Part shown: one piece after another, positions 1 to 64,000 of the stretch
How the letters are laid out: each line of letters starts with the position of its first letter
Position numbering within the stretch: position 1 is the stretch's first letter
Assembly: GCA_030710605.1 (NCBI GenBank)
Contig: CP092882.1
Location: 2,065,319-2,129,318 of the forward strand
Reading direction: 5' to 3'
DNA: 64,000 nt
Source of the DNA: Cordylochernes scorpioides
Taxonomy: Eukaryota; Arthropoda; Arachnida; Pseudoscorpiones; Chernetidae
Notes under the pieces: generated by a model
Seen by the model: the letters and a program-made list of their open reading frames with translations, nothing else
Databases searched by the model: none
Told to the model about the DNA's origin: nothing
Position numbers and translations under genes: made by a program

Positions 1-546
1 CAATGCATTACCCTTATAAAAAATCTTTGAAATTTTGTAAATTGTAATTTTTGACTCTTCCGACTCAAAAGATTGCTGACCCCTGTACTAGGGTCATTCG
101 TAGAACCATCATTCTGATCACAAATAAAGGAAGAGGTGCCTCTTTTGGTACATGAATATCATTCTTCTGCAACTTTGTTATATATTTATGTGACAATATA
201 ATAATAGGGTGGGGAAAGAGAAATAAGGACACCACAAGTTTGGAAGAGGAATCCCAGACAACCAGAGAGAGAGAGACGGGCCGGCAACAGCCGGGCGGCC
301 GTTCGTGTCGAACACAATCCCCCAACTGTCTTAATAGTTCTCAGGTTCCAAGTAACGGGGCCCCAGTGGTCGCCCCTTGAAATGTCGCTGCTGTCTCAAG
401 TGACCGGACTTTACATCCCGTCTCTCTCTGGGCTGACTCTAGGTTTATTTTATTATTCCTGGAAGAGTATATATTATGACATATATATATTAAAAATAAA
501 AATGGCATATCCTGACCAGGAGCACATGTGCTTTTTAGAAAAGCCA
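1..546. other. Spacer without recognisable gene
   Basis: AT-rich sequence with short open frames on both strands (up to 86 codons) that overlap each other and resemble nothing known to me. No repeat family of this window is recognised here. I see no gene. Confidence 0.5.
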
Positions 547-588
547 TCTACGAACGCGTTTCGCGCTGTTGGCGCTCTTCAGCGTAGA
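547..588 (-). ncRNA. Type I hammerhead ribozyme, Penelope type
   Basis: Read on the minus strand the order is stem I (TCTACG), CTGAAGA, stem II (GCGC-CAACA-GCGC), GAA, stem III (ACGCGT), T at the cleavage position, stem I (CGTAGA). Stem I is a perfect 6-bp helix, stem II a perfect 4-bp helix. CUGANGA and GAAA are the invariant hammerhead core. Stem III is a self-complementary ACGCGT with no loop, so cleavage would need two copies pairing as a dimer; this minimal stem III is known for hammerheads of Penelope-like retroelements. Probably a solo remnant of a Penelope pLTR. It has the same stem II loop as the motif at 63256-63297. Confidence 0.85.
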
Positions 589-921
589 GTAGGCTGTAAC
601 ACTGAGCAAAAATATATATAAATATACCATGGTAAAAAATTTAAATGTCCAATTCTTCTGTGAACCCTAAATGTTCAAAATTTGGAAAGTTTCATATGAA
701 AAAGCTGAACTTGATGTACACGGGATTCTTTACAAATTGTATTGAAAATAGAGCGCAGTCCTTACTTAAATCTCATATGATTTATATAAAGAAGGAATGT
801 TTGTGTGATGATACATTCATTTATCAGGAATATAGTTTGTATATAAGGTTGAGCAAAAAGTTAGTTAACATCTGGGAAATATGCAAAGCGGATGCATTAT
901 TTGATACGTCTACTTTGCATA
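589..921. other. Spacer with an unrecognised 111-codon frame
   Basis: An open frame at 645-980 (+) has Lys/Ser/Phe-rich composition and no motif I recognise, and it runs into the TIR element that follows. I do not regard it as a gene. Confidence 0.4.
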
Positions 922-1200
922 TACACCCATACCTCGCTTTGCGTCGGGGTTACGTTCCAAAAAAACACGACGCAAATTGAAACGACGCAAAGTGAAAATA
1001 AAATTTTGATGGCATGGCGCAATCAAAAACAAAGGTGTTGCCATATTTTAGGAAAAAAAAAATAAAATTAAAGACTCGAATCCAAAACAACGCAACTTGG
1101 AAAATCTAACGACGCACAGTGAAAATCAGTAAAAATTAAGCAGCGACGCAACTTCGAAAAAAACGCAAAACGAAACGACGCAAAGCGAGGTATTGGTGTA
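922..1200. mobile_element. TA-flanked MITE with 25-bp terminal inverted repeats
   Basis: The left end (CACCCATACCTCGCTTTGCG) and the right end are inverted copies over about 25 bp with one mismatch, and both abut a TA dinucleotide. The interior is filled with degenerate short repeats of the type GACGCAAAGYGAAA in alternating orientation. No coding capacity. The TA target and CACC ends suggest an IS630/Tc1/mariner-driven non-autonomous element. A similarly built but sequence-unrelated element lies at 36220-36512. Confidence 0.75.
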
Positions 1201-1211
1201 TTTCTAATTAC

Positions 1212-1290
1212 AGCAGACGCATTCTACTTCACACATTCATGATGGTTGTCAAACAAGCTTGATATCCTAATATGATTGAGTGGAGATAAG
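1212..1290 (+). repeat. 3' end of a non-LTR retrotransposon (fragment)
   Basis: Matches the terminal part of the copies at 4965-5259 and 53445-53690: a GCATTCTACTTCAC block, then ATATGATTGAGTGG, then a GAA-rich tail. The three copies stop at the same purine-rich simple tail, as expected for 5'-truncated LINE insertions or a SINE using the same 3' end. Confidence 0.6.
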
Positions 1291-1329
1291 AAAGAAGACT
1301 AATTACATATAGAGTTAGTAACCAGTCTC

Positions 1330-1860
1330 AAACAAAACATCTTCTACAGGAAGGATGCTACTGGACAAACTGGAACTCCGGGTCCTACTGTTGGAGGCGA
1401 TACCTCTCAACAAGAGATAATAGAAATTTGTGAAAGCGAGGGAACAGTGACCCATGTGACCGTATCAAATTGGTACAAATACTTCAAATCAGGTGAGTAC
1501 AGCCTTGCAGATAAAATCCGTACAAGACGGCCAACAATGTTGAAAGCTGAAGATCTCCATGCCACGTTAGCGAACAAGCCTGCATTGAGTAGCCAGGAAC
1601 TGGCAGTCTCGCTTAATGTCAGCTAAAGAAGGCCGTGAACCATCGTTTGGATTATGTTCATAAAAACCTCATCAAGACATCCATGAGCTGACTACAGCAC
1701 AGTCACAGCAACACATTAACATTTGTCAACAGTTGATTGAAAACCCGCGGGACCGTCATTATGGAGAAAATGTCGGGTAATCGTTTCACAAAAGACTGAT
1801 GCGAAATTCGGTAGAAGAATTCGCAGTGATGATTCTTTTGTGGGCTGTTGCAAGGATTTA
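1330..1860 (+). pseudogene. Mariner-family transposase pseudogene
   Basis: Translation in shifting frames gives mariner-like stretches: a paired helix-turn-helix segment (TVSNWYKYFKSGEYSLAD, then RTRRPTMLKAEDL and SSQELAVSLNVS) around 1450-1625, and downstream HELTTAQSQQHINICQQLIE NPRDRHYGE at about 1685-1770, corresponding to the family's HELTE...R...ICQ.LL...R block. Stops and frameshifts separate the pieces, and the DD34D catalytic half is not recognisable. It is a short, dead fragment; terminal inverted repeats were not identified. Confidence 0.75.
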
Positions 1861-2192
1861 TATCAGATCACTAAATAGCAGAAAGGAGAGGGTAAAAGAC
1901 TCCTTCAAACTAACTTTATTTAAAACATGTTAAGAGGACAGAGGAAAACACCCAACTGGTCAGCAGCAGACCAGGCCGTGCTCTCTTCCTTTGTTGCCGG
2001 CTGGCGGCGGGTATGTTTGTTTACTGTCACCCAATCCGTCTGGCTGACGTCCCGAAGTGGATCTCCATTATTCCACAGTCGTTTTTGGAAGCATCGTGAC
2101 GATGGACCAGGTCTACCTTGTGGACGACTACCATCACAAACGGTGGGTTGCTCGAGGCCAAGATCACCTTGCTAAGAAGATGACATCGGTAC
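1861..2192. other. Spacer before LTR element
   Basis: An 82-codon open frame (1927-2175, +) has no recognisable similarity. The last five bases, GGTAC at 2188-2192, are the left target-site duplication of the LTR element. Confidence 0.5.
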
Positions 2193-2427
2193 TGTAACGG
2201 CAGCTGGCATGCCTATTTAGTAAATTATCAGTGAGCACATATTTATCACTGATGGAACTCTGTGCAGTTGCCTTTTGACGGATTGTAATATATACCACAT
2301 GTAAACTTATGTCTGATAATGAATATGCTATATCCGATGTTAGCCTAAAAGAAATAAAGTATTTCTTTTTAAACTTCCAAGTACTTCTTGCTGATTAACG
2401 TCAACCAACAAATACGAGGACGTTACA
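2193..2427 (+). repeat. 5' LTR
   Basis: 235 bp, starts TGTAACGG and ends CGTTACA. Contains a polyadenylation-type AATAAA near 2352. Nearly identical to 4548-4782. Confidence 0.92.
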
Positions 2428-2445
2428 TGGTGGCAGCGGCGCTTG
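2428..2445 (+). other. Primer-binding site
   Basis: TGGTGGCAGCGGCGC directly follows the 5' LTR and begins with the TGG expected to pair with the CCA end of a tRNA primer. I could not assign the tRNA species. Confidence 0.6.
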
Positions 2446-2633
2446 TAAACAACACCACGTGGTAAGAACAATTTATTAATTTCCAAGTTCTTAAAGTATT
2501 TCAGAACATCTCTAATTTGCATGTTCAAATAAAATTCAAATTGCATAATAATATATACCAAAATAATTTAATTTACAACCAAGAAGAAATAAGTGTATTT
2601 TTAGAAAAAAAAAAAAAATACAATAACAACAAC

Positions 2634-3509
2634 ATGGCGGAAAATGCTATTCGACCTCCAAAACAAATATGCCTAAATGAACTAAACAAAGAGGGCTGGG
2701 AATCTTGGCTTGAAAGCTTTGAATGGTATGAAATTGCTACCCAATTAAGTAGTAAAGCACCAGAGGTACAAGTTGCTATCTTTATGGCTGCAATGGGACG
2801 AGAGGCTCAAAATATTTTTAAATCTTTCAACTTAAATAATGCAGATAAAAATAATCTGAGCATTGTAAAAGACAAGTTCAACAACTATTTTTCTCCAAAG
2901 CTGAACACTACAATTGAACGATTCAAATTCAATCAGATGAAACAGAAAGAAGATGAATCATTCAATGATTTTCTGACTAGGATCAAATTACAGATAGCAA
3001 ACTGCAAATATGCTGTCATGTCTGATGAACTACTTAAAGATCGAATAGTTGTAGGAATTATTAACAATAAAATAAGAGAAAGACTTCTTAGTGAGGCTGA
3101 CCTTAATCTGGAAAAAGCCACACAAATTTGCATAGCATGTGAAAATGCCACAAACCAAATGAAACATGTACTATCCGACTCAGACAAACAAGTTGCTGTG
3201 ACAAAGATGAACAGTAAGAAGTGGGAAGATAGAAAAGAGCCGAGGAAAGAAAACACCACTAACCAAAGTCACAAAATAATAGAAAACTGCAGAAATTGTG
3301 GTAGATCCCACAAAATCAACCAATGTTCGGCATATCAAAAGAGATGCAACATATGCAAGAAACTCAACCATTTTGCTAATCTTTGCAGATCCCAGAACAC
3401 AAATTCATACAAAGTTAGACAAATTGTTGGGTCACCAGAACCTGAAATGATTCAAGAATTTGTAATCCAGTCAGTTGAAAACACCAACCTGACCGAAGAT
3501 TGGTATTAA
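2634..3509 (+). CDS. Gag-like polyprotein of the LTR element
   Basis: I choose the ATG at 2634 (MAENAIRPPKQ) rather than the frame's first ATG at 2517, because the upstream part is a low-complexity leader. About 291 residues: a capsid-like helical region (WESWLESFEWYEIATQL, then a REAQNIFKSF segment and FKFNQMKQKEDESFNDFLTR, typical of gypsy gag) and two zinc knuckles near the C terminus, CRNCGRSHKINQC and CNICKKLNHFANLC. It would coat the element's RNA. A TAA at 3507-3509 ends it in the same frame as the following protease. Either this stop is a later mutation of a fused gag-pol frame or the element uses readthrough; the surrounding residues continue smoothly, which favours a mutation. Confidence 0.8.
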   Translation: MAENAIRPPKQICLNELNKEGWESWLESFEWYEIATQLSSKAPEVQVAIFMAAMGREAQNIFKSFNLNNADKNNLSIVKDKFNNYFSPKLNTTIERFKFNQMKQKEDESFNDFLTRIKLQIANCKYAVMSDELLKDRIVVGIINNKIRERLLSEADLNLEKATQICIACENATNQMKHVLSDSDKQVAVTKMNSKKWEDRKEPRKENTTNQSHKIIENCRNCGRSHKINQCSAYQKRCNICKKLNHFANLCRSQNTNSYKVRQIVGSPEPEMIQEFVIQSVENTNLTEDWY

Positions 3510-4532
3510 GAAGTAAAAATCAAAGGCAAAAAGATAAACATGAAACTAGACACAGGTGCACAGTGTAACGTGTTGTCACTCAGCCTGGCAGGGAGATTAA
3601 ATCTGGAAATCCAAAGGTCTCCAGTAAAAAGTTTAATTTCTTTTTCAGGACATCGAATTCCTGTCGAAGGACAAAGTCTAGCAATGTGCATGGTGAAAAA
3701 CATGACTGCCTACATACGTTTCATCATATCCAGAGATAACACATGTCCCATCCTAGGCAGACAAACCTGTTCCAATTTAGGTCTTGTCAAGCGAGTAAAC
3801 ACCTGTCAAACAATTACACAGGAATATCAAGAATTATTCGAAGGGATAGGATGTTTGAAAGGATATGAATACGAGGCAAAGTTTCAGACTTCGGACATGA
3901 ACATGCAAGTAAGACCACCCAGACCTATTCCACTATCTATTAAAGAAAGAGTAAAGAAAGAACTTGAGGAAATGGAAGACAATGGGATTATAAAGAAAGT
4001 AAATTACCCTACCCCCATCTCCAGTCAGATGGTTATAGCAAAACAGAAAGGAAAAATACGTATATGCATTGACCCATCTGATATCAATAAAGTAATTCTA
4101 AGAAGCCATTTCCCATTACAGACATTTGATCAGATTGCAGTAAACCTGCATGGTTCAAAATACTTCACAAAGTTGGATCTGAAGAAAGGGTACTGGCAGA
4201 TCAAAGTAGCTCCAAGATCATATAAAGTGCAAACACCTACTGGTGAGTACCGCCGCAACAGCTCCTTCATGCGACACACGAATCTGGAGAGTCCAAAGCA
4301 TCAGCGAAGGAGAATCCCGGAGATCCCCAAGTCAACTCTACCGGAAAGACCTGGCCCGAGCGGTGATAAGGAACAGGCTCAAGTTCCCGAAGAACTCAAT
4401 ACTTCTCCAAGAGCATTCTCAGGCCAGGAACCCGGGAGTGATCACCAGAACGCGGAGCACAAGAACGGCACCCTGCCCATTACAACAAGGTCCGGGCGGA
4501 TCATCAAGCCACCCAAACGATTTGAAGAATGA
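3510..4532 (+). pseudogene. Protease plus truncated RT, fused to pol tail
   Basis: Same frame as gag after one stop codon. The protease active site LDTGAQCNVLS lies at about 3546-3578. The RT N-terminal region follows: LEEMEDNGIIKKVNYPTPIS, MVIAKQKGKIRICIDPSDIN (the RLCVDPRDLN-like motif 2) and YFTKLDLKKGYWQIKVA (motif A). After TPTGEY at about 4246 the sequence changes abruptly to a Ser/Pro/Arg-rich tail ending in TRSGRIIKPPKRFEE, a typical C-terminal end of gypsy polyproteins. RT motifs B-E with the YxDD box, RNase H and integrase core are deleted without breaking the frame. Non-functional as a polymerase. Confidence 0.85.
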
Positions 4533-4540
4533 ATTTCTTC

Positions 4541-4547
4541 AAAGAGA
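4541..4547 (+). other. Polypurine tract
   Basis: AAAGAGA immediately before the 3' LTR, the expected plus-strand priming site. Confidence 0.6.
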
Positions 4548-4782
4548 TGTAACGGCAGCTGGCATGCCTATATAGTAAATTATCAGTGAGCACATATTTA
4601 TCACTGATGATACTCTGTGCAGTTGCCTTTTGACGGATTGTAATATATACCATATGTAAACTTATGTCTAATAATTAATATGCTATATCTGATGTTAGCC
4701 TAAAAGAAATAAAGTCTTTCTTTTTAAACTTTCAAGTACTTCTTGCTGATTAACGTCAACCAACAAATACGAGGACGTTACA
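4548..4782 (+). repeat. 3' LTR
   Basis: 235 bp, same termini as the 5' LTR, followed by GGTAC, the right copy of the target duplication. Confidence 0.92.
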
Positions 4783-4964
4783 GGTACCGTGGAACTTCCA
4801 GGATGTCCTCCATTTCGAGCTTCTGCCCCTACACCGAAAACTTGGGAATTCTCTAACGGTCTTTAAGAGAATAAAAGGGAATTTTGATTATTTATGGGGG
4901 ATTCCCCGATATTGCTATGGTTGACTAAGATCAGAAAAATTGTGTAATCGTAAGACTATAGCCT

Positions 4965-5259
4965 GAACTCCGCCCTTGCCGGTCCCAAGCCCGGATGAAA
5001 AAGGAGGAGGGGGGAGCAGTAACAAGCTCGCTAAAAAACCTGGGTTCAGCTGGCCTGGCTGATAGTACTCTGTAAGGTCTCCTAATCCAGGGATACAGGA
5101 TGAGCAGCGTTTGTACTCCATGTCAGAGGCGGCCATTTCTTTTGGAGCTAAGTCGGCCTACCACTGAGTAGTGCTCCCAGTCTTAATGACAAAGGCAGAA
5201 GCATTCTACTTCACCCAGATCCTAATATGATTGAGTGGAAATAAGGAAGAAGAAGAAGG
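4965..5259 (+). repeat. 3' end of a non-LTR retrotransposon
   Basis: Begins with a GCCGGTCCCAAGCCCGG block and ends with a GAA-repeat tail. Shares this block and its terminal ~150 bp with 53445-53690 and the shorter 1212-1290. No coding part remains. Confidence 0.65.
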
Positions 5260-5526
5260 ATTAGAGCTGCTCCAACGTCTTTGTTAGATGGGAACATGTA
5301 TACGAGTAGGAGGATTGTCTGGTTTTGGAAGAAGAGTAGAATTGAATTTTTTCTACTCTTAATAAATTCCATCTGTAAAAACTACAATATATATAGACAC
5401 AAATGATTACTTTTACATTTTATACTTTTTAACAATTTGAAAATCATCTACAAAGTAAAATATTATATGAAAGTAAGATCTACTCGCAACAAATTATGTG
5501 GGTAAGGACATCTTGTTACCAATATC
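5260..5526. other. Spacer
   Basis: AT-rich, no recognisable gene or repeat. Confidence 0.4.
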
Positions 5527-5742
5527 TACACTGATGGACAAAACTTAAGGAAGTTGAAGTCTTTGATGTCGCTAATCGTCTGTTTTTTTTTTTTTTTTAA
5601 AGAGGCAGAGGCAATTTTGTTCACACTTGGTTATCTCGTGTGTCTTCAATAAAGATCACTGTAATATCTTTCAGAGTTATTGTCTGAATCCCGATATACA
5701 TGGTAAAAGGTACAACTTCCTTAAGTTTTGTCCATGAGTGTA
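5527..5742. mobile_element. MITE family A, full-length copy
   Basis: 216 bp including flanking TA on both sides. The ends are inverted: CACTGATGGACAAAACTTAA on the left against TTAAGTTTTGTCCATGAGTG on the right. The interior carries a poly-T run, CTTGGTTATCTCGTGTGTCT and AATAAAG. The TA flanks and the GGACAAAA-type ends fit a non-autonomous Tc1/mariner-superfamily element. At least twelve copies or partial copies occur in this window. Confidence 0.85.
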
Positions 5743-5929
5743 TTTGACCAGGATATATATGTCCACGGAGTGTGAACGTGCCTTCATTTATCCAACAGAC
5801 GATAAAAAAGAATCCTCCCAGGAATTCCAACAGGAGCGCCACAAAAAACAAACAAAGCCGAATGACGAGTTACATAACATGGTGGCAAGATGTACTTCCG
5901 CGTTGGAATCTCCTCCCAGACCATCGACA

Positions 5930-6170
5930 TATCTCTACTATTTGCATATTAGCCATGTTTGCTCCATATTTACATATTTACGCCATATAACTTGAATATA
6001 CTCGCTCCATATATTTACTTATATCACCCTATATTTACATATTGGTTCTGTGTTTACATATATTTAGTCGTATATTTAAATATATGCTCAATTTATGTTT
6101 ACATATATTTATAATTTATTTGCATATACGCCATAAATTCTTCATATATTTACATATTCTGAAAGGCTTT
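5930..6170. repeat. Degenerate CATATTTA-type minisatellite
   Basis: Irregular repeats of ATATTTACATAT / CGCCATAT separated by 15-30 bases. No fixed unit. Likely a decayed tandem array. Flanking bases to 6256 hold no gene. Confidence 0.5.
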
Positions 6171-6256
6171 CATGTGCCAACATAGACCTGCGCTACCCTC
6201 GATTATATTTTGAGGGTTATAACTGACAGTTTATCTGTATAAATATTTAATGTAAA

Positions 6257-7003
6257 TACACTCATGGACAAAACTTAAGGAAGTTGTACCTTTTAGCATG
6301 TATATCGGGATTCAGACAATAACTCTGAAAGATACACTCATGGACAAAACTTAAGGAAGTTGTACCTTTTAGCATGTATATCGGGATTGAGACAATAACT
6401 CTGAAAGATACACTCATGGACAAAACTTAAGGAAGTTGTACCTTTTAGCATGTATATCGGGATTGAGACAATAACTCTGAAAGATACACTCATGGACAAA
6501 ACTTAAGGAAGTTGTACCTTTTAGCATGTATATCGGGATTGAGACAATAACTCTGAAATATACACTCATGGACAAAACTTAAGGAAGTTGTACCTTTTAG
6601 CATGTATATCGGGATTCAGACAATAACTCTGAAAGATACACTCATGGACAAAACTTAAGGAAGTTGTACCTTTCAACATGTATATCGGGATTTAGACAAT
6701 AACTCTGAAAGATACACTCATGGACAAAACTTAAGGAAGTTGTACCTTTCAACATGTATATCGGGATTGAGACAATAACTCTGAAAGATACACTCTTGGA
6801 CAAAACTTAAGGAAGTTGTACCTTTTAGCATGTATAGCATACAATAACTCTGAAAGATATTACAGTGACCTTTATTGAAGTCACACGAGATAACCAAGCG
6901 TGAACAAAATTGCTCCTGTCTCCTTAAAAAAAAAAATAAAAAAAAAATAATAGACGACCACCGACATCAAATACTTTCCATTTAAGTTTTGTCCATGAAT
7001 GTA
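6257..7003. mobile_element. MITE A with 8-copy 76-bp tandem expansion
   Basis: The left terminal 76 bp is repeated with starts at 6257, 6333, 6409, 6485, 6561, 6637, 6713 and 6789, exactly 76 bp apart; the rest of an ordinary family A element follows and ends with the right inverted terminus near 7003. Each unit starts TACACTCATGG and ends CTCTGAAAGA; the junction falls on a TA dinucleotide also present at that position in single copies. The last unit has a small deletion. Confidence 0.9.
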
Positions 7004-7278
7004 TATCCGACATTGTAGGCTGGGATCTTGGTTATGGTATTTGAATATTCTATGAACATAAGCTTTGAGGACAGTAGAATTCCATTTAAACTTTCGCTTC
7101 GAGCGATGCTCTTCCGCAAACAACAAGGCCAGTTAGGCCTAACTTAAACATAAGACAATAAAGAAATGAAACTATTAAGACCGAAAGAATACTGAAACAT
7201 TTGAAAGTAAATGAAATAATTTTAAATTCTCTTTCGTTTAAAGGACAACACCTAGTTACAGATCCAAAGTGTCCTTTA

Positions 7279-7459
7279 AAAGTCGGTGGACGAGTGGGTA
7301 ACACTCTCGATTCCCGACAGTCATGAACCGGGATTGAATACTGCGTTAACATTTTGTTTAATATGTGAATAACCTTCACATATTATTCACTGTTTCAATT
7401 ATCATAAACTAGGTTATTCTTGTTGAGCGGTACCTAATAAAGTGATTTTGAACCGTTGA
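7279..7459 (+). mobile_element. SINE S1, tRNA-derived, with 13-bp target duplication
   Basis: The head contains RNA polymerase III promoter boxes: box A-like TGGACGAGTGGGTAACACTC and box B-like GGGATTGAATACTG. The conserved body ends GAGCGGTACCTAATAAAGTG and TTTTGAACC. Flanked by perfect direct repeats AAAGTGTCCTTTA at 7266-7278 and 7460-7472, which define the insertion. Other copies: 11899-12075, 45758-46096 (split), 61393-61570. Confidence 0.88.
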
Positions 7460-7534
7460 AAAGTGTCCTTTAGGGGAAGCGTTCTCTCTTATTGGAAAGT
7501 TGTTAAATATTGAATATGGTATCGTAAATATAGA

Positions 7535-7745
7535 GGCTGCCTGGCCGGCATTCATATTTCTTGAAAATAAAGATACTTCGGTCAGTAAATCTTTTTATTA
7601 CCTCGACGTTTCGACAGAAATCTTTTGTCCTCCGTCAGGAGCGAACAAAAATTAAAACATTTGGCAAGGCGTTAAAACGAGGCTTTCTGACGAGGACAAA
7701 AGATTTTTGTCGAAACGTCGAGGTAATAAAAAGATTTACTGTCCG
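7535..7745. repeat. Inverted pair of Penelope-derived hammerhead ends
   Basis: Two arms in opposite orientation around a ~45-bp centre: TTATTACCTCGACGTTTCG at about 7597 and its inverse ending at about 7735. Each carries CTGACG..., a stem II of the ACAAAAGAT type, and GTCGAAACGTCGAGG. This is the head-to-head arrangement common for Penelope pLTR fragments. Confidence 0.7.
7681..7726 (+). ncRNA. Hammerhead ribozyme, Penelope type
   Basis: CTGACGA at 7687-7693, a 7-bp stem II (GACAAAA...TTTTTGTC) with one unpaired G, GAA, then the self-complementary ACGT with C at the cleavage position. Stem I is weak (wobble pairs between GGCTTT and GAGGTA). Minimal stem III implies dimeric action if active. 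The opposite arm carries the mirror copy with CTGACGG. Confidence 0.65.
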
Positions 7746-8289
7746 AAGTATATTTTATTTTTAAGAATTAAAAATGGTAATTTAAGAATGAAAATTGTAT
7801 TTTGTAGAGAGGCATCCTCTAATGGGAGTGTGCATCTTGGAGTATGCTCTACTGTAATTGATAAAACACTGGGTTCTTATCGTAATGGAGGCTAACAGAG
7901 TTTGAGCTAAACAATTTAAACAATATTGTCGCGGAGATAAATAAAGCAAAGGCAAGTTTGGGAATAATTAATTTATTATAAGGGGTATTTATAGGGAGAG
8001 AGAGAGAGAAAGTACAACTTACCCCAAGTTAAAGATAAATCCTAATGAGCGGCGTCAGCCACCGTCCCGTTTTCCTTATTTACAGATCAGCTTCCGAGAA
8101 CCCCTCACACCTGTGGTCCCCCCCGGGGTCCAGGGATGATTGACAGGTGTCCCATCTGGATGGAGCTTCTTGACAATATACACACAAAGAAGGTAATATA
8201 TATTTTCTCCCCCTTTCAATATCATTAATATTTAAAATATTTAAAAATTAATTTGTATATAAAAATATATATATATAGTATTTATCATC
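7746..8289. other. Spacer, no gene
   Basis: Contains a GAGAGA microsatellite near 8000 and a moderately GC-rich stretch at 8040-8170. No coding signature or family I recognise. Confidence 0.4.
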
Positions 8290-8470
8290 AATTTATTATC
8301 GTGATACTCCTGTTGAAGGACTGACAAGTCCGAAAGCTTGAAAATAAAAATTTGAACAAGAAACTTAACCCTGTGCAATAAATTGATAAAGAGGGAGCAA
8401 TCTCTCGAATTATTTTGAGAAAAAATTGTTTTTTTTTCTTTACAGATCCAGGTACGCCCTTTTATATAAT
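8290..8470 (+). repeat. Penelope-derived fragments with hammerhead-like core
   Basis: CCTGTTGAAGGACTGACAAG, then TCCGAAAGCTTG: a CUGAUGA-like core with an altered base, stem II GGACT/AGTCC, GAAA and self-complementary AGCT. The same unit occurs as an inverted pair at 45355-45520. A second motif, GATAAAGAGGGAGCAATCTC then TCGAA, recurs at 63020. Decayed ribozyme remnants. Confidence 0.55.
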
Positions 8471-8960
8471 CTTAACCCTGGAAGCTTTATTTATTTTATA
8501 ATTTAAAGAAAATATAATAGGATTTATAGAGAATTGACCATATTGTAATGTAATTAAAAAAAGACAATATGTCGGTACCATTGCCAGAAAAGCAAACAAG
8601 GAATACACATAAACAAAGGTAGGTACACCGCCCGTAGAAAGCTTTTTTTAGAAGCAGCCTGGCAGCTTTTTTTACCACGGCATTCTTCCGCCATGTTGTC
8701 TGCCATCTTCGTCTGCTACTTGAATTTTTCGTTTGGTCGTGTGAGATATTTCCTACTTTGGATTTTGTATCGCCCTCGCGTGCACCAATCGATCTATGCA
8801 AATTAGCCACGCCTTCCTGAAATGATCGGTTGTTGTGAGATGTAATAGATTGATATGTATTGGCAGAATGTCGCATTACTTTATCGATCCTATATAATGA
8901 AGAAAACAAATTTATTTAAAATTTGAACATTTTTGTTTTTAGAAAAATACATTTTTTTTT
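8471..8960. other. Spacer, no gene
   Basis: A 137-codon open frame on the minus strand (8496-8909) has no recognisable domain and a hydrophobic, low-complexity C terminus. No splice-supported gene seen. Confidence 0.4.
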
Positions 8961-9300
8961 GCTTTAATTAAAAAGGTATATCCTGAAGAGAGAGGCTGCT
9001 TGGCCGGCGTTCATATTTCTATGAAAAATAGACACTTGCCGAAGTGTCTATTACTATAAAAAGGTATATATTGGATCAAAATATAATTTATTCACCAATA
9101 ATTCAGTTGTGTGTGAGACTGAACGCCAACCTTTTTCAAGGTATTACACCATATTTTATAATATTTTTTTCTATAAATGAAAAATTTACCGGAAGGATAA
9201 CACTGGTCTACACTGAAAAAGATGTTTTTGATAATGCATCAGTTTCTGACTTAATTTGAGGTGCTGATCTATAAAAAAAATAAAGGTCCCCTTTTTCGTC
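8961..9300 (+). repeat. Penelope-like fragments
   Basis: GGCATATATTGGATC-type sequence, the GGCCGGCGTTCATATTTC block and ACTGAACGCCAACCT recur at 7540, 13450, 21970, 36090 and 47150. They look like pieces of one Penelope-like family's terminal region. No protein-coding segment remains. Confidence 0.45.
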
Positions 9301-9315
9301 AAAATAGATGCTAAA

Positions 9316-9372
9316 GCCTATCTGTTGGACTGACGAAGGCCATTAGCCCGAAACTACGGTCGCCAGGTAGGC
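9316..9372 (+). ncRNA. Hammerhead ribozyme, type I with long stem I
   Basis: CTGACGA at 9330-9336, stem II GGC-CATTA-GCC, GAAA, stem III of two pairs (AC/GT), cleavage triplet GTC ending at 9361. Stem I is closed distally by GCCTA (9316-9320) with TAGGC (9368-9372) and proximally by TGG with CCA, separated by an internal loop, as in natural hammerheads with loop contacts. Base 2.1/1.1 is unpaired. Plausible but not perfect. Confidence 0.65.
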
Positions 9373-9654
9373 GTTCTGTATTTACAATAGATGATGTTGT
9401 GTCACCGACCCGAGTCCGTTAGTCATTATATGGAGGATAGTTTTAGCGACAATTTTGACGGGAAAAGTTACCTTTATTTTTATAATTTTCTCTTGTCACC
9501 AGAGACCTTAAAACTTGTCTTATACTCGAAATTGAAATTGTCAAGGAAATGCGCGCGTTATAGGCAAAATAACGTTAAAAGCGGGATTACGTTATAACAA
9601 AGTGTACATATTAAAAATAGTAAAAATGTGTGAAATTGTACTGGGATCAGATGG

Positions 9655-10050
9655 ATAAATTAAGAAAAAGACATCTCCTGAACGTGTAACTAAAAGTTGC
9701 TGATGGCTTGTGCCATCTATCGGAATAAATATTAATGATTATTCAAAAAATGGGTATTTGACCAATTCTGGTTTATTCCGACAGATGGCGCAAGCCATCA
9801 ACAACTTGTAAATTACTACCTTGCGATTTCTTCTATCTGCTTATGTTGTTGCTTATTTGTTTAATGGATATGTTTATTCAATGCTCTTTTTCTTAATTGT
9901 TTATTTTCTATTTGATAATTCTGTTACCTACTCTACTACAATTATTGTAAATAGTTTCACGTGTAATTATCCAGATCGGATATAGCGTGTCGCAACTGGT
10001 AAATAAATAAAATCAACAACTTTTAGCTGCAGGATCAGAGGAGATGCCTT
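9655..10050. mobile_element. MITE family B copy, interrupted
   Basis: The left half runs AATTAAGAAAAAGACATCTC ... GATGGCTTGTGCCATC; the right half mirrors it (GATGGCGCAAGCCATC) and resumes after an insertion with CTTTTAGCTGC...GAGATGCC. Family B elements are near-perfect palindromes of about 230 bp. The interrupting sequence is annotated separately. Confidence 0.75.
9808..10011 (+). mobile_element. 204-bp retroposon of unknown family
   Basis: Flanked by perfect 11-bp duplications ATCAACAACTT at 9797-9807 and 10012-10022, splitting a family B element. It ends in AAATAAATAAA, a tail typical of reverse-transcribed insertions. There is no clear tRNA head, so it may be a truncated LINE 3' end. 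I do not see another copy in this window. Confidence 0.7.
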
Positions 10051-10246
10051 AAAGTGAACAAAGTTTCCAATAAATTTCGGGAGTATAAAATATTTATGTA
10101 CAATAAAGACATCTCACCCATTTAATAAATACATTAAAACAAAGCAAGTATTTGATCTTATCTTTGTATAGAACATAAAGCTTCGGATCAGCGAATAATC
10201 CACAACACCATTTTAGGTAAATTCGGACAGCAGCAGCCAACAACCA

Positions 10247-10283
10247 GTATACCATGGTTTCGGGGTTTAGCCCTCATCAGTAC
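10247..10283 (-). ncRNA. Hammerhead ribozyme, Penelope type
   Basis: On the minus strand: GTA, CTGATGA, stem II GGG-CTAAAC-CCC, GAA, stem III ACC-AT-GGT, A at the cleavage position (GUA triplet), TAC. The conserved core is intact, stem I has 3 bp, stem III 3 bp with a 2-base loop. It stands alone among AT-rich sequence, presumably a remnant pLTR. Confidence 0.75.
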
Positions 10284-10384
10284 AGGGACGGCTTCTATTT
10301 CAATACGAGACTTTAAAGTCTGCCGAATCTTCCAAAAGAAATGGTAATGCACATACTTAAAAATATATCATTTTTAACTCTATC

Positions 10385-11662
10385 TACATTCATGGACAAA
10401 AATTAAGAAGGTGGAAAGTCTTTGATGTCGCCGGTCGTCTGTTTTTTTTTTTTTTTAAGGAGACAGAGGCTGTTTACACTTGGTTATTTCGTGTGTCTTC
10501 ACAATAAAGGTCACTGTAATATCTTTCAGAGTTATTGTCTCAATCCCGATATACATGCTGAAAGGTACAACTTCCTTAAGTTTTGTCCATGAGTGTATCT
10601 TTCAGAGTTATTGTCTGAATCCTGATATACATGCTAAAAGGTACAACTTCCTTAAGTTTTGTCCATGAGTGTATCTTTCAGAGTTATTGTCTGAATCCTG
10701 ATATACATGCTAAAAGGTACAACTTCCTTAAGTTTTGTCTATGAGTGTATCTTTTAGAGTTATTGTCTGAATCCCGATATACATGTTGAAAGGTACAACT
10801 TCCTTAAGTTTTGTCCATGAGTGTATCTTTCAGAGTTATTGTCTGAATCCTGATATACATGCTAAAAGGTACAACTTCCTTAAGTTTTGTCTATGAGTGT
10901 ATCTTTCAGAGTTATTGTCTGAATCCCGATATACATGTTGAAAGGTACAACTTCCTTAAGTTTTGTCCATGAGTGTATCTTTCAGAGTTATTGTCTCAAT
11001 CCCGATATACATGCTGAAAGGTACAACTTCCTTAAGTTTTGTCCATGAGTGTATCTTTCAGAGTTATTGTCTGAATCCTGATATACATGCTAAAAGGTAC
11101 AACTTCCTTAAGTTTTGTCTATGAGTGTATCTTTCAGAGTTATTGTCTGAATCCCGATATACATACTGAAAGGTACAACTTCCTTAAGTTTTGTCCATGA
11201 GTGTATCTTTCAGAGTTATTGTCTGAATCCCGATATACATACTGAAAGGTACAACTTCCTTAAGTTTTGTCTATGAGTTTATCTTTCAGAGTTATTGTCT
11301 GAATCCCGATATACATACTGAAAGGTACAACTTCCTTAAGTTTTGTCCATGAGTGTATCTTTCAGAGTTATTGTCTGAATCCCGATATACATACTGAAAG
11401 GTACAACTTCCTTAAGTTTTGTCCATGAGTGTATCTTTCAGAGTTATTGTCTGAATCCCGATATACATACTGAAAGGTACAACTTCCTTAAGTTTTGTCC
11501 AAGAGTGTATCTTTCAGAGTTATTGTCTCAATCCCGATATACATGTTGAAAGGTACAACTTCCTTAAGTTTTGTCCATGAGTGTATCTTTCAGAGTTATT
11601 GTCTGAATCCCGATATACATGGTGAAAGGTACAACTTCCTTAAGTTTTGTCTATGAGAGTGT
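10385..11662. mobile_element. MITE A with 15-copy 76-bp tandem array
   Basis: An ordinary family A left part (10385 to ~10560) is followed by 15 copies of the other terminal 76 bp. The CTTCCTTAAGTTTTGTC block recurs every 76 bp from 10571 to 11635. Units differ by single substitutions (GTCC/GTCT, CATGCTG/CATACTG) that form runs of similar variants, showing that blocks of several units were duplicated together. In orientation this is the mirror of the 6257-7003 array. Confidence 0.9.
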
Positions 11663-11898
11663 AATTAATACATGGCACGTAACATTTGGTGAGGAGGTCC
11701 TGTTTATCGAACTCAATGGCCCTGGTTCGAATCTTGTCCCGGCTTTCTTTCTGTTTCAGGAATATTCGATGATGGCTGTGGTCGTTGTACATTAGAATAT
11801 TCTAATAAACCAGATTATTTTGAACGTCTTCATTGCTTATCACCTTATAAAATGTATAAAAAGTACATAAGATAAAGTACAATTTAAATTATAATACA

Positions 11899-12075
11899 TA
11901 AGTCGGTGGACGAGTAGGTAACACCCTCGATTCCTGACAGTCATGAACCGGGATTGTATCCCGCGTTGAAATTTTGTTTAATATGTGAATAACCTTCACA
12001 CATATTATTCATTGTTTCAATTATCATGAACTAGGTTGCTCTTGTTGAGCGGTACCTAATATAGTGATTTTGAAC
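11899..12075 (+). mobile_element. SINE S1 copy
   Basis: Starts at the TCGGTGGACGAGTAGG box A region, box B GGGATTGTATCCCG, ends TTTTGAACC. Imperfect flanking duplications AATTTAAATTAT (11881-11892) and AATTTGAATTAT (~12079). Confidence 0.82.
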
Positions 12076-12364
12076 CAGAATTTGAATTATTTATTATACG
12101 CGGTAAATTGGATTTGGTCTTATTACCTTGTGTTTACATAAGGTCTTGTTTCTTGAGATGTTTGATGGTATCGACTGTTATTTCTTACAAAGAAGGTCCT
12201 TCTTAGTCCATTCAGCATTTAAGGAAATATAAGCAGCCTGCAACACACGGATGAAGGCCTGCATCCTGAAACACGGTTTTCTTGATTTCTATTCATGATA
12301 AAATTGTGAAAAAAGTATTAAAATTACAAATATATTCTCACAATGAGTATCTTTTTTTATTTGA

Positions 12365-12425
12365 AAAAACGCTAGCTTTCAAGTGTTAATCGCTCTTCAA
12401 CGGGCTTACTATAATATCGACTTGA
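12365..12425 (-). repeat. Hammerhead-like Penelope remnant
   Basis: Minus strand reads CCCGTTGAAGAGCGATTAAC followed by ACTTGAAAGCTAGCG: degraded CUGAUGA, GAAA and self-complementary AGCT. The core is broken, so activity is unlikely. Confidence 0.5.
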
Positions 12426-12534
12426 TCCCACCAGAAATATTTACAAAAACAAAGGCGCGCAGCGTGGATATTTATAACTGAATTTTTTTATAATTATTTC
12501 TTGATTTATAAAGAAATTGAGTTGGTCAATTCTG

Positions 12535-12635
12535 AAATAATTAAAAATCAATGATTAGTTGATATTTATTCCGATAGATGGCGCAAGTCATCAGAAACTT
12601 TTAGTTGTCCAATTAGAAGATGCCTTTCTCTTAAA
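12535..12635. mobile_element. MITE family B, half copy
   Basis: Contains AGTTGATATTTATTCCGATA and GATGGCGCAAGTCATC followed by AGATGCCTTTCTCTTAA; only one arm of the palindrome is present. Confidence 0.65.
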
Positions 12636-12689
12636 TATAAATCCATTTTGAAAAAAAAAAGTTCTTTATTCCATATATGTATATACATG

Positions 12690-12930
12690 GAGGTCAAAAA
12701 ACGAACATTGACAAGGTCATCCGTTCAATATCTGATAGGAAATAAAATACTGGTACTTTGGAAGAGAAGACGACTTCCAATAAGCTGGCTAGAAGGGGTC
12801 AAGAAATCTACAGGAAGGCTACAAGATGAGCTGAGAGTGATTGTCTCTAACAAATCAATTAGAGAATATTTGTCCATAGTGTCACCAAAAGTCGACTTGA
12901 TGGATACTAAATTGATGGACGCTTAGTAAT
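12690..12930 (+). pseudogene. LINE reverse transcriptase C-terminal fragment
   Basis: Encodes LWKRRRLPISWLEGVKKSTG followed by a SNKSIREYLSIVSPKVD-like tail. The first part resembles the GRRR.SWL..V...TG block near the C terminus of many arthropod LINE RTs. Similar pieces occur at 48190-48240 and 57080-57200. No intact RT. Confidence 0.5.
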
Positions 12931-12949
12931 ACAAACTTCTGATGTCCTA

Positions 12950-13295
12950 ACTGAGATGTAAAATGACGGGAAGGCCATGTTAATCAGTGGTGAACCCTCC
13001 CATATCTTTCGCCAATTTAATCCACCAGACCGCTTCTCTTAGAGCTCCAATACTGTATTGATCATTCTGCTTATATATGCTACATTGAAGGGTGGAATTT
13101 CAGAAATGGTGTTCAAGTAAACTATGCACATAAGCTTTTAGGACAGCAGAATTATATAGAAATAAATATCCCCCCCCCCCATTGTAATAAGAAGAACAGA
13201 AATTTGTATTACATATAGAAGAAACTTTTTCGTGCCTTAATGGCTTTATTTTTTTGTGTATAGATGGCCCTTTATTGTATTTTAATTAGGTATAA
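12950..13295. repeat. Family H, inverted pair, decayed
   Basis: A minus-strand H copy (12965-13151) contains AGCGGTCTGGT, TTGGCGAAA, GGGAGGGTTCACCACTGAT, but stem III (AGATAT) and the CTGATGA block (CTGATTA) are mutated. A plus-strand tail of the same family (ending TATAGATGGC near 13270) follows, separated by a C run. Confidence 0.6.
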
Positions 13296-13439
13296 CAATT
13301 ATAGAATTTGATTTAACACTTCATCTGATAAGGAACTTAAAGAGAACAATAATGATGCTGATGATGATATATAATATAATGATAATAAAAAATATTATTA
13401 AGGTAAAACATTAATTAAAATTAGGGCCGTCGTTCTATA

Positions 13440-13560
13440 AATAGGTTCAATTAAAAAGGCATATATTGGATCAAAAAATCATTTATTTTATCAATAATTC
13501 AGTTGGAAAAATAAATGCTTTTTTGATCCAATATATTCCGTTTTAATTAAGGATTGCTCT
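13440..13560. repeat. Palindromic GGCATATATTGGATC element
   Basis: The arms AAAAAGGCATATATTGGATC and GATCCAATATATTCCG are inverted around a ~60-bp centre. Cleaner palindromes of the same family lie at 36075-36185 and 52985-53080. Confidence 0.6.
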
Positions 13561-14249
13561 ATTTTCAAAATAAATAGGTTTTTAAAACGAGCTTTCATCT
13601 CGTTTTCTTTATCAAAGGATAGAAATATTTAGAAACTCGTGAAAAATACTCAAAATGTGAAGGCACATATTTCAATCACTCTATTAATTAAATCTATCCA
13701 AGATAATGGAAGAATAATATATTTGAATTCAAAAATAAACACGTTTACTTTTAGTTTCTTTATTTAACTAGGCTTTCTTGTGTTTATTCTAGGTCAAAGT
13801 GATGTTTACTGGAGTTCAATTGAACGGTTTAAAATAGATACTTTTCAAACTATCCCCTTGTAAACATCATTTTGGATTGGGGGAGAATGAAACACTAAAG
13901 CTTGTCTTAATAAAATAAAAGGAAACTAATAGAAATGGCTTAATTTTATTCAAGCTAAAGTGTTTACTTGGTGTATTTATTTATCGCACCAAATTCTCTC
14001 TACCCAGGTCAAGAGACGGTCAAAGTTTGTCACAAGACCAGAGGTCCTAATGACAGTAGGTCCCAATGATCCGGAACGTTTTCGATCAAACCATTCCTCA
14101 TAATTAACTCGCAAAAACCATTTCTGGTAATAGTTAAGGCGGGCGGTAAAAAGTGGCCGTGGCAGGGAATGAAGTAGGTTAGACCCAGCGACATTTTTTA
14201 CCTCGGACACTTCCGGTTCAATTAGCTCTCGTCTTTTTGTTGCTGCGTC
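13561..14249. other. Spacer, no gene
   Basis: AT-rich, without recognisable coding segment. A 77-codon minus-strand frame at 13977-14210 has no known motif. Confidence 0.4.
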
Positions 14250-14450
14250 CGCATTCGTCTACACTCCCTGTCCACGTCTACACCTCGCTGTCCACGTTTA
14301 CACCTCGCTGTTCACGTCTACACCCTTTTATCTGGGTCTATATTTTTATTTTCACGTCAATACCTCCCTATCCACGTCTACACCTCGCTGTTCAAATCTA
14401 CACCTCTTTGGCCTAGTAGATGTTCCCTTTTCAACGCCTACAATAAGTTC
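14250..14450. repeat. ~21-bp minisatellite
   Basis: Diverged repeats of CACGTCTACACCTCGCTGTC at roughly 21-bp spacing; increasingly degenerate TCTACAGG-type repeats continue to about 14800. Confidence 0.65.
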
Positions 14451-16735
14451 ATCACTGAGTCTAAAGCTCTTTTTATGAGCATACAGGTCTTTCTCATGTT
14501 CTTTCAACATTTCTGTCTTCGGTCTAAACCTCCCTAACTGTATCTACAGGTTCTTCATATACAGACAATTCTATGTGCCTAAAGGTTTTCCTTGTGTCTA
14601 CAGGTTCTTCCTTGTGCCTAAAGGTTAATATCTATTTATATAGTTCCTCTATTCATCTCCAGACTCCTCTATGTAACTAAAGATTCTCTTTAGGTCTACA
14701 GATTATTATTTGCGTCAACAGGTTCTACATTTTGTGCCTATACTGTCTTACTAGCATCTTCAGGCATCTACCTATATATATACAGGTTTCTTAGTACCAT
14801 TCTTTTGGACTCATCCTATCACTGATTGTATCCTTCTCTGGCATAACATCTCCCATTGTCCCATCCGTTAATTACCCTTGAATAAACATCTTGGAAGATA
14901 GTTCGTTCAAGTTCAACAGGTATTTCCTAAGTGTTTTTTTTTTTCAAATATTCATCTTCAATCTGATATATATATAATGTTTATATTGAAAAAGTATATA
15001 GTAAGGTGTTGTGGCTTCTTTTACTGTAACAACACAAAATGTCTATGTAAAAAATGTTCGATTGGTACTTATGTAAAGCAACTAAGTTATAAATATACAA
15101 AGGATGCATTTTGGATTTATACTAATTAATTAGAAAAAGTTGTTTTAAAATTAGATGGAACCTAGATCTTGGCTTCTCTTAAAGCAACAATTTTTTTTCC
15201 AAACGATATGTATGAGAAAGTTGGAAATTATTCTAAAAACTAATTTTACATTACCTTTTACAATACACATTATAGTTTTATATTGATAATAAAATTGTGC
15301 TTTATTAAATTTAAAATGTGTGTGAAATAAATATCATTTTCATATTTATTTTATTAATTTGGTTTATTTGAGCCGGTCAAATACATTATTATAAATTTTG
15401 GTTATCAGAAAATATTTATTTTAAAATAAAATCCTTGGGCACCCTGAGAAGGAGGTTTAAAAAAAAAATAAAGAACCAGCAAGGAGTCATGTTGTCTTTC
15501 AAAATATTAGTTTTAAAATAAAATAATTAAAATAATAAACATATAATATATAAAAGACTAGTAAGAGGAAATTGCACAAAATATTCTTCTGCCAGAGAAG
15601 ATATAAAATACGTTGTAAAAAAAAATCTAAAATAAATTTACTACTAGATGAAAATAAAAATAAAATGTGAAAATATAAACAAACATAAAATAATTTCGCA
15701 AGCACAAAATTTTGACTAAATGTCAGAAAAACTAAGGTAATATTTTTATATTTAAAACCAATCTTTTGCATGATTTTACACACTTTTAACATATTTTATA
15801 ATTTCGTAATTGAAATAGTATTTTAAAAACATTTTTAAAATTAGATATTTTATTATATTACTAAAATAAATAATCAATTAAATAATTAGAGAATGCGTAT
15901 TAAATTTTCAAATTATAGTTTGATAATTGTGCACTTTATATAGATCTATTTTCTAAATAAATGCTCATATAAAATAGCAGACGATTTGATTTTATCTAGC
16001 AATTATTTTTGAAACTAAATATACTTGAGCAAAATAAATAAAAAATCAGTATATTTTATATAGCACAATTTAATAAATATCCTCATAAAATAGAATCGTC
16101 ATTTGCTATAAAGAATGTATATCAATTTTTTTTCCAATCTCTTCAATAAACAAAATTAGATGTTTTTACAACTACAATGAATGAAGTCTCTAGTCTAAAA
16201 CGCATTTTTAAAAAATGAAAATGTATATAAAAGAAATAAGAGATATATATAATAAAAATGCACCTTGCTGGTATGAAATAGGACAAAAACACAGAAAGAT
16301 AAAATATATATTCATGTAAAACACATTCACGACATATTTGAGTATTAAAAAAAAACACAAAAAAAATATAGGAATATAATATGAGGGCTAAAAACTTGCC
16401 CTTTGCCAACCTCATCGTTCGTTAGTCCGTTTTATTTACCAAACGAGAGGTTGGGTAAAATAATTGGCAATAAAATAATCATATATAAGTTTTATATAAA
16501 ATATATTTTTTAAAATAAATATATAAGGGATCATAAAAAAAAATATTTTTTTAAATATTGAGGAAAAAGAATGGATTAATTAAAGAAAAACAATGCCTTA
16601 TTTTTTTTATTTTAGAAAGTAGATTTTTTTTGACGATAGATGGAGATAGTTTAGTGGAAAAAAAAGTTGAAATAGCTGTAAGAAATAACGAATTTGTAAG
16701 AAATATTTCTAAAGTGGAAACAATTGGGGAACAGG
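14451..16735. other. AT-rich intergenic region
   Basis: Very AT-rich, many short frames on both strands rich in Phe, Ile and Lys, as expected by chance. It lies downstream of the host gene on the minus strand and contains its presumed 3' UTR. No further exon recognised. Confidence 0.5.
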
Positions 16736-18196
16736 TCAGCATTTAAACTTGGTACATTTGCCTGTTTCACTTTGAGTGACAGCTGATTTCATCACTCCAA
16801 GCTTAGATTTCATCCAATCAGGAACCACCTGCTCCAGAATGCTGCGCACAACATCATTATTAGCTATCATCATCGTTCTTACAAGTTTCAAAAATCTATG
16901 TTGATAGAATCAATTGTCTGGTTCTATTTAGAACCACAATAATGAAGTAACATCTATAGCAATATGTTTTTTCTTATCGTGATAAAACTATACTAGCTTT
17001 TTTTATTAGAAATTTATATCTAAGATTTACTCTTTTAAAAAACATTTATAATAAAATGTAAAAAAATAGTAAAAAAGTAAAATTATACTGGGATCAGGTA
17101 GATAAAGAAAAAAGCTGATCATGCAACTAAAAATAAGCCATTAGAAACTTTTATTTGCACGCTCAGGAGATGTCTTTTTCTTTATTGATTTCTTTATTTA
17201 TGCGAAAAAAAAAAACTAACCAAGAGCATAACTCACTGAAGAAACTTATAATTTTAAATGATATTGAATTGATGATTTATATATTTATCATTTTCGACCT
17301 GTGAAGAGGATGTTCAATTGTTGTTACCTGAAGACGGCGGCCTTGCCTTGCACATGCGCAATGGAGGTCCCCAGCTCGCACACCACCTTGCTCATGCACT
17401 GATCGTCGCTGGTGGCTTGCTTGTACATGGCCAGGTAGCGGTCCAGCCGTTCCCTGTAGTCCTCTACGTCACGCTTCTTGCGTCCCTTCACGTTGGACAC
17501 CGATGGGATCAGCAGGCCTAGTCCAGCGAGGGCTAGCATGGGCATAATCAGGGATCCCAGGCCGTATTTCTTCTGTGAGGAGGCGGGAGGGCCGGAGGCG
17601 GAGGCTACAGGCTGGTAGGGCACGGAGTAATGGCCGGCGTAGGGTAGAGGGGGACCGTAGTTGGCGATGGGAGCGCTGCCGGCGTAGCTAGGGCCGTAGG
17701 CGGGTGGAGGAGGCGGCATGTAGGGACTGGGCGGGGGAGGAGGAGGAGGCGGGCCTGGGTAGCTCGGGTAGGCGGGGCCTGACGGTCCGCCGTAGCTGGG
17801 AGGCGGGGCGTAGCTCGGGCCGCCGTAACTGGGCGGGTATCCTCCATAGCTTGATTCCTGAGGTTCATAGCTGCCCTCAGCGCTTCCCTGGAAGCCACCG
17901 GGGGGTGGCCCGCTAGCGTAGACCTGGCTGGAGGAGCCGGCATAGCCGTTGTCTTCGTTCTTATCGTGCATTGGGTAGTAGTAATAGTACATGTTGCCCG
18001 AGCCGGGGGCGGACTTATAGCCTGGGGGGTCGTACCCGCCCGGGGAGTCATAGCCCGGGGCGGAGTACACGGGGTTGCTGCTGCTGGCGCTGACGTCAAC
18101 TAGCTCCTCCCTTTTGGAGGCTTTCTTGTCGGGGGCGGGGTCGTTGGCTGCAGCCACGGACAGCGTCACCGCGAGGAGGACGAACCTGTGGACCAT
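16736..18196 (-). CDS. Secreted Pro/Gly/Tyr-rich protein, two exons
   Basis: Two coding exons: 18196-17328 and 16895-16736, joined by a 432-bp intron (donor CAG|GTAACA, acceptor CATAG|A). The join is phase 2 and rebuilds an Arg codon; the second exon then stays open for 52 codons to a TGA at 16738-16736. The product is 342 residues. I choose the Met at 18196 because it starts a clean signal peptide (MVHRFVLLAVTLSVAAA); an in-frame Met lies four codons upstream. A low-complexity region of PGY, SYGG, SAP and a run of eight prolines fills residues ~40-215. A hydrophobic helix (LIMPMLALAGLGLLIP) is followed by a dibasic RKKR furin-like site, then a conserved-looking domain: DRYLAMYK, CMSKVVCELG, and in exon 2 PDWMKSK and a C-terminal CTKFKC. 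This layout resembles arthropod secreted or cuticle-associated proteins; the precise family is not known to me. High GC in exon 1 contrasts with the surroundings. An upstream non-coding exon is possible (TCCAG just before the ATG). Confidence 0.85.
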
Positions 18197-18424
18197 CTGG
18201 ACATACACACCCCCACCTTTGTTAGCATAATGTATATCTATAACACGCCGTTAATTTACACAAACATTAGTTGAAACACCCCCTTCATTAGCATAACATA
18301 TGTCCATAACACGTCATTGGTTGATAACCAGGTGCTACTCAGGGACACACCCCTTCATTGCATAATGTAGCTGCTGTATTGTCCGTGAGGTCAAGAGACG
18401 TACGGACCTCTGTGGTGTTGACAT
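18197..18424. repeat. ~75-bp interspersed direct repeats upstream of gene
   Basis: Units containing CTTCATTAGCATAA, TATGTCYATAACACG and CATTGGTTGATAACCAGGTG recur at 18205, 18280, 18345 and, beyond the LINE insertion, at 19080 and 19150. They form a short tandem array in the 5' flank of the host gene that a LINE has split. Confidence 0.65.
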
Positions 18425-19078
18425 AACAAGGGTTTGCCAACCTACAAGAATCGACTGGCTTCCAGTTCTTGCTCACATCTCTCCACCTGAGCTACGCAGA
18501 AAGGAAGCCACCAAGAAAATGTACCAAAAACTCTTGGATTCACCCGACCTCGAAATTAACCCTATCCTACAGTCTCCCCCAAATCATAGACTAAAATCAA
18601 GGAAGCCGATATGGTGTCCAGAGGAAACCAACTTCTCTCCCAAAATTTTAATATCTCAGAAGCATGGACAAATTCCTAGATCAGCTCCGTTATCCCAAAC
18701 AAGAACCTCATCACAAGCCCAAGTGTCAAGATCCCAGGTTTTTCCCTTCCTCGACGAGAATGGGTGCTTCTAAACCGCTTTAGGACAGGTCAGGGAAGGT
18801 GTGCAGAGCTGATGAAGTTATGGGGCTACACCAAAGATCCAAATTGTGCCTGCAACGTCCCACAATCAATGTCCCATATACTAGATGACTGCCCGCTGTA
18901 CAAATTCAATGGAGGAATCTCCAATCTCCATTCTGTCACCCCGGAAACCCTGAACTGGCTGAAGGCCTTGCCTCTCAGACTTTAATGACCGATATGTCCT
19001 CACTTCTTTTTTCTAGATTTAATTCATATTGTCTCCTCTCTAATTGTAAATACGCTGCTGTATCACCTCATAAGCATA
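18425..19078 (+). pseudogene. 3' end of a non-LTR retrotransposon
   Basis: Encodes a LINE RT C terminus in two frames: IDWLPVLAHISPPELRRKEA (from ~18450), then after a frameshift near 18770 LNRFRTGQGRCAELMKLWGY, CAC...HILDDCPLYKF and GGISNLH...WL. The RFRTGxG...CxC...H...C pattern is the usual C-terminal zinc-finger-like block of Jockey/RTE-type elements. A ~110-bp 3' UTR ends in CATAAGCATAAATA. The same 3' UTR is found as a fresh insertion at 41039-41161. Dead, 5'-truncated copy. Confidence 0.8.
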
Positions 19079-19593
19079 AATACCCCTTCATTAGCATAAT
19101 TTATGTCTATAACACATGATTAGTTGTCAACTGGGTGTCACTCAGGGACACACTCCTTCATTAGCATAATTTATGTTCGTAACACGTCATTGGATTAGAA
19201 CCAGGTGCAGCTCGGAAGCCGAAACAGGAAACGTTATAAGAAATATTTATTTATAAATTTCAGGACAAAATAACATCAAACCGATAGAGGGCTCTTGCTC
19301 GAAAGTTTTTATAATACAAAGTTTAAGAACACTAAGTTTCAGCGTGTGTTACTCATTGAACTCTTGTCAAAACCCGCAATCCTTTTCATTACGAAATCCA
19401 TATTTACACATACAGCGCGTGGTGGCTGATAACTTTTAAAGTGGGCAGTCTATCATCAGGGTTTAAATAAAGTATGCAAATCTGAATCATGGAATCCAAT
19501 ATTGTTGTTAGAGGATGCCTGATTGGAGTGAGGGGAAAGATGGCCTTTTGAAATCTGTGTGGCGGAGTTATTAATTCCAGATAACTTCCTGCT
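19079..19593. other. Array remnant and spacer
   Basis: The first ~130 bp are two more units of the ~75-bp repeat seen upstream of the host gene. The rest holds no recognisable feature. Confidence 0.45.
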
Positions 19594-19792
19594 TATCATG
19601 AACAAAACTTAAGGAAGTTGTACCTCATGTATACCGGGATTCAGACAATAACTCTGAATGTTATTACAGTGACCTTTATTGAAGACATACGAGATAACCA
19701 AGTGTGAATAATCTGTGTCTCCTAAAAAAAAAAAACACACGATCAGCGACATCAAAGACTTTCCACTTTCTCAAGTTTTGTCCACGAGTGTA
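19594..19792. mobile_element. MITE family A copy
   Basis: Left ATCATGAACAAAACTTAAGG, right CAAGTTTTGTCCACGAGTG, TA on both sides. Slightly shortened and diverged. Confidence 0.78.
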
Positions 19793-19837
19793 CTTTAGAA
19801 TAGTTAAGTATATGTGATCAATTGAATTACATCAGAT

Positions 19838-20010
19838 TTCAACATTTATTACCCCGACGTTTCGGTGACCCACTGTCATCCTTTTACAAGGCAGTAGAAA
19901 GTTCGCCACGTGATGTTGACTTTTGTCCCGGTCAACATCGTATTTAACTGCCTTGAGAAAGGACGACAGTGGCTCACCGAACCGTCACGTAATAAATGTT
20001 GAAGTATTCC
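19838..20010. repeat. Inverted pair of Penelope-derived ends
   Basis: The arms TCAACATTTATTACCCCGAC and its inverse near 19985-20005 enclose CGTTTCGGTGACCCACTGTC-type sequence on both sides. The inverted strand reads GGATGACAGTGG...CACCGAAACGTCGGGG, a hammerhead-like GAAAC with a degraded CTGATGA. Confidence 0.6.
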
Positions 20011-20204
20011 TAGCTTCCATTGATATTAACAGTTTTGGGTGCCTGGAGTATAGGAGCTCCATCTATTATTTCTTTCTGTGGTGAATATGTATAAGACCGC
20101 TGGTCTTAATAAAGATTTGTGTGGGCCAGTAGTAAACTTAGATTTTGTATTTAAAGAATACTTTTTTTTTCCCGGTGTGTATAGTTAGCTAGAAGTTATA
20201 CTCT

Positions 20205-20400
20205 TTCTTTTTGTTGCCCCTGTTGAAGGGCATGGTAACCAGAAAGCTATGCAAATAATATTATACAAGAAATTTGACCCTGGATGCTTTATTGATTTTT
20301 ATTAAAATACTTTGGTAAGTTGAAATCCTTTATTTGTACGACGTTTCGGTCACTCACATCCTTGTCAGGATTGAAATACGACCAATGTAGATATGTAAAT
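20205..20400. repeat. Penelope-derived hammerhead-like remnants
   Basis: Plus strand at 20219: CCTGTTGAAGGGCATGGTAA then CCAGAAAGCTATG. Minus strand at ~20335-20375: CCTGACAAGGATG...GACCGAAACGTCG. Both keep GAAA and a complementary stem II but have altered CUGAUGA blocks. Confidence 0.5.
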
Positions 20401-20444
20401 AGACATTATATGTATGTTCCATATGCAAATACCTGTTTTCTTTC

Positions 20445-20680
20445 CTCTTTTCGCTCTCCACTTCTCCCATCCATATTTCCAATTTTTTTTCTTCTTATTT
20501 TCCATAGGATTATTCAAATAATAATCTGTATATATTTACCATGTGTATATAATCTTTCTCCATTTTTACCCCTTTGTATATTTCGCACTTTCATAGGTTT
20601 CTCTGTCTTGTAACCCCAAGGAGAATCCTCTGTAAGACCTGTGTGTCTTAATAAAGGTTTTTGTGTGTGTGTGTGTGATA
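20445..20680 (+). repeat. LINE 3' UTR fragment
   Basis: Near-identical to the insertion at 46321-46562: CTCTCCACTTCTCCC at the start, AATAATCTGTATATATTTACC, then CTGTAAGACCTGTGTGTCTT, AATAAAGG and a TG-rich tail. Non-coding. Confidence 0.75.
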
Positions 20681-20689
20681 TGTAAATAG

Positions 20690-21440
20690 ATATTAGGTGA
20701 ATATCATAGCAAATATAAACATTACGTCGGGCATGTTGAATGCGAAGTAAACAAACAAAAGCAGGGGGTAGTCGAATTCATTTATCAAATTCGTTACAGA
20801 TGGCGCTATTGTTTGGTGATTAGAAGCCAAGTTTAATGAGCAGACGATGGCGGAGAGAAAAATGGCGCCCAACAATTTCTTGGCAGCCGATTGTTTGCTA
20901 CGATCGTTTGATAACACCCCGCTTGTGATTGGTCGTTAGGATGAGCGCCATCAATTGACGCCATTTTGAATCTAGGCCTTATTTATGGGAATTATTATAG
21001 CATTGTCAGTTTTAGTGCGCCATCTATCGATGGGAATACGTACTATTTTTATTGTGTGTGTGTTAATCTTTGTAGATAATTCAGTCATTTTTTATACCAT
21101 ATCTCTCTCTCTTCCTAGGAAATATACAATGATAAGTAAAATACACATGGCTTATAAAACATTAGGGATAAGTTTCTTTTTAAACATTTAATTCGTATCT
21201 CTAGCTTTCGGACTTGAAAAATCATCTACAGGAGAAAACCAATGGTACAATAAATCACCAATAGGTAACGAGTTATATTCAGATACTATTTTGCATAATA
21301 CTATATGGCTTGTTTATAGAAATTGAAAGGGGAGAGATGGACTTTACACACTTTATTTAAACATAGTTTTAATAAATATTGTGTTATAAGGAAAGGATAG
21401 TTGCAGGTGTTGATATTTGATAGACACGTCAATATTGTAT
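20690..21440. other. Spacer with moderately GC-rich patch
   Basis: 20800-20975 is less AT-rich and contains GATGGCGGAG, ATGGCGCCC and an ATTGG box. A 30-codon frame starts in it. It could be a promoter-like patch or old repeat; I see no supported exon. Confidence 0.35.
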
Positions 21441-21545
21441 GGGTAAGTTTTTATTGACAGAACGTTTCAGTGACCCAGTGCCGCCATTTTTTAAAACCTG
21501 CTAACAATGTCGGTAAGTAAAATATCACCATACAATGTTGTCAAT
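21441..21545. repeat. Penelope-derived remnant
   Basis: Minus strand contains CACTGGGTCACTGAAACGTTC, the same block as at 19860 and 20340, next to short direct repeats of ACAATGT. Confidence 0.4.
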
Positions 21546-21591
21546 TATTATCCTCATCAATAAAGCTTATCATATTGATATTTTTTTCTAT

Positions 21592-21875
21592 ACTATCCCT
21601 AGTACACTTCGTACAGAGACCATGATAATCATGGCTTTTTACTGTAAGTGCACCGCATATCTACAATGTAGAAAGCAGTTTGCATTTACATATGTACCTA
21701 AGCTCTCATTTGGTTACTTGCACTCACTGATGGGGTTGGATTTTAGCAAGAATTGAGAGCTATTGAAGCAAATTTTTATTCAGGAAAAAAAAAAGTGTCC
21801 AATGCGGGATTTGATTCCGGGTCGTCACTGTCGGAAATCGACGGTTTATATCATTCCCCCGCCGATCACAGAATA
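21592..21875 (-). mobile_element. SINE S2, tRNA-derived
   Basis: Read on the minus strand: a tRNA-like head (box A-like TCGGCGGGGGAATGATATAA, box B-like CCGGAATCAAATCCC), a T run, a body with CCAACCCCATCAGTG, and a 3' end with CCATGATTATCATGG and ACTAGGGATA. Other copies: 23523-23650, 37040-37345, 49443-49650, 58082-58385, 60612-60800. Confidence 0.75.
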
Positions 21876-21964
21876 AAACATTATTGAAGATAAAAAAAAA
21901 AAAAAAGACATACAATAAAATTTGCGGAAGAGCGATTGCTCGAAGCATAATATATATTAATAAT

Positions 21965-22075
21965 TAGATAATAAAAGGCATATATTGGATTTAATAAAAT
22001 ATTTATTTTGCCAATATTTCGGCTGGATGAACGCCAACCTTTATCGAGGCATTACATTTTTGTATACACAAAACT
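21965..22075 (+). repeat. GGCATATATTGGATT element fragment
   Basis: Shares AAAAGGCATATATTGGATT and ATGAACGCCAACCTTTATCG with 9057-9140. Confidence 0.5.
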
Positions 22076-22284
22076 CAGCGCCGCATAGTGTTATAATATC
22101 ACAGTTGAAATCAATTAAAATACAGAGTAGGTGGGAGAAATTTGTTCATGAAAAAATTATTATAAAAATTGCAATCAAATATGTAAAACATCTTAAAATA
22201 TTAAAGAAAAAAAAAAGAGTTCTATCTTATATTAAAAAAAAAAAAATTGTCATAAGTACATAAAAATATATATTAATAATTGTA

Positions 22285-22570
22285 TGTATTTCTACTATCC
22301 TCAAAGCTTATGTTCATAGTTCATCTAAAATATCCCATTCCAAGAGTCTAGCATCAGTATCACTATAAGGGAAGAAAAAAAAAAAAACGAAAAATGCAAT
22401 ATAACAGCGTTAGGGTAGATTAAACTGGCGAAACCGCTGGGAGGGTTCACCACTGATGAACCAGGCCTTCGCATTAATATTTCCATTGCAGTAAGGACAG
22501 TGTAGAAATTGTTTAATTTTTGAAAGAGAATCATACGCGTCTATAATAGTTTCGAATTTTGATAACAGAT
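22285..22570 (+). repeat. Family H copy
   Basis: Starts at TTTCTACTATCCTCAAAGC, contains CTGGCGAAACCGCTGGGAGG, TTCACCACTGATGA, then ACCAGG, and ends TTTCGAATTTTGATAACAGATGG. Upstream strand A is degraded (AGCGTTAGGG instead of AGCGGTCTGG), and stem II has one mismatch. Confidence 0.75.
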
Positions 22571-23109
22571 GGCACGCTAATGTATCCTTATAAAATAAGT
22601 GTGTATTTAAGGAGGCGTAGATGGCCAGATGGATTCTAAAAACAAACCAACTGATTCTTATTGATTTTTCTCCCCTAACAGGGTTATCAAACGTTGAAAT
22701 TCAATTAACTCTCCTCTAATTGACGTAAATTGGACTAATTTGACCGTTCCTGTGAGTTCTAATTAGTAAAAATAAACTGGTAATTAGCTCTTGAGGAATT
22801 TATAAAATGGTTAGTTTTAAAATATTCTATTGAATTTGATGGAAGGCTATTTATTTTTAATTATGGCACTTTGCTTTTTTGCTCTTTTACTTTTTTTTTA
22901 TCCCATGAAATATGGTGATTTTTGAAGTCAGTAATGGTTTGCATGATAGGTTTAGAACAAAACGATATTTCAGAAGAATATGTGGAAACTGTGGAAGAAA
23001 AATACTTGTCAACTGTATTTGAAAGAAGCAATGCTTGAAGAGTACTTTCAAGGAAACAAAGTATTAGATACATTTTTTATATCTCTCTCCTTTTTAAAAA
23101 GTTGAACTA
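22571..23109. other. Spacer, no gene
   Basis: No coding or repeat signature recognised; short frames only. Confidence 0.4.
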
Positions 23110-23360
23110 TATCACAAGATTAAGAAAAAGGCATCTCCTTATCGCGCAACTGAAAGTTGCTGATGGCTTGCGCCATCTATCGGAATAAATATCAACTATT
23201 CTCGTTGATTTTTAATTATTCCAGAATTGGCCAAATACCCATTCTGGAATAATTAAAAATCAACGAGAATAGTTGATATTTATTCCGATAGATGGCGCAA
23301 GCCATCAGCAAATTTTGCAGTTGCACGATAAGGAGATGCCTTTTTCTTAATTTATGCACC
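23110..23360. mobile_element. MITE family B, full palindrome
   Basis: Near-perfect inverted repeat: AGAAAAAGGCATCTCCTTAT ... CCAGAATTGG at the centre ... back to ATAAGGAGATGCCTTTTTCT. Each arm carries GATGGCTTGCGCCATC and ATTCCGATAGATGG-type sequence. Arms about 115 bp. No coding capacity. The transcript would be one long hairpin. Confidence 0.85.
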
Positions 23361-23522
23361 TTATCCCAGTACAATATTACATTTTTACTATTTTTTTCAC
23401 AATTTCACAAGAGGTGAAAAACGGAAGTTTTCAATCATTGTTTTGTTCGAATACTGTCTCTATTAGAAATTTATCAATACGGCCTGAAATATCACCATCA
23501 TCATCATTTTTTTTTTGCTTAT

Positions 23523-23650
23523 CCCTAGTACAAGGGTACAGGCCATGATAATCATGGTAGGTAGAAGTAGACAACTGCTTTTACTGTAAGTGCTTCACAT
23601 GTCTACACATGTGAAAAGCAGTTCGACTTTGCACTTACAAATGTGCCAGA
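23523..23650 (-). mobile_element. SINE S2 3' fragment
   Basis: Contains the palindromic CCATGATAATCATGG and the ACAAATGTGCCAGAGC part; the tRNA head is missing. Confidence 0.65.
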
Positions 23651-23764
23651 GCATCATAAAAAAAGTTGAATGTGATATGTAAACATGTCGCCTAAATGAC
23701 AACTTTGTATATTTGCGAAAGAACATTGTGCTTGCTACATTATATAAACTATTTAGGGTATATA

Positions 23765-23978
23765 TAAAATCATGGACAAAACTTAAGGAAGTGAAAAGTT
23801 TTTGATGTTGTCGGTCGTCTGTTTTTTGAAGGAGACAGAGGCAAATTTGTTTACACTTGGTTATCTCGTGTGTATTCAATAAAGGTCACTGTAATATCTT
23901 CAGAGTCATTGTCTGAATTACAATATACAATATACATGCTAAAAGGTACAACTTCCTTAAGTTTTGTCCATGAGTGTA
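23765..23978. mobile_element. MITE family A copy
   Basis: Left ATCATGGACAAAACTTAAGG, right TTAAGTTTTGTCCATGAGTG, with the usual interior and a short T run. Confidence 0.82.
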
Positions 23979-24049
23979 TTTCTACTGTGTACTAGAAGCA
24001 TATGTTCTTTTTTCTCTTAAAAAAAGTCATTTACTCTATTCAATAGCAA

Positions 24050-24205
24050 ATACGGGGTATATAAGAAATTCAGTCTAAAACCATTGTAAATCGGCTTGGA
24101 GATTAAACTGGCGAAACCGCTGGGAGGTTTCACCACTGATGAGTCACGCTTACCCTCTTTCAATTTTTATGTATTGTAGTATAAGGGCTGTATAGAAATA
24201 GGTTA
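24050..24205 (+). repeat. Family H copy, degraded
   Basis: CTGGCGAAACCGCTGGGAGG, then TTTCACCACTGATGAGTCAC: the CTGATGA block is intact but the stem II partner (GTCAC) no longer pairs with CTGGC. Confidence 0.65.
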
Positions 24206-24404
24206 TATAGATTTAAAAGAGAGAAAATTAGTTCTAAAATAATATATTTCAAAGTTTCAGGACATGATCTAGCTGGTATTTACAGTACTAGAGCCCACGT
24301 AGATTCAATGTCATAACTTCATCAACAGTATAACAACTTAAGTTAGATTGTGGAATAATTGCAATGGAGATTTAAAAGGTAAACACCGATAAAATTAATT
24401 GCAA

Positions 24405-24485
24405 AAAGTTTCTTTATTAAATAAAATAAAACGGCAAGCTTTCAAGCGTTAGCTCATCATCAGACCCTTTACTGATTAAACATCA
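24405..24485 (-). ncRNA. Hammerhead-like Penelope motif
   Basis: Minus strand reads GGGTCTGATGATGAGCTAAC, then GCTTGAAAGCTTGCCG. It has CTGATGA, a short AGC/GCT stem II, GAAA and self-complementary AGCT, but extra bases next to the core. The same arrangement occurs at 60100-60165. Activity uncertain. Confidence 0.5.
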
Positions 24486-24805
24486 GAGAATTCAAGAAAA
24501 GAAAAACTAAGTAAAGAAATGTGAAAATAAATTTATATCTTCAATATTGATTATATCTGTTTTAATTCGTTTTTTTTATGTTTAATTTTAGGATTGAAGA
24601 AAAGAGCTTTTTTTATCTCACAGAAAGCTTGGAGAATTTAGGGAAGAGAATTGTTGGAAAAGTCTTCGTATGTTGAAAATATGTTGTAAATATTGTTGCA
24701 CCAGGTCTGGTAGATTCTTCAACCTTGATTCTCTCTCAGACCTATCAGAACGTGTTTCAACCATCTCCTACAAGGTTAGATAAGTGAATAATGAGACAAC
24801 TCTAT

Positions 24806-25170
24806 TGTAGCGTAGAAGTCTTGGAATATCTGAAGATGTATTTATTGATGACGTCACCAGTCGACAACAACCCAACTATCTACAGCTAGAGTATATCGAA
24901 CAAACAAGCTAGGTAACTAAATGATGGTTTTATAAATATAAAGTAATAAATTTGTTTCCAAATATTGTCACTGAATAATTATTTTAAATATTATTCTGTT
25001 GTTTATCATCATAAATATTTTCATAGTCAAACCCCTTACCATGCTTGTAAATTACCACTTGAAAAATCCTTTTTGACACATTTTGCAATATATAAGTTTA
25101 ATTAATTAATAAATTATTTTTAATTAAGCTTTTGGAATACTTGTCTTCTCTACCGTGACAATATTTTCAT
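24806..25170 (+). repeat. LTR-like repeat with CRE palindrome
   Basis: The first ~190 bp match the minus-strand repeat at 36623-36822 closely: TGTAGCGTAGAA at the start, TGACGTCA palindrome, CCCAACTATCTACAGCTAGA, then AT-rich. The TG start and the CA end of the other copy suggest solo LTRs. The CRE-like TGACGTCA would be a candidate promoter element. Confidence 0.55.
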
Positions 25171-25239
25171 TGAATAATTAAATTAAATAATATAAATGAT
25201 CTCTTCGATACACAATATTTTTTATTTTTTGAAGATTAT

Positions 25240-25400
25240 TTGTTGGTTGGAAGCTGGTTTGGAGAAAACACATCAACCATTGATTTATTCAATTCTCGAC
25301 GTTTTACTGACTTCAGTGGAATGAAAAGGAGAGTAACACCGAGAAACTGAAACGTTGAGAATTGAAGAAATTATTGGTTTATTTAGTTATGTTTTTCCCA
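25240..25400. repeat. Penelope-like remnant
   Basis: GACGTTTTACTGACTTCAGTGG...GAGAAACTGAAACGTTGAG, a mutated pair of the CGACGTTTCGGTGAC-type motif. No intact core. Confidence 0.35.
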
Positions 25401-25439
25401 AACTATATTTTTAGGTAGCACTCCAAAAAGAACTAATTA

Positions 25440-26165
25440 GTAACATAAGGTAATAAGACCAAATCCAAATAAATAAATAGTGTGTGATGTTTCGGTAACA
25501 ACGTTGTTCACCTGATCCCATTACAATTTCACATTAGTATATTTTTTCAAATTTACTATAAAATTCATCAGTTGTATTTTGAAATACTGTGACAACATTA
25601 AACATTGATGTGAGAAATAACTCTGTCCCAGTATTTATACTACAGAGTTTCCAGACACTTCTTGGACGGTTCAATGTCACTGTTGAATCTACCAAGAAAC
25701 AAACAAGGAACGGATTATTGATTATAAACACAAGGTAATAAGACCAAATCCAAATAAATAGTGTGTGATGTTTCGCTAACAACAGTTACTGAAAATTCAC
25801 ACATTATTTATTTATTTAGATTTGGTCTTATTACCTTGTGTTTATAATCTATAATCCAAATTGTGCCTTATCATAATTAGTAACATAAGTAACAACTAGG
25901 AGTGTATCCATAGATCACCAACTACCCAGGCTGTCCTGTGGTCTTGGTAGCCTTAGTGAACCACTTCACCAAGTGGCCGGTTTGTTTCTTGGTAGATTCA
26001 ACAGTGTTATTGAATGAGGACAGTCCAAGAAGTGAAACCGTCTGGAATCGCTGTAGTTGGAATGCTGAGTTATTTCTCACATCAAAGTTTAAAGAGTTGT
26101 CACAGTGTTTCAAAATACAAATGATAATTTTTATAGTACATTTGAAAAATATACTAAAGTGAATT
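25440..26165. repeat. Inverted repeat with diverged arms
   Basis: The arm at ~25535-25715 and the arm at ~25975-26160 are inverted versions of each other; both decode the pattern VCFLVDSTV...LN...RS, then ELFLTS. The block AAGGTAATAAGACCAAATCC recurs near both edges. I do not recognise the encoded sequence. Confidence 0.6.
25921..25990 (+). pseudogene. Possible gypsy integrase remnant
   Basis: Encodes VVLVALVNHFTKWPVCFLVD, resembling the DHFTKWP stretch of the gypsy integrase core. Only ~20 residues are available, so this could be chance. Confidence 0.35.
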
Positions 26166-26184
26166 TGTACTAGAGTCGAGTGGA

Positions 26185-26330
26185 TAAATTAAGAAAAAAG
26201 GCATCTCCTGGTCGTGCAATTTCTGGATAATTTTTAAAAATCAACGTTTAGTTGATATTTATTCCGACAGATGGCGCAAGCCATCTTCAACTTTTAGTTA
26301 CACAATCAGATGCCTTTTTTTTTTCTTTAA
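26185..26330. mobile_element. MITE family B, shortened
   Basis: AGAAAAAAGGCATCTCCTGG at the left, GATGGCGCAAGCCATC and AGATGCCTTTTTT at the right; most of the left arm is deleted. Confidence 0.7.
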
Positions 26331-26918
26331 ATATAAAATTTAAATTTTTGAATTAAAAATATATGAAAAAAATATTTAATTGCATTAATAAAAAATAGGT
26401 GCATTGACTATGATTTCAATGCTATGTAAATATGTACCCTAACTTCGCGAGTCCCCAACTGGGAAACCAAGATTTCGAGGCGACAGCTAAGGTCAGCAGC
26501 GACAAATGAAGGGAAGAAGAAATTAAGCAAATTTCTGCAGACGCGCGCAATGACGCGGAAACAAATTTATATAACCGAGTTGTAGCCTCGAACCAGAGCG
26601 TAAAAAAGCAATTAAGACCAGGCGATCAACCCGTGTTTTCATACCCCACATTCCTGGGGTCATCCCGGGCAATTCTCCGATGGCGGAGGACACAGCGACG
26701 TATGCAAATACGTCTTACACGTGTTTATTATCCCATAAATTTTAACTCTGTTATATATATATATCAAATTTTAAGGTGAAAACAACATCAGGCTTATCTC
26801 CACAAAAATCGTTTAACAATTAGTTCTTCTTTAGTTTAGCTCATTTGTTTAAAATAGACTATTTTTACATATATCCTTAACTTTTAAAAACTTATTTTAT
26901 TTAGAGTTATACTTGGAA
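26331..26918. other. Spacer, no gene
   Basis: 26440-26720 is less AT-rich (CCTGGGGTCATCCCGGG, GATGGCGGAGG) but has no open frame of note. Confidence 0.4.
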
Positions 26919-27561
26919 TACACTCATACAGATAAAATTAAGGAAAGGTCTTTGATGTCGCCGGTCGTCTGTATTTTTGAAGGAGACAGGTTGTTCACAC
27001 TTGGTTTTCTCGTGTGTCTTCAATAAAGGTCACTGTAATATCTTTCAGAGTTATTGTCTGAATCCCGATATACATGCTGAAAGGCACAACTTCCTTAAGT
27101 TTTGTCCTTGAGTGAGTGTATCTTTCAGAGTTATTGTCTGAATCCCGATATACATGCTAAAAGGTACAACTTCCTTAAGTTTTGTCCATGAGTGTATCTT
27201 TCAGAGTTATTGTCTGAATCCCGATATACATGCTAAAAGGTACAACTTCCTTAAGTTTTGTCCATTAGTGTATCTTTCAAAGTTATTGTCTGAATCCCGA
27301 TATACATGGTAAAAGGTACAACTTCCTTAAGTTTTGTCCATGAGTAATCTTTCAGAGTTATTGTCTGAATCCCGATATACATGGTAAAAGGTACAACTTC
27401 CTTAAGTTTTGTCCATGAATGTATCTTTCAGAGTTATTATCTGAATCCCGATATACATGCTAAAAGGTACAACTCCCTTAAGTTTTGTCCATGAGTGTAT
27501 CTTTCAGAGTTAGTGTCTGAATACCGATATACATGCTAAAAGGTACAACTTCCTTAAGTTT
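26919..27561. mobile_element. MITE A with 7-unit tandem array, 3' end lost
   Basis: The left terminus and interior resemble other A copies; then seven ~76-bp terminal units follow (CTTAAGTTTTGTCC blocks at ~27091, 27171, 27247, 27323, 27398, 27474, 27550). One spacing is 80 bp because of an extra GAGT. The final terminus breaks off after TTAAGTTT. Confidence 0.88.
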
Positions 27562-27834
27562 ATATGCCAAAGATGAAGCCATGTTTTATGTTATGGTCAA
27601 TATAGATATGAATCATAATTTTACTGAATACATTGTTGAAAACATTGAAAGGTCAACAGTAGTTGTAACAGTTCCTGCCGAATAAGGTTGACCCCTGTTG
27701 TCGTGTCCTTTAAACTGAAAATCCGACATTGAATATTCAGTAAACATGTAAAAAACTATTTTACATATTTCAACATTTTCTTCTCCTTAAACACTAATAC
27801 CAAGATAGTTTGAGTCAAAAGGCGATCCAATGAA
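27562..27834. other. Spacer, no gene
   Basis: No feature recognised. Confidence 0.4.
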
Positions 27835-27930
27835 TATATTTATATAAAAAGGCGAAAGACAATTTTTTATCGAAATATCTGATGTGTTTTTCTTTCACAT
27901 ATCCAGGTATACGCCTTTTTTATATAAACT
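27835..27930 (+). repeat. Penelope-like terminal fragment
   Basis: Inverted ends ATATAAAAAGGCG and CGCCTTTTTTATATAA, with TTATCGAAATATCTGATG inside; resembles 8380-8470 and 63020-63110. Confidence 0.45.
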
Positions 27931-27954
27931 TATATTATGATGCATAGCGCGCCA

Positions 27955-28110
27955 TGGTATGGTACATTAAACTGGCGAAACCGCTGGGAGGGTTCACCAC
28001 TGATGAGCCAGGCCCTCCCTTTAATTTTTCCATTTCAGTAAGGGCAGTAGAAATTGTTTAATTTTTAAAAGAATCATACGCGTCTCTAATAGTTTCGAAT
28101 ATTCATAAAC
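27955..28110 (+). repeat. Family H copy
   Basis: Strand C (CTGGCGAAACCGCT) and strand B (ACCACTGATGAGCCAG) are intact, stem II pairs perfectly, and the GGGAGGG/CCCTCCC hairpin is present. Strand A reads CATGGTATGGTACATT: stem I (TGGT) and a GTA cleavage triplet are kept, stem III partly lost. Confidence 0.75.
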
Positions 28111-28364
28111 TTATATCAAGAGTTATAGCAGAAAAGGTAGAGACATCAAATATATAAGAAGAATGAACACACAGAAAGAAACACAGAGCGTTAGATGGAG
28201 TTGAACAAAACTTTCGTTCAGGTACATCCTCGCCATTCCACATGTTGGCACACACCAAAATTGCATACTGTGTCATGTTACAAGCCACTGTTGTGTCCAC
28301 AACTCCACTATTGAGTCTTAGCACCACTTCACTTATTACAAAAAAGCATAAAATACCGCAACTC

Positions 28365-28465
28365 TTTAAAGGAAGCTTTCAGGTAAGCCCTTCTTTAGCT
28401 AACAAAAACGTTTTAGTTATACGTTTTAGTTGGCTGAAAAAGGGGCTTGCCCGAAAGCTTCCTTT
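28365..28465. repeat. Inverted pair of Penelope hammerhead-like ends
   Basis: GGAAGCTTTCAGGTAAGCCC at the left mirrors GGGGCTTGCCCGAAAGCTTCC at the right. The right arm reads GGCTGAAAAAGGGGCTTGCC then CGAAAGCTTCC: one base away from CUGAAGA in the core, stem II GGGC/GCCC. Confidence 0.6.
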
Positions 28466-28552
28466 AAGTAAGTAAATAAAAAGAGTTGTGATGTCTTATC
28501 CCTTTTTTGTTATTGGTTGAAATTCGCAATTCTGTGATAATGGATACCACTG

Positions 28553-28883
28553 TAGTACCACTGTACCGTAGTACCAAGGCCAACAACCTGTAGTACTCCT
28601 CCTGACAACAGCCCCGTCACGCCGGACAACCAGCTAAAACGGGCCAGCTTCTCCACTGTAGTACCGTAGTACCACTGTACCGTAGTACCAAGGCCAACAA
28701 CCTGTAGTACTCCTCCTGACAACAGCCCCGTCACGCCGGACAACCAGCTAAAACGGGCCAGCTTCTCCACTGTAGTACCGTAGTACCACTGTACCGTAGT
28801 ACCAAGGCCAACAACCTGTAGTACTCCTCCTGGCAACAGCCCCGTCACGCCGGACAACCAGCTAAAACGGGCCAGCTTCTCCA
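28553..28883. repeat. 114-bp minisatellite, 2.9 copies
   Basis: GC-richer unit containing GTAGTACCACTGTACC, GGCCAACAACCTGTAGTACT and AACGGGCCAGCTTCT, repeated exactly every 114 bp with very few differences. Because 114 is divisible by three, the minus strand stays open with a 38-residue repeated peptide. No start context or neighbouring exon supports translation. Confidence 0.85.
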
Positions 28884-28984
28884 CTGGAGCGTTGGTGCAG
28901 AACGTTTCTGTTATCTACCGGTCATCCTTTCCCCTATATCTACTTTTGTCTGTTCTACACACTGCTGCGTATTTAGCTACATAG

Positions 28985-30065
28985 ATGCATATTTGCATAT
29001 TCACACATACCTACATAGCTGCATATTCAATATATATATGCATATTCACATCACTTCTTCACCCATACATCTACTTTTGTCTATTGTACTACCTACACAG
29101 TGCGCTACATATTTGCATATACACTCACCTATATATCTACAGTTCCACATACCTACATATTCATCTACATAACTGCATATTTACACATACATATCTGCAT
29201 ATTTACCTACATATTTGTATATTAAATATACTTACATATCTGCATATCCACATCACTTCTTTCCCCCCTACATCTACCTCGGTCTATTAGACTACCTACA
29301 CAGTGTGCTGCATATTCGCCTACATATTTACCTACACACATAGCTGCATACCATATACCTACATATCTACCTACCCACATACCTATCTATATATTTCCCT
29401 ATTTATTTCCACACGTCTCTATATATACAATTACATAATATCTACCTAACTACATATTTGCTAGTAACTATATATTCACGTACTTATATTTGCATATAAA
29501 TACCCATAGCAGCTACTTATACATAAAGCGCCGTCAACAAGATATCAGCGGATTGTAGCATGAATATTTCCAAACATCACAACTTTTTTTACTCAATACG
29601 ACGGAAGCTTTCGAGATAGTCTTTCTTCAGCTTGGACAAATAGAAAAGTAGTACTACAAATGTGGTGACTAGGAGATAACTCTGACCCTATTTCTTATCT
29701 AAGAGAGAGATGAAAATAGAATCGATTAAAAACGACAATGAAATGGCGTAAACATCGTCTCAAGGAGATTCCAACAGCAGGAAAGTTTATCTTTCTTTCC
29801 GCTCGTTTATCACAGATATAGGAAAGTTACAAGAAACTTTAGAGTTTCACCAATATGCAGATATGTAACTATATTTAATATGCAAATATGTAGGTAAATA
29901 TGCAGATATGTATGTGTAAATATGCAGTTATGTAGATAAATATGTAGGTATGTGGAACTGTAGATATATAGGTGTGTGGATATGCAAATATGTAGCGCAC
30001 TGTGTAGGTAGTATAATAGACAAAAGTAGATGTATGGGTAAAGAAGTGATGTGGATATGCATATA
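28985..30065. repeat. Large inverted repeat of GCATATTTACCTACATA type
   Basis: The segment at ~29020-29240 (ending in TATCTGCATATTTACCTACA) is mirrored at ~29855-30080, including the unique phrases TACATCTACTTTTGTCTATT and TACAGTTCCACATACC. The arms enclose ~615 bp containing further loosely repeated TACATATCTACC sequence. A transcript would fold back. Confidence 0.7.
29590..29640 (-). repeat. Hammerhead-like remnant between the arms
   Basis: Minus strand: CCAAGCTGAAGAAAGACTAT then CTCGAAAGCTTCCG. CTGAAGA, GAAA and AGCT are present; stem II (AGA/TCT) is weak. Penelope-type. Confidence 0.5.
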
Positions 30066-30335
30066 TATTGAATATGCAGCTATGTAGGTAAATATGCAGC
30101 TATGTAGGTAAATATGCAGCTATGTAGGTAAATATGCAGCTATATAGGTAAATATGCAGCTATGTAGGGATATATGCAGCTATTTAGGTAAATATGCAGC
30201 TATGTAGGTAAATATGCAGCTATATAGGTAAATATGCAGCTATGTAGGTAAATATGCAGCTATGTAGGTAAATATGCAGCTATGTAGGTAAATATGCAGC
30301 TATGTAGGTAAACATGCAGCTATGTAGGTATGTGT
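30066..30335. repeat. 20-bp minisatellite, ~13 copies
   Basis: TATGTAGGTAAATATGCAGC repeated head to tail with a few single-base variants. It extends one arm of the flanking inverted repeat, so it grew after the inversion. Confidence 0.9.
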
Positions 30336-30597
30336 GGATATGCAAACTTTGTTTTTTAATATCAATCACATAGTGTTGGAGATTTCTATCTTAAAATCTC
30401 TTGGACTGCCAAGGAAACCAATAAGAAAGGAAAACATTTAAACACGAATGTTTTTTTTTTACAAGAGGAGGAATAGCCAGACAACATTTCGATAAAGGAA
30501 ACAAAGCTAACGGTGACGTGATTCTTTATTAAAGTTTCTTTTAAACATAAAACAAACTTCTACCGTCCTTACTGCGATGATAAAATATTGGGAGGGC

Positions 30598-30657
30598 TTG
30601 GCTCATCAGTGGTGAACCCCGCCAGCGGTTTCGCCAATTTTAATCTACCAGACCGCT
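30598..30657 (-). ncRNA. Re-ordered hammerhead core, covaried stem II
   Basis: Minus strand, 5' to 3': AGCGGT (stem III), C (cleavage site), TGGT (stem I), linker, TTGGC (stem II), GAA, ACCGCT (stem III), linker, ACCA (stem I), CTGATGA, GCCAA (stem II). All pairs are Watson-Crick. Stem II uses TTGGC/GCCAA where most copies have CTGGC/GCCAG. The strand order is A-C-B, so the helices form a pseudoknot. Confidence 0.6.
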
Positions 30658-30799
30658 TCTTTAGAGTTCTAATACTGTATTGGATCATTCTGCTTTTATA
30701 TGCTGCACTGAAGGGTGGAATCTTAGTTTTTTAAGATTCCACCCTACAGTCTAGCATATATAAGCAGAATGATCCAATACAGTATTAGAACTCTAAAGA

Positions 30800-30858
30800 A
30801 GCGGTCTGTTAGATTAAATTGGCGAAACTGCTGGGGGGGTTCTCCACTGATGAGCTAA
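30800..30858 (+). ncRNA. Re-ordered hammerhead core, partly damaged
   Basis: AGCGGT, C, TGTT, linker, TTGGC, GAA, ACTGCT, linker, TCCA, CTGATGA, GCTAA. Stem III keeps six pairs with one G-U; stem II keeps five with one G-U; stem I has only two good pairs. The outer hairpin GGGGGGG/CCCTCCC is intact. Confidence 0.5.
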
Positions 30859-31040
30859 GCCCTCCCAATATTTTTATCATCGCAGTAAGGACAGTAGAAG
30901 TTTGTTTTATGTTTAAAAGAAACCTTCTTTCTATAAGTCTTCTATTAATTATATTAATTATGGTATTTAAGAAAATTATATGGAAATAACCTTTCAGGAC
31001 AGTTGAATTATATATAGATATTTTGATTGTGTTTGATTAC

Positions 31041-31280
31041 TCTTTACCAAGAGTTTACCGACTTTTCCGATGGTCAATGGAGCTATCTTCTAGATCGTTC
31101 ACCATTATCCACAGAGCAGGAGGACAGCAAACACACGTTGACGCACTTTCCAGGAATCCAGTGTGCACATTCATAACCGAAGATAAGATGAAGATTGCTC
31201 AACAACAGGCAGACTTGCGATTTGTAAAGAACCCTCAAATTAAAAGTGGCTTTGTCACTATACGAAGCAAAATTTCTACT
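31041..31280 (+). pseudogene. Gypsy RNase H-domain fragment
   Basis: Encodes VYRLFRWSMELSSRSFTIIH, then RAGGQQTHVDALSRNP: the conserved end of the gypsy RT-RNase H region (RW...L....F.I.H..G....VDALSR). The reading continues with EDKMKIAQQQADLRF before ending. No flanking LTR or other pol domain found; it is not from the 2.2-kb element, which lacks this region. Confidence 0.8.
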
Positions 31281-31470
31281 CTTCAACGGGCAAATATTTC
31301 AATGTAGAATATTAAGATGATCTTTATTAAAACATAATTGAAAAAATGTGTTATTGGCATGTGTGCTTTTCACATTTTTTCAATTATTATTTTTAATAAA
31401 GATAAACTTAATATTGTACATAGAAATATTTTCCCGTTGAAAAACAGAAATTTTGCTCGAAAGCTTGCAA
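31265..31470. repeat. Inverted pair of Penelope-derived ends
   Basis: AGCAAAATTTCTACTCTTCAAC at the left mirrors GTTGAAAAACAGAAATTTTG at the right; the right arm continues CTCGAAAGCTTGC. CCCGTTGAA is a degraded CUGAUGA block. A central ~90-bp palindrome (CATTTTTTCAATTAT) joins them. Confidence 0.55.
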
Positions 31471-31604
31471 AATCAAAATTAAGGTAAAATATTTACATTA
31501 ATTTTATTTATTCTTCCTTTTTTTCAAATAATTTATAGGTAACTGTTGCTTACATATGTGAAAAAAATAGTACAAATGTGATATTGTACTGGGATAAGGT
31601 GCAT

Positions 31605-31960
31605 AAATTATGAAAAATACATCTCCTTATCGTGCAACTTGAAAGTTGCTGATGGCTTGCGCCATCTATCGGAATAAATATATTGCGTTGATGGAAGACT
31701 ATTAAAATGGCCCTCTATTCTAATCAATGTCACCGCTTTACACCAGAAGTGTACCATTCTGGGAACCAGATGTTGGAAAATGGGCCCTTGACTGTTAAAA
31801 TCTGTGATGGTGTATATTGATTGCAGGTCAGTTGAGCATTGGATTTAAATGGTAAATTTCAGATACGAGAATAGTTGATATTTATTCCGATAGATGGCGC
31901 AAGCCATCAGCAACTTTCAGTTTCACGATAAGGAGATGCCTTTTTCATGATATTACTTAC
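31605..31960. mobile_element. MITE family B with ~170-bp centre
   Basis: Both outer arms are intact (ACATCTCCTTATCGTGCAAC and TTTCACGATAAGGAGATGCC, each with the GATGGC...GCCATC block), but the usual centre is replaced by unrelated, less AT-rich sequence (31687-31860). No target duplication for this insert was recognised. Confidence 0.7.
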
Positions 31961-33190
31961 ATAGTTATAAATATATTTGATTGAGAGGATATATATGTTA
32001 TGAATTTTTTTGTGTTTGTAGTTGAAAAAGATGGAGAATTGGAGGTGCAGTCGTGAAAAAAGATAGTTATTTACCTTTCAAGTAGTTTTTTTTTATTTTG
32101 AATTACTTGAAGTAAATTACATAAAATTATTTATCACAGTAATATAGAATTTATAAAATGAATTCTAAATCGTGAATATAAAATAATAGGTAGCTTAACT
32201 ATACATATTTACAACAATTATTCAAAGTGGTATTTTTTTTTCTAAATCTATGGTAAAAAAATGTAGAACAGTCAATGAATGAAAATAAAATATGTGTTTT
32301 TAGAAAAATAAAATATTTGAATTTTAGATTATATAATGTCTATTAGTCTATTACCTGTATAATACATGGATTGCTGCCAAGTTATTCTTTGCCAGAGGAA
32401 GTTATTCAAACAATTACATCGAATGTAGGGATTTCATGTTTTCTCTTGATATTGTCTACATCGATTATCTCTGTGGAAATGGTATTTTAAAAAATCTGGT
32501 GTGTGATCATTCAGAATCAATCGTTAAATCGGGAATGTGTCAATCGGTAAATTGAGGTTTACACTAATGTGTAATTCCATTTATGAAAACGACAGCCAAC
32601 TTACCTCAGTACAAAGTACCATATTAAGTCGAATCTATATAACTTTTACAGTAAGTAGGATCCTACATGATTGATCATGGTGAGGATATCGTTGTAATGA
32701 GAGAGGAGAATGGTGTCTTAATAAAGGCTTTGTGTGTATGTGTTCAACTGCTGTTCACATAGAACACTTCTCCGCTCCAGTCCTCAAGGTTCTCACTCGA
32801 GTATTTGTGTGTATGTGTAATTCAGGTTAGGGAGAAGTTAACAAGAAAAATTTCGTTAAATCGGGGACTTGAACGTTAAATAGACAATTAAAATAATTTT
32901 ATTGACAATACATGCAAAATTGCACAATCTGCACTATTTAAAAAATATATTTATTATGTACAATGAATATAGCGTCTCTGCCAATGCAAATATTCTTCGT
33001 AGATCGCGAAATGCGTGGTGTCGCTGGCGATTCTCCACCTAACGTTAAATAGAGCCTCACTTGAATACGACACCTCAGTTAGAAAGATGATATTAAAAAT
33101 CACCGTTGAATCGGGGTAATCACTAAATAAAGGTATCCATTAAACAGAATGTATTGTTCTTTATTTTTTTTATATTCTAAACTGCTAATA
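31961..33190. other. Spacer, no gene
   Basis: AT-rich with scattered CGTTAAATCGGGG-type motifs at 32520-33130 in both orientations, perhaps an old repeat. A LINE-tail-like TCTTAATAAAGGCTTTGTG lies at ~32715. No coding segment. Confidence 0.4.
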
Positions 33191-33345
33191 TTTTAAGAAA
33201 AAAGGCATCTCCTGATTGTGTAACTAAAAGTTGCTGATGGTTTGCTCCATCTATCGGAATAAATATCAACTAATCGTTGATTTTTAATTATTCCAGTATT
33301 GACCAAATTGATATTTATTCTGACAGATGGCGCAAGCTATCAGAA
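33191..33345. mobile_element. MITE family B copy, shortened right arm
   Basis: AAGAAAAAAGGCATCTCCTG at the left, the GATGGTTTGCTCCATC arm, the TTCCAGTATTGACC centre and GATGGCGCAAGCTATC; the right terminal part is missing. Confidence 0.72.
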
Positions 33346-33510
33346 TTTTACATATTTACAATTTAGCTTTGGTACTATTTTTTTTTCAAATTGTTACTAT
33401 ATATTTTATAAAGAAACTTGTTATAAAAAAGGTTCGAGATTTCCCATTTTAAATAATTGATCACAATCATCGCACACATATAATATAAAGAACGATATAA
33501 CTCCCCAGTT

Positions 33511-34665
33511 TTAAACCACAGATGGGGTGTTAGAGTGAAACTGTTCGCAGTGGGAAGTTATGTAGAAGTACAGCAGTGGGGTAGAAGGAAACAGCGGAAG
33601 ATTGCAAACAGTGAAATGATACAACAGTGTAAGAATATGGAAATACGGCAGTGGAAAAACGAAACAGTCAAATATTACAACAGTTGAAGGAATACAGCAG
33701 TGAAATAATGAAATAGTGAAAGAATACAACAGTGTAATAATACAACAGTGAAAGAATACAACATTGTAATAATACAACAGTGAAAGAATACAACAGTGTA
33801 ATAATACAACAGTGAAGAATACAACAGTGTAAGAACGAAGGGGTAAAGTATTACAACAGTGAAAGAATACAACAGTGAAAAAAATGAAGGAATACGGCAG
33901 TGGAAGAATGAAATAGTGTAACAATACAAAATTGAAAGAATTACAACAGTGAAATAATGCAACAGTGAGAGAATGAAGTAGTAAAGAGGAATGCAACAAT
34001 AGAAGGATGAAACGGTGGAAGTACAACAGTGCGAGAATGTAACAGTGAATTAAAACAACAGTGGGAGAATGTAACAGTGAGGAAGAAAGACAACAGTTAG
34101 AGAGAAGACAACAGTGTAAGAATACAACAGTGGAAGTAATACAACAACAGTGTAAGAATGTAACAGTGGAAGTAATACAAGAGTGTAAGAATGAAACAAC
34201 AGTGTAAGAATGTAACAGTGTAAGAGAATGAAACAACAGTGTAAGAATGTAACAGTGTAAGAGAATGAAACAACAGTGTAAGAATGTAACAGTGGAAGTA
34301 ATACAAGAGTGTAAGAATGAAACAACAGTGTAAGAATGTAACAGTGTAAGAGAATGAAACAACAGTGTAAGAATGTAACAGTGGAAGTAATACAAGAGTG
34401 TAAGAATGAAACAACAGTGTAAGAATGTAACAGTGTAAGAGAATGAAACAACAGTGTAAGAATGTAACAGTGGAAGTAATACAAGAGTGTAAGAATGAAA
34501 CAACAGTGTAAGAATGTAACAGTGTAAGAGAATGAAACAACAGTGTAAGAATGTAACAGTGGAAGTAATACAAGAGTGTAAGAATGAAACAACAGTGTAA
34601 GAATATAACAGTGTAAGAGAATGAAACAACAGTGTAAGAATGAAACAACAGTGTAAGGAGGAATG
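33511..34665. repeat. Minisatellite with 89-bp higher-order unit
   Basis: Built from ~18-bp ACAACAGTGTAAGAATGA variants. On the right (34166-34640) GTGGAAGTAATACAAGAG recurs every 89 bp (34292, 34381, 34470, 34559), with one interval of 126 bp; the left half is more diverged. As 89 is not a multiple of three, all three minus-strand frames stay open, giving long hydrophobic pseudo-proteins up to 433 codons. Not a gene. Confidence 0.9.
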
Positions 34666-35230
34666 TGCAGGCCACCGGCTGTCACCACGACCCGGATTCC
34701 TCGCGAGGTCAAACAGACCGTTTTTTACCAGCGGCGGTGGCTTTTTTAAATAACTCCCTGGACTGGCTCTCTCGCTCGGACATTTTTTTTTACAACTCTT
34801 CATATATATCATTTGTTTGTTTGTTTGTTGTTCTCTGGAGAAGTTTGGCGTGTTGCTATACGAAATGTTGGAGAATAAAATATATGATCCATTTATATAA
34901 ATAAATAAATATCAATATATAGCTTTGTGTAGTTGTATAATTCTTGCGTATTTTTAAAATATTAATAAAAGTAAATTGTACATGCTATTTTTAAAGAAGG
35001 TTCCGTGATATGAAACGCTTGAGTTGAAAGACGGAATGTTTGGATAAAATTATACAACAATACGACTACTTATCTGGATGTAAATTCCACACATATATAA
35101 TTACATACTCATGGACAAAACTTACGGAATTTCATATTTTAACCCCACTCCTTATTTGCTTATATAACGGTGGATTTCCCATATATGTAAATTGGAACGT
35201 TCTCCTTAAAAAATAATTATTTAAATTATA
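34666..35230. other. Spacer, no gene
   Basis: Unique AT-rich sequence; a degraded A-like terminus (ACTCATGGACAAAACTTACG) lies at ~35107. Confidence 0.4.
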
Positions 35231-35234
35231 ATAA

Positions 35235-35470
35235 TAATACCCCACGTAGAAAATTAGGAAAGACAAACTTCAGGATGACACAGCAATTTATTTAAGACAA
35301 GAACAAACTATGAATGATAAACAAAAGATAAGCAATGAGGGAAGTTTACAGAGTAGTAAAATATAAACATAAAAATGATACTCTGTTAATAAAATAATAA
35401 ATACTTTGTTACAATAAAATAAAAAATATATAATGCTAAAAAAGGCACAACTTCTTTAAGTTTTTGTTAA
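35235..35470. repeat. Repeat shared with 56020-56210
   Basis: CACGTAGAAAATTAGGAAAG, AGACAAACTTCAGGATGACA, ACAAACTATGAATGATAAAC and ATGATACTCTGTTAATAAAA are nearly identical in both copies. Non-coding; the superfamily is unknown. Confidence 0.65.
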
Positions 35471-35764
35471 TGAGTATATATAACAAATAACTTATCTCTG
35501 TGTGTGTGTGTATTTAAATTCCATATATGCATATTTACTTTTTTTTATTCCTTTATTTCCTTAATCCTTATTTTTAATTTTAAGCTTTATTGAATTTTGA
35601 CCAATGACAATATAGTTTCCGTTTGATCTTTAGAAGAATATTAGTAAAATTATTTAAAATATTTTTTAGTTTACACAATTAATTGTGTGATAAACATGTA
35701 ATCCCTCGAAATATTAAATAATTTTTAGGTTTTTTTCATAGATCTTGTATGACCTTTTTAACAT

Positions 35765-35910
35765 AGTGATCTAAATTCGAAACTATTATAGACGCGTATG
35801 ATGAGCCAGGCCCATTAATTATTCCATAGCAGTAAGAACAGTAGAAATTGTTTATTTAAATAAAAAAAGAATCATACGCGTCTATAATAGTTTCGAATTT
35901 TGATAGTGAT
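35765..35910. repeat. Rearranged family H fragment
   Basis: The arms ATTCGAAACTATTATAGACG and CGTCTATAATAGTTTCGAAT are inverted; between them are GATGAGCCAGGCCCATTAAT and the AGTAAGAACAGTAGAAATTG part of H. Strands A and C of the ribozyme core are absent. Confidence 0.65.
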
Positions 35911-36074
35911 CTAAACAGTAATAAAATTTACATTTTTACAAAAATTTCCTCAGATTGGTGAACCGTGTCTGATGGTCAAATCTATAATACATTTGAGGAT
36001 CGATTTGTTCAAATGTTCTCTCACTATATAAAAAGCATGTCCCATTTATATCTGGCCTACAAACATATACACAT

Positions 36075-36185
36075 TGTAAATTAATTAAAAAGGCATATAT
36101 TGGATCAAAACATTTTTTTTCCATAAATCATATTTCTCAAATCAAAATCATATTTTGATCCAATATATGCCTTTTTAATTAAAGA
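36075..36185. repeat. Palindromic GGCATATATTGGATC element
   Basis: TTAATTAAAAAGGCATATAT with TGGATCAAAA at the left, exactly mirrored at 36150-36182. Short unstructured centre. Same family as 13440 and 52985. Confidence 0.75.
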
Positions 36186-36219
36186 TTTATTTATGTATTG
36201 CTCTATTTTCAAAACATTG

Positions 36220-36512
36220 TACACCTATCCCCCGATTTACACGGTACTTGTTTTACACGTTTTCGCTTTTACACGGTTTTCCAAATAAGTGTTTTTTTGT
36301 TTTTTTTTTCGCACTATACTAAATGTTTCTGTGATTGAACACATGCGCTGTGTACACATCTCACGAGGAATCCCGAGCTTATGTGCTGACTTGCTGCACA
36401 CACACACTGTGTCTGTATTTCTTCGCATAAAAATTTCGTGAAAATTTTTGATTTTCGATTTACACGTTTTTCTCAGGAACGTATCTACCGTGTAAATCGG
36501 GGGATAGGTGTA
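36220..36512. mobile_element. TA-flanked MITE with 27-bp perfect TIRs
   Basis: Starts TACACCTATCCCCCGATTTA and continues CACGGTA; the right end is its exact inverse. TA on both sides. The interior contains repeated TTTACACG/TTCGCTTTTACACGG motifs. No transposase. Construction parallels 922-1200. Confidence 0.85.
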
Positions 36513-36524
36513 TTATATTAAATG

Positions 36525-36622
36525 TAAAAGAGGCTTATCCTGACCGCTCACATACCCATTTTTATATGGCAGAGCGCCATCTAGTGGAACAGAAATAAAT
36601 GTTGAATTGTGTTCCGTGATAT
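36525..36622. repeat. GAGCGCCATCTAGTGG element fragment
   Basis: GGCTTATCCTGACCGCTCAC and GGCAGAGCGCCATCTAGTGG also occur, as an inverted pair, at 53138-53272; here only one arm is present. Confidence 0.5.
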
Positions 36623-36822
36623 TGTGGCGAAGAATTAATTTATTATTTAATTATTCAATGAAAATATTTAAAACAGATTTATTACTTTATATTTATAAAA
36701 CCATCATTTAGTTACCTAGCTAGCTTGCTCGATATTCTCTAGCTGTAGATAGTTGGGTTGTTGTCGACTGGTGACGTCATCAATAAATACATCTTCAGAT
36801 ATTTCAAGAATTCTACGCTACA
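36623..36822 (-). repeat. Solo-LTR-like repeat with CRE palindrome
   Basis: On the minus strand it runs TGTAGCGTAGAATTC ... TTCGCCACA, 200 bp, and matches 24806-25000. TGACGTCA lies at ~36773. No clear target duplication, so the LTR status is inferred. Confidence 0.55.
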
Positions 36823-36839
36823 CTATTATAACGTTTAGT

Positions 36840-36930
36840 AGGAAATGTCGAGGGCTCGCCTCTGATGAGCCAGGCCCAATATCTTTACTATTATTATTTA
36901 TATTTATTATTTTGTATAATATTTCAATAA
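36840..36930 (+). repeat. Family H remnant
   Basis: GCCTCTGATGAGCCAGGCCC and the ATTTCAATAAGGGCAGT part remain; strand C is lost. Confidence 0.55.
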
Positions 36931-37039
36931 GGGCAGTTTGTATTAGAAACAAAAGATCGCGACAAAATACTTTGCATTCTTATAGAAAAATAACAGTGTA
37001 GGGTTTAGACCGAATGTATTTATAAGGTTAAACCATCAA

Positions 37040-37345
37040 GTTTCCAGGGATAAACTGGCAGACGAGTGGTATATAAACAGGCGATTTCAGACAGCCACGA
37101 ACCGGGTTCGAATCCTGCAATGGTAGTTTTTTTCTGAGTGAAAAATAGTTTTCTCCAATGCTTCCAAATTTTTGCAAAAGTCCAACTTGAGTTCAAGTAA
37201 CCAAACGGGGTTCTAACACACTTATAAGTACAAAAAGCCGAACTGCTTTTTACATATGTAGACATGTGGTGCACTTACAGTAAAAGCAGTCGCTTATAAC
37301 ACACCATGATTATCATGGCTTGTACCACGTTTACTAGGGATAATT
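37040..37345 (+). mobile_element. SINE S2 copy with tRNA head
   Basis: Head: box A-like TGGCAGACGAGTGGTATATA, box B GGGTTCGAATCCTG. Body: AAAAGTCCAACTTGAGTTCA, CCAAACGGGGTTC, ACTGCTTTTTACATATGTAG; 3' end CCATGATTATCATGG and TACTAGGGATAA. Best plus-strand example of the family. Confidence 0.82.
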
Positions 37346-37369
37346 TAAAAAAGGAATCCACAAATCTTT

Positions 37370-37430
37370 CTTTTATTTAGTACCCGACGTTTGAGTGACT
37401 CCCAGTAACCCTCCTCAGGGGAATGGTTAG
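37370..37430 (-). repeat. Hammerhead-like Penelope remnant
   Basis: Minus strand: CCCTGAGGAGGGTTACTGGG, then CTCAAACGTCGGGTAC: the block has lost the G of GAAA and part of CUGAUGA. Confidence 0.45.
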
Positions 37431-37469
37431 TTCTGGATTCTAGCTTATACTTATATAATGGTCTTCGGA

Positions 37470-37835
37470 CCCAACACATATACGGTTAAGGCACATCCAC
37501 CCTACTTTGGTGGAACTTAACCATATTTTTCCAACCCGATCTAGAAGATATGTACCAAACTTCCGTTAAGAAATTATACCTTCAAATGCAAAATTCAAAT
37601 AATCCAACCATACAAGATATTCTACAAAATAAAGGAGATATCAATCCCCGATTCCGACGACCCGGTCCTGACACTTAGTCAAGAGCTCATCGCCCAACAG
37701 CTGCCCTCCTGCAAGGCCTAGGGGGACCACTTCTACTCCACCAACTCGCCATGTGTAAATAGCCAGGACAAGGTGACTCGCGAGCTGTGCTCGAATGTAA
37801 CACCTGTAAATTGAGACGAAATAAATAAAAAAAAT
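37470..37835 (+). pseudogene. Possible LINE 3' end
   Basis: Encodes KKLYLQMQNSNNPTIQDILQ, then NKGDINPRFRRPGPDT before a stop; followed by a ~150-bp less AT-rich 3' part ending AATAAATAAAAAAA. The layout resembles the C terminus and 3' UTR of a non-LTR element, but I cannot name the clade. Confidence 0.4.
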
Positions 37836-38052
37836 TCCCGATGGCCGGCTCAAATCTTTTGTACATTATGTAAATAATTTTTTCATTTTTTGATTCTTAC
37901 GCCTTAAGCCAGGCAGTACTTTTATTAAATTATGTTTTTTTAATATATTCTTTTAGTTCAATTAAAGCAATCTCTGATCAAAACCATTTTTATTAATATT
38001 CTTTCAAGATTTCAACCACGACTGCATTACCATAGCATAATCCTCAAGATTA

Positions 38053-38760
38053 TCCCTATATATATAAAAGTCAGTGTATGTATGTTTGTTCCTATGTCGG
38101 CTATACACGTCCACAATACGTAACTAATCTGACTGAAATTTTAACAGTATATAAAGTAGAATCTGGAAAAACTTATAGTGAAAATTTCAGGTCTCTATCC
38201 CGAATATTCTTTGAGTTATTTGCAAATTGCGTTGCAAATTTGCCCTTTCGCTCGCAAGCAGCGCCTCTAGCGGTGAAGATGGGAGGTAATATCAGCTGAC
38301 CTAATGTACATGTAAAACGTGTTTTAACAGGACATAGAGAAAAATCTGGAAGAGATATTTAACGGATTTTTAGCCAAGAAAATTTGAAATTGACAGGTTC
38401 TGGGCAAAAATAGTTGTTTTTTTAGTCAGAAAATGATGACGACAATATTGCTGTATCATGTTTGATTATCAGATGTAAAATTATATCGGGAAAAATTCCA
38501 AAAAGCAGAGACCACGGGTGAAGCCAGTTCATTTTTAGTATGCAGGAACAATATTCTAACAGAAAAACATTCATTCGAGCAGAAGACACAAAGCCAGATC
38601 ATCTCTCTATAAAAATATCGCTTCTCAGACACAGAGTTTGGAGCGGGACGTTTCACAATAGTGACATCCACGGCGCCAATTTATAATTGTAACGAATAGT
38701 ATTTGAATAAAAACATTTAATCGGGTAAAACCCGGGCGTTGCCCGGGTCATTCGGCTAGT
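38053..38760 (+). mobile_element. Non-autonomous Helentron-type Helitron
   Basis: The 5' end (TATATATAAAAGTCAGTGTA, then TGTATGTTTGTTCC) and the 3' end have the Helentron hallmarks: a perfect GC hairpin ACCCGGGC-GTT-GCCCGGGT at 38730-38748, 12 bases before the terminus ATTCGGCTAGT. About 700 bp, no Rep/helicase. It would move by rolling-circle replication with proteins supplied elsewhere. The exact 5' base is uncertain by a few nucleotides. Confidence 0.82.
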
Positions 38761-39094
38761 CTAAAATAAACAGACAATATCTTTTTTTTATAACATATAT
38801 TTGTCAAACAAACTTCCATTCAGCAAATGATGTTTAAAAAAGAAACCTATCCCAGAAGCCTGCGTGATGTTTTCATCTTAATACAGGGGATTGATTTATT
38901 GTACAATGTATTTTTGTTGTTAAACTGTTTTAAAACTTGTGACGTTTTGAGACTCTAGAGGTTTCTCTATCTGGAGATAAATCAGCAACATGACGCTGTG
39001 AAGGTCACGTGTGAGGATTTATTGGCTCTGGTCTTATGTTTCCACGCCAAGATGAAAATGTAATTGTCTTATGAACAAACTATAATGAGAAAGC
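38761..39094. other. Spacer, no gene
   Basis: Unique AT-rich sequence. Confidence 0.4.
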
Positions 39095-39392
39095 TACACT
39101 CATGGACACAACTTAAGGAAGTCTTTGATGTCGCCGGTTGTCTATTTCTTTTTTTTTTTAAGAAGACAGAGGCAGTTTTGTTCATACTTGGTTATCTCGG
39201 GTGTTTTCAGTAAAGGTCACTCTAATATCTTTCAGAGTTATTGTCTGAATCCCGATATATACATGCTGAAAGGTACAACTTCCTTAAGTTTTGTCCATGA
39301 GTGTATATACACTTAGTTATCTCGTGTGTCTTCAGTAAAGTGTCACTGTAATATTTTTCAGATTATTGTCTGTATCCCGATATACATGCTGT
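39095..39392. mobile_element. MITE A copy plus partial second unit
   Basis: A complete element (39095-39305) is followed directly by a fragment of the same family (CTTAGTTATCTCGTGTGTCT ... CCCGATATACATGCTG) that lacks both termini; the tandem joint falls at a TA. Confidence 0.78.
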
Positions 39393-39489
39393 GATATACT
39401 GTGGCCGTTATTATGTAACAGACAAATATGTAACAATGGGAAACATTTCGTTAACTCTTCTAAACCCCGAATTTGAATAGCTGTTTATT

Positions 39490-39870
39490 TGTGAACAACC
39501 CAACATATTAAGATGGGGAGGAAGTTTTGCCGAAGAGAAGACTTAGTAAAGAGTTACAGAGAAGGCGGGTGAAGACTGGAGTACAGTGTTGTATAGGACA
39601 TGGAGTCAATGGGGAATACAGAGGAAAGTGTTTGGAACATAGAACTGGAGGAAAGAATGGTTGATAGGATCTGGAGAATGGAGAAATCTTGGGAAGTTTG
39701 GGAGAGGAATGTGGTCTGTTGTTGGTGGTGGTGGTCATCAGAAATAGACAGAATATTTGGATGGGACATATATAGAGGAAATGGATTGATGAAGAAAGTA
39801 CTGGAAGGTAAAATGGATGGAAAGAGAACGGTAGGAAGAATTGGACTGATGGACTGGATGGGAAGTTAGG
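39490..39870 (+). pseudogene. LINE RT C-terminal pseudogene
   Basis: Decodes GRKFCREEDLVKSYREGG and, after stops, KVLEGKMDGKRTVGRI, the RT C-terminal block ...LEGKIEGKRSRGR... common in arthropod non-LTR elements. A diverged second copy lies at 52480-52800. Nucleotide similarity between the two is high, so they descend from one family. Confidence 0.65.
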
Positions 39871-40255
39871 AAGAAATAAAGAGAAGAGGTCAAGATAGAG
39901 ACGTATGACGTCACTGAGAGAATTGGGCATTCAGGTATAAAATGTTAAGGAAAATAAATCAATTTCATTCTTTATATTTTCACACAGAAGACACATTTTC
40001 TCATACCCGATATTATTTAAAAGTGACCCTTGACCGGACAGTTTCCCGCCTCGAGGAAATGTGCGCCTTGATTGCCGCGCGGAATTTTTCTCACCTTTGA
40101 CCCTTGACCAACAAACAGCTCAGCAACGCTGGATCGCATTCAGTGAGATTTATATTGCGTCCGTTTCGAACCTTCAATGAATGTTGAAATTTTGAGCAAA
40201 TATTTGCGGATTTCAGGTAGAAATATGATTTAGAGCAATTTAATCTTCTTATTTT
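39871..40255. other. Spacer with two DR1-like sites
   Basis: TGACCCTTGACC occurs at 40024-40035 and 40098-40109; each reads GGTCA-A-GGGTCA on the other strand. No gene is visible next to them. Confidence 0.3.
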
Positions 40256-40259
40256 TTAT

Positions 40260-40490
40260 AAAATAAGTCCCTACTGCCCTTCCTTACTGTAATGATAAAT
40301 ATATTAGAAGGGCTTGGCTCACAACAACACATTATTGGTTAACTTCCCAGCGGTTTCGCCAGATATATGTACCAGATAGCCTCAACACAACCGACTATAT
40401 TAAACAAAACAATCAAATATTCGAAGTCTGATAGATTAAACTGGCGAAACCGCTGGGAGGGTTCACCACTGTTCATTTAATAATAATACA
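40260..40490. repeat. Family H fragments, inverted pair
   Basis: Minus-strand copy with CTGGCGAAACCGCTGGGAAG but no CTGATGA; plus-strand copy with CTGGCGAAACCGCTGGGAGG, TTCACCACTG and then a break. Confidence 0.65.
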
Positions 40491-41038
40491 ATAAAAATAT
40501 AGTGTATGCATATATTTGTATTTTGATAGAGAGATAAAATACGCTCAATATATATATGAATGTTCAAATGATGTCAATTTTGTCATAAAATTGTCCACGA
40601 GTCCCCAGCTAAACATATTTTGTAAATTGGGGACATTATACGATAATAACAAGACGAAGGAAGACGAGTATCTTTATTGGTGCATAAGAGCGAGCTTTCG
40701 GGCAAAAGCCCTTCGACTGGCAAGATATAACGACACTATGAACGACATCGATGGCTGTAGAGAATATATACACATATTAATTTACATAAATATAGAAAAA
40801 AGCATGCAAATGGGCAATTTAACTATTTGTAAAAATGAGAGGTAAAAAATAAAAATGGAAAAAATGAAATAGAAATCCTATAGGGTAATAGAAGAGATGC
40901 CAGAACATTAGCTGGAGGAAAGAAATATTAATGAGGCATAATATATGGTTGAAATGGGATATCAAGTATATAAAAGAGAAATTTATACATAAAGGCCAGG
41001 AGAGCTTGACATGCTTCAGGGAGGTCAATATTTTACAG

Positions 41039-41161
41039 TTTTATTTATTTATGCTTATGAGGTGATACAGCAACGTCTTTACAATAAGAGAGGAGACAAA
41101 ATGAATCAAATCTAGAAAAAAGAAGTGAGGACTTCTCGGTCATTAAAGTCTGAGAGGCAAG
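41039..41161 (-). mobile_element. LINE 3' UTR insertion in left Penelope arm
   Basis: 123 bp corresponding to the 3' end of the element at 18425-19078 (CTTGCCTCTCAGACTTTAAT ... CATAAGCATAAATAAATAAA). Flanked by the 8-bp duplication TTTTACAG at 41031-41038 and 41162-41169. The right arm shows the empty site, so the insertion postdates the palindrome. Confidence 0.9.
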
Positions 41162-41188
41162 TTTTACAGTTAAATACAAGGGGGAGGT

Positions 41189-42261
41189 TTAAATAAAGGA
41201 CAGGAGAGGATGATAGGCTTCTGGAAGTTCTATTTTTCTATTGATGCTATTTAGTTTGTGGGATACTATTGATTCTAAAATGAGTCTTTGGTGTAAGATA
41301 TGTATGTGGCTGTAATGTATGGTGGGGTTGTTGATGTTGAACGTGTGGCCCGTGGTCTGCATATGTTGGTAAATGAGGGACTTGGTATCTTGACGGGAAA
41401 TATTGCGGGAATGTTCAGTCATCCTGATGGATACAGATCTACCCGTCTCACCGACGTAAGTGGCAGGGCACTGTTCGCATGAGACGGAGTAGACTGCACC
41501 CACAGAACGAAGGGGGGCAGGAGGAGCTGAGGACTTAGTATGAGGGTGACGGAGGGATGAAAGAAGGTTCGGGGAGTTTTTATATATGGTACGGATGCCA
41601 TAGGATTTGAGTTTTCTGGCTATATCAACAGAGGAGGGGGAGTAAGGGAGAAAACACAATGATCTGTATGTCATGGAAGGATTGGAGGTTGCAGGTGTGT
41701 AAGTATATTTGTTAATGAACCAGAGTGGAAAAGAAGCCATGGAGAGCTGGGTTATAATGCGATTTCTTTCTATTATTTTAAAGATGTCTATGGAACAATG
41801 GGTGGATATTCTTTTTGTAAGAGTTCTAACAATACTGATTTTATGGGAGGTGGGGCAGTGAGAATTGTAATGAGTGTAGCAGGGGGGGCATTGTTTTTTA
41901 TGATAAACTGTAGTGTGAAATGAGGATGGGGTGCGGATAATTAAGATGTCTAGGAATGGGAGAACATGGTTAGTTTCAGTTTCAAGAGTGAAGGAAATAT
42001 CTTGGTTGTAATTATTAAGGGTTGATAGTATGAAGCTCTCCTGACCTTTTTTGCATACACAGAAGACATCATCAATGTACCTGCGCCAGAACTGGATATC
42101 TGTTGGGAGGGTATGAGTAATCCAATTATCTATTCTAGTCATGACAATTTCGGCAATAATGGTAGATAGAGGGCTGCCCATTGGGGAGCCCTTTAACTGT
42201 CTGTAATGGTGCTGTAGGAATGAGAATGTGTTCATGCTTAAGCATGTTTTGGTAAGTTGGA
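41189..42261 (-). CDS. Penelope-like RT / GIY-YIG endonuclease, 5'-truncated
   Basis: About 355 codons still open. Order: TKTCLSMNTFSFLQHHYRQL, GSPMGSPLS, the catalytic FWRRYIDDVFCV box, NHVLPFLDILI, a linker, and a C-terminal GIY-YIG nuclease with GAVYSVSCEQCPATYVGETG and RSVSIRMTEH. The N-terminal half of RT is missing, so the product cannot be active. The frame upstream of 42261 belongs to the opposite arm and is artificial. Run of seven C (as G7 at 41882-41888) keeps the frame. Confidence 0.85.
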
Positions 42262-43257
42262 CAATGGGCAGCCCTCTATCTACCATTATTGCCGAAATTG
42301 TCATGACTAGAATAGATAATTGGATTACTCATACCCTCCCAACAGATATCCAGTTCTGGCGCAGGTACATTGATGATGTCTTCTGTGTATGCAAAAAAGG
42401 TCAGGAGAGCTTCATACTATCAACCCTTAATAATTACAACCAAGATATTTCCTTCACTCTTGAAACTGAAACTAACCATGTTCTCCCATTCCTAGACATC
42501 TTAATTATCCGCACCCCATCCTCATTTCACACTACAGTTTATCATAAAAAACAATGCCCCCCCCTGCTACACTCATTACAATTCTTACTGCCCCACCTCC
42601 CATCAAATCAGTATTGTTAGAACTCTTACAAAAAGAATATCCACCCATTGTTCCATAGACATCTTTAAAATAATAGAAAGAAATCGCATTATAACCCAGC
42701 TCTCCATGGCTTCTTTTCCACTCTGGTTCATTAACAAATATACTTACACACCTGCAACCTCCAATCCTTCCATGACATACAGATCATTGTGTTTTCTCCC
42801 TTACTCCCCCTCCTCTGTTGATATAGCCAGAAAACTCAAATCCTATGGCATCCGTACCATATATAAAAACTCCCCGAACCTTCTTTCATCCCTCCGTCAC
42901 CCTCATACTAAGTCCTCAGCTCCTCCTGCCCCCCTTCGTTCTGTGGGTGCAGTCTACTCCGTCTCATGCGAACAGTGCCCTGCCACTTACGTCGGTGAGA
43001 CGGGTAGATCTGTATCCATCAGGATGACTGAACATTCCCGCAATATTTCCCGTCAAGATACCAAGTCCCTCATTTACCAACATATGCAGACCACGGGCCA
43101 CACGTTCAACATCAACAACCCCACCATACATTACAGCCACATACATATCTTACACCAAAGACTCATTTTAGAATCAATAGTATCCCACAAACTAAATAGC
43201 ATCAATAGAAAAATAGAACTTCCAGAAGCCTATCATCCTCTCCTGTCCTTTATTTAA
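42262..43257 (+). pseudogene. Penelope-like RT / GIY-YIG, right copy, frameshifted
   Basis: Same protein as the left copy starting at MGSPLSTII. A run of eight C at 42557-42564 (seven in the left arm) shifts the frame after KKQCPP; the original frame resumes as a separate reading at about 42700 and runs to the stop at 43257, including YVGETGRS. One insertion is the only visible coding difference between the arms. Confidence 0.87.
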
Positions 43258-43678
43258 ACCTCCCCCTTGTATTTAACTGTAAAATATTGACCTCCCTGAA
43301 GCATGTCAAGCTCTCCTGGCCTTTATGTATAAATTTTTCTTTTATATACTTGATATCCCATTTCAACCATATATTATGCCTCATTAATATTTCTTTCCTC
43401 CAGCTAATGTTCTGGCATCTCTTCTATTACCCTATAGGATTTCTATTTCATTTTTTCCATTTTTATTTTTTACCTCTCATTTTTACAAATAGTTAAATTG
43501 CCCATTTGCATGCTTTTTTCTATATTTATGTAAATTAATATGTGTATATATTCTCTACAGCCATCGATGTCGTTCATAGTGTCGTTATATCTTGCCAGTC
43601 GAAGGGCTTTTGCCCGAAAGCTCGCTCTTATGCACCAATAAAGATACTCGTCTTCCTTCGCCTTGTTATTATCGTATA

Positions 43679-45041
43679 AGTTCATTCCAGGAAGAATTAC
43701 TCTACTATTATTCTAAATTGGGGACAGTCCACGACTTTTCCTTTGAACACCGTGACTTCGAAGCTGTCTTTGGCTGACAAAGGCTTGCCTGGAGTTATGG
43801 TTGTCAGTTGGATTTCCGAAATTGTCAAAAATGGTGTTGTAGTAACCCGAGTATACCTGGTTGCAAAGATGGTCAATAGATGGTACCTATTTCCTTTCAT
43901 TTTGACGGGAGAGATTTTTAAATTTCTTTATTTGAATATACACACACACTTCTTTACTAAATTTAGTATTTAAAATCTGAAATTTCGGGAAGTTTACTTT
44001 ATATATTTACATACAACCTTATGCAACTTTACTTCACATTTACATATCTCCATTGATATACGACTACTTGGTCGGCGCGGTGTCGCTGGCGATATTCTAG
44101 CGAATTTCGCCACTCTAGAATCGCCATGTTTGCTGATATCTTATTCAGGTCTTTGCCCTTGAGAAGATGCAGTTTACAAATGACGCCATCATTTCAAAAT
44201 TTGTTTCTATATGTAAAAATATTTCAAATGTATATAGGCATAAATTTAATTATATCTCTCTATACAATATGAAAACATTTTTATATATAAGAGCAAATTT
44301 AAAAAAAAATCCAAACGAAAATTTTGAATATAGAAAAAAAAATGTCACCAAACTACGAGGACGCCATTTCCCGCCATTTTTAGCCGTGTATCTTCTGCGT
44401 GGGTTTTTTTCTGGTGACTATTGTTAGAGAGGGGGGGTAAAAAGCGAGCTGGTCATCCAGGCAAACAGCCGATTGTGTTGTTTCGTCTGGAAACAAACTA
44501 GGTTCGTTTGGCAAACTTTTTGGGTCGCTTTGGTCTAAATTGTGTTAGCAATCCGTCCTCACCAGCCATCAAAGTCTCTTTAAAGTTCCTTGAAGGAAAT
44601 TTGCCTAGAGGTTCATTTTTAGCGTCTGCTGTAAAAAAATAACCTTTAATGAGCAAAAATAGATATGTTTTTCATCGTATTACAAAAGTGTGTTGTTAGG
44701 TATGTAAAAAACGGTATTTTGCATAGCTACTATTTCAATAATAGCATTTGTATAGTATGTAAATAGGGTGTGATATAAAAGGAAATGAAGATTTGCTGTG
44801 AAAATTCTGATAAACACTATTTTCCATCAGCCCCATACAACTATCAAAGAATTCCACTTCCTTGTTTATAAGCAGAATTGCCCAATACAACAACATACAA
44901 CTCTTAGTTACTGTTTGAGAAAGAGCCATGCTCGAATCACATTATATATTTATAATTATATGTATTTCTACTGTCCTCAAACACAAAACTTATATTGTAA
45001 AACAATATTATAAGTATTATAAGTTACTTTAAGTATTATTT
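43679..45041. other. Spacer, no gene
   Basis: Unique sequence. The 86-codon frame at 44167-44427 shows no motif. 44750-44935 contains an H-like TTTATAAGCAGAATTGCCCA but not the ribozyme core. Confidence 0.4.
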
Positions 45042-45151
45042 ATGAACGGAAAAATACGTCCAGGGTAGCCTAGTGGACATAGCATCTGCCCGGTAAGCGG
45101 AACATTGTGGGTTCGATTCCCATCCCTGGACACTTTTATTTTTCCGTTCAT
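45042..45151 (+). tRNA. tRNA-like sequence inside 15-bp inverted repeats
   Basis: TCCAGGG (45060-45066 region) pairs with CCCTGGA for a 7-bp acceptor stem; box A TAGCCTAGTGG; anticodon arm TCTGC-CCGGTAA-GCGGA giving a GGT (Thr) triplet if read as a tRNA; T arm GTGGG-TTCGATT-CCCAT with box B. The D stem is poor and position 33 is C instead of T, so a functional tRNA is doubtful. Outside the acceptor stem the flanks continue as a perfect inverted repeat ATGAACGGAAAAATA / TATTTTTCCGTTCAT, which is not a normal tRNA gene context. Could be a tRNA-derived mobile unit. Confidence 0.6.
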
Positions 45152-45354
45152 CATTACTCTTCATAATTCACCCTTTCATACCTCATCCAAAAAGGTTAGA
45201 AATAGTTAATATTTCACCTTGAAATAAAATTTTGATTTTTCATTGAAAAGAAACTCATGCGGTGTAACTTCAAGTGTTGTTTTACAATCACAAACCGCAG
45301 TGTATTATATTGTATTAAAAACTTATATTATAAAATAAATGAAGCTTCCAGGGT

Positions 45355-45520
45355 TAAGTTTCTTGTGTAAATTTTATTTTCAAGCTATCGGACTTGTCAG
45401 TCCTTCAACAGGACTATCACGTTAACAACTTAATAATACAAAAAGGACTGACAAGTCCGAAAGCTTGAAAATAAAAAAGTTACACAAGAAACTTACCCAC
45501 TGGAAGCTTTATTTATTTTT
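45355..45520. repeat. Inverted pair of Penelope-derived ends
   Basis: GGACTTGTCAGTCCTTCAAC at the left and GGACTGACAAGTCCGAAAGC at the right, with TTTTCAAGC / GCTTGAAAA mirrored. Right arm: stem II GGACT/AGTCC and GAAAGCTT; the left arm has CTGTTGAA. Same family as 8300-8345. Confidence 0.65.
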
Positions 45521-45757
45521 TAATATTATAAATTAGGGAAGAACTTTTATTTATAACAAAGCTTATATCCAGAGTTCATTTAAAATACATTTTATCCAAG
45601 AGTTCAGCTTCAGTATCGATATAAAATCAAAACATCTCAATGCAATATTACAATGATATGGTAGATTAAACTGTCGAAACCGCTGGGAGGGTTCAGCATT
45701 GATGAGCCAGGCCCTCCCTTTTATTATTATTTGATCATTGCAGTAAGGGCAATAGAA

Positions 45758-46096
45758 CACAACAAGTCGGTGGACAAGTAGGTAACACCCTCGATTCCCG
45801 ACAGTCATGAACCGGGATTGAATCCCGCGTTAACATTTTGTTTAATATGTGAATAACCTTCATATATTATTCACTGTTTCAATTACACTGATAGACAAAA
45901 CTTAAGGAAGTTGTACCTTATAGGATATATATATATATATCGGGATTCAGAAAATAACTCTGAGAGATATTTTCTGAATCCCGATATATATATGCTATAA
46001 GGTACAACTTCCTTAAGTTTTGTCTATCAGTGTTATCATGAACTAGGTTGCTCTTGTTGAGCGGTACCTAATAAAGTGATTTTGAACCGAACCGAA
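45758..46096 (+). mobile_element. SINE S1 inside H, itself split by a MITE hairpin
   Basis: Target duplication GGGCAATAGAA at 45747-45757 and 46097-46107. Box A TGGACAAGTAGGTAACACC, box B GGGATTGAATCCCG, end GAGCGGTACC...TTTTGAACC. Interrupted at 45886-46032. Confidence 0.88.
45886..46032. mobile_element. Hairpin derivative of MITE family A
   Basis: 147-bp almost perfect palindrome of two family A ends: CACTGATAGACAAAACTTAA at the left and its inverse ending CTATCAGTG at the right. Compared with the uninterrupted SINE copies, the exact empty site is CAA-TTA-TCATG, and TTA is duplicated (45883-45885, 46033-46035). Confidence 0.88.
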
Positions 46097-46320
46097 GGGC
46101 AATAGAAAATTATTTTATTTTGTAAAGAATTCATACGCGTTAAAAATAGTTTCAATTTATTAATACAGATGGAGCGCTGATACATCACAACAATAATACA
46201 TGCAAGCATACAACTGTCCTATCAGCTTATGTCCATAGTTTTCTTGAATACCATTTCTAAGATTCCACTCTTAAGTGTAGAATATATAAGCAGAATCGTC
46301 CAATACAGTATTAGAGCTCT

Positions 46321-46562
46321 ACTCTCCACTTCTCCCCCCCATATTTCCAAAAAAAAAAAAATTTTTTTTTCCAAATTCATATTCTTATTTTCCATAGGAT
46401 TATTCAAATAATAATCTGTATATATTTACCATGTGTATAATTCTTTCTCCATTTTTACCCCTTTGTATATTTCCCACTTTCATGGGTTTCTCCGTCTTGT
46501 AACCCCAAGGAGAATCCTCTGTAAGACCTGTGTGTCTTAATAAAGGTTTTTGTGTGTGTGTG
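46321..46562 (+). mobile_element. LINE 3' UTR insertion (retroposed)
   Basis: 242 bp, near-identical to 20445-20680, ending in a TG-rich tail. Flanked by the 14-bp duplication AGTATTAGAGCTCT at 46307-46320 and 46563-46576, inside family H. Confidence 0.9.
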
Positions 46563-46580
46563 AGTATTAGAGCTCTAAGA

Positions 46581-46639
46581 AGCGGTCTGGTAGAATAAAT
46601 TGGCGAAACCGTTGGGAGAATTCACCACTGATGAGCCAA
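46581..46639 (+). ncRNA. Re-ordered hammerhead core, covaried stem II
   Basis: AGCGGT, C, TGGT, linker AGAATAAA, TTGGC, GAA, ACCGTT, linker, ACCA, CTGATGA, GCCAA. Stem I four Watson-Crick pairs; stem II five (TTGGC/GCCAA); stem III five plus a G-U. The LINE insertion left this core intact. Confidence 0.6.
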
Positions 46640-46939
46640 GCCCTTCCATTATTTTATCATTGCAGTAAGAGCAGTAGAAAATTGTTTTATTTCAAAAAGA
46701 ATCATAGGCGTTAAAAATAATTTAAATTTCTCCTATCTAGTTAGATTTTAAACAACAAACAATCCCTATATTGGAACATAATCACAGAAAAGAGGGCCAA
46801 CCTGGATATAATTCAAGACTTCGACATTTTTGTAAACATCAAAAGTTGTTGAAGTCTTCAACTTGAATTAATCCAAAATCCAACTCTCCTACAATTATGG
46901 TCTTCTCTAGAACCTATGGATCTATGAACGAAAAACCTT

Positions 46940-47185
46940 TTTTTTTCAAATTATTTCAAGGAATTACTCCCTCTTTATCAATGTATTGCATAAAAACTGA
47001 AACGTTTTGAGAAATGGGTTTTATATCACATATCTCGGTATACCCTCTTTATAGAACTATTTTACATATTTCTTTAAAAATAGACACTTTAGCCAGATAC
47101 ATTTTTATAGAAAATAAAACTTTAACTGACCGAAATGTCTATTTTTTAAAAAGAAATATGAATGCCGGCCAGGCAGCCTCTGTCT
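46940..47185. repeat. Penelope-like fragments
   Basis: CTCCCTCTTTATCAATG with ACTGAAACGTTTTGAG, and GACACTTTAGCC...GACCGAAATGTC next to ATGCCGGCCAGGCAGCCTC, the latter mirrored in 7535-7560. Confidence 0.5.
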
Positions 47186-47525
47186 ACAAGATATCTTATT
47201 GTTTTAGTGTAGGCATCTGATGAAATCTCCCACTAGATATAGCAACCCACTGCAGACGCTGAGAACTATTTCAGAAAAGAAAAATATAGCAATAGAACTC
47301 TATAATTTCTACAGATCAATTGTAAATAGATTCATACACAAAATAGATGGTCAGGAAAGTTTTTAGAACAGATGTGTAAATAAATCCCTTTTCAAACAAA
47401 GGCTCACGTGCACATGGGGAAAGGAAGAAAAAAATTACTGTGTTATTTTGTTGTTGTATGGCGAATCCATACAGGGCAATGGACCCTAATAAAAGCCTTT
47501 TTGTTGTTGTTGTTGTTGTTGTTGC
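47186..47525. other. Spacer ending in LINE-type tail
   Basis: ACCCTAATAAAAGCCTTTTT followed by GTT repeats at 47480-47525 looks like a retroposon tail. No coding part recognised. Confidence 0.4.
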
Positions 47526-47764
47526 GTAGGCTTTATTCTCTTCAGGTTAGTGTGAGGTAAAATCAAACTCGTCCTTTGAAAGTACTGGAAGGTTTTGATA
47601 GAAATTACATTAGGTGTCAATCCAAATGAATGTAAAACCCCCTATCTGTACCTCCCAGTGTGAATACAACTCTGGTAGAAGAAAACAATACTAAGTACAC
47701 TTTAGTACTATTAACCATAGTGGTAATTTGAGTACTAATATATATATATATATATATGCACTAT

Positions 47765-47910
47765 AGTACCAACTGGGAGGGTTCACCATTGATGAGCCAA
47801 GCCCTCCCAATATACTTTTTCATCGCAGTAAGGATAGTGGAAGTTTGTATTATGTATAAAAGAAACATTCGTGCTTTTAAATCCTTTCATTTTATATGTA
47901 TAGATGGCGC
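47765..47910 (+). repeat. Family H fragment lacking strand C
   Basis: CTGGGAGGGTTCACCATTGA and GATGAGCCAAGCCCTCCC remain; the GAAAC block is replaced by a GTACC-rich microsatellite. Confidence 0.65.
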
Positions 47911-48413
47911 GTTATTGCTTTGTATTAATGGGATGGTTAACACAAAAGGGGACAGAATGAAAGCCGGGATAAGCTTTTGACTCCATTCTTGTATTGAAGA
48001 AGGACACTCTCTTGTCTTTGGGTGAAGAAATCGCCCTAGAAGGTGGAAGAGCCAAATTTATTTGTCCAATGACATAGACGGAAGAAGACACTGACAACCA
48101 CTTCAGTATCAACCACTGCTGAGAAAACTATATGGACCAAATATCTAATTATGCAAACATCTGAGAGTGATGGTTACTGATAGATGAAATTAAACAATAT
48201 TTGTTCATAGTGTCATCAAAAGTCGACTTGATGGACATTAACAGCAACAAACAACAACTAGATAGCGTTTATGATTATTAACACTGGTTAATTTCCTAAT
48301 AAAAATACTTTAAATATTAATTTAATGATGATGAATTAAAAAAAATACGGAATTAAAGACCAAATCCCGTGATTTAACTGTAAATCGGAAACAGAATGAA
48401 GAGATATATAAAT
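47911..48413. other. Spacer with LINE debris
   Basis: 48185-48240 resembles the SIREYLSIVSPKVDLMD-coding piece at 12870. Nothing else recognised. Confidence 0.4.
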
Positions 48414-48551
48414 TACACTCATGGACAAAAGGAAGTTTCATATCTCGTGTATCTTCAATAAAGGTCACTGTAATATCTTTCAGAGTTATTGTCTGAATCC
48501 CGATATACATGGTAAAAGGTACAACTTCCTTAAGTTTTGTCCATGAGTGTA
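48414..48551. mobile_element. MITE family A, internal deletion
   Basis: TACACTCATGGACAAA joins directly to GGAAGTTTCATATCTCGTG; the right half is normal and ends CATGAGTGTA. 138 bp. Confidence 0.8.
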
Positions 48552-48959
48552 TATTTTAAAAACGCCTTCCTTGATCTGTAAAAGAAGAAACAATCGAAAT
48601 GTTTTGAAAAAATATTTTTTATTTCCCACATACAGAGATGCAAACACTCCTTCCTATATAAGAATGTATAAAGGTTATGCCAATATTTGCCTCCCCTATA
48701 AAGAAATATATAAAAGGATTTATAGAGTTAAACAAAGGTATGATTTGCATAAGCATATACGTCGTTTTTTTACGCATGCGTGTTTGGCGTTTGCATCTTT
48801 ATTTAGAAACAATAGCTTCAACCTCAGGTAACATTTTTCACGACGCCTTCAACATTGTCAAGTGTTCTTCAAACAAAAAGGTAAATGCACAAATATTCGT
48901 TTAAAATTACAATTTAGGAATAATTTAAATAGATATTCGGAGAAAAACACATCAACTAA

Positions 48960-49260
48960 TAGGTTTTTATTTTACTACCGACGTTTCTGTAACTCCTTAT
49001 CACTCATGACAGTTCTATGTGGCTTTTTCACGTGTACGAACTTTAGATAACAACATACGTGTAAAGTTGAACCCAACGTAAACAAAGAGTTAATAGAATT
49101 AATTATTGGAGGGAGGAAAAGAGAATTTCAACCAATCAGATTCTTTCCCATTGTCATCCAACCAATAAGAGATCGCGTTCATTGCAAATTTTACCCTATC
49201 ACTCATGTCCCCTGAAGAGAATGAAAGATAGTCACTGAAATGTCAGGAGTTGAAATAAAC
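48960..49260. repeat. Penelope-derived ends in opposite orientation
   Basis: TTTTTATTTTACTACCGACG with TTTCTGTAACTCC (minus-type) and CCCCTGAAGAGAATGAAAGA with GTCACTGAAATGTCAGGAG (plus-type). Degraded hammerhead blocks. Confidence 0.45.
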
Positions 49261-49442
49261 AATTGTTTGATGGCTGTGTTTTTTTCTCTGAATCAACTTC
49301 TAACCAACAAATGAAATTAAATCAATATATTTTCGATGCATTTATATACTAAAGTAAATCACTTTTTGGAAAAGTGGATAAAGAATATTAAGAGAATTTA
49401 GTAATCTTTGTATTTATACGGATAATAAGTTTTTCTTAAATT

Positions 49443-49665
49443 ATCTCTAGTACACGTGGTACAGGTCATTATAATCATGGTGGGTACAAGTTGGCGACTG
49501 CTTTTACTGATAGTGCACCACATATCTACACATGTGAAAAGCAGTTCGACTTTTGCACTTACAAATCTGCCAGAGCCCCCGTTTGATTACTTACACTCGC
49601 TGGTGGGGTTGGACCTTTGTAAAAATCGGGGGGCCATTGGAGTATTTTGGATAATGAGTGATTTT
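49443..49665 (-). mobile_element. SINE S2 copy without head
   Basis: CTCTAGTACACGTGGTACAG, ATAATCATGG, GTGAAAAGCAGTTCGAC, CCAGAGCCCCCGTTTGATTA, TGGTGGGGTTGGACC match the S2 body in reverse. Confidence 0.72.
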
Positions 49666-49929
49666 TAGGTATTTCCATGTATCATTTTTGTTTAAACTTT
49701 ATCGAGATTTGTTCAGAGTAATAATAGATGTTTTTGCTCAAGACAAACCTTTGATCATTTGAAGTTTCTTTTTATCTTTTTTTTTTTTTTTTTAAGTTTG
49801 ATCTACAACACGATTTCATTGATTTTTGTGTTTAAAATTTGATGTTTTTTAGTAAAAAAAAAAGATTGAACACAAGCTTTTTAAAGAAATATAAATTATA
49901 GAAGGATTGTGCATACAGGATACCTGCAG

Positions 49930-51005
49930 AATGTTTGACCTTGGAATAGACGACAAAAAGAAATAGGGGTGAAATGGAAGGGGGTGAAGGAGCGAAATGG
50001 AAACCTGCAGAAAATATTACCTTTTAAGGAGCTGCAAATCAATCTGGAGCTTGAATGACTTGTGAAGAAGACAATCTCTAGAAAGGATGGCCAGTGAAGA
50101 GGACAACCTCTAGAAAGGATGGCCAGTGAAGAAGTGGCAAAGAAACCTGGGAAATGATGACTTCTGTGACAAGGAAACCTATGAAATGATGACTTATGAT
50201 GGATCGACAAGGAAACCTAAAGAAAGAATGACCTGTGAAGGAACGTCCAAGGAACTTGGTGAAGAATAACTTGTAAAGAAGCGGCAATGAAACCTGGTGA
50301 AAGGATGACAAGAGACGATAGGGGGAAACTTGGGGAAGGATAAGCTGTGAGGCAACAATTAAGAAACCTGTAAAGGAACGGCCAAGAAACTTAGAGATGG
50401 ATAATCTGTGAAGAAGCGGCAAGGAAACCTCCCAAAGGAGAGACAAGCGGCAAGGAAACCTCCCAAAGGAGAGACAAGCGGTAAGGAAACTTCCCAAAGG
50501 AGAGACAAGCGGCGAGGAAACCTCCCAAAGGAGAGACAAGCGGCAAGGAAACCTCCAAAAGGAGAGACAAGCGGCGAGGAAACCTCCCAAAGGAGAGACA
50601 AGCGACGAGGAAACTTCCAAACGGAGAGACAAGCGGCAAGGAAACCTCCAAAGGAGAGACAAGCGGCAAGGAAGCCTCGCAAAAGAGAGACAAGCGGTAA
50701 GGAAACCTCCCAAAGGAGAGACAAGCGGCAAGGAAAACCGCGACGGCAAGGAAACCTTCAAAAGGAGAGACAAGCGGCAAGAGAACATCCAAAAGGAGAG
50801 ACAAGCGGCAAGGAAAACCGCGACGGCAAGGAACCTTCAAAAGGAGAGACAAGCGGCAAGAAAACATCCAAAAGGAGAGACAAGCGGCGAGGACACCTCC
50901 CAAAGGAGAGACAGGCGGCAAGGAACCCTCCAAAGGAGAGACAAGCGGCAAGGAAACCTCCCAAAGGAGAGACAAGCGGCGAGGAAAACCGCGACGGCAA
51001 GGAAG
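49930..51005. repeat. 31-bp minisatellite
   Basis: AAAGGAGAGACAAGCGGCAA followed by GGAAACCTCCC, repeated about 19 times from 50408; two units contain an extra AAAACCGCGACGGC. 49930-50400 is a more diverged, longer-spaced version (GGAAACCT..GAAATGATGAC). A 31-bp unit keeps frames open on both strands (up to 236 codons), which should not be read as proteins. Confidence 0.9.
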
Positions 51006-51521
51006 TTCTACATATAGCCCGTCAGCCCTCAATTTTCCAGCTGACTTCAGGCCACGGGCATCACGCAGAGCCACGGCACCCACGCAAGCCACTTCTAAGT
51101 AAGAAAAAATGAATATTTTTTAGTCTTCGCTGCCTTCCAATGTCCTAAGACCTAAATATATTTTATCCTGCTGTTCTGATTCCTTTTTTTTTGGTAACGT
51201 CTTGAAGATCCAATTTCCTCTTTTTGTCTCTCAACACGAAGAATGGTTATGCAAATTAATACCAATCATGACTGAAAACTCTGACCTTCTGGAACAAACT
51301 GAAAGCGATCACAACCTGGGTTCGAAACTACACATTAAATCAGGGTTCTCTTTAATATTACTATAAATAAACGCCTTAATGTAGGTATGTCCGTTTTATT
51401 CGCGATACGATTGGCTATTCACTGTCACGTGAAATATATAATCCAATCAGAGAAGAGTTTATTAGCCAATCAGCGTGAAATGTTTCTTTAACTCGGAAGT
51501 TGCTTTGAAAAACGAAATTTT
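51006..51521. other. Spacer
   Basis: 51410-51480 has a CACGTG and two CCAATCA motifs; no gene recognised. Confidence 0.4.
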
Positions 51522-51692
51522 ACACTAATGGACAAAACTTAAGGAAGTGGAAAGTCTTTGATGCCGCGGGTTTTATGTGTTTTTGAAGGAGACAAAGTCA
51601 ATTTGGTGTACACTTGATTATCTCGTGTGTCTTCAATAAAGGTGACCGTGTATCAAATATCTTTCAGAGTTATTGTCTGAATCCCGATATAT
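51522..51692. mobile_element. MITE family A, one end missing
   Basis: Starts TACACTAATGGACAAAACTT and runs to GAATCCCGATATATTTC, where it breaks off without the right terminus. Confidence 0.75.
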
Positions 51693-51854
51693 TTCTAACG
51701 GGAAATATGTAAATAAGGGATAAACAACGCGAGTAAATCCATAGTTATTTAAACACATGTGAATATATCATAGAATGCCTTAAATCGTATATATTTAGGA
51801 AAAGGACGAATTTTTATAATCACTAAATAGAAGGAGGGAAAATATTGGAAGGAC

Positions 51855-51913
51855 CTGGCTTATCAGTAGCGAATGCTACCAGTGGTTTCGGCAGTATAAT
51901 CTACTAGACTGCT
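51855..51913 (-). ncRNA. Re-ordered hammerhead core, covaried stem I
   Basis: Part of a diverged H copy (~51835-51925). Minus strand: AGCAGT, C, TAGT, linker, CTGCC, GAA, ACCACT, linker, GCTA, CTGATAA, GCCAG. Stem I changes from TGGT/ACCA to TAGT/GCTA: one pair is exchanged (G-C to A-U), one becomes U-G. CTGATAA and two stem III mismatches suggest it is no longer active. Confidence 0.5.
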
Positions 51914-51925
51914 ACAAATACAATT

Positions 51926-52220
51926 ACTACTAACTAAAAGATTTTATAGTTTGATGTTATATATACAATCTACAAGAGAATGAATCTCAGTGGATTCTTG
52001 AGATGTTGGGAATATCTGAACTCTCTCGAAGTTTTTTCGCTCAGAAATTGGCAGAGCTTGTCTCGTGGGTGTTTACTTGCAATTTGCATAAAATCATATC
52101 TGTGGAGTCAAGTTAATGCATGTGTCCTGGCGGATATATCATAGAATGAGTTAAATCATTTAAAGAACTCGAGAAGTATAAAAAAGTAAGTGGAAAAATG
52201 AACGGGGAAACACATGTGCA
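51926..52220. other. Spacer, no gene
   Basis: No feature recognised. Confidence 0.4.
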
Positions 52221-52224
52221 AATT

Positions 52225-52315
52225 AAAAAAAGAAGCATCATTCGATCGTGCAATTGAAAATTCCTGAAACCGATAGATGGCGAAAACCATCAGTAATTTC
52301 CAGTTTTATGGTCAT
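52225..52315. mobile_element. MITE family B, strongly shortened
   Basis: AAGCATCATTCGATCGTGCA, then CCGATAGATGGCGAAAACCATC; the arms are almost directly joined. Confidence 0.55.
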
Positions 52316-52479
52316 AAGCTACATTAGGAATAATTCAGTTCGTGATAGAGATTAGCAGATGGGAACACAAGGTAATAAATTTAGATATTTGAGATCCTTT
52401 TTGATATCGCGACGGTGACGAATGCAAAGAAGAAATAATGTCTTACTATGGATTCTTTATAGAAGAATCAAGTTGTCGA

Positions 52480-52800
52480 AGAGAGGATCTAGTCAAAAGT
52501 CACACTGAAGGCTGGTGAAGTCTGGGGTACAGTGTTGTATGGGACATGGAGTCAATGGGGAATATAGGGGGAAGAAGATTGGAAGTGTTTGGAACATAGG
52601 ACTGGAGTAAAGAATGGTTGATAGGATCTGGAGAATGGAGAAATCTTGGGAAGTTTGGGAGAGGAACGAGGTCTGTTGTTTATGGTGGTGGTCATCAGAA
52701 ATAGACAGAATATTTGGATGGGAGACATATATAGAGGTAATAGATTGATGAGGAAAGTTGTGGAAGGTAAAATGGATGGAAAGAGAACGGTTTAAGAAGA
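52480..52800 (+). pseudogene. LINE RT C-terminal pseudogene
   Basis: Nucleotide copy of 39540-39840 (GGATCTGGAGAATGGAGAAA, ATGGATGGAAAGAGAACGG) with extra indels. No long frame. Confidence 0.6.
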
Positions 52801-52984
52801 AGATGTATTGTATTGACTTTTACAAGAAGAAAACAGAAGATATTTAAATAGAGAAGTTTGGCGTCCATGATGTAATTCTCAGCAGAGAATCTGAAAGAAT
52901 ACTCCCCACTATATATATGTAAATAGATAATCTCAAAATAGATATTTCTATTGTTTTTAAAATAGAGCAATCCATAAATAAATC

Positions 52985-53080
52985 TTTAAATAAAAAGGCA
53001 TATATTGGATCAAAATATCATAAAATATCATTTAAATGATATTTTGATCAAATATATGCCTTTTTATTTAAAGATATTTC
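52985..53080. repeat. Palindromic GGCATATATTGGATC element
   Basis: TTTAAATAAAAAGGCATATA mirrored by TATATGCCTTTTTATTTAAA with an ATATCATTTAAATGATAT centre. Confidence 0.75.
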
Positions 53081-53137
53081 TACGAAAAAAAGAAAAATAG
53101 GAAAAAGGTCAGGTGTTGATATTAAAAATAAAATTGA

Positions 53138-53272
53138 CTTTTTCTGACCGTTCACTTGATCATTTTAAATGGCAGAGCGCCATCTAGTGGGGAAAAAACG
53201 TTTAGTTGATATTTGTTACACTAGATGGCGCTATGCAATCTAAAAATGCTCATGTGAGGGGTCAGGAAATGC
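53138..53272. mobile_element. Foldback element with GCGCCATCTAGTG arms
   Basis: TTTCTGACCGTTCACTTGAT, GCGCCATCTAGTG at the left; CACTAGATGGCGC and ATGTGAGGGGTCAGGAAA at the right. Same style as family B but another sequence. A half copy lies at 36525-36622. Confidence 0.6.
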
Positions 53273-53444
53273 CAATTTTGTTTTTAAATATTTCTATATA
53301 AATATACGTGGGTGAACTGCAAAATCCTAACATGATCAAAAAGTAATATAATTTAATTTATAGTCACAGATAAATAAACGGATGGGTTTATTACCTTCAT
53401 TTTTAATTATATTGATATATATTATGCATGAATAAATTATAGTT

Positions 53445-53690
53445 ACTATTAACTCCGCCTTTGCCGGTCCCAAGCCCGGAGCGGCTGCACATGGTGTCTG
53501 TTCCTCATGTCAGAGGTGGCCATTTCTTTTGGAGCTAAGTCAGTGGCCTGCCACTAAGTAGTGCTCCCAGTCTTAATGACAAATACAGACGCATTCTATT
53601 TCACCCAGTCATGATGGTTGTCAAACAGACACCATCAAGGGTCACAACTTGATATCCTAATATGATTGAGTGGAGATAAGGAAGAAGAAG
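53445..53690 (+). repeat. 3' end of a non-LTR retrotransposon
   Basis: CTCCGCCTTTGCCGGTCCCA ... TAATATGATTGAGTGGAGAT, then AAGGAAGAAGAAG. Third copy of the family at 1212 and 4965. Confidence 0.65.
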
Positions 53691-56019
53691 ATAGTTACTA
53701 TTTTTAATTGGTTTGTTTAAATATGAGAGGTTGTGATAAAACACAAATGAATTGTAAATTTTGTATTTCATTCTTTCGAATTCTTGCGCATTTAATATTT
53801 TTATCAAATAAAGTTAGTAAATAAAATGTTTTCTATTTTATATTTGAAGTATAATTAAATATTCGTAATGTTTGCATAAATTGTTATATACTCAAAAATG
53901 TATTTTTGTGTGCAAAATATTTTTAATGCATTGATTGAAAAGAGAAGTGACCTTTTTGTACATGAATACCATCATTCTTTTTTTATTAATATACAATAAA
54001 TAATATATTTTCGAAATATTATAATAACAAATAATTTTAATCCGAAATAGATGCTTAATTTTTACAAAAAAATTATGAAAATTGCTCTATTCATAAAAAT
54101 AATATTGTTTTAAAAAATAGGCAAACATGTTTATTTCTAGTTGAATAGGCTTGTATAATTTAAATGTTAATATATTGAGAAATTTATCTTCATATTAATA
54201 ATTAAAACGAGAGAAACAAATTTATGAATAAATCCAATTCTTTGAGTAATTAACATTTTCTTTCCCTCTCGACAAAGTTTAATTATAAATTAAAAAAAAA
54301 TTCTCTTTGACTTGAAATTAAATATATTTAATTTTTGTTTTAAGATTCTGTATTAAAATAATTTTATGAAAGGGAATTCACTGATTAATTATTAACAAAG
54401 ACTGAAAATATAACTCCTATCTTTTAAAAATATAATTATTACATATAATATATTTAATTTAATGTAAACCTGAGTATATATTTTAAAATGTATTTTTCTA
54501 GAGAAAAAGCTCATTAAATATTTACGTGTTTATTATATATATATGCTTAATATAATTTTAGCATTAAAATAAAAATATATTTACGTCGTATTTTTAATTC
54601 TTAATTACATTTTTCTTTAATAATATATTCTATTAATTTAGGCTTTTATAGAGAAAGAGTAAAATGAAATTCGTATTTAAATAAAAATTAAAAAATCCAA
54701 TTTGGCCAGTGAAATAGAAATAAGAGAAACACTAAAAAATATTTAAACTGAAAATATTTTCTTTATTAATATTTCTGGCAAGTTTTCAAATATTTCATTC
54801 TTCTACGCGACAAATAAATATATTTACAAACCGTTTTTTTAAATACAATTCTGAAATAATTCTATTTAAAAAACGGTGTTGTGTATTTGTTTATTATGCC
54901 ATTTGTATTTAAGGATATAATATGGAATTAAAAATGTTTCATAAAAATGAAACATTTTAACATTATTAAAATATACCAGACGAGGAAAAATATTTTATAT
55001 AACGTCTTTTGATAATTATTATAAAGATCATAAAAAAAAAAGATATTTAAGACGACAATTTAGCTTAGAGGTTGAGGGTTGAAAGGAACCTTCAAAAAAA
55101 GCAAAACGCCATTAAACTTTTGACAAACATTTCTATATATATATATATAAAAAAAAGCCTCGGCTGCCCAGACAAAGTAGAGACTTGCCTGGGAGTTATT
55201 AGGAGCTTCAGAAAGAAAGCTAAACTACCTCAGGTTATAAAGTATATGGGTTAAATGCTTTTGTTGTGTGCAGTTAATGATAGGGGCTAATATATACATT
55301 CGCTTTGAAGGTAAACTTTACATTCCAGTGTGCTCAAATTGTCGTTTATTCTTTCTTTCTCACAGAATTTAAAAACATTAGTTTTCCATTTAAATTCATA
55401 GAAAAATAAAACGTTTTTTTTATGTTCCATGAAAATTCCATTTTTACAAAAAAAAAAAAAAAGTAAATATGAAATATATATTTCTGAGAAAGAGAAGATG
55501 CGATATTTAGAAATGTATGGAAATGAAGTTGAGCACACCTACCGAGAAATTTCAATGAATTTAAAATAATATTTTGCTTCTCTGCATATATATATATGGA
55601 AGTAGAAATTTAAAACGTCTGTTGGGGGTTAAAAAATACCGAGAATAGAATTTTAAAATAACCTTTTAATATATAATTTAAATATTTTCATTTATATATA
55701 TAATATGCATTTGAAAAATATCCATTTTGAATATTATTTACAAAGAAATCAACATATTAAAAATATGAAAATTAAATATTTAAAGATATATAGTAAAATA
55801 TGCATATACATTTCATTTTAAGTAGAACATACATATTTTATAATATACATTATGTTTATAAAGTAATGAAGTACTTTATAGTGTTCGTTTGGCATGATAT
55901 ATTTCAGGAAAATAAACAACCATGTATTTTAACGAGCAAAAGAAGTGTTAGTATTGCATAGAACAATAGACACACGCAGTGAATGTTTTTGAATATATCG
56001 GTAACTGATGTCTCTTTAA
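53691..56019. other. Long AT-rich region, no gene
   Basis: Extremely AT-rich (well above the rest of the window), no repeats of the families described here and no frame above ~83 codons. Old, unique-looking sequence. Confidence 0.5.
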
Positions 56020-56395
56020 TATATATTGCCACGTGGAAAATTAGGGAAGACAAACTTCAGGGATGACACGGCAATTTAAGACAAGAACAAACTATGAATG
56101 ATAAACAAAAGATAAGCAATGAGGGAAGTTTACAGAGTGACAAAATATAAACATAAAAAAATGATACTCTGTTAATAAAATAATAAATACTCTGCTACAA
56201 TATTCTAAAGAAATATTTATTATTTTTTATAAACAGATTGTTAATTTTTATATTTTCCAACTAAATATACTTGCCCCATTTCCTCTCAAGTATTTTATAA
56301 ATTTTAGTTTTTTTTTGTGACTCGAATAAATTGACGTGTCATCCTGAAGTTTGTCATTCCAATTTTCTACTTTCCAATATATTTTATATATTCAA
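56020..56395. repeat. Foldback repeat sharing 35235-35470
   Basis: GACAAACTTCAGGGATGACA at 56050 is mirrored by TGTCATCCTGAAGTTTGTCA at ~56337, each followed or preceded by AATTTA/TAAATT. The internal ~130 bp match 35290-35425. Confidence 0.65.
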
Positions 56396-57070
56396 TAAAT
56401 ATTTTATAAGTTTTTTTTTAACACACACTGCAAGTATCTGCAGTTTAGTCATGTTACAAAATATAAATTAATTCACAGAATGATTTTGGAATCATTGAAT
56501 TTGTTAAAATCAGCGCAAAAATCAATTAGAATTTAATATTTGATTTGAAATATAGTTTTTTTATATAACGTTGCTTTTTAAAAACTATTTTATAATAGAA
56601 AATGCTTTAAAAATATAAGACTCTTGGTATATTTGTAAAAAAATGTGGGAATATGGTATTAATGTACAAAGAGGCACTTCTTTCCATTTAAAAAACTGTG
56701 TTAAGACATTGGATGAATTTGATATTCCCTTTTTACATAATGCGTAATTTCATTGAAGAAGCCACAACACCAGTTTTGACAAATTCAAACCAAAGATAAC
56801 CAACCGTATAAAATGGTTTCATGCTATGGACCACATCAGTACAGAAGGTCGGATAAGTTTCCCATGATGCGAGTTATGAAATCGGTCGAAATTTCAAAAA
56901 AAAAAAAAAGATTAAATAAATACACAGTTTTAATGTATTTTTGAATAGGAAAAGTAGGAAAAGATGCTATTGTAGGAATTTCATTTACATATATACACGT
57001 ATCTAAATCCTGGCAGATCCCTAGAATCCCAAATATGCAAACAAAGACTGACATACTTAGGGAAATATAA
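56396..57070. other. Spacer, no gene
   Basis: AT-rich; a degraded PLE-like ATGGTTTCATGCTATGGACC lies at ~56815. Confidence 0.4.
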
Positions 57071-57332
57071 TTAGAGAAAGATGCTGGGGAAAATTGAAGG
57101 AAGACTTCCAATGAGCTGGCTGGGAAAGGTCAAGAAAGATACCGGGAGGTCACTAGATGAGAGTGATGGTCACCAACAGGTCAAAATGGAGAATATTTGT
57201 CACCAAAAGACAACTTACTTGAGGGGACACTATGAACAGCAAATTAGCAAAACTTTCATCTGCACGGGCCGTGACTGTTTTGAAAGTCTGCTCGCGCATG
57301 CCTTGAGTAGGTTCGACATTGAACATCCCTGA
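57071..57332 (+). pseudogene. LINE RT C-terminal fragment
   Basis: MLGKIEGRLPMSWLGKVKKD, then TGRSLDE: the KIEGRR..SWL..V...TG.S block of non-LTR RTs. The rest of the 83-codon frame is not recognisable. Confidence 0.5.
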
Positions 57333-58081
57333 GGGATTTCACAACAATTGCTTTATTTTCTGCTAGCTATGACAGAGTAGCCGACATTCCTCTCTCAGTT
57401 AGCACGAAGAAAGAACAACCTGGTTCCACGTTTTATTGGAGAAAAAATTTGCAAAAGGTTTGCAAAAAAATGGAAGCCGAAATTCAAGTGGGACTGGTAT
57501 CACACTGGTGACAAGTGCTATATCGGTAGAAGAGCATGTTTTTTGTATATCGATATGTTTTTAAGTGACGAGTTTGAAACACAACAGGAGAAAGCTGGAC
57601 GGACTCTACCTACTCATGAAGACACTCCAAGAAGTCGATGGTGTTTGAAAGATGAAAGAAGTCCCCATTGATGAGGTTAAGTATGCGTCAGTCCTTGATC
57701 AGCCTATCATGCTCTCCACTGTGGCGGATTCAACGAAAGCCTGTTCACGGAAGACTACCGAGACCGCTTCCCACAGAACACGGACGTTTGAACTTCGGTC
57801 AAAGTTTTTCTCGAATCCCTGGATTCTCCCAAGAAGAAGAAGAAAAAAATTGAAGATTTTTCCCTTTGGTCGGAAAAGGTGATGCTAACACCCCTTTTTT
57901 TCTGGGACGAAAACGGTGTAACGGTGTGTTGTGAGCGCCCATGATTTATCATGGCACAGCGGGTAAAAAATTCGAATCATCTTTCAAAAATCTATTCATA
58001 CTGCAATGAAGCAAATATGAATTGAGAACATCAAAATATTCTTGAATTTTCAAGGATGAAAGAATACGGTGAGGGTGGTAC
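57333..58081. other. Spacer, no supported gene
   Basis: 57390-57480 and 57650-57880 contain short frames of ordinary composition. No family recognised. They could be further debris of the preceding LINE. Confidence 0.35.
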
Positions 58082-58385
58082 ATATTCCTAGCACACGTGG
58101 CCATGATAATCATGGTTGGTAGTTAGCGAATGCCTTTTACTATAAGTGCACCACGTGTTTACACACGTAGGAATCTGTTCGGCTTTTGTAGAAGTGTGCT
58201 AGAGCCTCGTTTGGTTGCTTACACTTACTGGTGAGTTTGGAATTTTTGGAAATAATTGAGGGCCGTCTTGAAGCAAGTTTTTTTTTCTCCTCAGAAAAAA
58301 AGTGCCCAATGTGGGATTCGAACCCGGGTATTAGGTGTCAAAAATCGACGGTTTAGACCAATCCCACACCGACGGTGGCGGACTG
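58082..58385 (-). mobile_element. SINE S2 copy with tRNA head
   Basis: Minus strand: box A-like GTGTGGGATTGGTCTAA, box B GGGTTCGAATCCCA, then a T run, CCAAACTCACCAGTAAG, AACAGATTCCTACG, CCATGATTATCATGG. The best-preserved head of the family. Confidence 0.82.
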
Positions 58386-58528
58386 ACTCAGCAGAAGACC
58401 CGGGCCAGGACAATGTGACAAAACACGGCTGGAATGTCACATACAGTACTGTCGACGTGGCTGACAAGCAGGACATCCTGTCTATTTCCGTTACACACCC
58501 TCCGTGTAACAACCAAACTCTCCCTATA

Positions 58529-58749
58529 TACACTTATGGACAAAACTTAAAGGAAGTTGTACCTTCTACCATGTATATCGGGATTCAGACAATAACCCTG
58601 GAAGATATTACAGTGACCTTCATTCACACTCACACACGAGATAACCAAGTGTAGACAAAATTACCTCTGTCTCCTTCTAAAAAAAAAAAAAACGGACGAC
58701 CGGCGATATCAAAAACTTTCCATTTCCTTAAGTTTTGTCCGTCTGTGTA
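58529..58749. mobile_element. MITE family A copy
   Basis: TACACTTATGGACAAAACTT at the left, TAAGTTTTGTCCGTCTGTGTA at the right, A run inside. 221 bp. Confidence 0.82.
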
Positions 58750-59199
58750 CGCATATTCCACGGAAAACAAAATAAATAAATAAGCATCAAAGACACAAAT
58801 AAAGAAGCCATGACATCCTCAACAACATAATCAATCCATTACACACTGAAAAATACAGAAAATAATATCAAAGTCAACAAACCTTATATGACGGAATATA
58901 CGTCTTTAATTAATATTTTACCTACACTATTCACAAATAATATATATTATCATAATATCTGTTTCATTGCAGTAAGGATATTAGAGGAAATTACGATATA
59001 TGACAAATAAATAAATAAATCGCCCTTATTAGTTTCCATTTGTACATATAGATGGCGCGCGTGCATGTAATGGCTGAGAGAGAGGGGACCAATATGCAAA
59101 TGAAACAATATGTAAATATGCAGAGGGTTTATATACGTTTATGTAGAAGATTCTAGATACCCATTTAGTTTACTATATACTGGGGGGGAAATATAGAAT
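58750..59199. other. Spacer with an H tail fragment
   Basis: 58960-59060 (CATTGCAGTAAGGATATTAG ... ATATAGATGGCGCGCG) matches the 3' part of H; the ribozyme core is absent. Confidence 0.45.
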
Positions 59200-59770
59200 A
59201 AAATTCCTAAAACATAAACTAAACATAACAGAAGACCTAGAACAGAAGGAAAAAACATAACAGAAATCCTATAACATAAACGAAACATGTAATAAAAATC
59301 CTCAAACAAATGTGGACAAAATAGAGAAACCCTATGACACATAAACCAAATACACCAGAAACTCTAGAACATAAATGAAAAAAATATAACAGAAACCCTA
59401 TAACATGAACGAAGCATACATACACAACAGAAACCCTATAACATGAACGAAGCATACATACACAACAGAAACCCTATAACATAAACGAAGCATACATACA
59501 CAACAGAAACCCTATAACATAAACGAAGCATACATACACAACAGAAACCCTATAACATAAACGAAGCATACATACACAACAGAAACCCTATAACATAAAC
59601 GAAGCATTCATACACAACAGAAACCCTATAACAAATAGACAGAGAGAGAAATCATAGAACATAAACTAAAAAACATAACAGAATTCTTATAATGTTTAAA
59701 CAAAATAGAAACCATATAGTTTAAACATAACAGAAATCCTATAATATTTAGACAAAAATAGAAACTCTGT
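59200..59770. repeat. 38-bp minisatellite
   Basis: ACAGAAACCCTATAACATAA plus ACGAAGCATACATACACA repeated exactly every 38 bp between 59411 and 59601 (six units); the flanks are diverged versions. Confidence 0.88.
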
Positions 59771-60089
59771 AACATAAACAAACATATATAGACAGACAAA
59801 ACCTTTCAACATATAGCCGACATATCGACAGAGGCTATATAAGCCAGGTAATGGCGGTTGTCGAAGTCCCGGAGTACAGAATACACAAGAAGACAAAACA
59901 TCCAGGACGTCTGAGGGGAAAAAAGTCCGTTGTGTTCTCGGGTCATTGGAGGGCCGGAGATTTGGACGGTCCATCAGTCCGCAATAGGACTCCTTCATGT
60001 CGATAGTCCAACATGTGGTGGGACTTGGATTGCAAAATTATATGCGAAGGTTTAAACACGATATAATAATCAGGATAATTGCCAACAAG
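59771..60089. other. Spacer, no gene
   Basis: 59820-59990 is less AT-rich without recognisable motif. Confidence 0.4.
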
Positions 60090-60175
60090 TTTCTTTATTC
60101 AGTTAAAAATGGCTGCAAGCTTTCAAGTGTTAGCTCATCATCAGGCCAATTGTTTTTCAAATACCTCTACAATAT
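60090..60175 (-). ncRNA. Hammerhead-like Penelope motif
   Basis: Minus strand: GGCCTGATGATGAGCTAACA, CTTGAAAGCTTGCAGCC. Same arrangement as 24405-24485; the extra ATG-type repeat in the core makes catalysis doubtful. Confidence 0.5.
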
Positions 60176-60336
60176 GTATATATAGAGGAGGTATTTACAT
60201 ATTTACATATTGGAGAAGTTCCACTAAATTCTCTGAAATACTTTAAATATATTCTACAGGTATACTCCGTATAAATTAGTATAAAAATATAACAAATCTA
60301 AAGTTTTGCGGAGGAGCCTCTTTATTATACATTTTG

Positions 60337-60370
60337 CTAGCTTTCGAACGTTTCCGTTCTTCGACAGGCG
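60337..60370 (-). ncRNA. Near-hammerhead, Penelope type
   Basis: Minus strand: GC, CTGTCGA, A, GAACG-GAAA-CGTTC, GAA, AGCT, A, GC. Stem II is a perfect 5-bp helix and stem III the self-complementary AGCT; the core has U in place of A6, which normally abolishes activity. Confidence 0.5.
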
Positions 60371-60611
60371 TGGCTAGTATATATCCTAAAACTGATTTAA
60401 ACTTATAACGGAAATAAAATTTTATAAAATACGCTGTGCAAACCTTATTGAAACACGATTCCTTTTTTAAATTACAAATAAAAATATTGAAGAAATTATT
60501 TGATGAATGGATGACATTTCATAACTCAATTAGGTAAAGAACTATGGATCGAGGTGTGAGTTCCTGTGGTATTTAAATTCTTCGGTTTATACTGCTGTTA
60601 CTATTTGAAAT

Positions 60612-60800
60612 TTATTACAAAAGTCCAACCCCACCAGCGAGTGCAAGTAACTAAACGGGGCTCTGGCAGATTTGTAAGTGCAAAAGTCGAACTGTTTTTC
60701 TCATGTGTAGACATGTAGCGCATTTACAGTAAAAGCAGTCACCAACTTCTACCCACCATGATTATCATGGCCTGTACCACGTGTACTAGGGATAAGCAAA
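60612..60800 (+). mobile_element. SINE S2 copy without head
   Basis: AAAAGTCCAACCCCACCAGC, CTAAACGGGGCTCTGGCAGA, CCATGATTATCATGGCCTGT, ACCACGTGTACTAGGGATAA. Best-preserved 3' half. Confidence 0.78.
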
Positions 60801-60959
60801 AAAAAATGAAATTATTGATTTCTCTCTTCACTGGGTCCACAGATGTAATAAACGACGTCTTTGTCCGGCCAATATGTCCTTCATCCAAGATTGTCCTATG
60901 TCCTAACAAACGGACCGAATATCTCACCTTCCACGGGCTTAATTAAAACATCAATTATT

Positions 60960-61060
60960 TCTTACAAGAAACATTCCATGTTTTTTAATTAGGACTGTTG
61001 AAGTGTGATTATCACTTGAAAGCTACCATTTTAAAATAAAAAAGAAACTCACTGTGAGAA
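60960..61060 (+). repeat. Near-hammerhead, Penelope type
   Basis: CTGTTGA (60995-61001), stem II AGTG/CACT, TGAAAGCTACC. As at 8300, A6 is replaced by U. Confidence 0.45.
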
Positions 61061-61392
61061 ATAATTTTTATAGTTTATAATCACAATTTTATATTTGGGA
61101 TATTACCTTCCAGTATTCCCCCTTTATAAGCAATCTCCCCTCAAGTCATAGACAATAGCAGCGGCGATGAATGGACACGTGGATTCTACTTTATTTGCGA
61201 AAGGAAACACAATTGGAACGATACAGAGAGAATATTTAACATGTCCCTATTCGTATTTTATGTTTTTTTAAAACTGAATTGATAAAGCGTTAACGTGTAA
61301 TATTCACCGTCCGCATTCTCCTTAGTGGGGTAATTCTAACAACAAATTAATTAATTAGTGTTTAAAATATATTAATAAAACAGATAGAGAAA
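61061..61392. other. Spacer, no gene
   Basis: No feature recognised. Confidence 0.4.
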
Positions 61393-61575
61393 TACAGTGG
61401 ACGAGTGGGTAACACCCTCGATTCCCGACAGCCATGAACCGGGATTGAATCCCGCGTTAACCTTTTGTTTAATAAGTGAATAACCTTCATATATTATTCA
61501 TTGTTGTAAATATCATAAACTAGGTTGTTCTTGTTGAGCGGTACCTAATATAGGGACTTTGGAACAGAGAGAGAA
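61393..61575 (+). mobile_element. SINE S1 copy
   Basis: GTGGACGAGTGGGTAACACC, GGGATTGAATCCCGCG, GAGCGGTACCTAATATAGGG. Short imperfect duplications (AGAGAAAT) flank it. Confidence 0.8.
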
Positions 61576-61662
61576 ATCTTGACTAGGAATTAGTATATAA
61601 ATAATTGTGTCATTTCATTGAAGAGATTCTTTTTAAAATTGAATTTACTTGTATGTTTGAAC

Positions 61663-61878
61663 TACAATCATGGATAAAACTTAAATAAGTGGAAAGTCTT
61701 TGATATCGCCAGTCGTCTGTTTTTTTTTTTAATTTAAGAAGACAGAGGCTGTTCACACTTGGTTATCTCGTGTATCTTCACAATAAAGGTCACTGTAATA
61801 TCTTTCAGAGTTACTGTCTGAATCCCGATATATATGCTGAAAGGTACAACTTCCTTAAGTTTTGTCTCCATGAGTGTA
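61663..61878. mobile_element. MITE family A copy
   Basis: TACAATCATGGATAAAACTT at the left, AAGTTTTGTCTCCATGAGTG at the right, 216 bp. Confidence 0.8.
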
Positions 61879-62089
61879 AATAAAAAAACATACTTTCTCT
61901 CTCTCTCACCTATAAATGAACAAATTTTTATATCTTTCTCACTCTCACACAAAAACACCATTGAAATATATTACCAAAATATTTTATCTTAAATATATGT
62001 CAGAATATATGGAAATGATTACATAACCTCAATTAAATATACACATTTATTACATAGCACTAGTCTTAGATACAAATTTCAGACAGATA

Positions 62090-62667
62090 TACACTCATGG
62101 AGACAAAACTTAAGGAAGTTGTACCTTTTATCATGTATATCGGGATTCAGATAATAACTCTGAAAGATATTACAGTGACCTTTATTGAAGACACACGAGA
62201 TAACCAAGTGTGTATACACTCATGGACAAAACTTAAGGAAGTTGTACCTCATGTATATCGGGATTCAGAGAATAACTCTGAAATATATTACAGTGACCTT
62301 CATTTGAGACACACGAGATAACCAAGTGTGTATACACTCATGGACAACATTAAAGGAAGTGTACCTTTCAGCATGTATATATCGGGATTCAGACAATAAC
62401 TCTGAAAGATATTTGAAACACAATGACCTTTATTGAAGACACACGAGATAACCAAGTGTGTATACACTTATGGACAAAACTTAAGGAAGTTGTAGCTTTC
62501 AGCATGTATATTGGGATTCAGACAATAACTCTGAAAGATATTACAGTGACTTTTATTGAAGACACACGAGATAACCAAGCGTGAACAACCTCTGTTTCCT
62601 TAAAATAAAAAAGACGACCGACGACATCAAAGACTTTCCACTTTATTAAGTTTTGTCCATGAGTGTA
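62090..62667. mobile_element. MITE A with long-unit tandem repeats
   Basis: TACACTCATGG-type starts at 62090, 62215, 62333 and 62463 (units of 125, 118, 130 bp), the last being a complete element ending at 62667. Here the joint lies after AACCAAGTGTG, again at a TA, deeper inside the element than in the 76-bp arrays. Confidence 0.85.
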
Positions 62668-62734
62668 TATAAACGAAATGAAACTATATTAAGCGCGGAT
62701 TTTTAAAATAAAATAAACTTTCTAACGAACCCTT

Positions 62735-62890
62735 TGTAATGTCGGATATATAAGCGGAATCATCTAATACAGTAGTAGAGCTCTAAACAAAGGTATGGTA
62801 GATTAAACTGGCGAAACTGCTGGGAGGGTTCACCACTGATGAGCCAGGCACTCCCAATAATTTGTGAGAATATTATCCCGTCATATCTGC
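62735..62890 (+). repeat. Family H copy, stem III degraded
   Basis: ATATATAAGCGGAATCATCT, AAAGGTATGGTAGATTAAAC, TGGCGAAACTGCTGGGAGGG, TTCACCACTGATGAGCCAGG. Stems I and II pair perfectly, the cleavage triplet is GTA, stem III only three pairs. Confidence 0.75.
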
Positions 62891-62984
62891 GACGTAAAAC
62901 TCGAATATATAAACTGACGTACCATCATCTTTTTGAAACTCTTTATTTTGTTAAGAGATTGGCATATATATGTATATACGTATA

Positions 62985-63112
62985 TACAGGCATATATACA
63001 TATATCAAGTTTATTTTGCAATAAATTGATAAAGAGGGAGCAATCTCTCGAAATATTTTGAGATTTTTTTTTCTTTACAGATCCAGGTACAACCTTTTAT
63101 ATAAACATATTA
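62985..63112 (+). repeat. Penelope-like terminal fragment
   Basis: AATAAATTGATAAAGAGGGA, GCAATCTCTCGAAATATTTT: same unit as 8370-8470. AGAG/CTCT stem II and GAAA remain, with CUGAUGA changed to TTGATAA. Confidence 0.5.
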
Positions 63113-63114
63113 TG

Positions 63115-63415
63115 AAAATGGCATCTCTTTATCGTACAACTGAAAGTTGCTGATGGCTTTCGCCATCTATCGGAATAAATATAAACTATTCTCGTTGAAT
63201 TCTAATTATTCCAGAATTGGTCAATTACCCATTCTTGATTAATCAAGATAAGCTAACCACGTACTCGTTTCGGGCTGTTGGCCCTCATCAGCGTGGTGCA
63301 AGCTATAATTAGAAATCAACGAGAATAGTTGATATTTATTCCGATAGATGGCGCAAGCCATCAGCAACTTTCAGTTGCACGATAAGGAGATGCCTTTTTC
63401 ATAATTTATGAACCT
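63115..63415. mobile_element. MITE family B with hammerhead insert
   Basis: Complete outer arms (AATGGCATCTCTTTATCGTA ... ACGATAAGGAGATGCCTTTT). The centre is replaced by ~70 bp (~63233-63305) holding a perfect hammerhead. Confidence 0.8.
63256..63297 (-). ncRNA. Type I hammerhead ribozyme, Penelope type
   Basis: Minus strand: ACCACG (stem I), CTGATGA, GGGC-CAACA-GCCC (stem II), GAA, ACGAGT (stem III, two pairs), A at the cleavage position (GUA), CGTGGT (stem I). Stem I is a perfect 6-bp helix, and the core is fully conserved. Shares stem II loop CAACA with 547-588. It sits in the loop of the long family B hairpin. Confidence 0.85.
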
Positions 63416-63526
63416 TATCCCAGTACAATATCACATTTGTACTATTTTTTCACATATATATGTTAGAGATGTTATATATCTGTATATAATTGATCCAAAA
63501 CGAGTATTTTAAATCATATATGAGTA

Positions 63527-63790
63527 TTTCTACTGTCCTCAAAGCTTATGTCCATAGTTCAATCAAAATACCTTTTCCAAGAGTTTAGCGTCAGTATCTA
63601 TATAAAAGGAAAAAAGCCAAATGCAATATTACAGCGGTATGGTAGATTAAACTGGCGAAACCGCTGGGAGGGTTCACCACTGATGAGCCAGGCCCTCCCA
63701 TTATTTTTATCATTGAAGTAAGGGCAGTAGAAAATTGTTTTATTTCAAAAAGAATCATATTTACATAGTATGTTTTGTTTTTTTCAATAT
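63527..63790 (+). repeat. Family H copy, best preserved
   Basis: Starts TTTCTACTGTCCTCAAAGC, contains the complete re-ordered hammerhead core (63633-63691), and continues CATTGAAGTAAGGGCAGTAG, AAAATTGTTTTATTTCAAAA. Short inverted repeats (TTCTACTGTCC / GGGCAGTAGAA) lie about 215 bp apart. Confidence 0.82.
63633..63691 (+). ncRNA. Re-ordered (pseudoknotted) hammerhead core, intact
   Basis: AGCGGT (III), A (cleavage position, GUA triplet), TGGT (I), AGATTAAA, CTGGC (II), GAA, ACCGCT (III), GGGAGGGTTC, ACCA (I), CTGATGA, GCCAG (II). All 15 pairs are Watson-Crick and all core bases match the hammerhead consensus. Strands run A-C-B. GGGAGGG (63666-63672) and CCCTCCC (63693-63699) form a hairpin that presents strand B as its loop, while stem III closes a hairpin that presents TGGT and CTGGC in its loop. 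Confidence 0.65.
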
Positions 63791-64000
63791 TTAAAAATAG
63801 TGCAAATTTCAGTTGTAACAACTATCCACGCTATATTTCGGTAAAACACTTCTTATAAGAAACAGTCAATATTTCTGTTTAGATTGTTGAAGAGAAATTA
63901 TCGCTTTGAAAAACAAAACATTTTATAATGTTGGGAATCTTTTATGGTTCAGACGATGAAACAATAAGTTTACTTACAGCTGAAATGGTTTTAAAGAATA
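63791..64000. other. Spacer to window end
   Basis: AT-rich; AGATTGTTGAAGAGAAATTA then TCGCTTTGAAAAAC at ~63880 is a decayed hammerhead-like Penelope remnant. Confidence 0.4.

What the first reader, a model, noticed from the sequence alone, without database searches (positions are those of the whole stretch)
63633..63691. Hammerhead ribozyme with non-canonical strand order (kissing-hairpin hammerhead) in a dispersed repeat
Seen: 59 nt contain the three hammerhead strands with full core (GUA/GUC triplet, CUGAUGA, GAAA) and perfect stems I (UGGU/ACCA), II (CUGGC/GCCAG) and III (AGCGGU/ACCGCU), in the order III-H17-I, II-GAA-III, I-CUGAUGA-II. This A-C-B order is not a circular permutation of a normal hammerhead: all three helices cross. 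Two simple hairpins (stem III, and GGGAGGG/CCCTCCC) would present loops that kiss to form stems I and II, which is also suited to pairing between two RNAs. Known: hammerhead types I-III all have the A-B-C order, and a discontinuous form is known in mammalian 3' UTRs. Inference: this could be a new ribozyme architecture that standard covariance models would miss. About 12 copies or fragments of the host repeat occur here.
Basis: partly seen in the sequence, partly recalled or inferred. Interest (0 to 1): 0.92.

Follow-up and report, generated by a model that had tools for sequence, protein, structure and literature searches.

The report
Rearranged hammerhead ribozyme in animal-like repeat
A dispersed repeat in what looks like an animal genome carries a hammerhead ribozyme whose three strands come in a rearranged order; that rearrangement was already discovered in environmental sequence data, and seeing it in the DNA of a likely jumping-element family suggests one place where such ribozymes live.

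Summary
At 63633-63699 all three hammerhead blocks are present in the order cleavage site, GAAA, CUGAUGA, with perfect stems I (4 bp), II (5), III (6) and a 7-bp helix joining stems I and II. The architecture is not new: it is the type-SGC hammerhead validated in vitro in 2023 (PMC10085705), whose authors list 583 sequences and none in a genome of a known organism. What looks new is the setting: eukaryotic DNA, in a family with 16 copies or fragments in 64 kb. Two subfamily consensuses differ at 3 of 67 sites: H17 and both partners of one stem II pair (chance 0.0047, a post hoc test). Formal covariation over 14 copies is not significant, only 1 of 14 is perfect, and no relatives were found. 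A TATA-like box precedes the cleavage site by 39-50 nt in 8 of 8 copies examined. Head-to-head copies, an optional 3' tail and two candidate 12-13 bp target duplications resemble Penelope-type pseudo-LTRs, but no linked reverse transcriptase was found. Most likely the element's own transcript is cut just after its promoter. Activity is untested.

The parts
63633..63638 (+). stem III, 3' strand (AGCGGT); start of block S
   Evidence: 6/6 pairs
63639..63639 (+). H17; predicted cleavage between A63639 and U63640
   Evidence: position by analogy with hammerhead numbering (recalled) and with type-SGC cleavage in PMC10085705
63640..63643 (+). stem I, 3' strand (TGGT)
   Evidence: 4/4 pairs
63652..63656 (+). 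stem II, 3' strand (CTGGC); start of block G
   Evidence: subfamily B has TTGGC with GCCAA
63657..63665 (+). GAA plus stem III 5' strand (ACCGCT)
63666..63672 (+). 5' arm of the helix bridging stems I and II (GGGAGGG), joined to stem III with no linker
   Evidence: 7/7 pairs; hairpin also in the MFE fold
63676..63679 (+). stem I, 5' strand (ACCA); start of block C
63680..63686 (+). catalytic core CUGAUGA
63687..63691 (+). stem II, 5' strand (GCCAG)
63693..63699 (+). 3' arm of the bridging helix (CCCTCCC)
63599..63608 (+). TATA-like box; first T 41 nt before the cleavage site
   Evidence: TATA-like box in 8 of 8 copies examined
63505..63781 (+). extent of the repeat copy as shared with other copies
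   Evidence: self-BLAST
46563..46729 (+). subfamily B copy; stems I-III and core intact, bridging helix 5/7
30531..30926 (.). two subfamily B copies, head to head, 398-bp palindrome; minus copy has core and stems I-III intact
27951..28104 (+). 5'-truncated copy with 3' tail; candidate 12-bp target duplication ATAAACTTATAT at 27924-27935 and 28105-28116
35776..35902 (+). 3' fragment with inverted tail at its 5' end; candidate 13-bp target duplication ATAGTGATCTAAA at 35763-35775 and 35903-35915
40252..40473 (.). second head-to-head pair, decayed copies
62784..62864 (+). 3'-truncated copy, core intact, stem III 4/6
22269..22582 (+). near full-length subfamily A copy with tail, stems partly decayed
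23975..24264 (+). divergent copy with upstream region, stems decayed
45523..45757 (+). copy with upstream region, core mutated (TTGATGA)
12927..13169 (-). copy with upstream region, core mutated (CTGATTA)
47766..47863 (+). 5'-truncated fragment
51839..51917 (-). divergent copy; one stem I G-C replaced by A-U on both sides; core CTGATAA
36850..36956 (+). 3' fragment

Best explanation
The feature is a type-SGC (non-circularly permuted) hammerhead ribozyme encoded in eukaryotic DNA by a dispersed, probably non-autonomous retroelement. Shown by sequence: the complete fold in one copy, the family, a TATA-like box upstream, head-to-head copies and an optional 3' tail. Inferred: RNA polymerase II starts downstream of the TATA box; two hairpins form (stem III and the bridging helix); their loops kiss to make stems I and II; the RNA cuts itself between H17 and stem I, roughly 10-20 nt after the likely start. 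The 5' product would hold the cap and the AGCGGU-H strand; the 3' product would begin with a 5'-OH. The host element most resembles a Penelope-type pseudo-LTR unit. Confidence: type-SGC fold about 0.9; cleaves in cis about 0.8; Penelope-type host about 0.45.
For: Full core and 22 of 22 pairs at 63633-63699. Four strict SGC hits against 0.003 expected per shuffled window. Same block order, bridging helix and, in a few published members, the same direct junction of stem III and bridging helix (PMC10085705). Subfamily consensuses A and B differ at 3 of 67 sites: H17 A/C and both sides of one stem II pair, C-G to U-A; 0.0047 of simulated triple substitutions keep everything paired with such a two-sided change. 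The ribozyme segment is better conserved than its flanks in 5 of 7 pairs tested (one-sided p 0.00037 to 0.041) and than the downstream segment in 42 of 45 pairs. TATA-like box 39-50 nt before the cleavage site in 8 of 8 copies examined, one by a looser pattern. Head-to-head copies, tail, and candidate 12-13 bp duplications at 2 of 3 full tails match passages on Penelope pseudo-LTRs (PMC3846280).
Against: Covariation over 14 of 16 copies is no better than shuffles: 82.1% of cells paired against 82.4%, 3 two-sided pairs against a mean of 3.0; partner columns slid by 1-3 give 4-6 two-sided pairs, although only 35-55% of cells pair there. The A/B comparison was made after seeing the data; U-A is present in only 3 copies, and copies with H17 = C but the C-G type of stem II strand exist (24136, 51864, 40469), so it is one event. 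Only 1 of 14 copies is perfect; 2 more keep core and stems I-III. Two of the 7 conservation pairs are not significant (p 0.27, 0.33), and pairs share members. Random anchors share a 12-mer in 354 of 3000 trials, so target duplications rest on position, not length; the third tail copy and both head-to-head pairs show no duplication of 10 or more. The one Penelope-type reverse transcriptase in the window has no SGC motif within its arms. No RNA data; no relatives found.
Confidence: 0.78

Rival explanations
1. The element is a metazoan retrozyme-like unit: tandem or paired copies are cut at two sites, and the released RNA is ligated into a circular RNA.
For: Animal retrozymes are short, low-GC, ribozyme-bearing repeats whose target duplications, when present, exceed 4 bp (PMC7229834 passages). 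Same-strand neighbours exist: 62784-62864 with 63620-63753, and 45639-45757 with 46577-46700.
Against: No regular head-to-tail array of about 150-450 bp with this motif appears in the window; these neighbours are 844 and about 930 bp apart and one partner of each is decayed. The animal retrozymes in the passages seen carry type I hammerheads.
Confidence: 0.2
2. The repeat is a DNA transposon or MITE in which the ribozyme is a passenger.
For: Short inverted match TTTCTACTGTCCT at 63527-63539 and AGGGCAGTAGAAA at 63721-63733, and palindromic copies.
Against: Homology runs past both arms (63505-63781), so the arms are not at the ends. Several 5'-truncated copies; candidate duplications of 12 and 13 bp.
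Confidence: 0.12
3. The ribozyme works between two RNAs: one copy's hairpin loop pairs with the loop of another copy, so the cis fold is not used.
For: Stem III and the bridging helix are joined by no linker, a case whose fit to the known crystal structure PMC10085705 calls not obvious. Head-to-head and neighbouring copies exist.
Against: Published type-SGC ribozymes cleave during transcription with the same four helices.
Confidence: 0.12
4. The resemblance is chance: a conserved repeat block with another role.
For: Covariation is not significant. Some loop letters, such as the TT of TTC, are as conserved as core letters.
Against: About 0.003 loose hits per shuffled window; the extra helix sits where the published class has it; the subfamily differences preserve the fold. 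ARAGORN predicts no tRNA there.
Confidence: 0.06

Closest known systems
Type-SGC hammerhead ribozyme (HRIMA-1 motif and type-SGC variants), Eckert et al. 2023, PMC10085705
   Same: Block order S-G-C, CUGAnGA and GAAA cores, stems I-III, helix bridging stems I and II, and, as in a few members, no nucleotide between stem III and that helix.
   Different: Linker between stems I and II is 8 nt here, typically 3 there; stem I is 4 bp here, 5 bp in HRIMA-1; [quoted passage not shown]
Type I hammerheads of Penelope-like elements (as told in passages of PMC7229834 and PMC11167929; Cervera and de la Pena 2014 itself not held)
   Same: Hammerhead inside a terminal unit of a retroelement. Penelope pseudo-LTRs also have a TATA box, head-to-head inverted units, an optional tail and short target duplications (PMC3846280 passages).
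   Different: Those are minimal type I hammerheads (order C-G-S); here S-G-C with a 6-bp stem III. No reverse transcriptase is linked to this unit in the window.
Metazoan non-LTR retrozymes (PMC7229834 passages)
   Same: Short, AT-rich, ribozyme-bearing non-autonomous repeats in animals.
   Different: Tandem arrays with type I hammerheads; here dispersed single or head-to-head copies with type-SGC.

Membership tests
type-SGC hammerhead ribozyme | Blocks in 5'-3' order S, G, C | tested here: met
   4 strict copies, 0 hits in any other order
type-SGC hammerhead ribozyme | Conserved core CUGAnGA, GAAA, A-U closing pair of stem III, H17 not G | tested here: met
   met at 63633-63699; in 7 of 14 copies in all (8 of 14 without the closing pair)
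type-SGC hammerhead ribozyme | Stems I, II, III and a helix bridging stems I and II | tested here: met
   4/4, 5/5, 6/6, 7/7 pairs at 63633-63699; complete in 1 of 14 copies
type-SGC hammerhead ribozyme | Covariation of the helices | tested here: inconclusive
   not above shuffles on 14 copies; one compensatory stem II pair separates the subfamilies (0.0047, post hoc)
type-SGC hammerhead ribozyme | Self-cleavage 3' of H17, abolished by mutation of the core G | not testable with these tools
   needs in vitro transcription
Penelope-like element pseudo-LTR | TATA-type promoter in the unit | tested here: met
   TATA-like box in 8 of 8 copies examined (of 16); promoter activity untested
Penelope-like element pseudo-LTR | Head-to-head inverted units with a palindrome at the junction; optional 3' tail | tested here: met
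   pairs at 30531-30926 (palindromic centre) and 40252-40473; tail after 3 copies and inverted at 35798
Penelope-like element pseudo-LTR | Short target duplications | tested here: inconclusive
   12 bp at the 28000 copy and 13 bp at the 35799 copy, both at tail ends; not seen at the third tail copy or the head-to-head pairs, and random anchors often give matches as long
Penelope-like element pseudo-LTR | Linked reverse transcriptase with GIY-YIG domain | tested here: not met
   the one such gene (41189-43257) has no copy within its arms (40636-43679); the nearest copies end 163 bp beyond one side. So similar, not filed as a member
metazoan retrozyme | Tandem array of short units each with a hammerhead | tested here: not met
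   copies dispersed; same-strand neighbours 844 bp or more apart
LTR retrozyme | LTRs with 4-bp duplications, PBS and PPT | not tested
   only target duplications were examined (candidates 12 and 13 bp); PBS and PPT were not searched

The most novel reading that the evidence does not exclude
As far as the named literature searches show, this is the first type-SGC hammerhead seen in the DNA of a cellular genome: the promoter-proximal ribozyme of a Penelope-type pseudo-LTR family. The non-circular order could have arisen from a tandem array of ordinary type I units (C-G-S repeated) that kept block S of one unit, G of the next and C of the third, which gives S-G-C by loss alone, without moving blocks. 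Retroelements of this kind, rather than only RNA replicons, could then be a source of the permuted ribozymes seen in metatranscriptomes.
Probability: 0.3. Interest if true: 0.75.

Novelty: new variant of a known kind. Interest (0 to 1): 0.6.

Why it matters
Type-SGC hammerheads were reported from environmental sequences whose hosts are unknown. A family fixed in eukaryotic DNA gives them a genome, a likely promoter, probably many more copies for covariation (16 copies or fragments in 64 kb here), and a mobile element whose RNA can be followed. It would make the origin of the permutation testable, and offers a compact member with no linker between stem III and the bridging helix, the case whose geometry PMC10085705 leaves open.

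Tried and rejected
New architecture: rejected after finding the 2023 paper. Searches of the held library for other reports: 'type-SGC' with hammerhead, 1 paper, the same one; 'non-circular permutation' with hammerhead, 3 papers, the other two seen as listings only; hammerhead with permuted and retrotransposon from 2023, 5 papers, of which PMC10085705 was read, three seen in passages and one not opened; hammerhead ribozyme with SINE, insect and retrotransposon, 7 papers, not opened for this question beyond PMC11722881. None seen reports a genomic type-SGC. Only open-licence papers are held, so a report elsewhere could exist.

tRNA-derived SINE: ARAGORN finds one tRNA in the window, at 45058-45133, not here. 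Canonical partner copy: the strict descriptor finds no C-G-S, G-S-C or S-C-G version of this repeat. LTR retrotransposon: disfavoured, since the two candidate duplications are 12-13 bp.

Target duplications by length alone: given up, since random anchors share a 12-mer in 354 of 3000 trials, a 15-mer in 226 of 3000, and closer windows a 13-mer in 238 of 3000. A 15-mer flanking the 51864 copy is therefore not claimed. In one search, 15 copies were scanned; 2 gave a shared stretch of 12 or more (28000 and 51864). The 35799 one needed closer windows, tried there because the repeat was visible in the printed sequence. At the 28000 copy about 15-20 unmatched bases lie between the duplication and the start of homology.

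Searches for relatives gave nothing: viral contigs patterns, genome contigs patterns, phages and plasmids, the reverse transcriptase in viral contigs. None of these collections is of animal genomes. The organism was not identified.

Rows dropped: the covariation alignment used 14 of the 16 copies; 35793 and 36850 were left out because they lack blocks S and G. The Fisher test used 7 of 21 possible pairs of 7 copies. Segment identities were made for 45 pairs of 10 copies; upstream parts of some are not homologous, so only the downstream comparison is quoted: ribozyme higher in 42 of 45, lower in 63680/46628, 30847/30609 and 46628/28000. The anchor of the 12988 copy was a few bases off; its TATA distance, printed as 47, is 50. 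The copy 24136 has a deletion that blurs its cleavage position.

Full report
What is there. The three hammerhead blocks lie at 63633-63691 in the order cleavage-site block, GAAA block, CUGAUGA block. A 7-bp helix, GGGAGGG 63666-63672 with CCCTCCC 63693-63699, brackets the last block, so the unit really ends at 63699. All 22 pairs are standard. The two other copies folded gave z 0.25 and -1.39 (118 and 23 of 200 as good), so the stability of this copy is not typical.

More than chance. A strict descriptor for all six block orders finds four places in the window, all SGC and all copies of this repeat: 27955-28010, 46583-46638 and 63635-63690 on plus, 30655-30599 on minus. In 6692 dinucleotide shuffles it finds 19 SGC and 7 to 11 of each other order. 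The four are not independent, but one alone has about 0.003 expected.

The family. nhmmer finds 16 copies or fragments at E <= 0.01 in its first pass. Of the 14 aligned, one is perfect (63680). Two more, 30609 minus and 46628, keep the core and stems I-III. CUGAUGA and GAA are whole in 8 of 14, and the full core with the closing pair of stem III in 7 of 14; the rest are decayed or truncated. Over these 14 rows the structure is not supported by covariation: 82.1% of cells paired against 82.4% in shuffles, score 0.133 against 0.128, 3 two-sided pairs against a mean of 3.0. Sliding the partner columns lowers pairing to 35-55% and the score to 0.043-0.112, but gives 4-6 two-sided pairs. This is expected if most changes are decay after insertion, but it is a result against a strong claim.

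The better signal is between subfamily consensuses. A (H17 = A, CTGGC with GCCAG) and B (H17 = C, TTGGC with GCCAA) differ at three of 67 sites, one at the tolerant H17 and two that compensate each other in stem II. Only 0.0047 of simulated triple substitutions keep all pairs and the core with such a two-sided change; 0.051 keep all pairs and the core at all. Limits: the consensuses were made by eye from 5 and 4 copies, the test was framed after seeing them, the U-A pair stands in 3 copies, and mixed states exist, such as H17 = C with the CTGGC strand in 24136 and 40469, and GCCAA with CTGGC in 40320. So it is one compensatory event. The divergent copy 51864 shows a two-sided change in stem I, G-C to A-U, though its core is mutated. 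The ribozyme segment is better conserved than its flanks in 5 of 7 pairs tested (p 0.00037 to 0.041); in two pairs, both subfamily B copies against 12988, it is not (p 0.33, 0.27). The pairs share members, so the p values are not independent.

What it is. The order and the bridging helix match the type-SGC hammerhead of PMC10085705 (abstract and parts 1-6 of 8 read). That paper reports 583 type-SGC sequences, cleavage at the predicted site, loss with a core G mutation, and, for one member, need for all four helices by compensatory mutation. [quoted passage not shown] It also notes that in a few members stem III and the bridging helix are joined with no nucleotide, whose fit to the known crystal structure is not obvious; here ACCGCT runs straight into GGGAGGG. 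Differences: 8 nt rather than typically 3 between stems I and II, and a 4-bp stem I rather than the 5 bp of HRIMA-1.

The host element. The window is AT-rich (34.6% G+C) with a partial U6atac match, retroelement frames and many repeats, so it is eukaryotic; no whole genome is held. In 8 of 8 copies examined a TATA-like box lies 39-50 nt before the predicted cleavage site; in one, 22453, only a looser pattern matched. With the usual 25-31 nt from TATA box to start (recalled), cleavage would fall about 10-20 nt into the transcript. Several copies are 5'-truncated. Two head-to-head pairs exist, 30531-30926 and 40252-40473, the first with a strong palindrome at its centre. Three copies carry a tail of about 35 bp after the 3' end, and one of them has the tail inverted at its 5' side. 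Candidate target duplications sit at the ends of two of these tails: 12 bp at the 28000 copy, 13 bp at the 35799 copy. Long matches between flanks are common at random anchors in this window, so position is the argument.

Passages of PMC3846280 describe Penelope pseudo-LTRs with a TATA box, head-to-head inverted copies with palindromes, an optional 31-bp tail and duplications of 8-10 bp or none. Passages of PMC7229834 and PMC11167929 place hammerheads, minimal type I variants in the former's words, in Penelope-like elements. A reverse transcriptase frame with a weak GIY-YIG match lies at 41189-43257 in the same head-to-head palindrome form. Both Pfam matches are below their cut-offs (27.3 against 29.6 bits; 15.7 and 17.2 against 22.6), and 'Penelope-type' rests on their combination and on recall. 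A 13-bp match lies in its flanks, on one side 35 bp beyond the arm. No ribozyme copy lies within its arms; the nearest, 40252-40473, ends 163 bp outside one of them. So the link is by likeness only, and membership is not claimed.

How it most likely works. A transcript begins downstream of the TATA box, folds as two hairpins whose loops pair, and cuts itself after H17. This would remove the cap with a leader of about 10-20 nt and leave a 5'-OH RNA holding nearly all of the ribozyme. Every step after the sequence itself is inference. Whether the trimmed RNA is the template for reverse transcription, is circularised, or is a by-product cannot be told here.

Limits. No RNA data, no other animal genome to search, no relatives in the collections tried. 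The organism is unknown; 'animal, probably arthropod' is a guess from repeat and protein content, not a test.

Noticed in passing
63257-63296 (-): Ordinary type I hammerhead with a 2-bp stem III, inside a foldback element with 101-nt arms, 63109-63209 and 63305-63405.
   Followed up: partly
548-587 (-): Second ordinary type I hammerhead with core CUGAAGA; Rfam HH9 at 27.5 bits, below its cut-off of 52.
   Followed up: partly
10247-10283 (-): Hammerhead-like stretch with a self-complementary stem III (ACCATGGT), which might act as a dimer; seen, not listed by the relaxed type I scan.
   Followed up: no
4961-5015 (+): Type-P1 twister-like sequence, 48.4 bits against a cut-off of 67.2, E 1.1e-7, about 430 bp after a gag/pol-like reading frame.
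   Followed up: no
40636-43679: Head-to-head palindrome of a Penelope-type reverse transcriptase gene, inner arms 97% alike; 13-bp match between its flanks.
   Followed up: partly
2466-4532 (+): Gag-like frame followed by aspartyl protease and partial reverse transcriptase matches.
   Followed up: no
6250-7006, 10362-11663, 26918-27561, 62089-62540: Elements with internal tandem units of about 76-78 bp; related stretches abut the 5' side of two ribozyme copies (23758-23979, 62462-62674).
   Followed up: no
37460-37530 (+): Partial U6atac match (model 53-124 of 126), above the Rfam cut-off.
   Followed up: no
24463 (-) and 60144 (-): Shared motif CTGATGATGAGCTAAC...TTGAAAGCTTGC in two places, not a complete hammerhead.
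   Followed up: no
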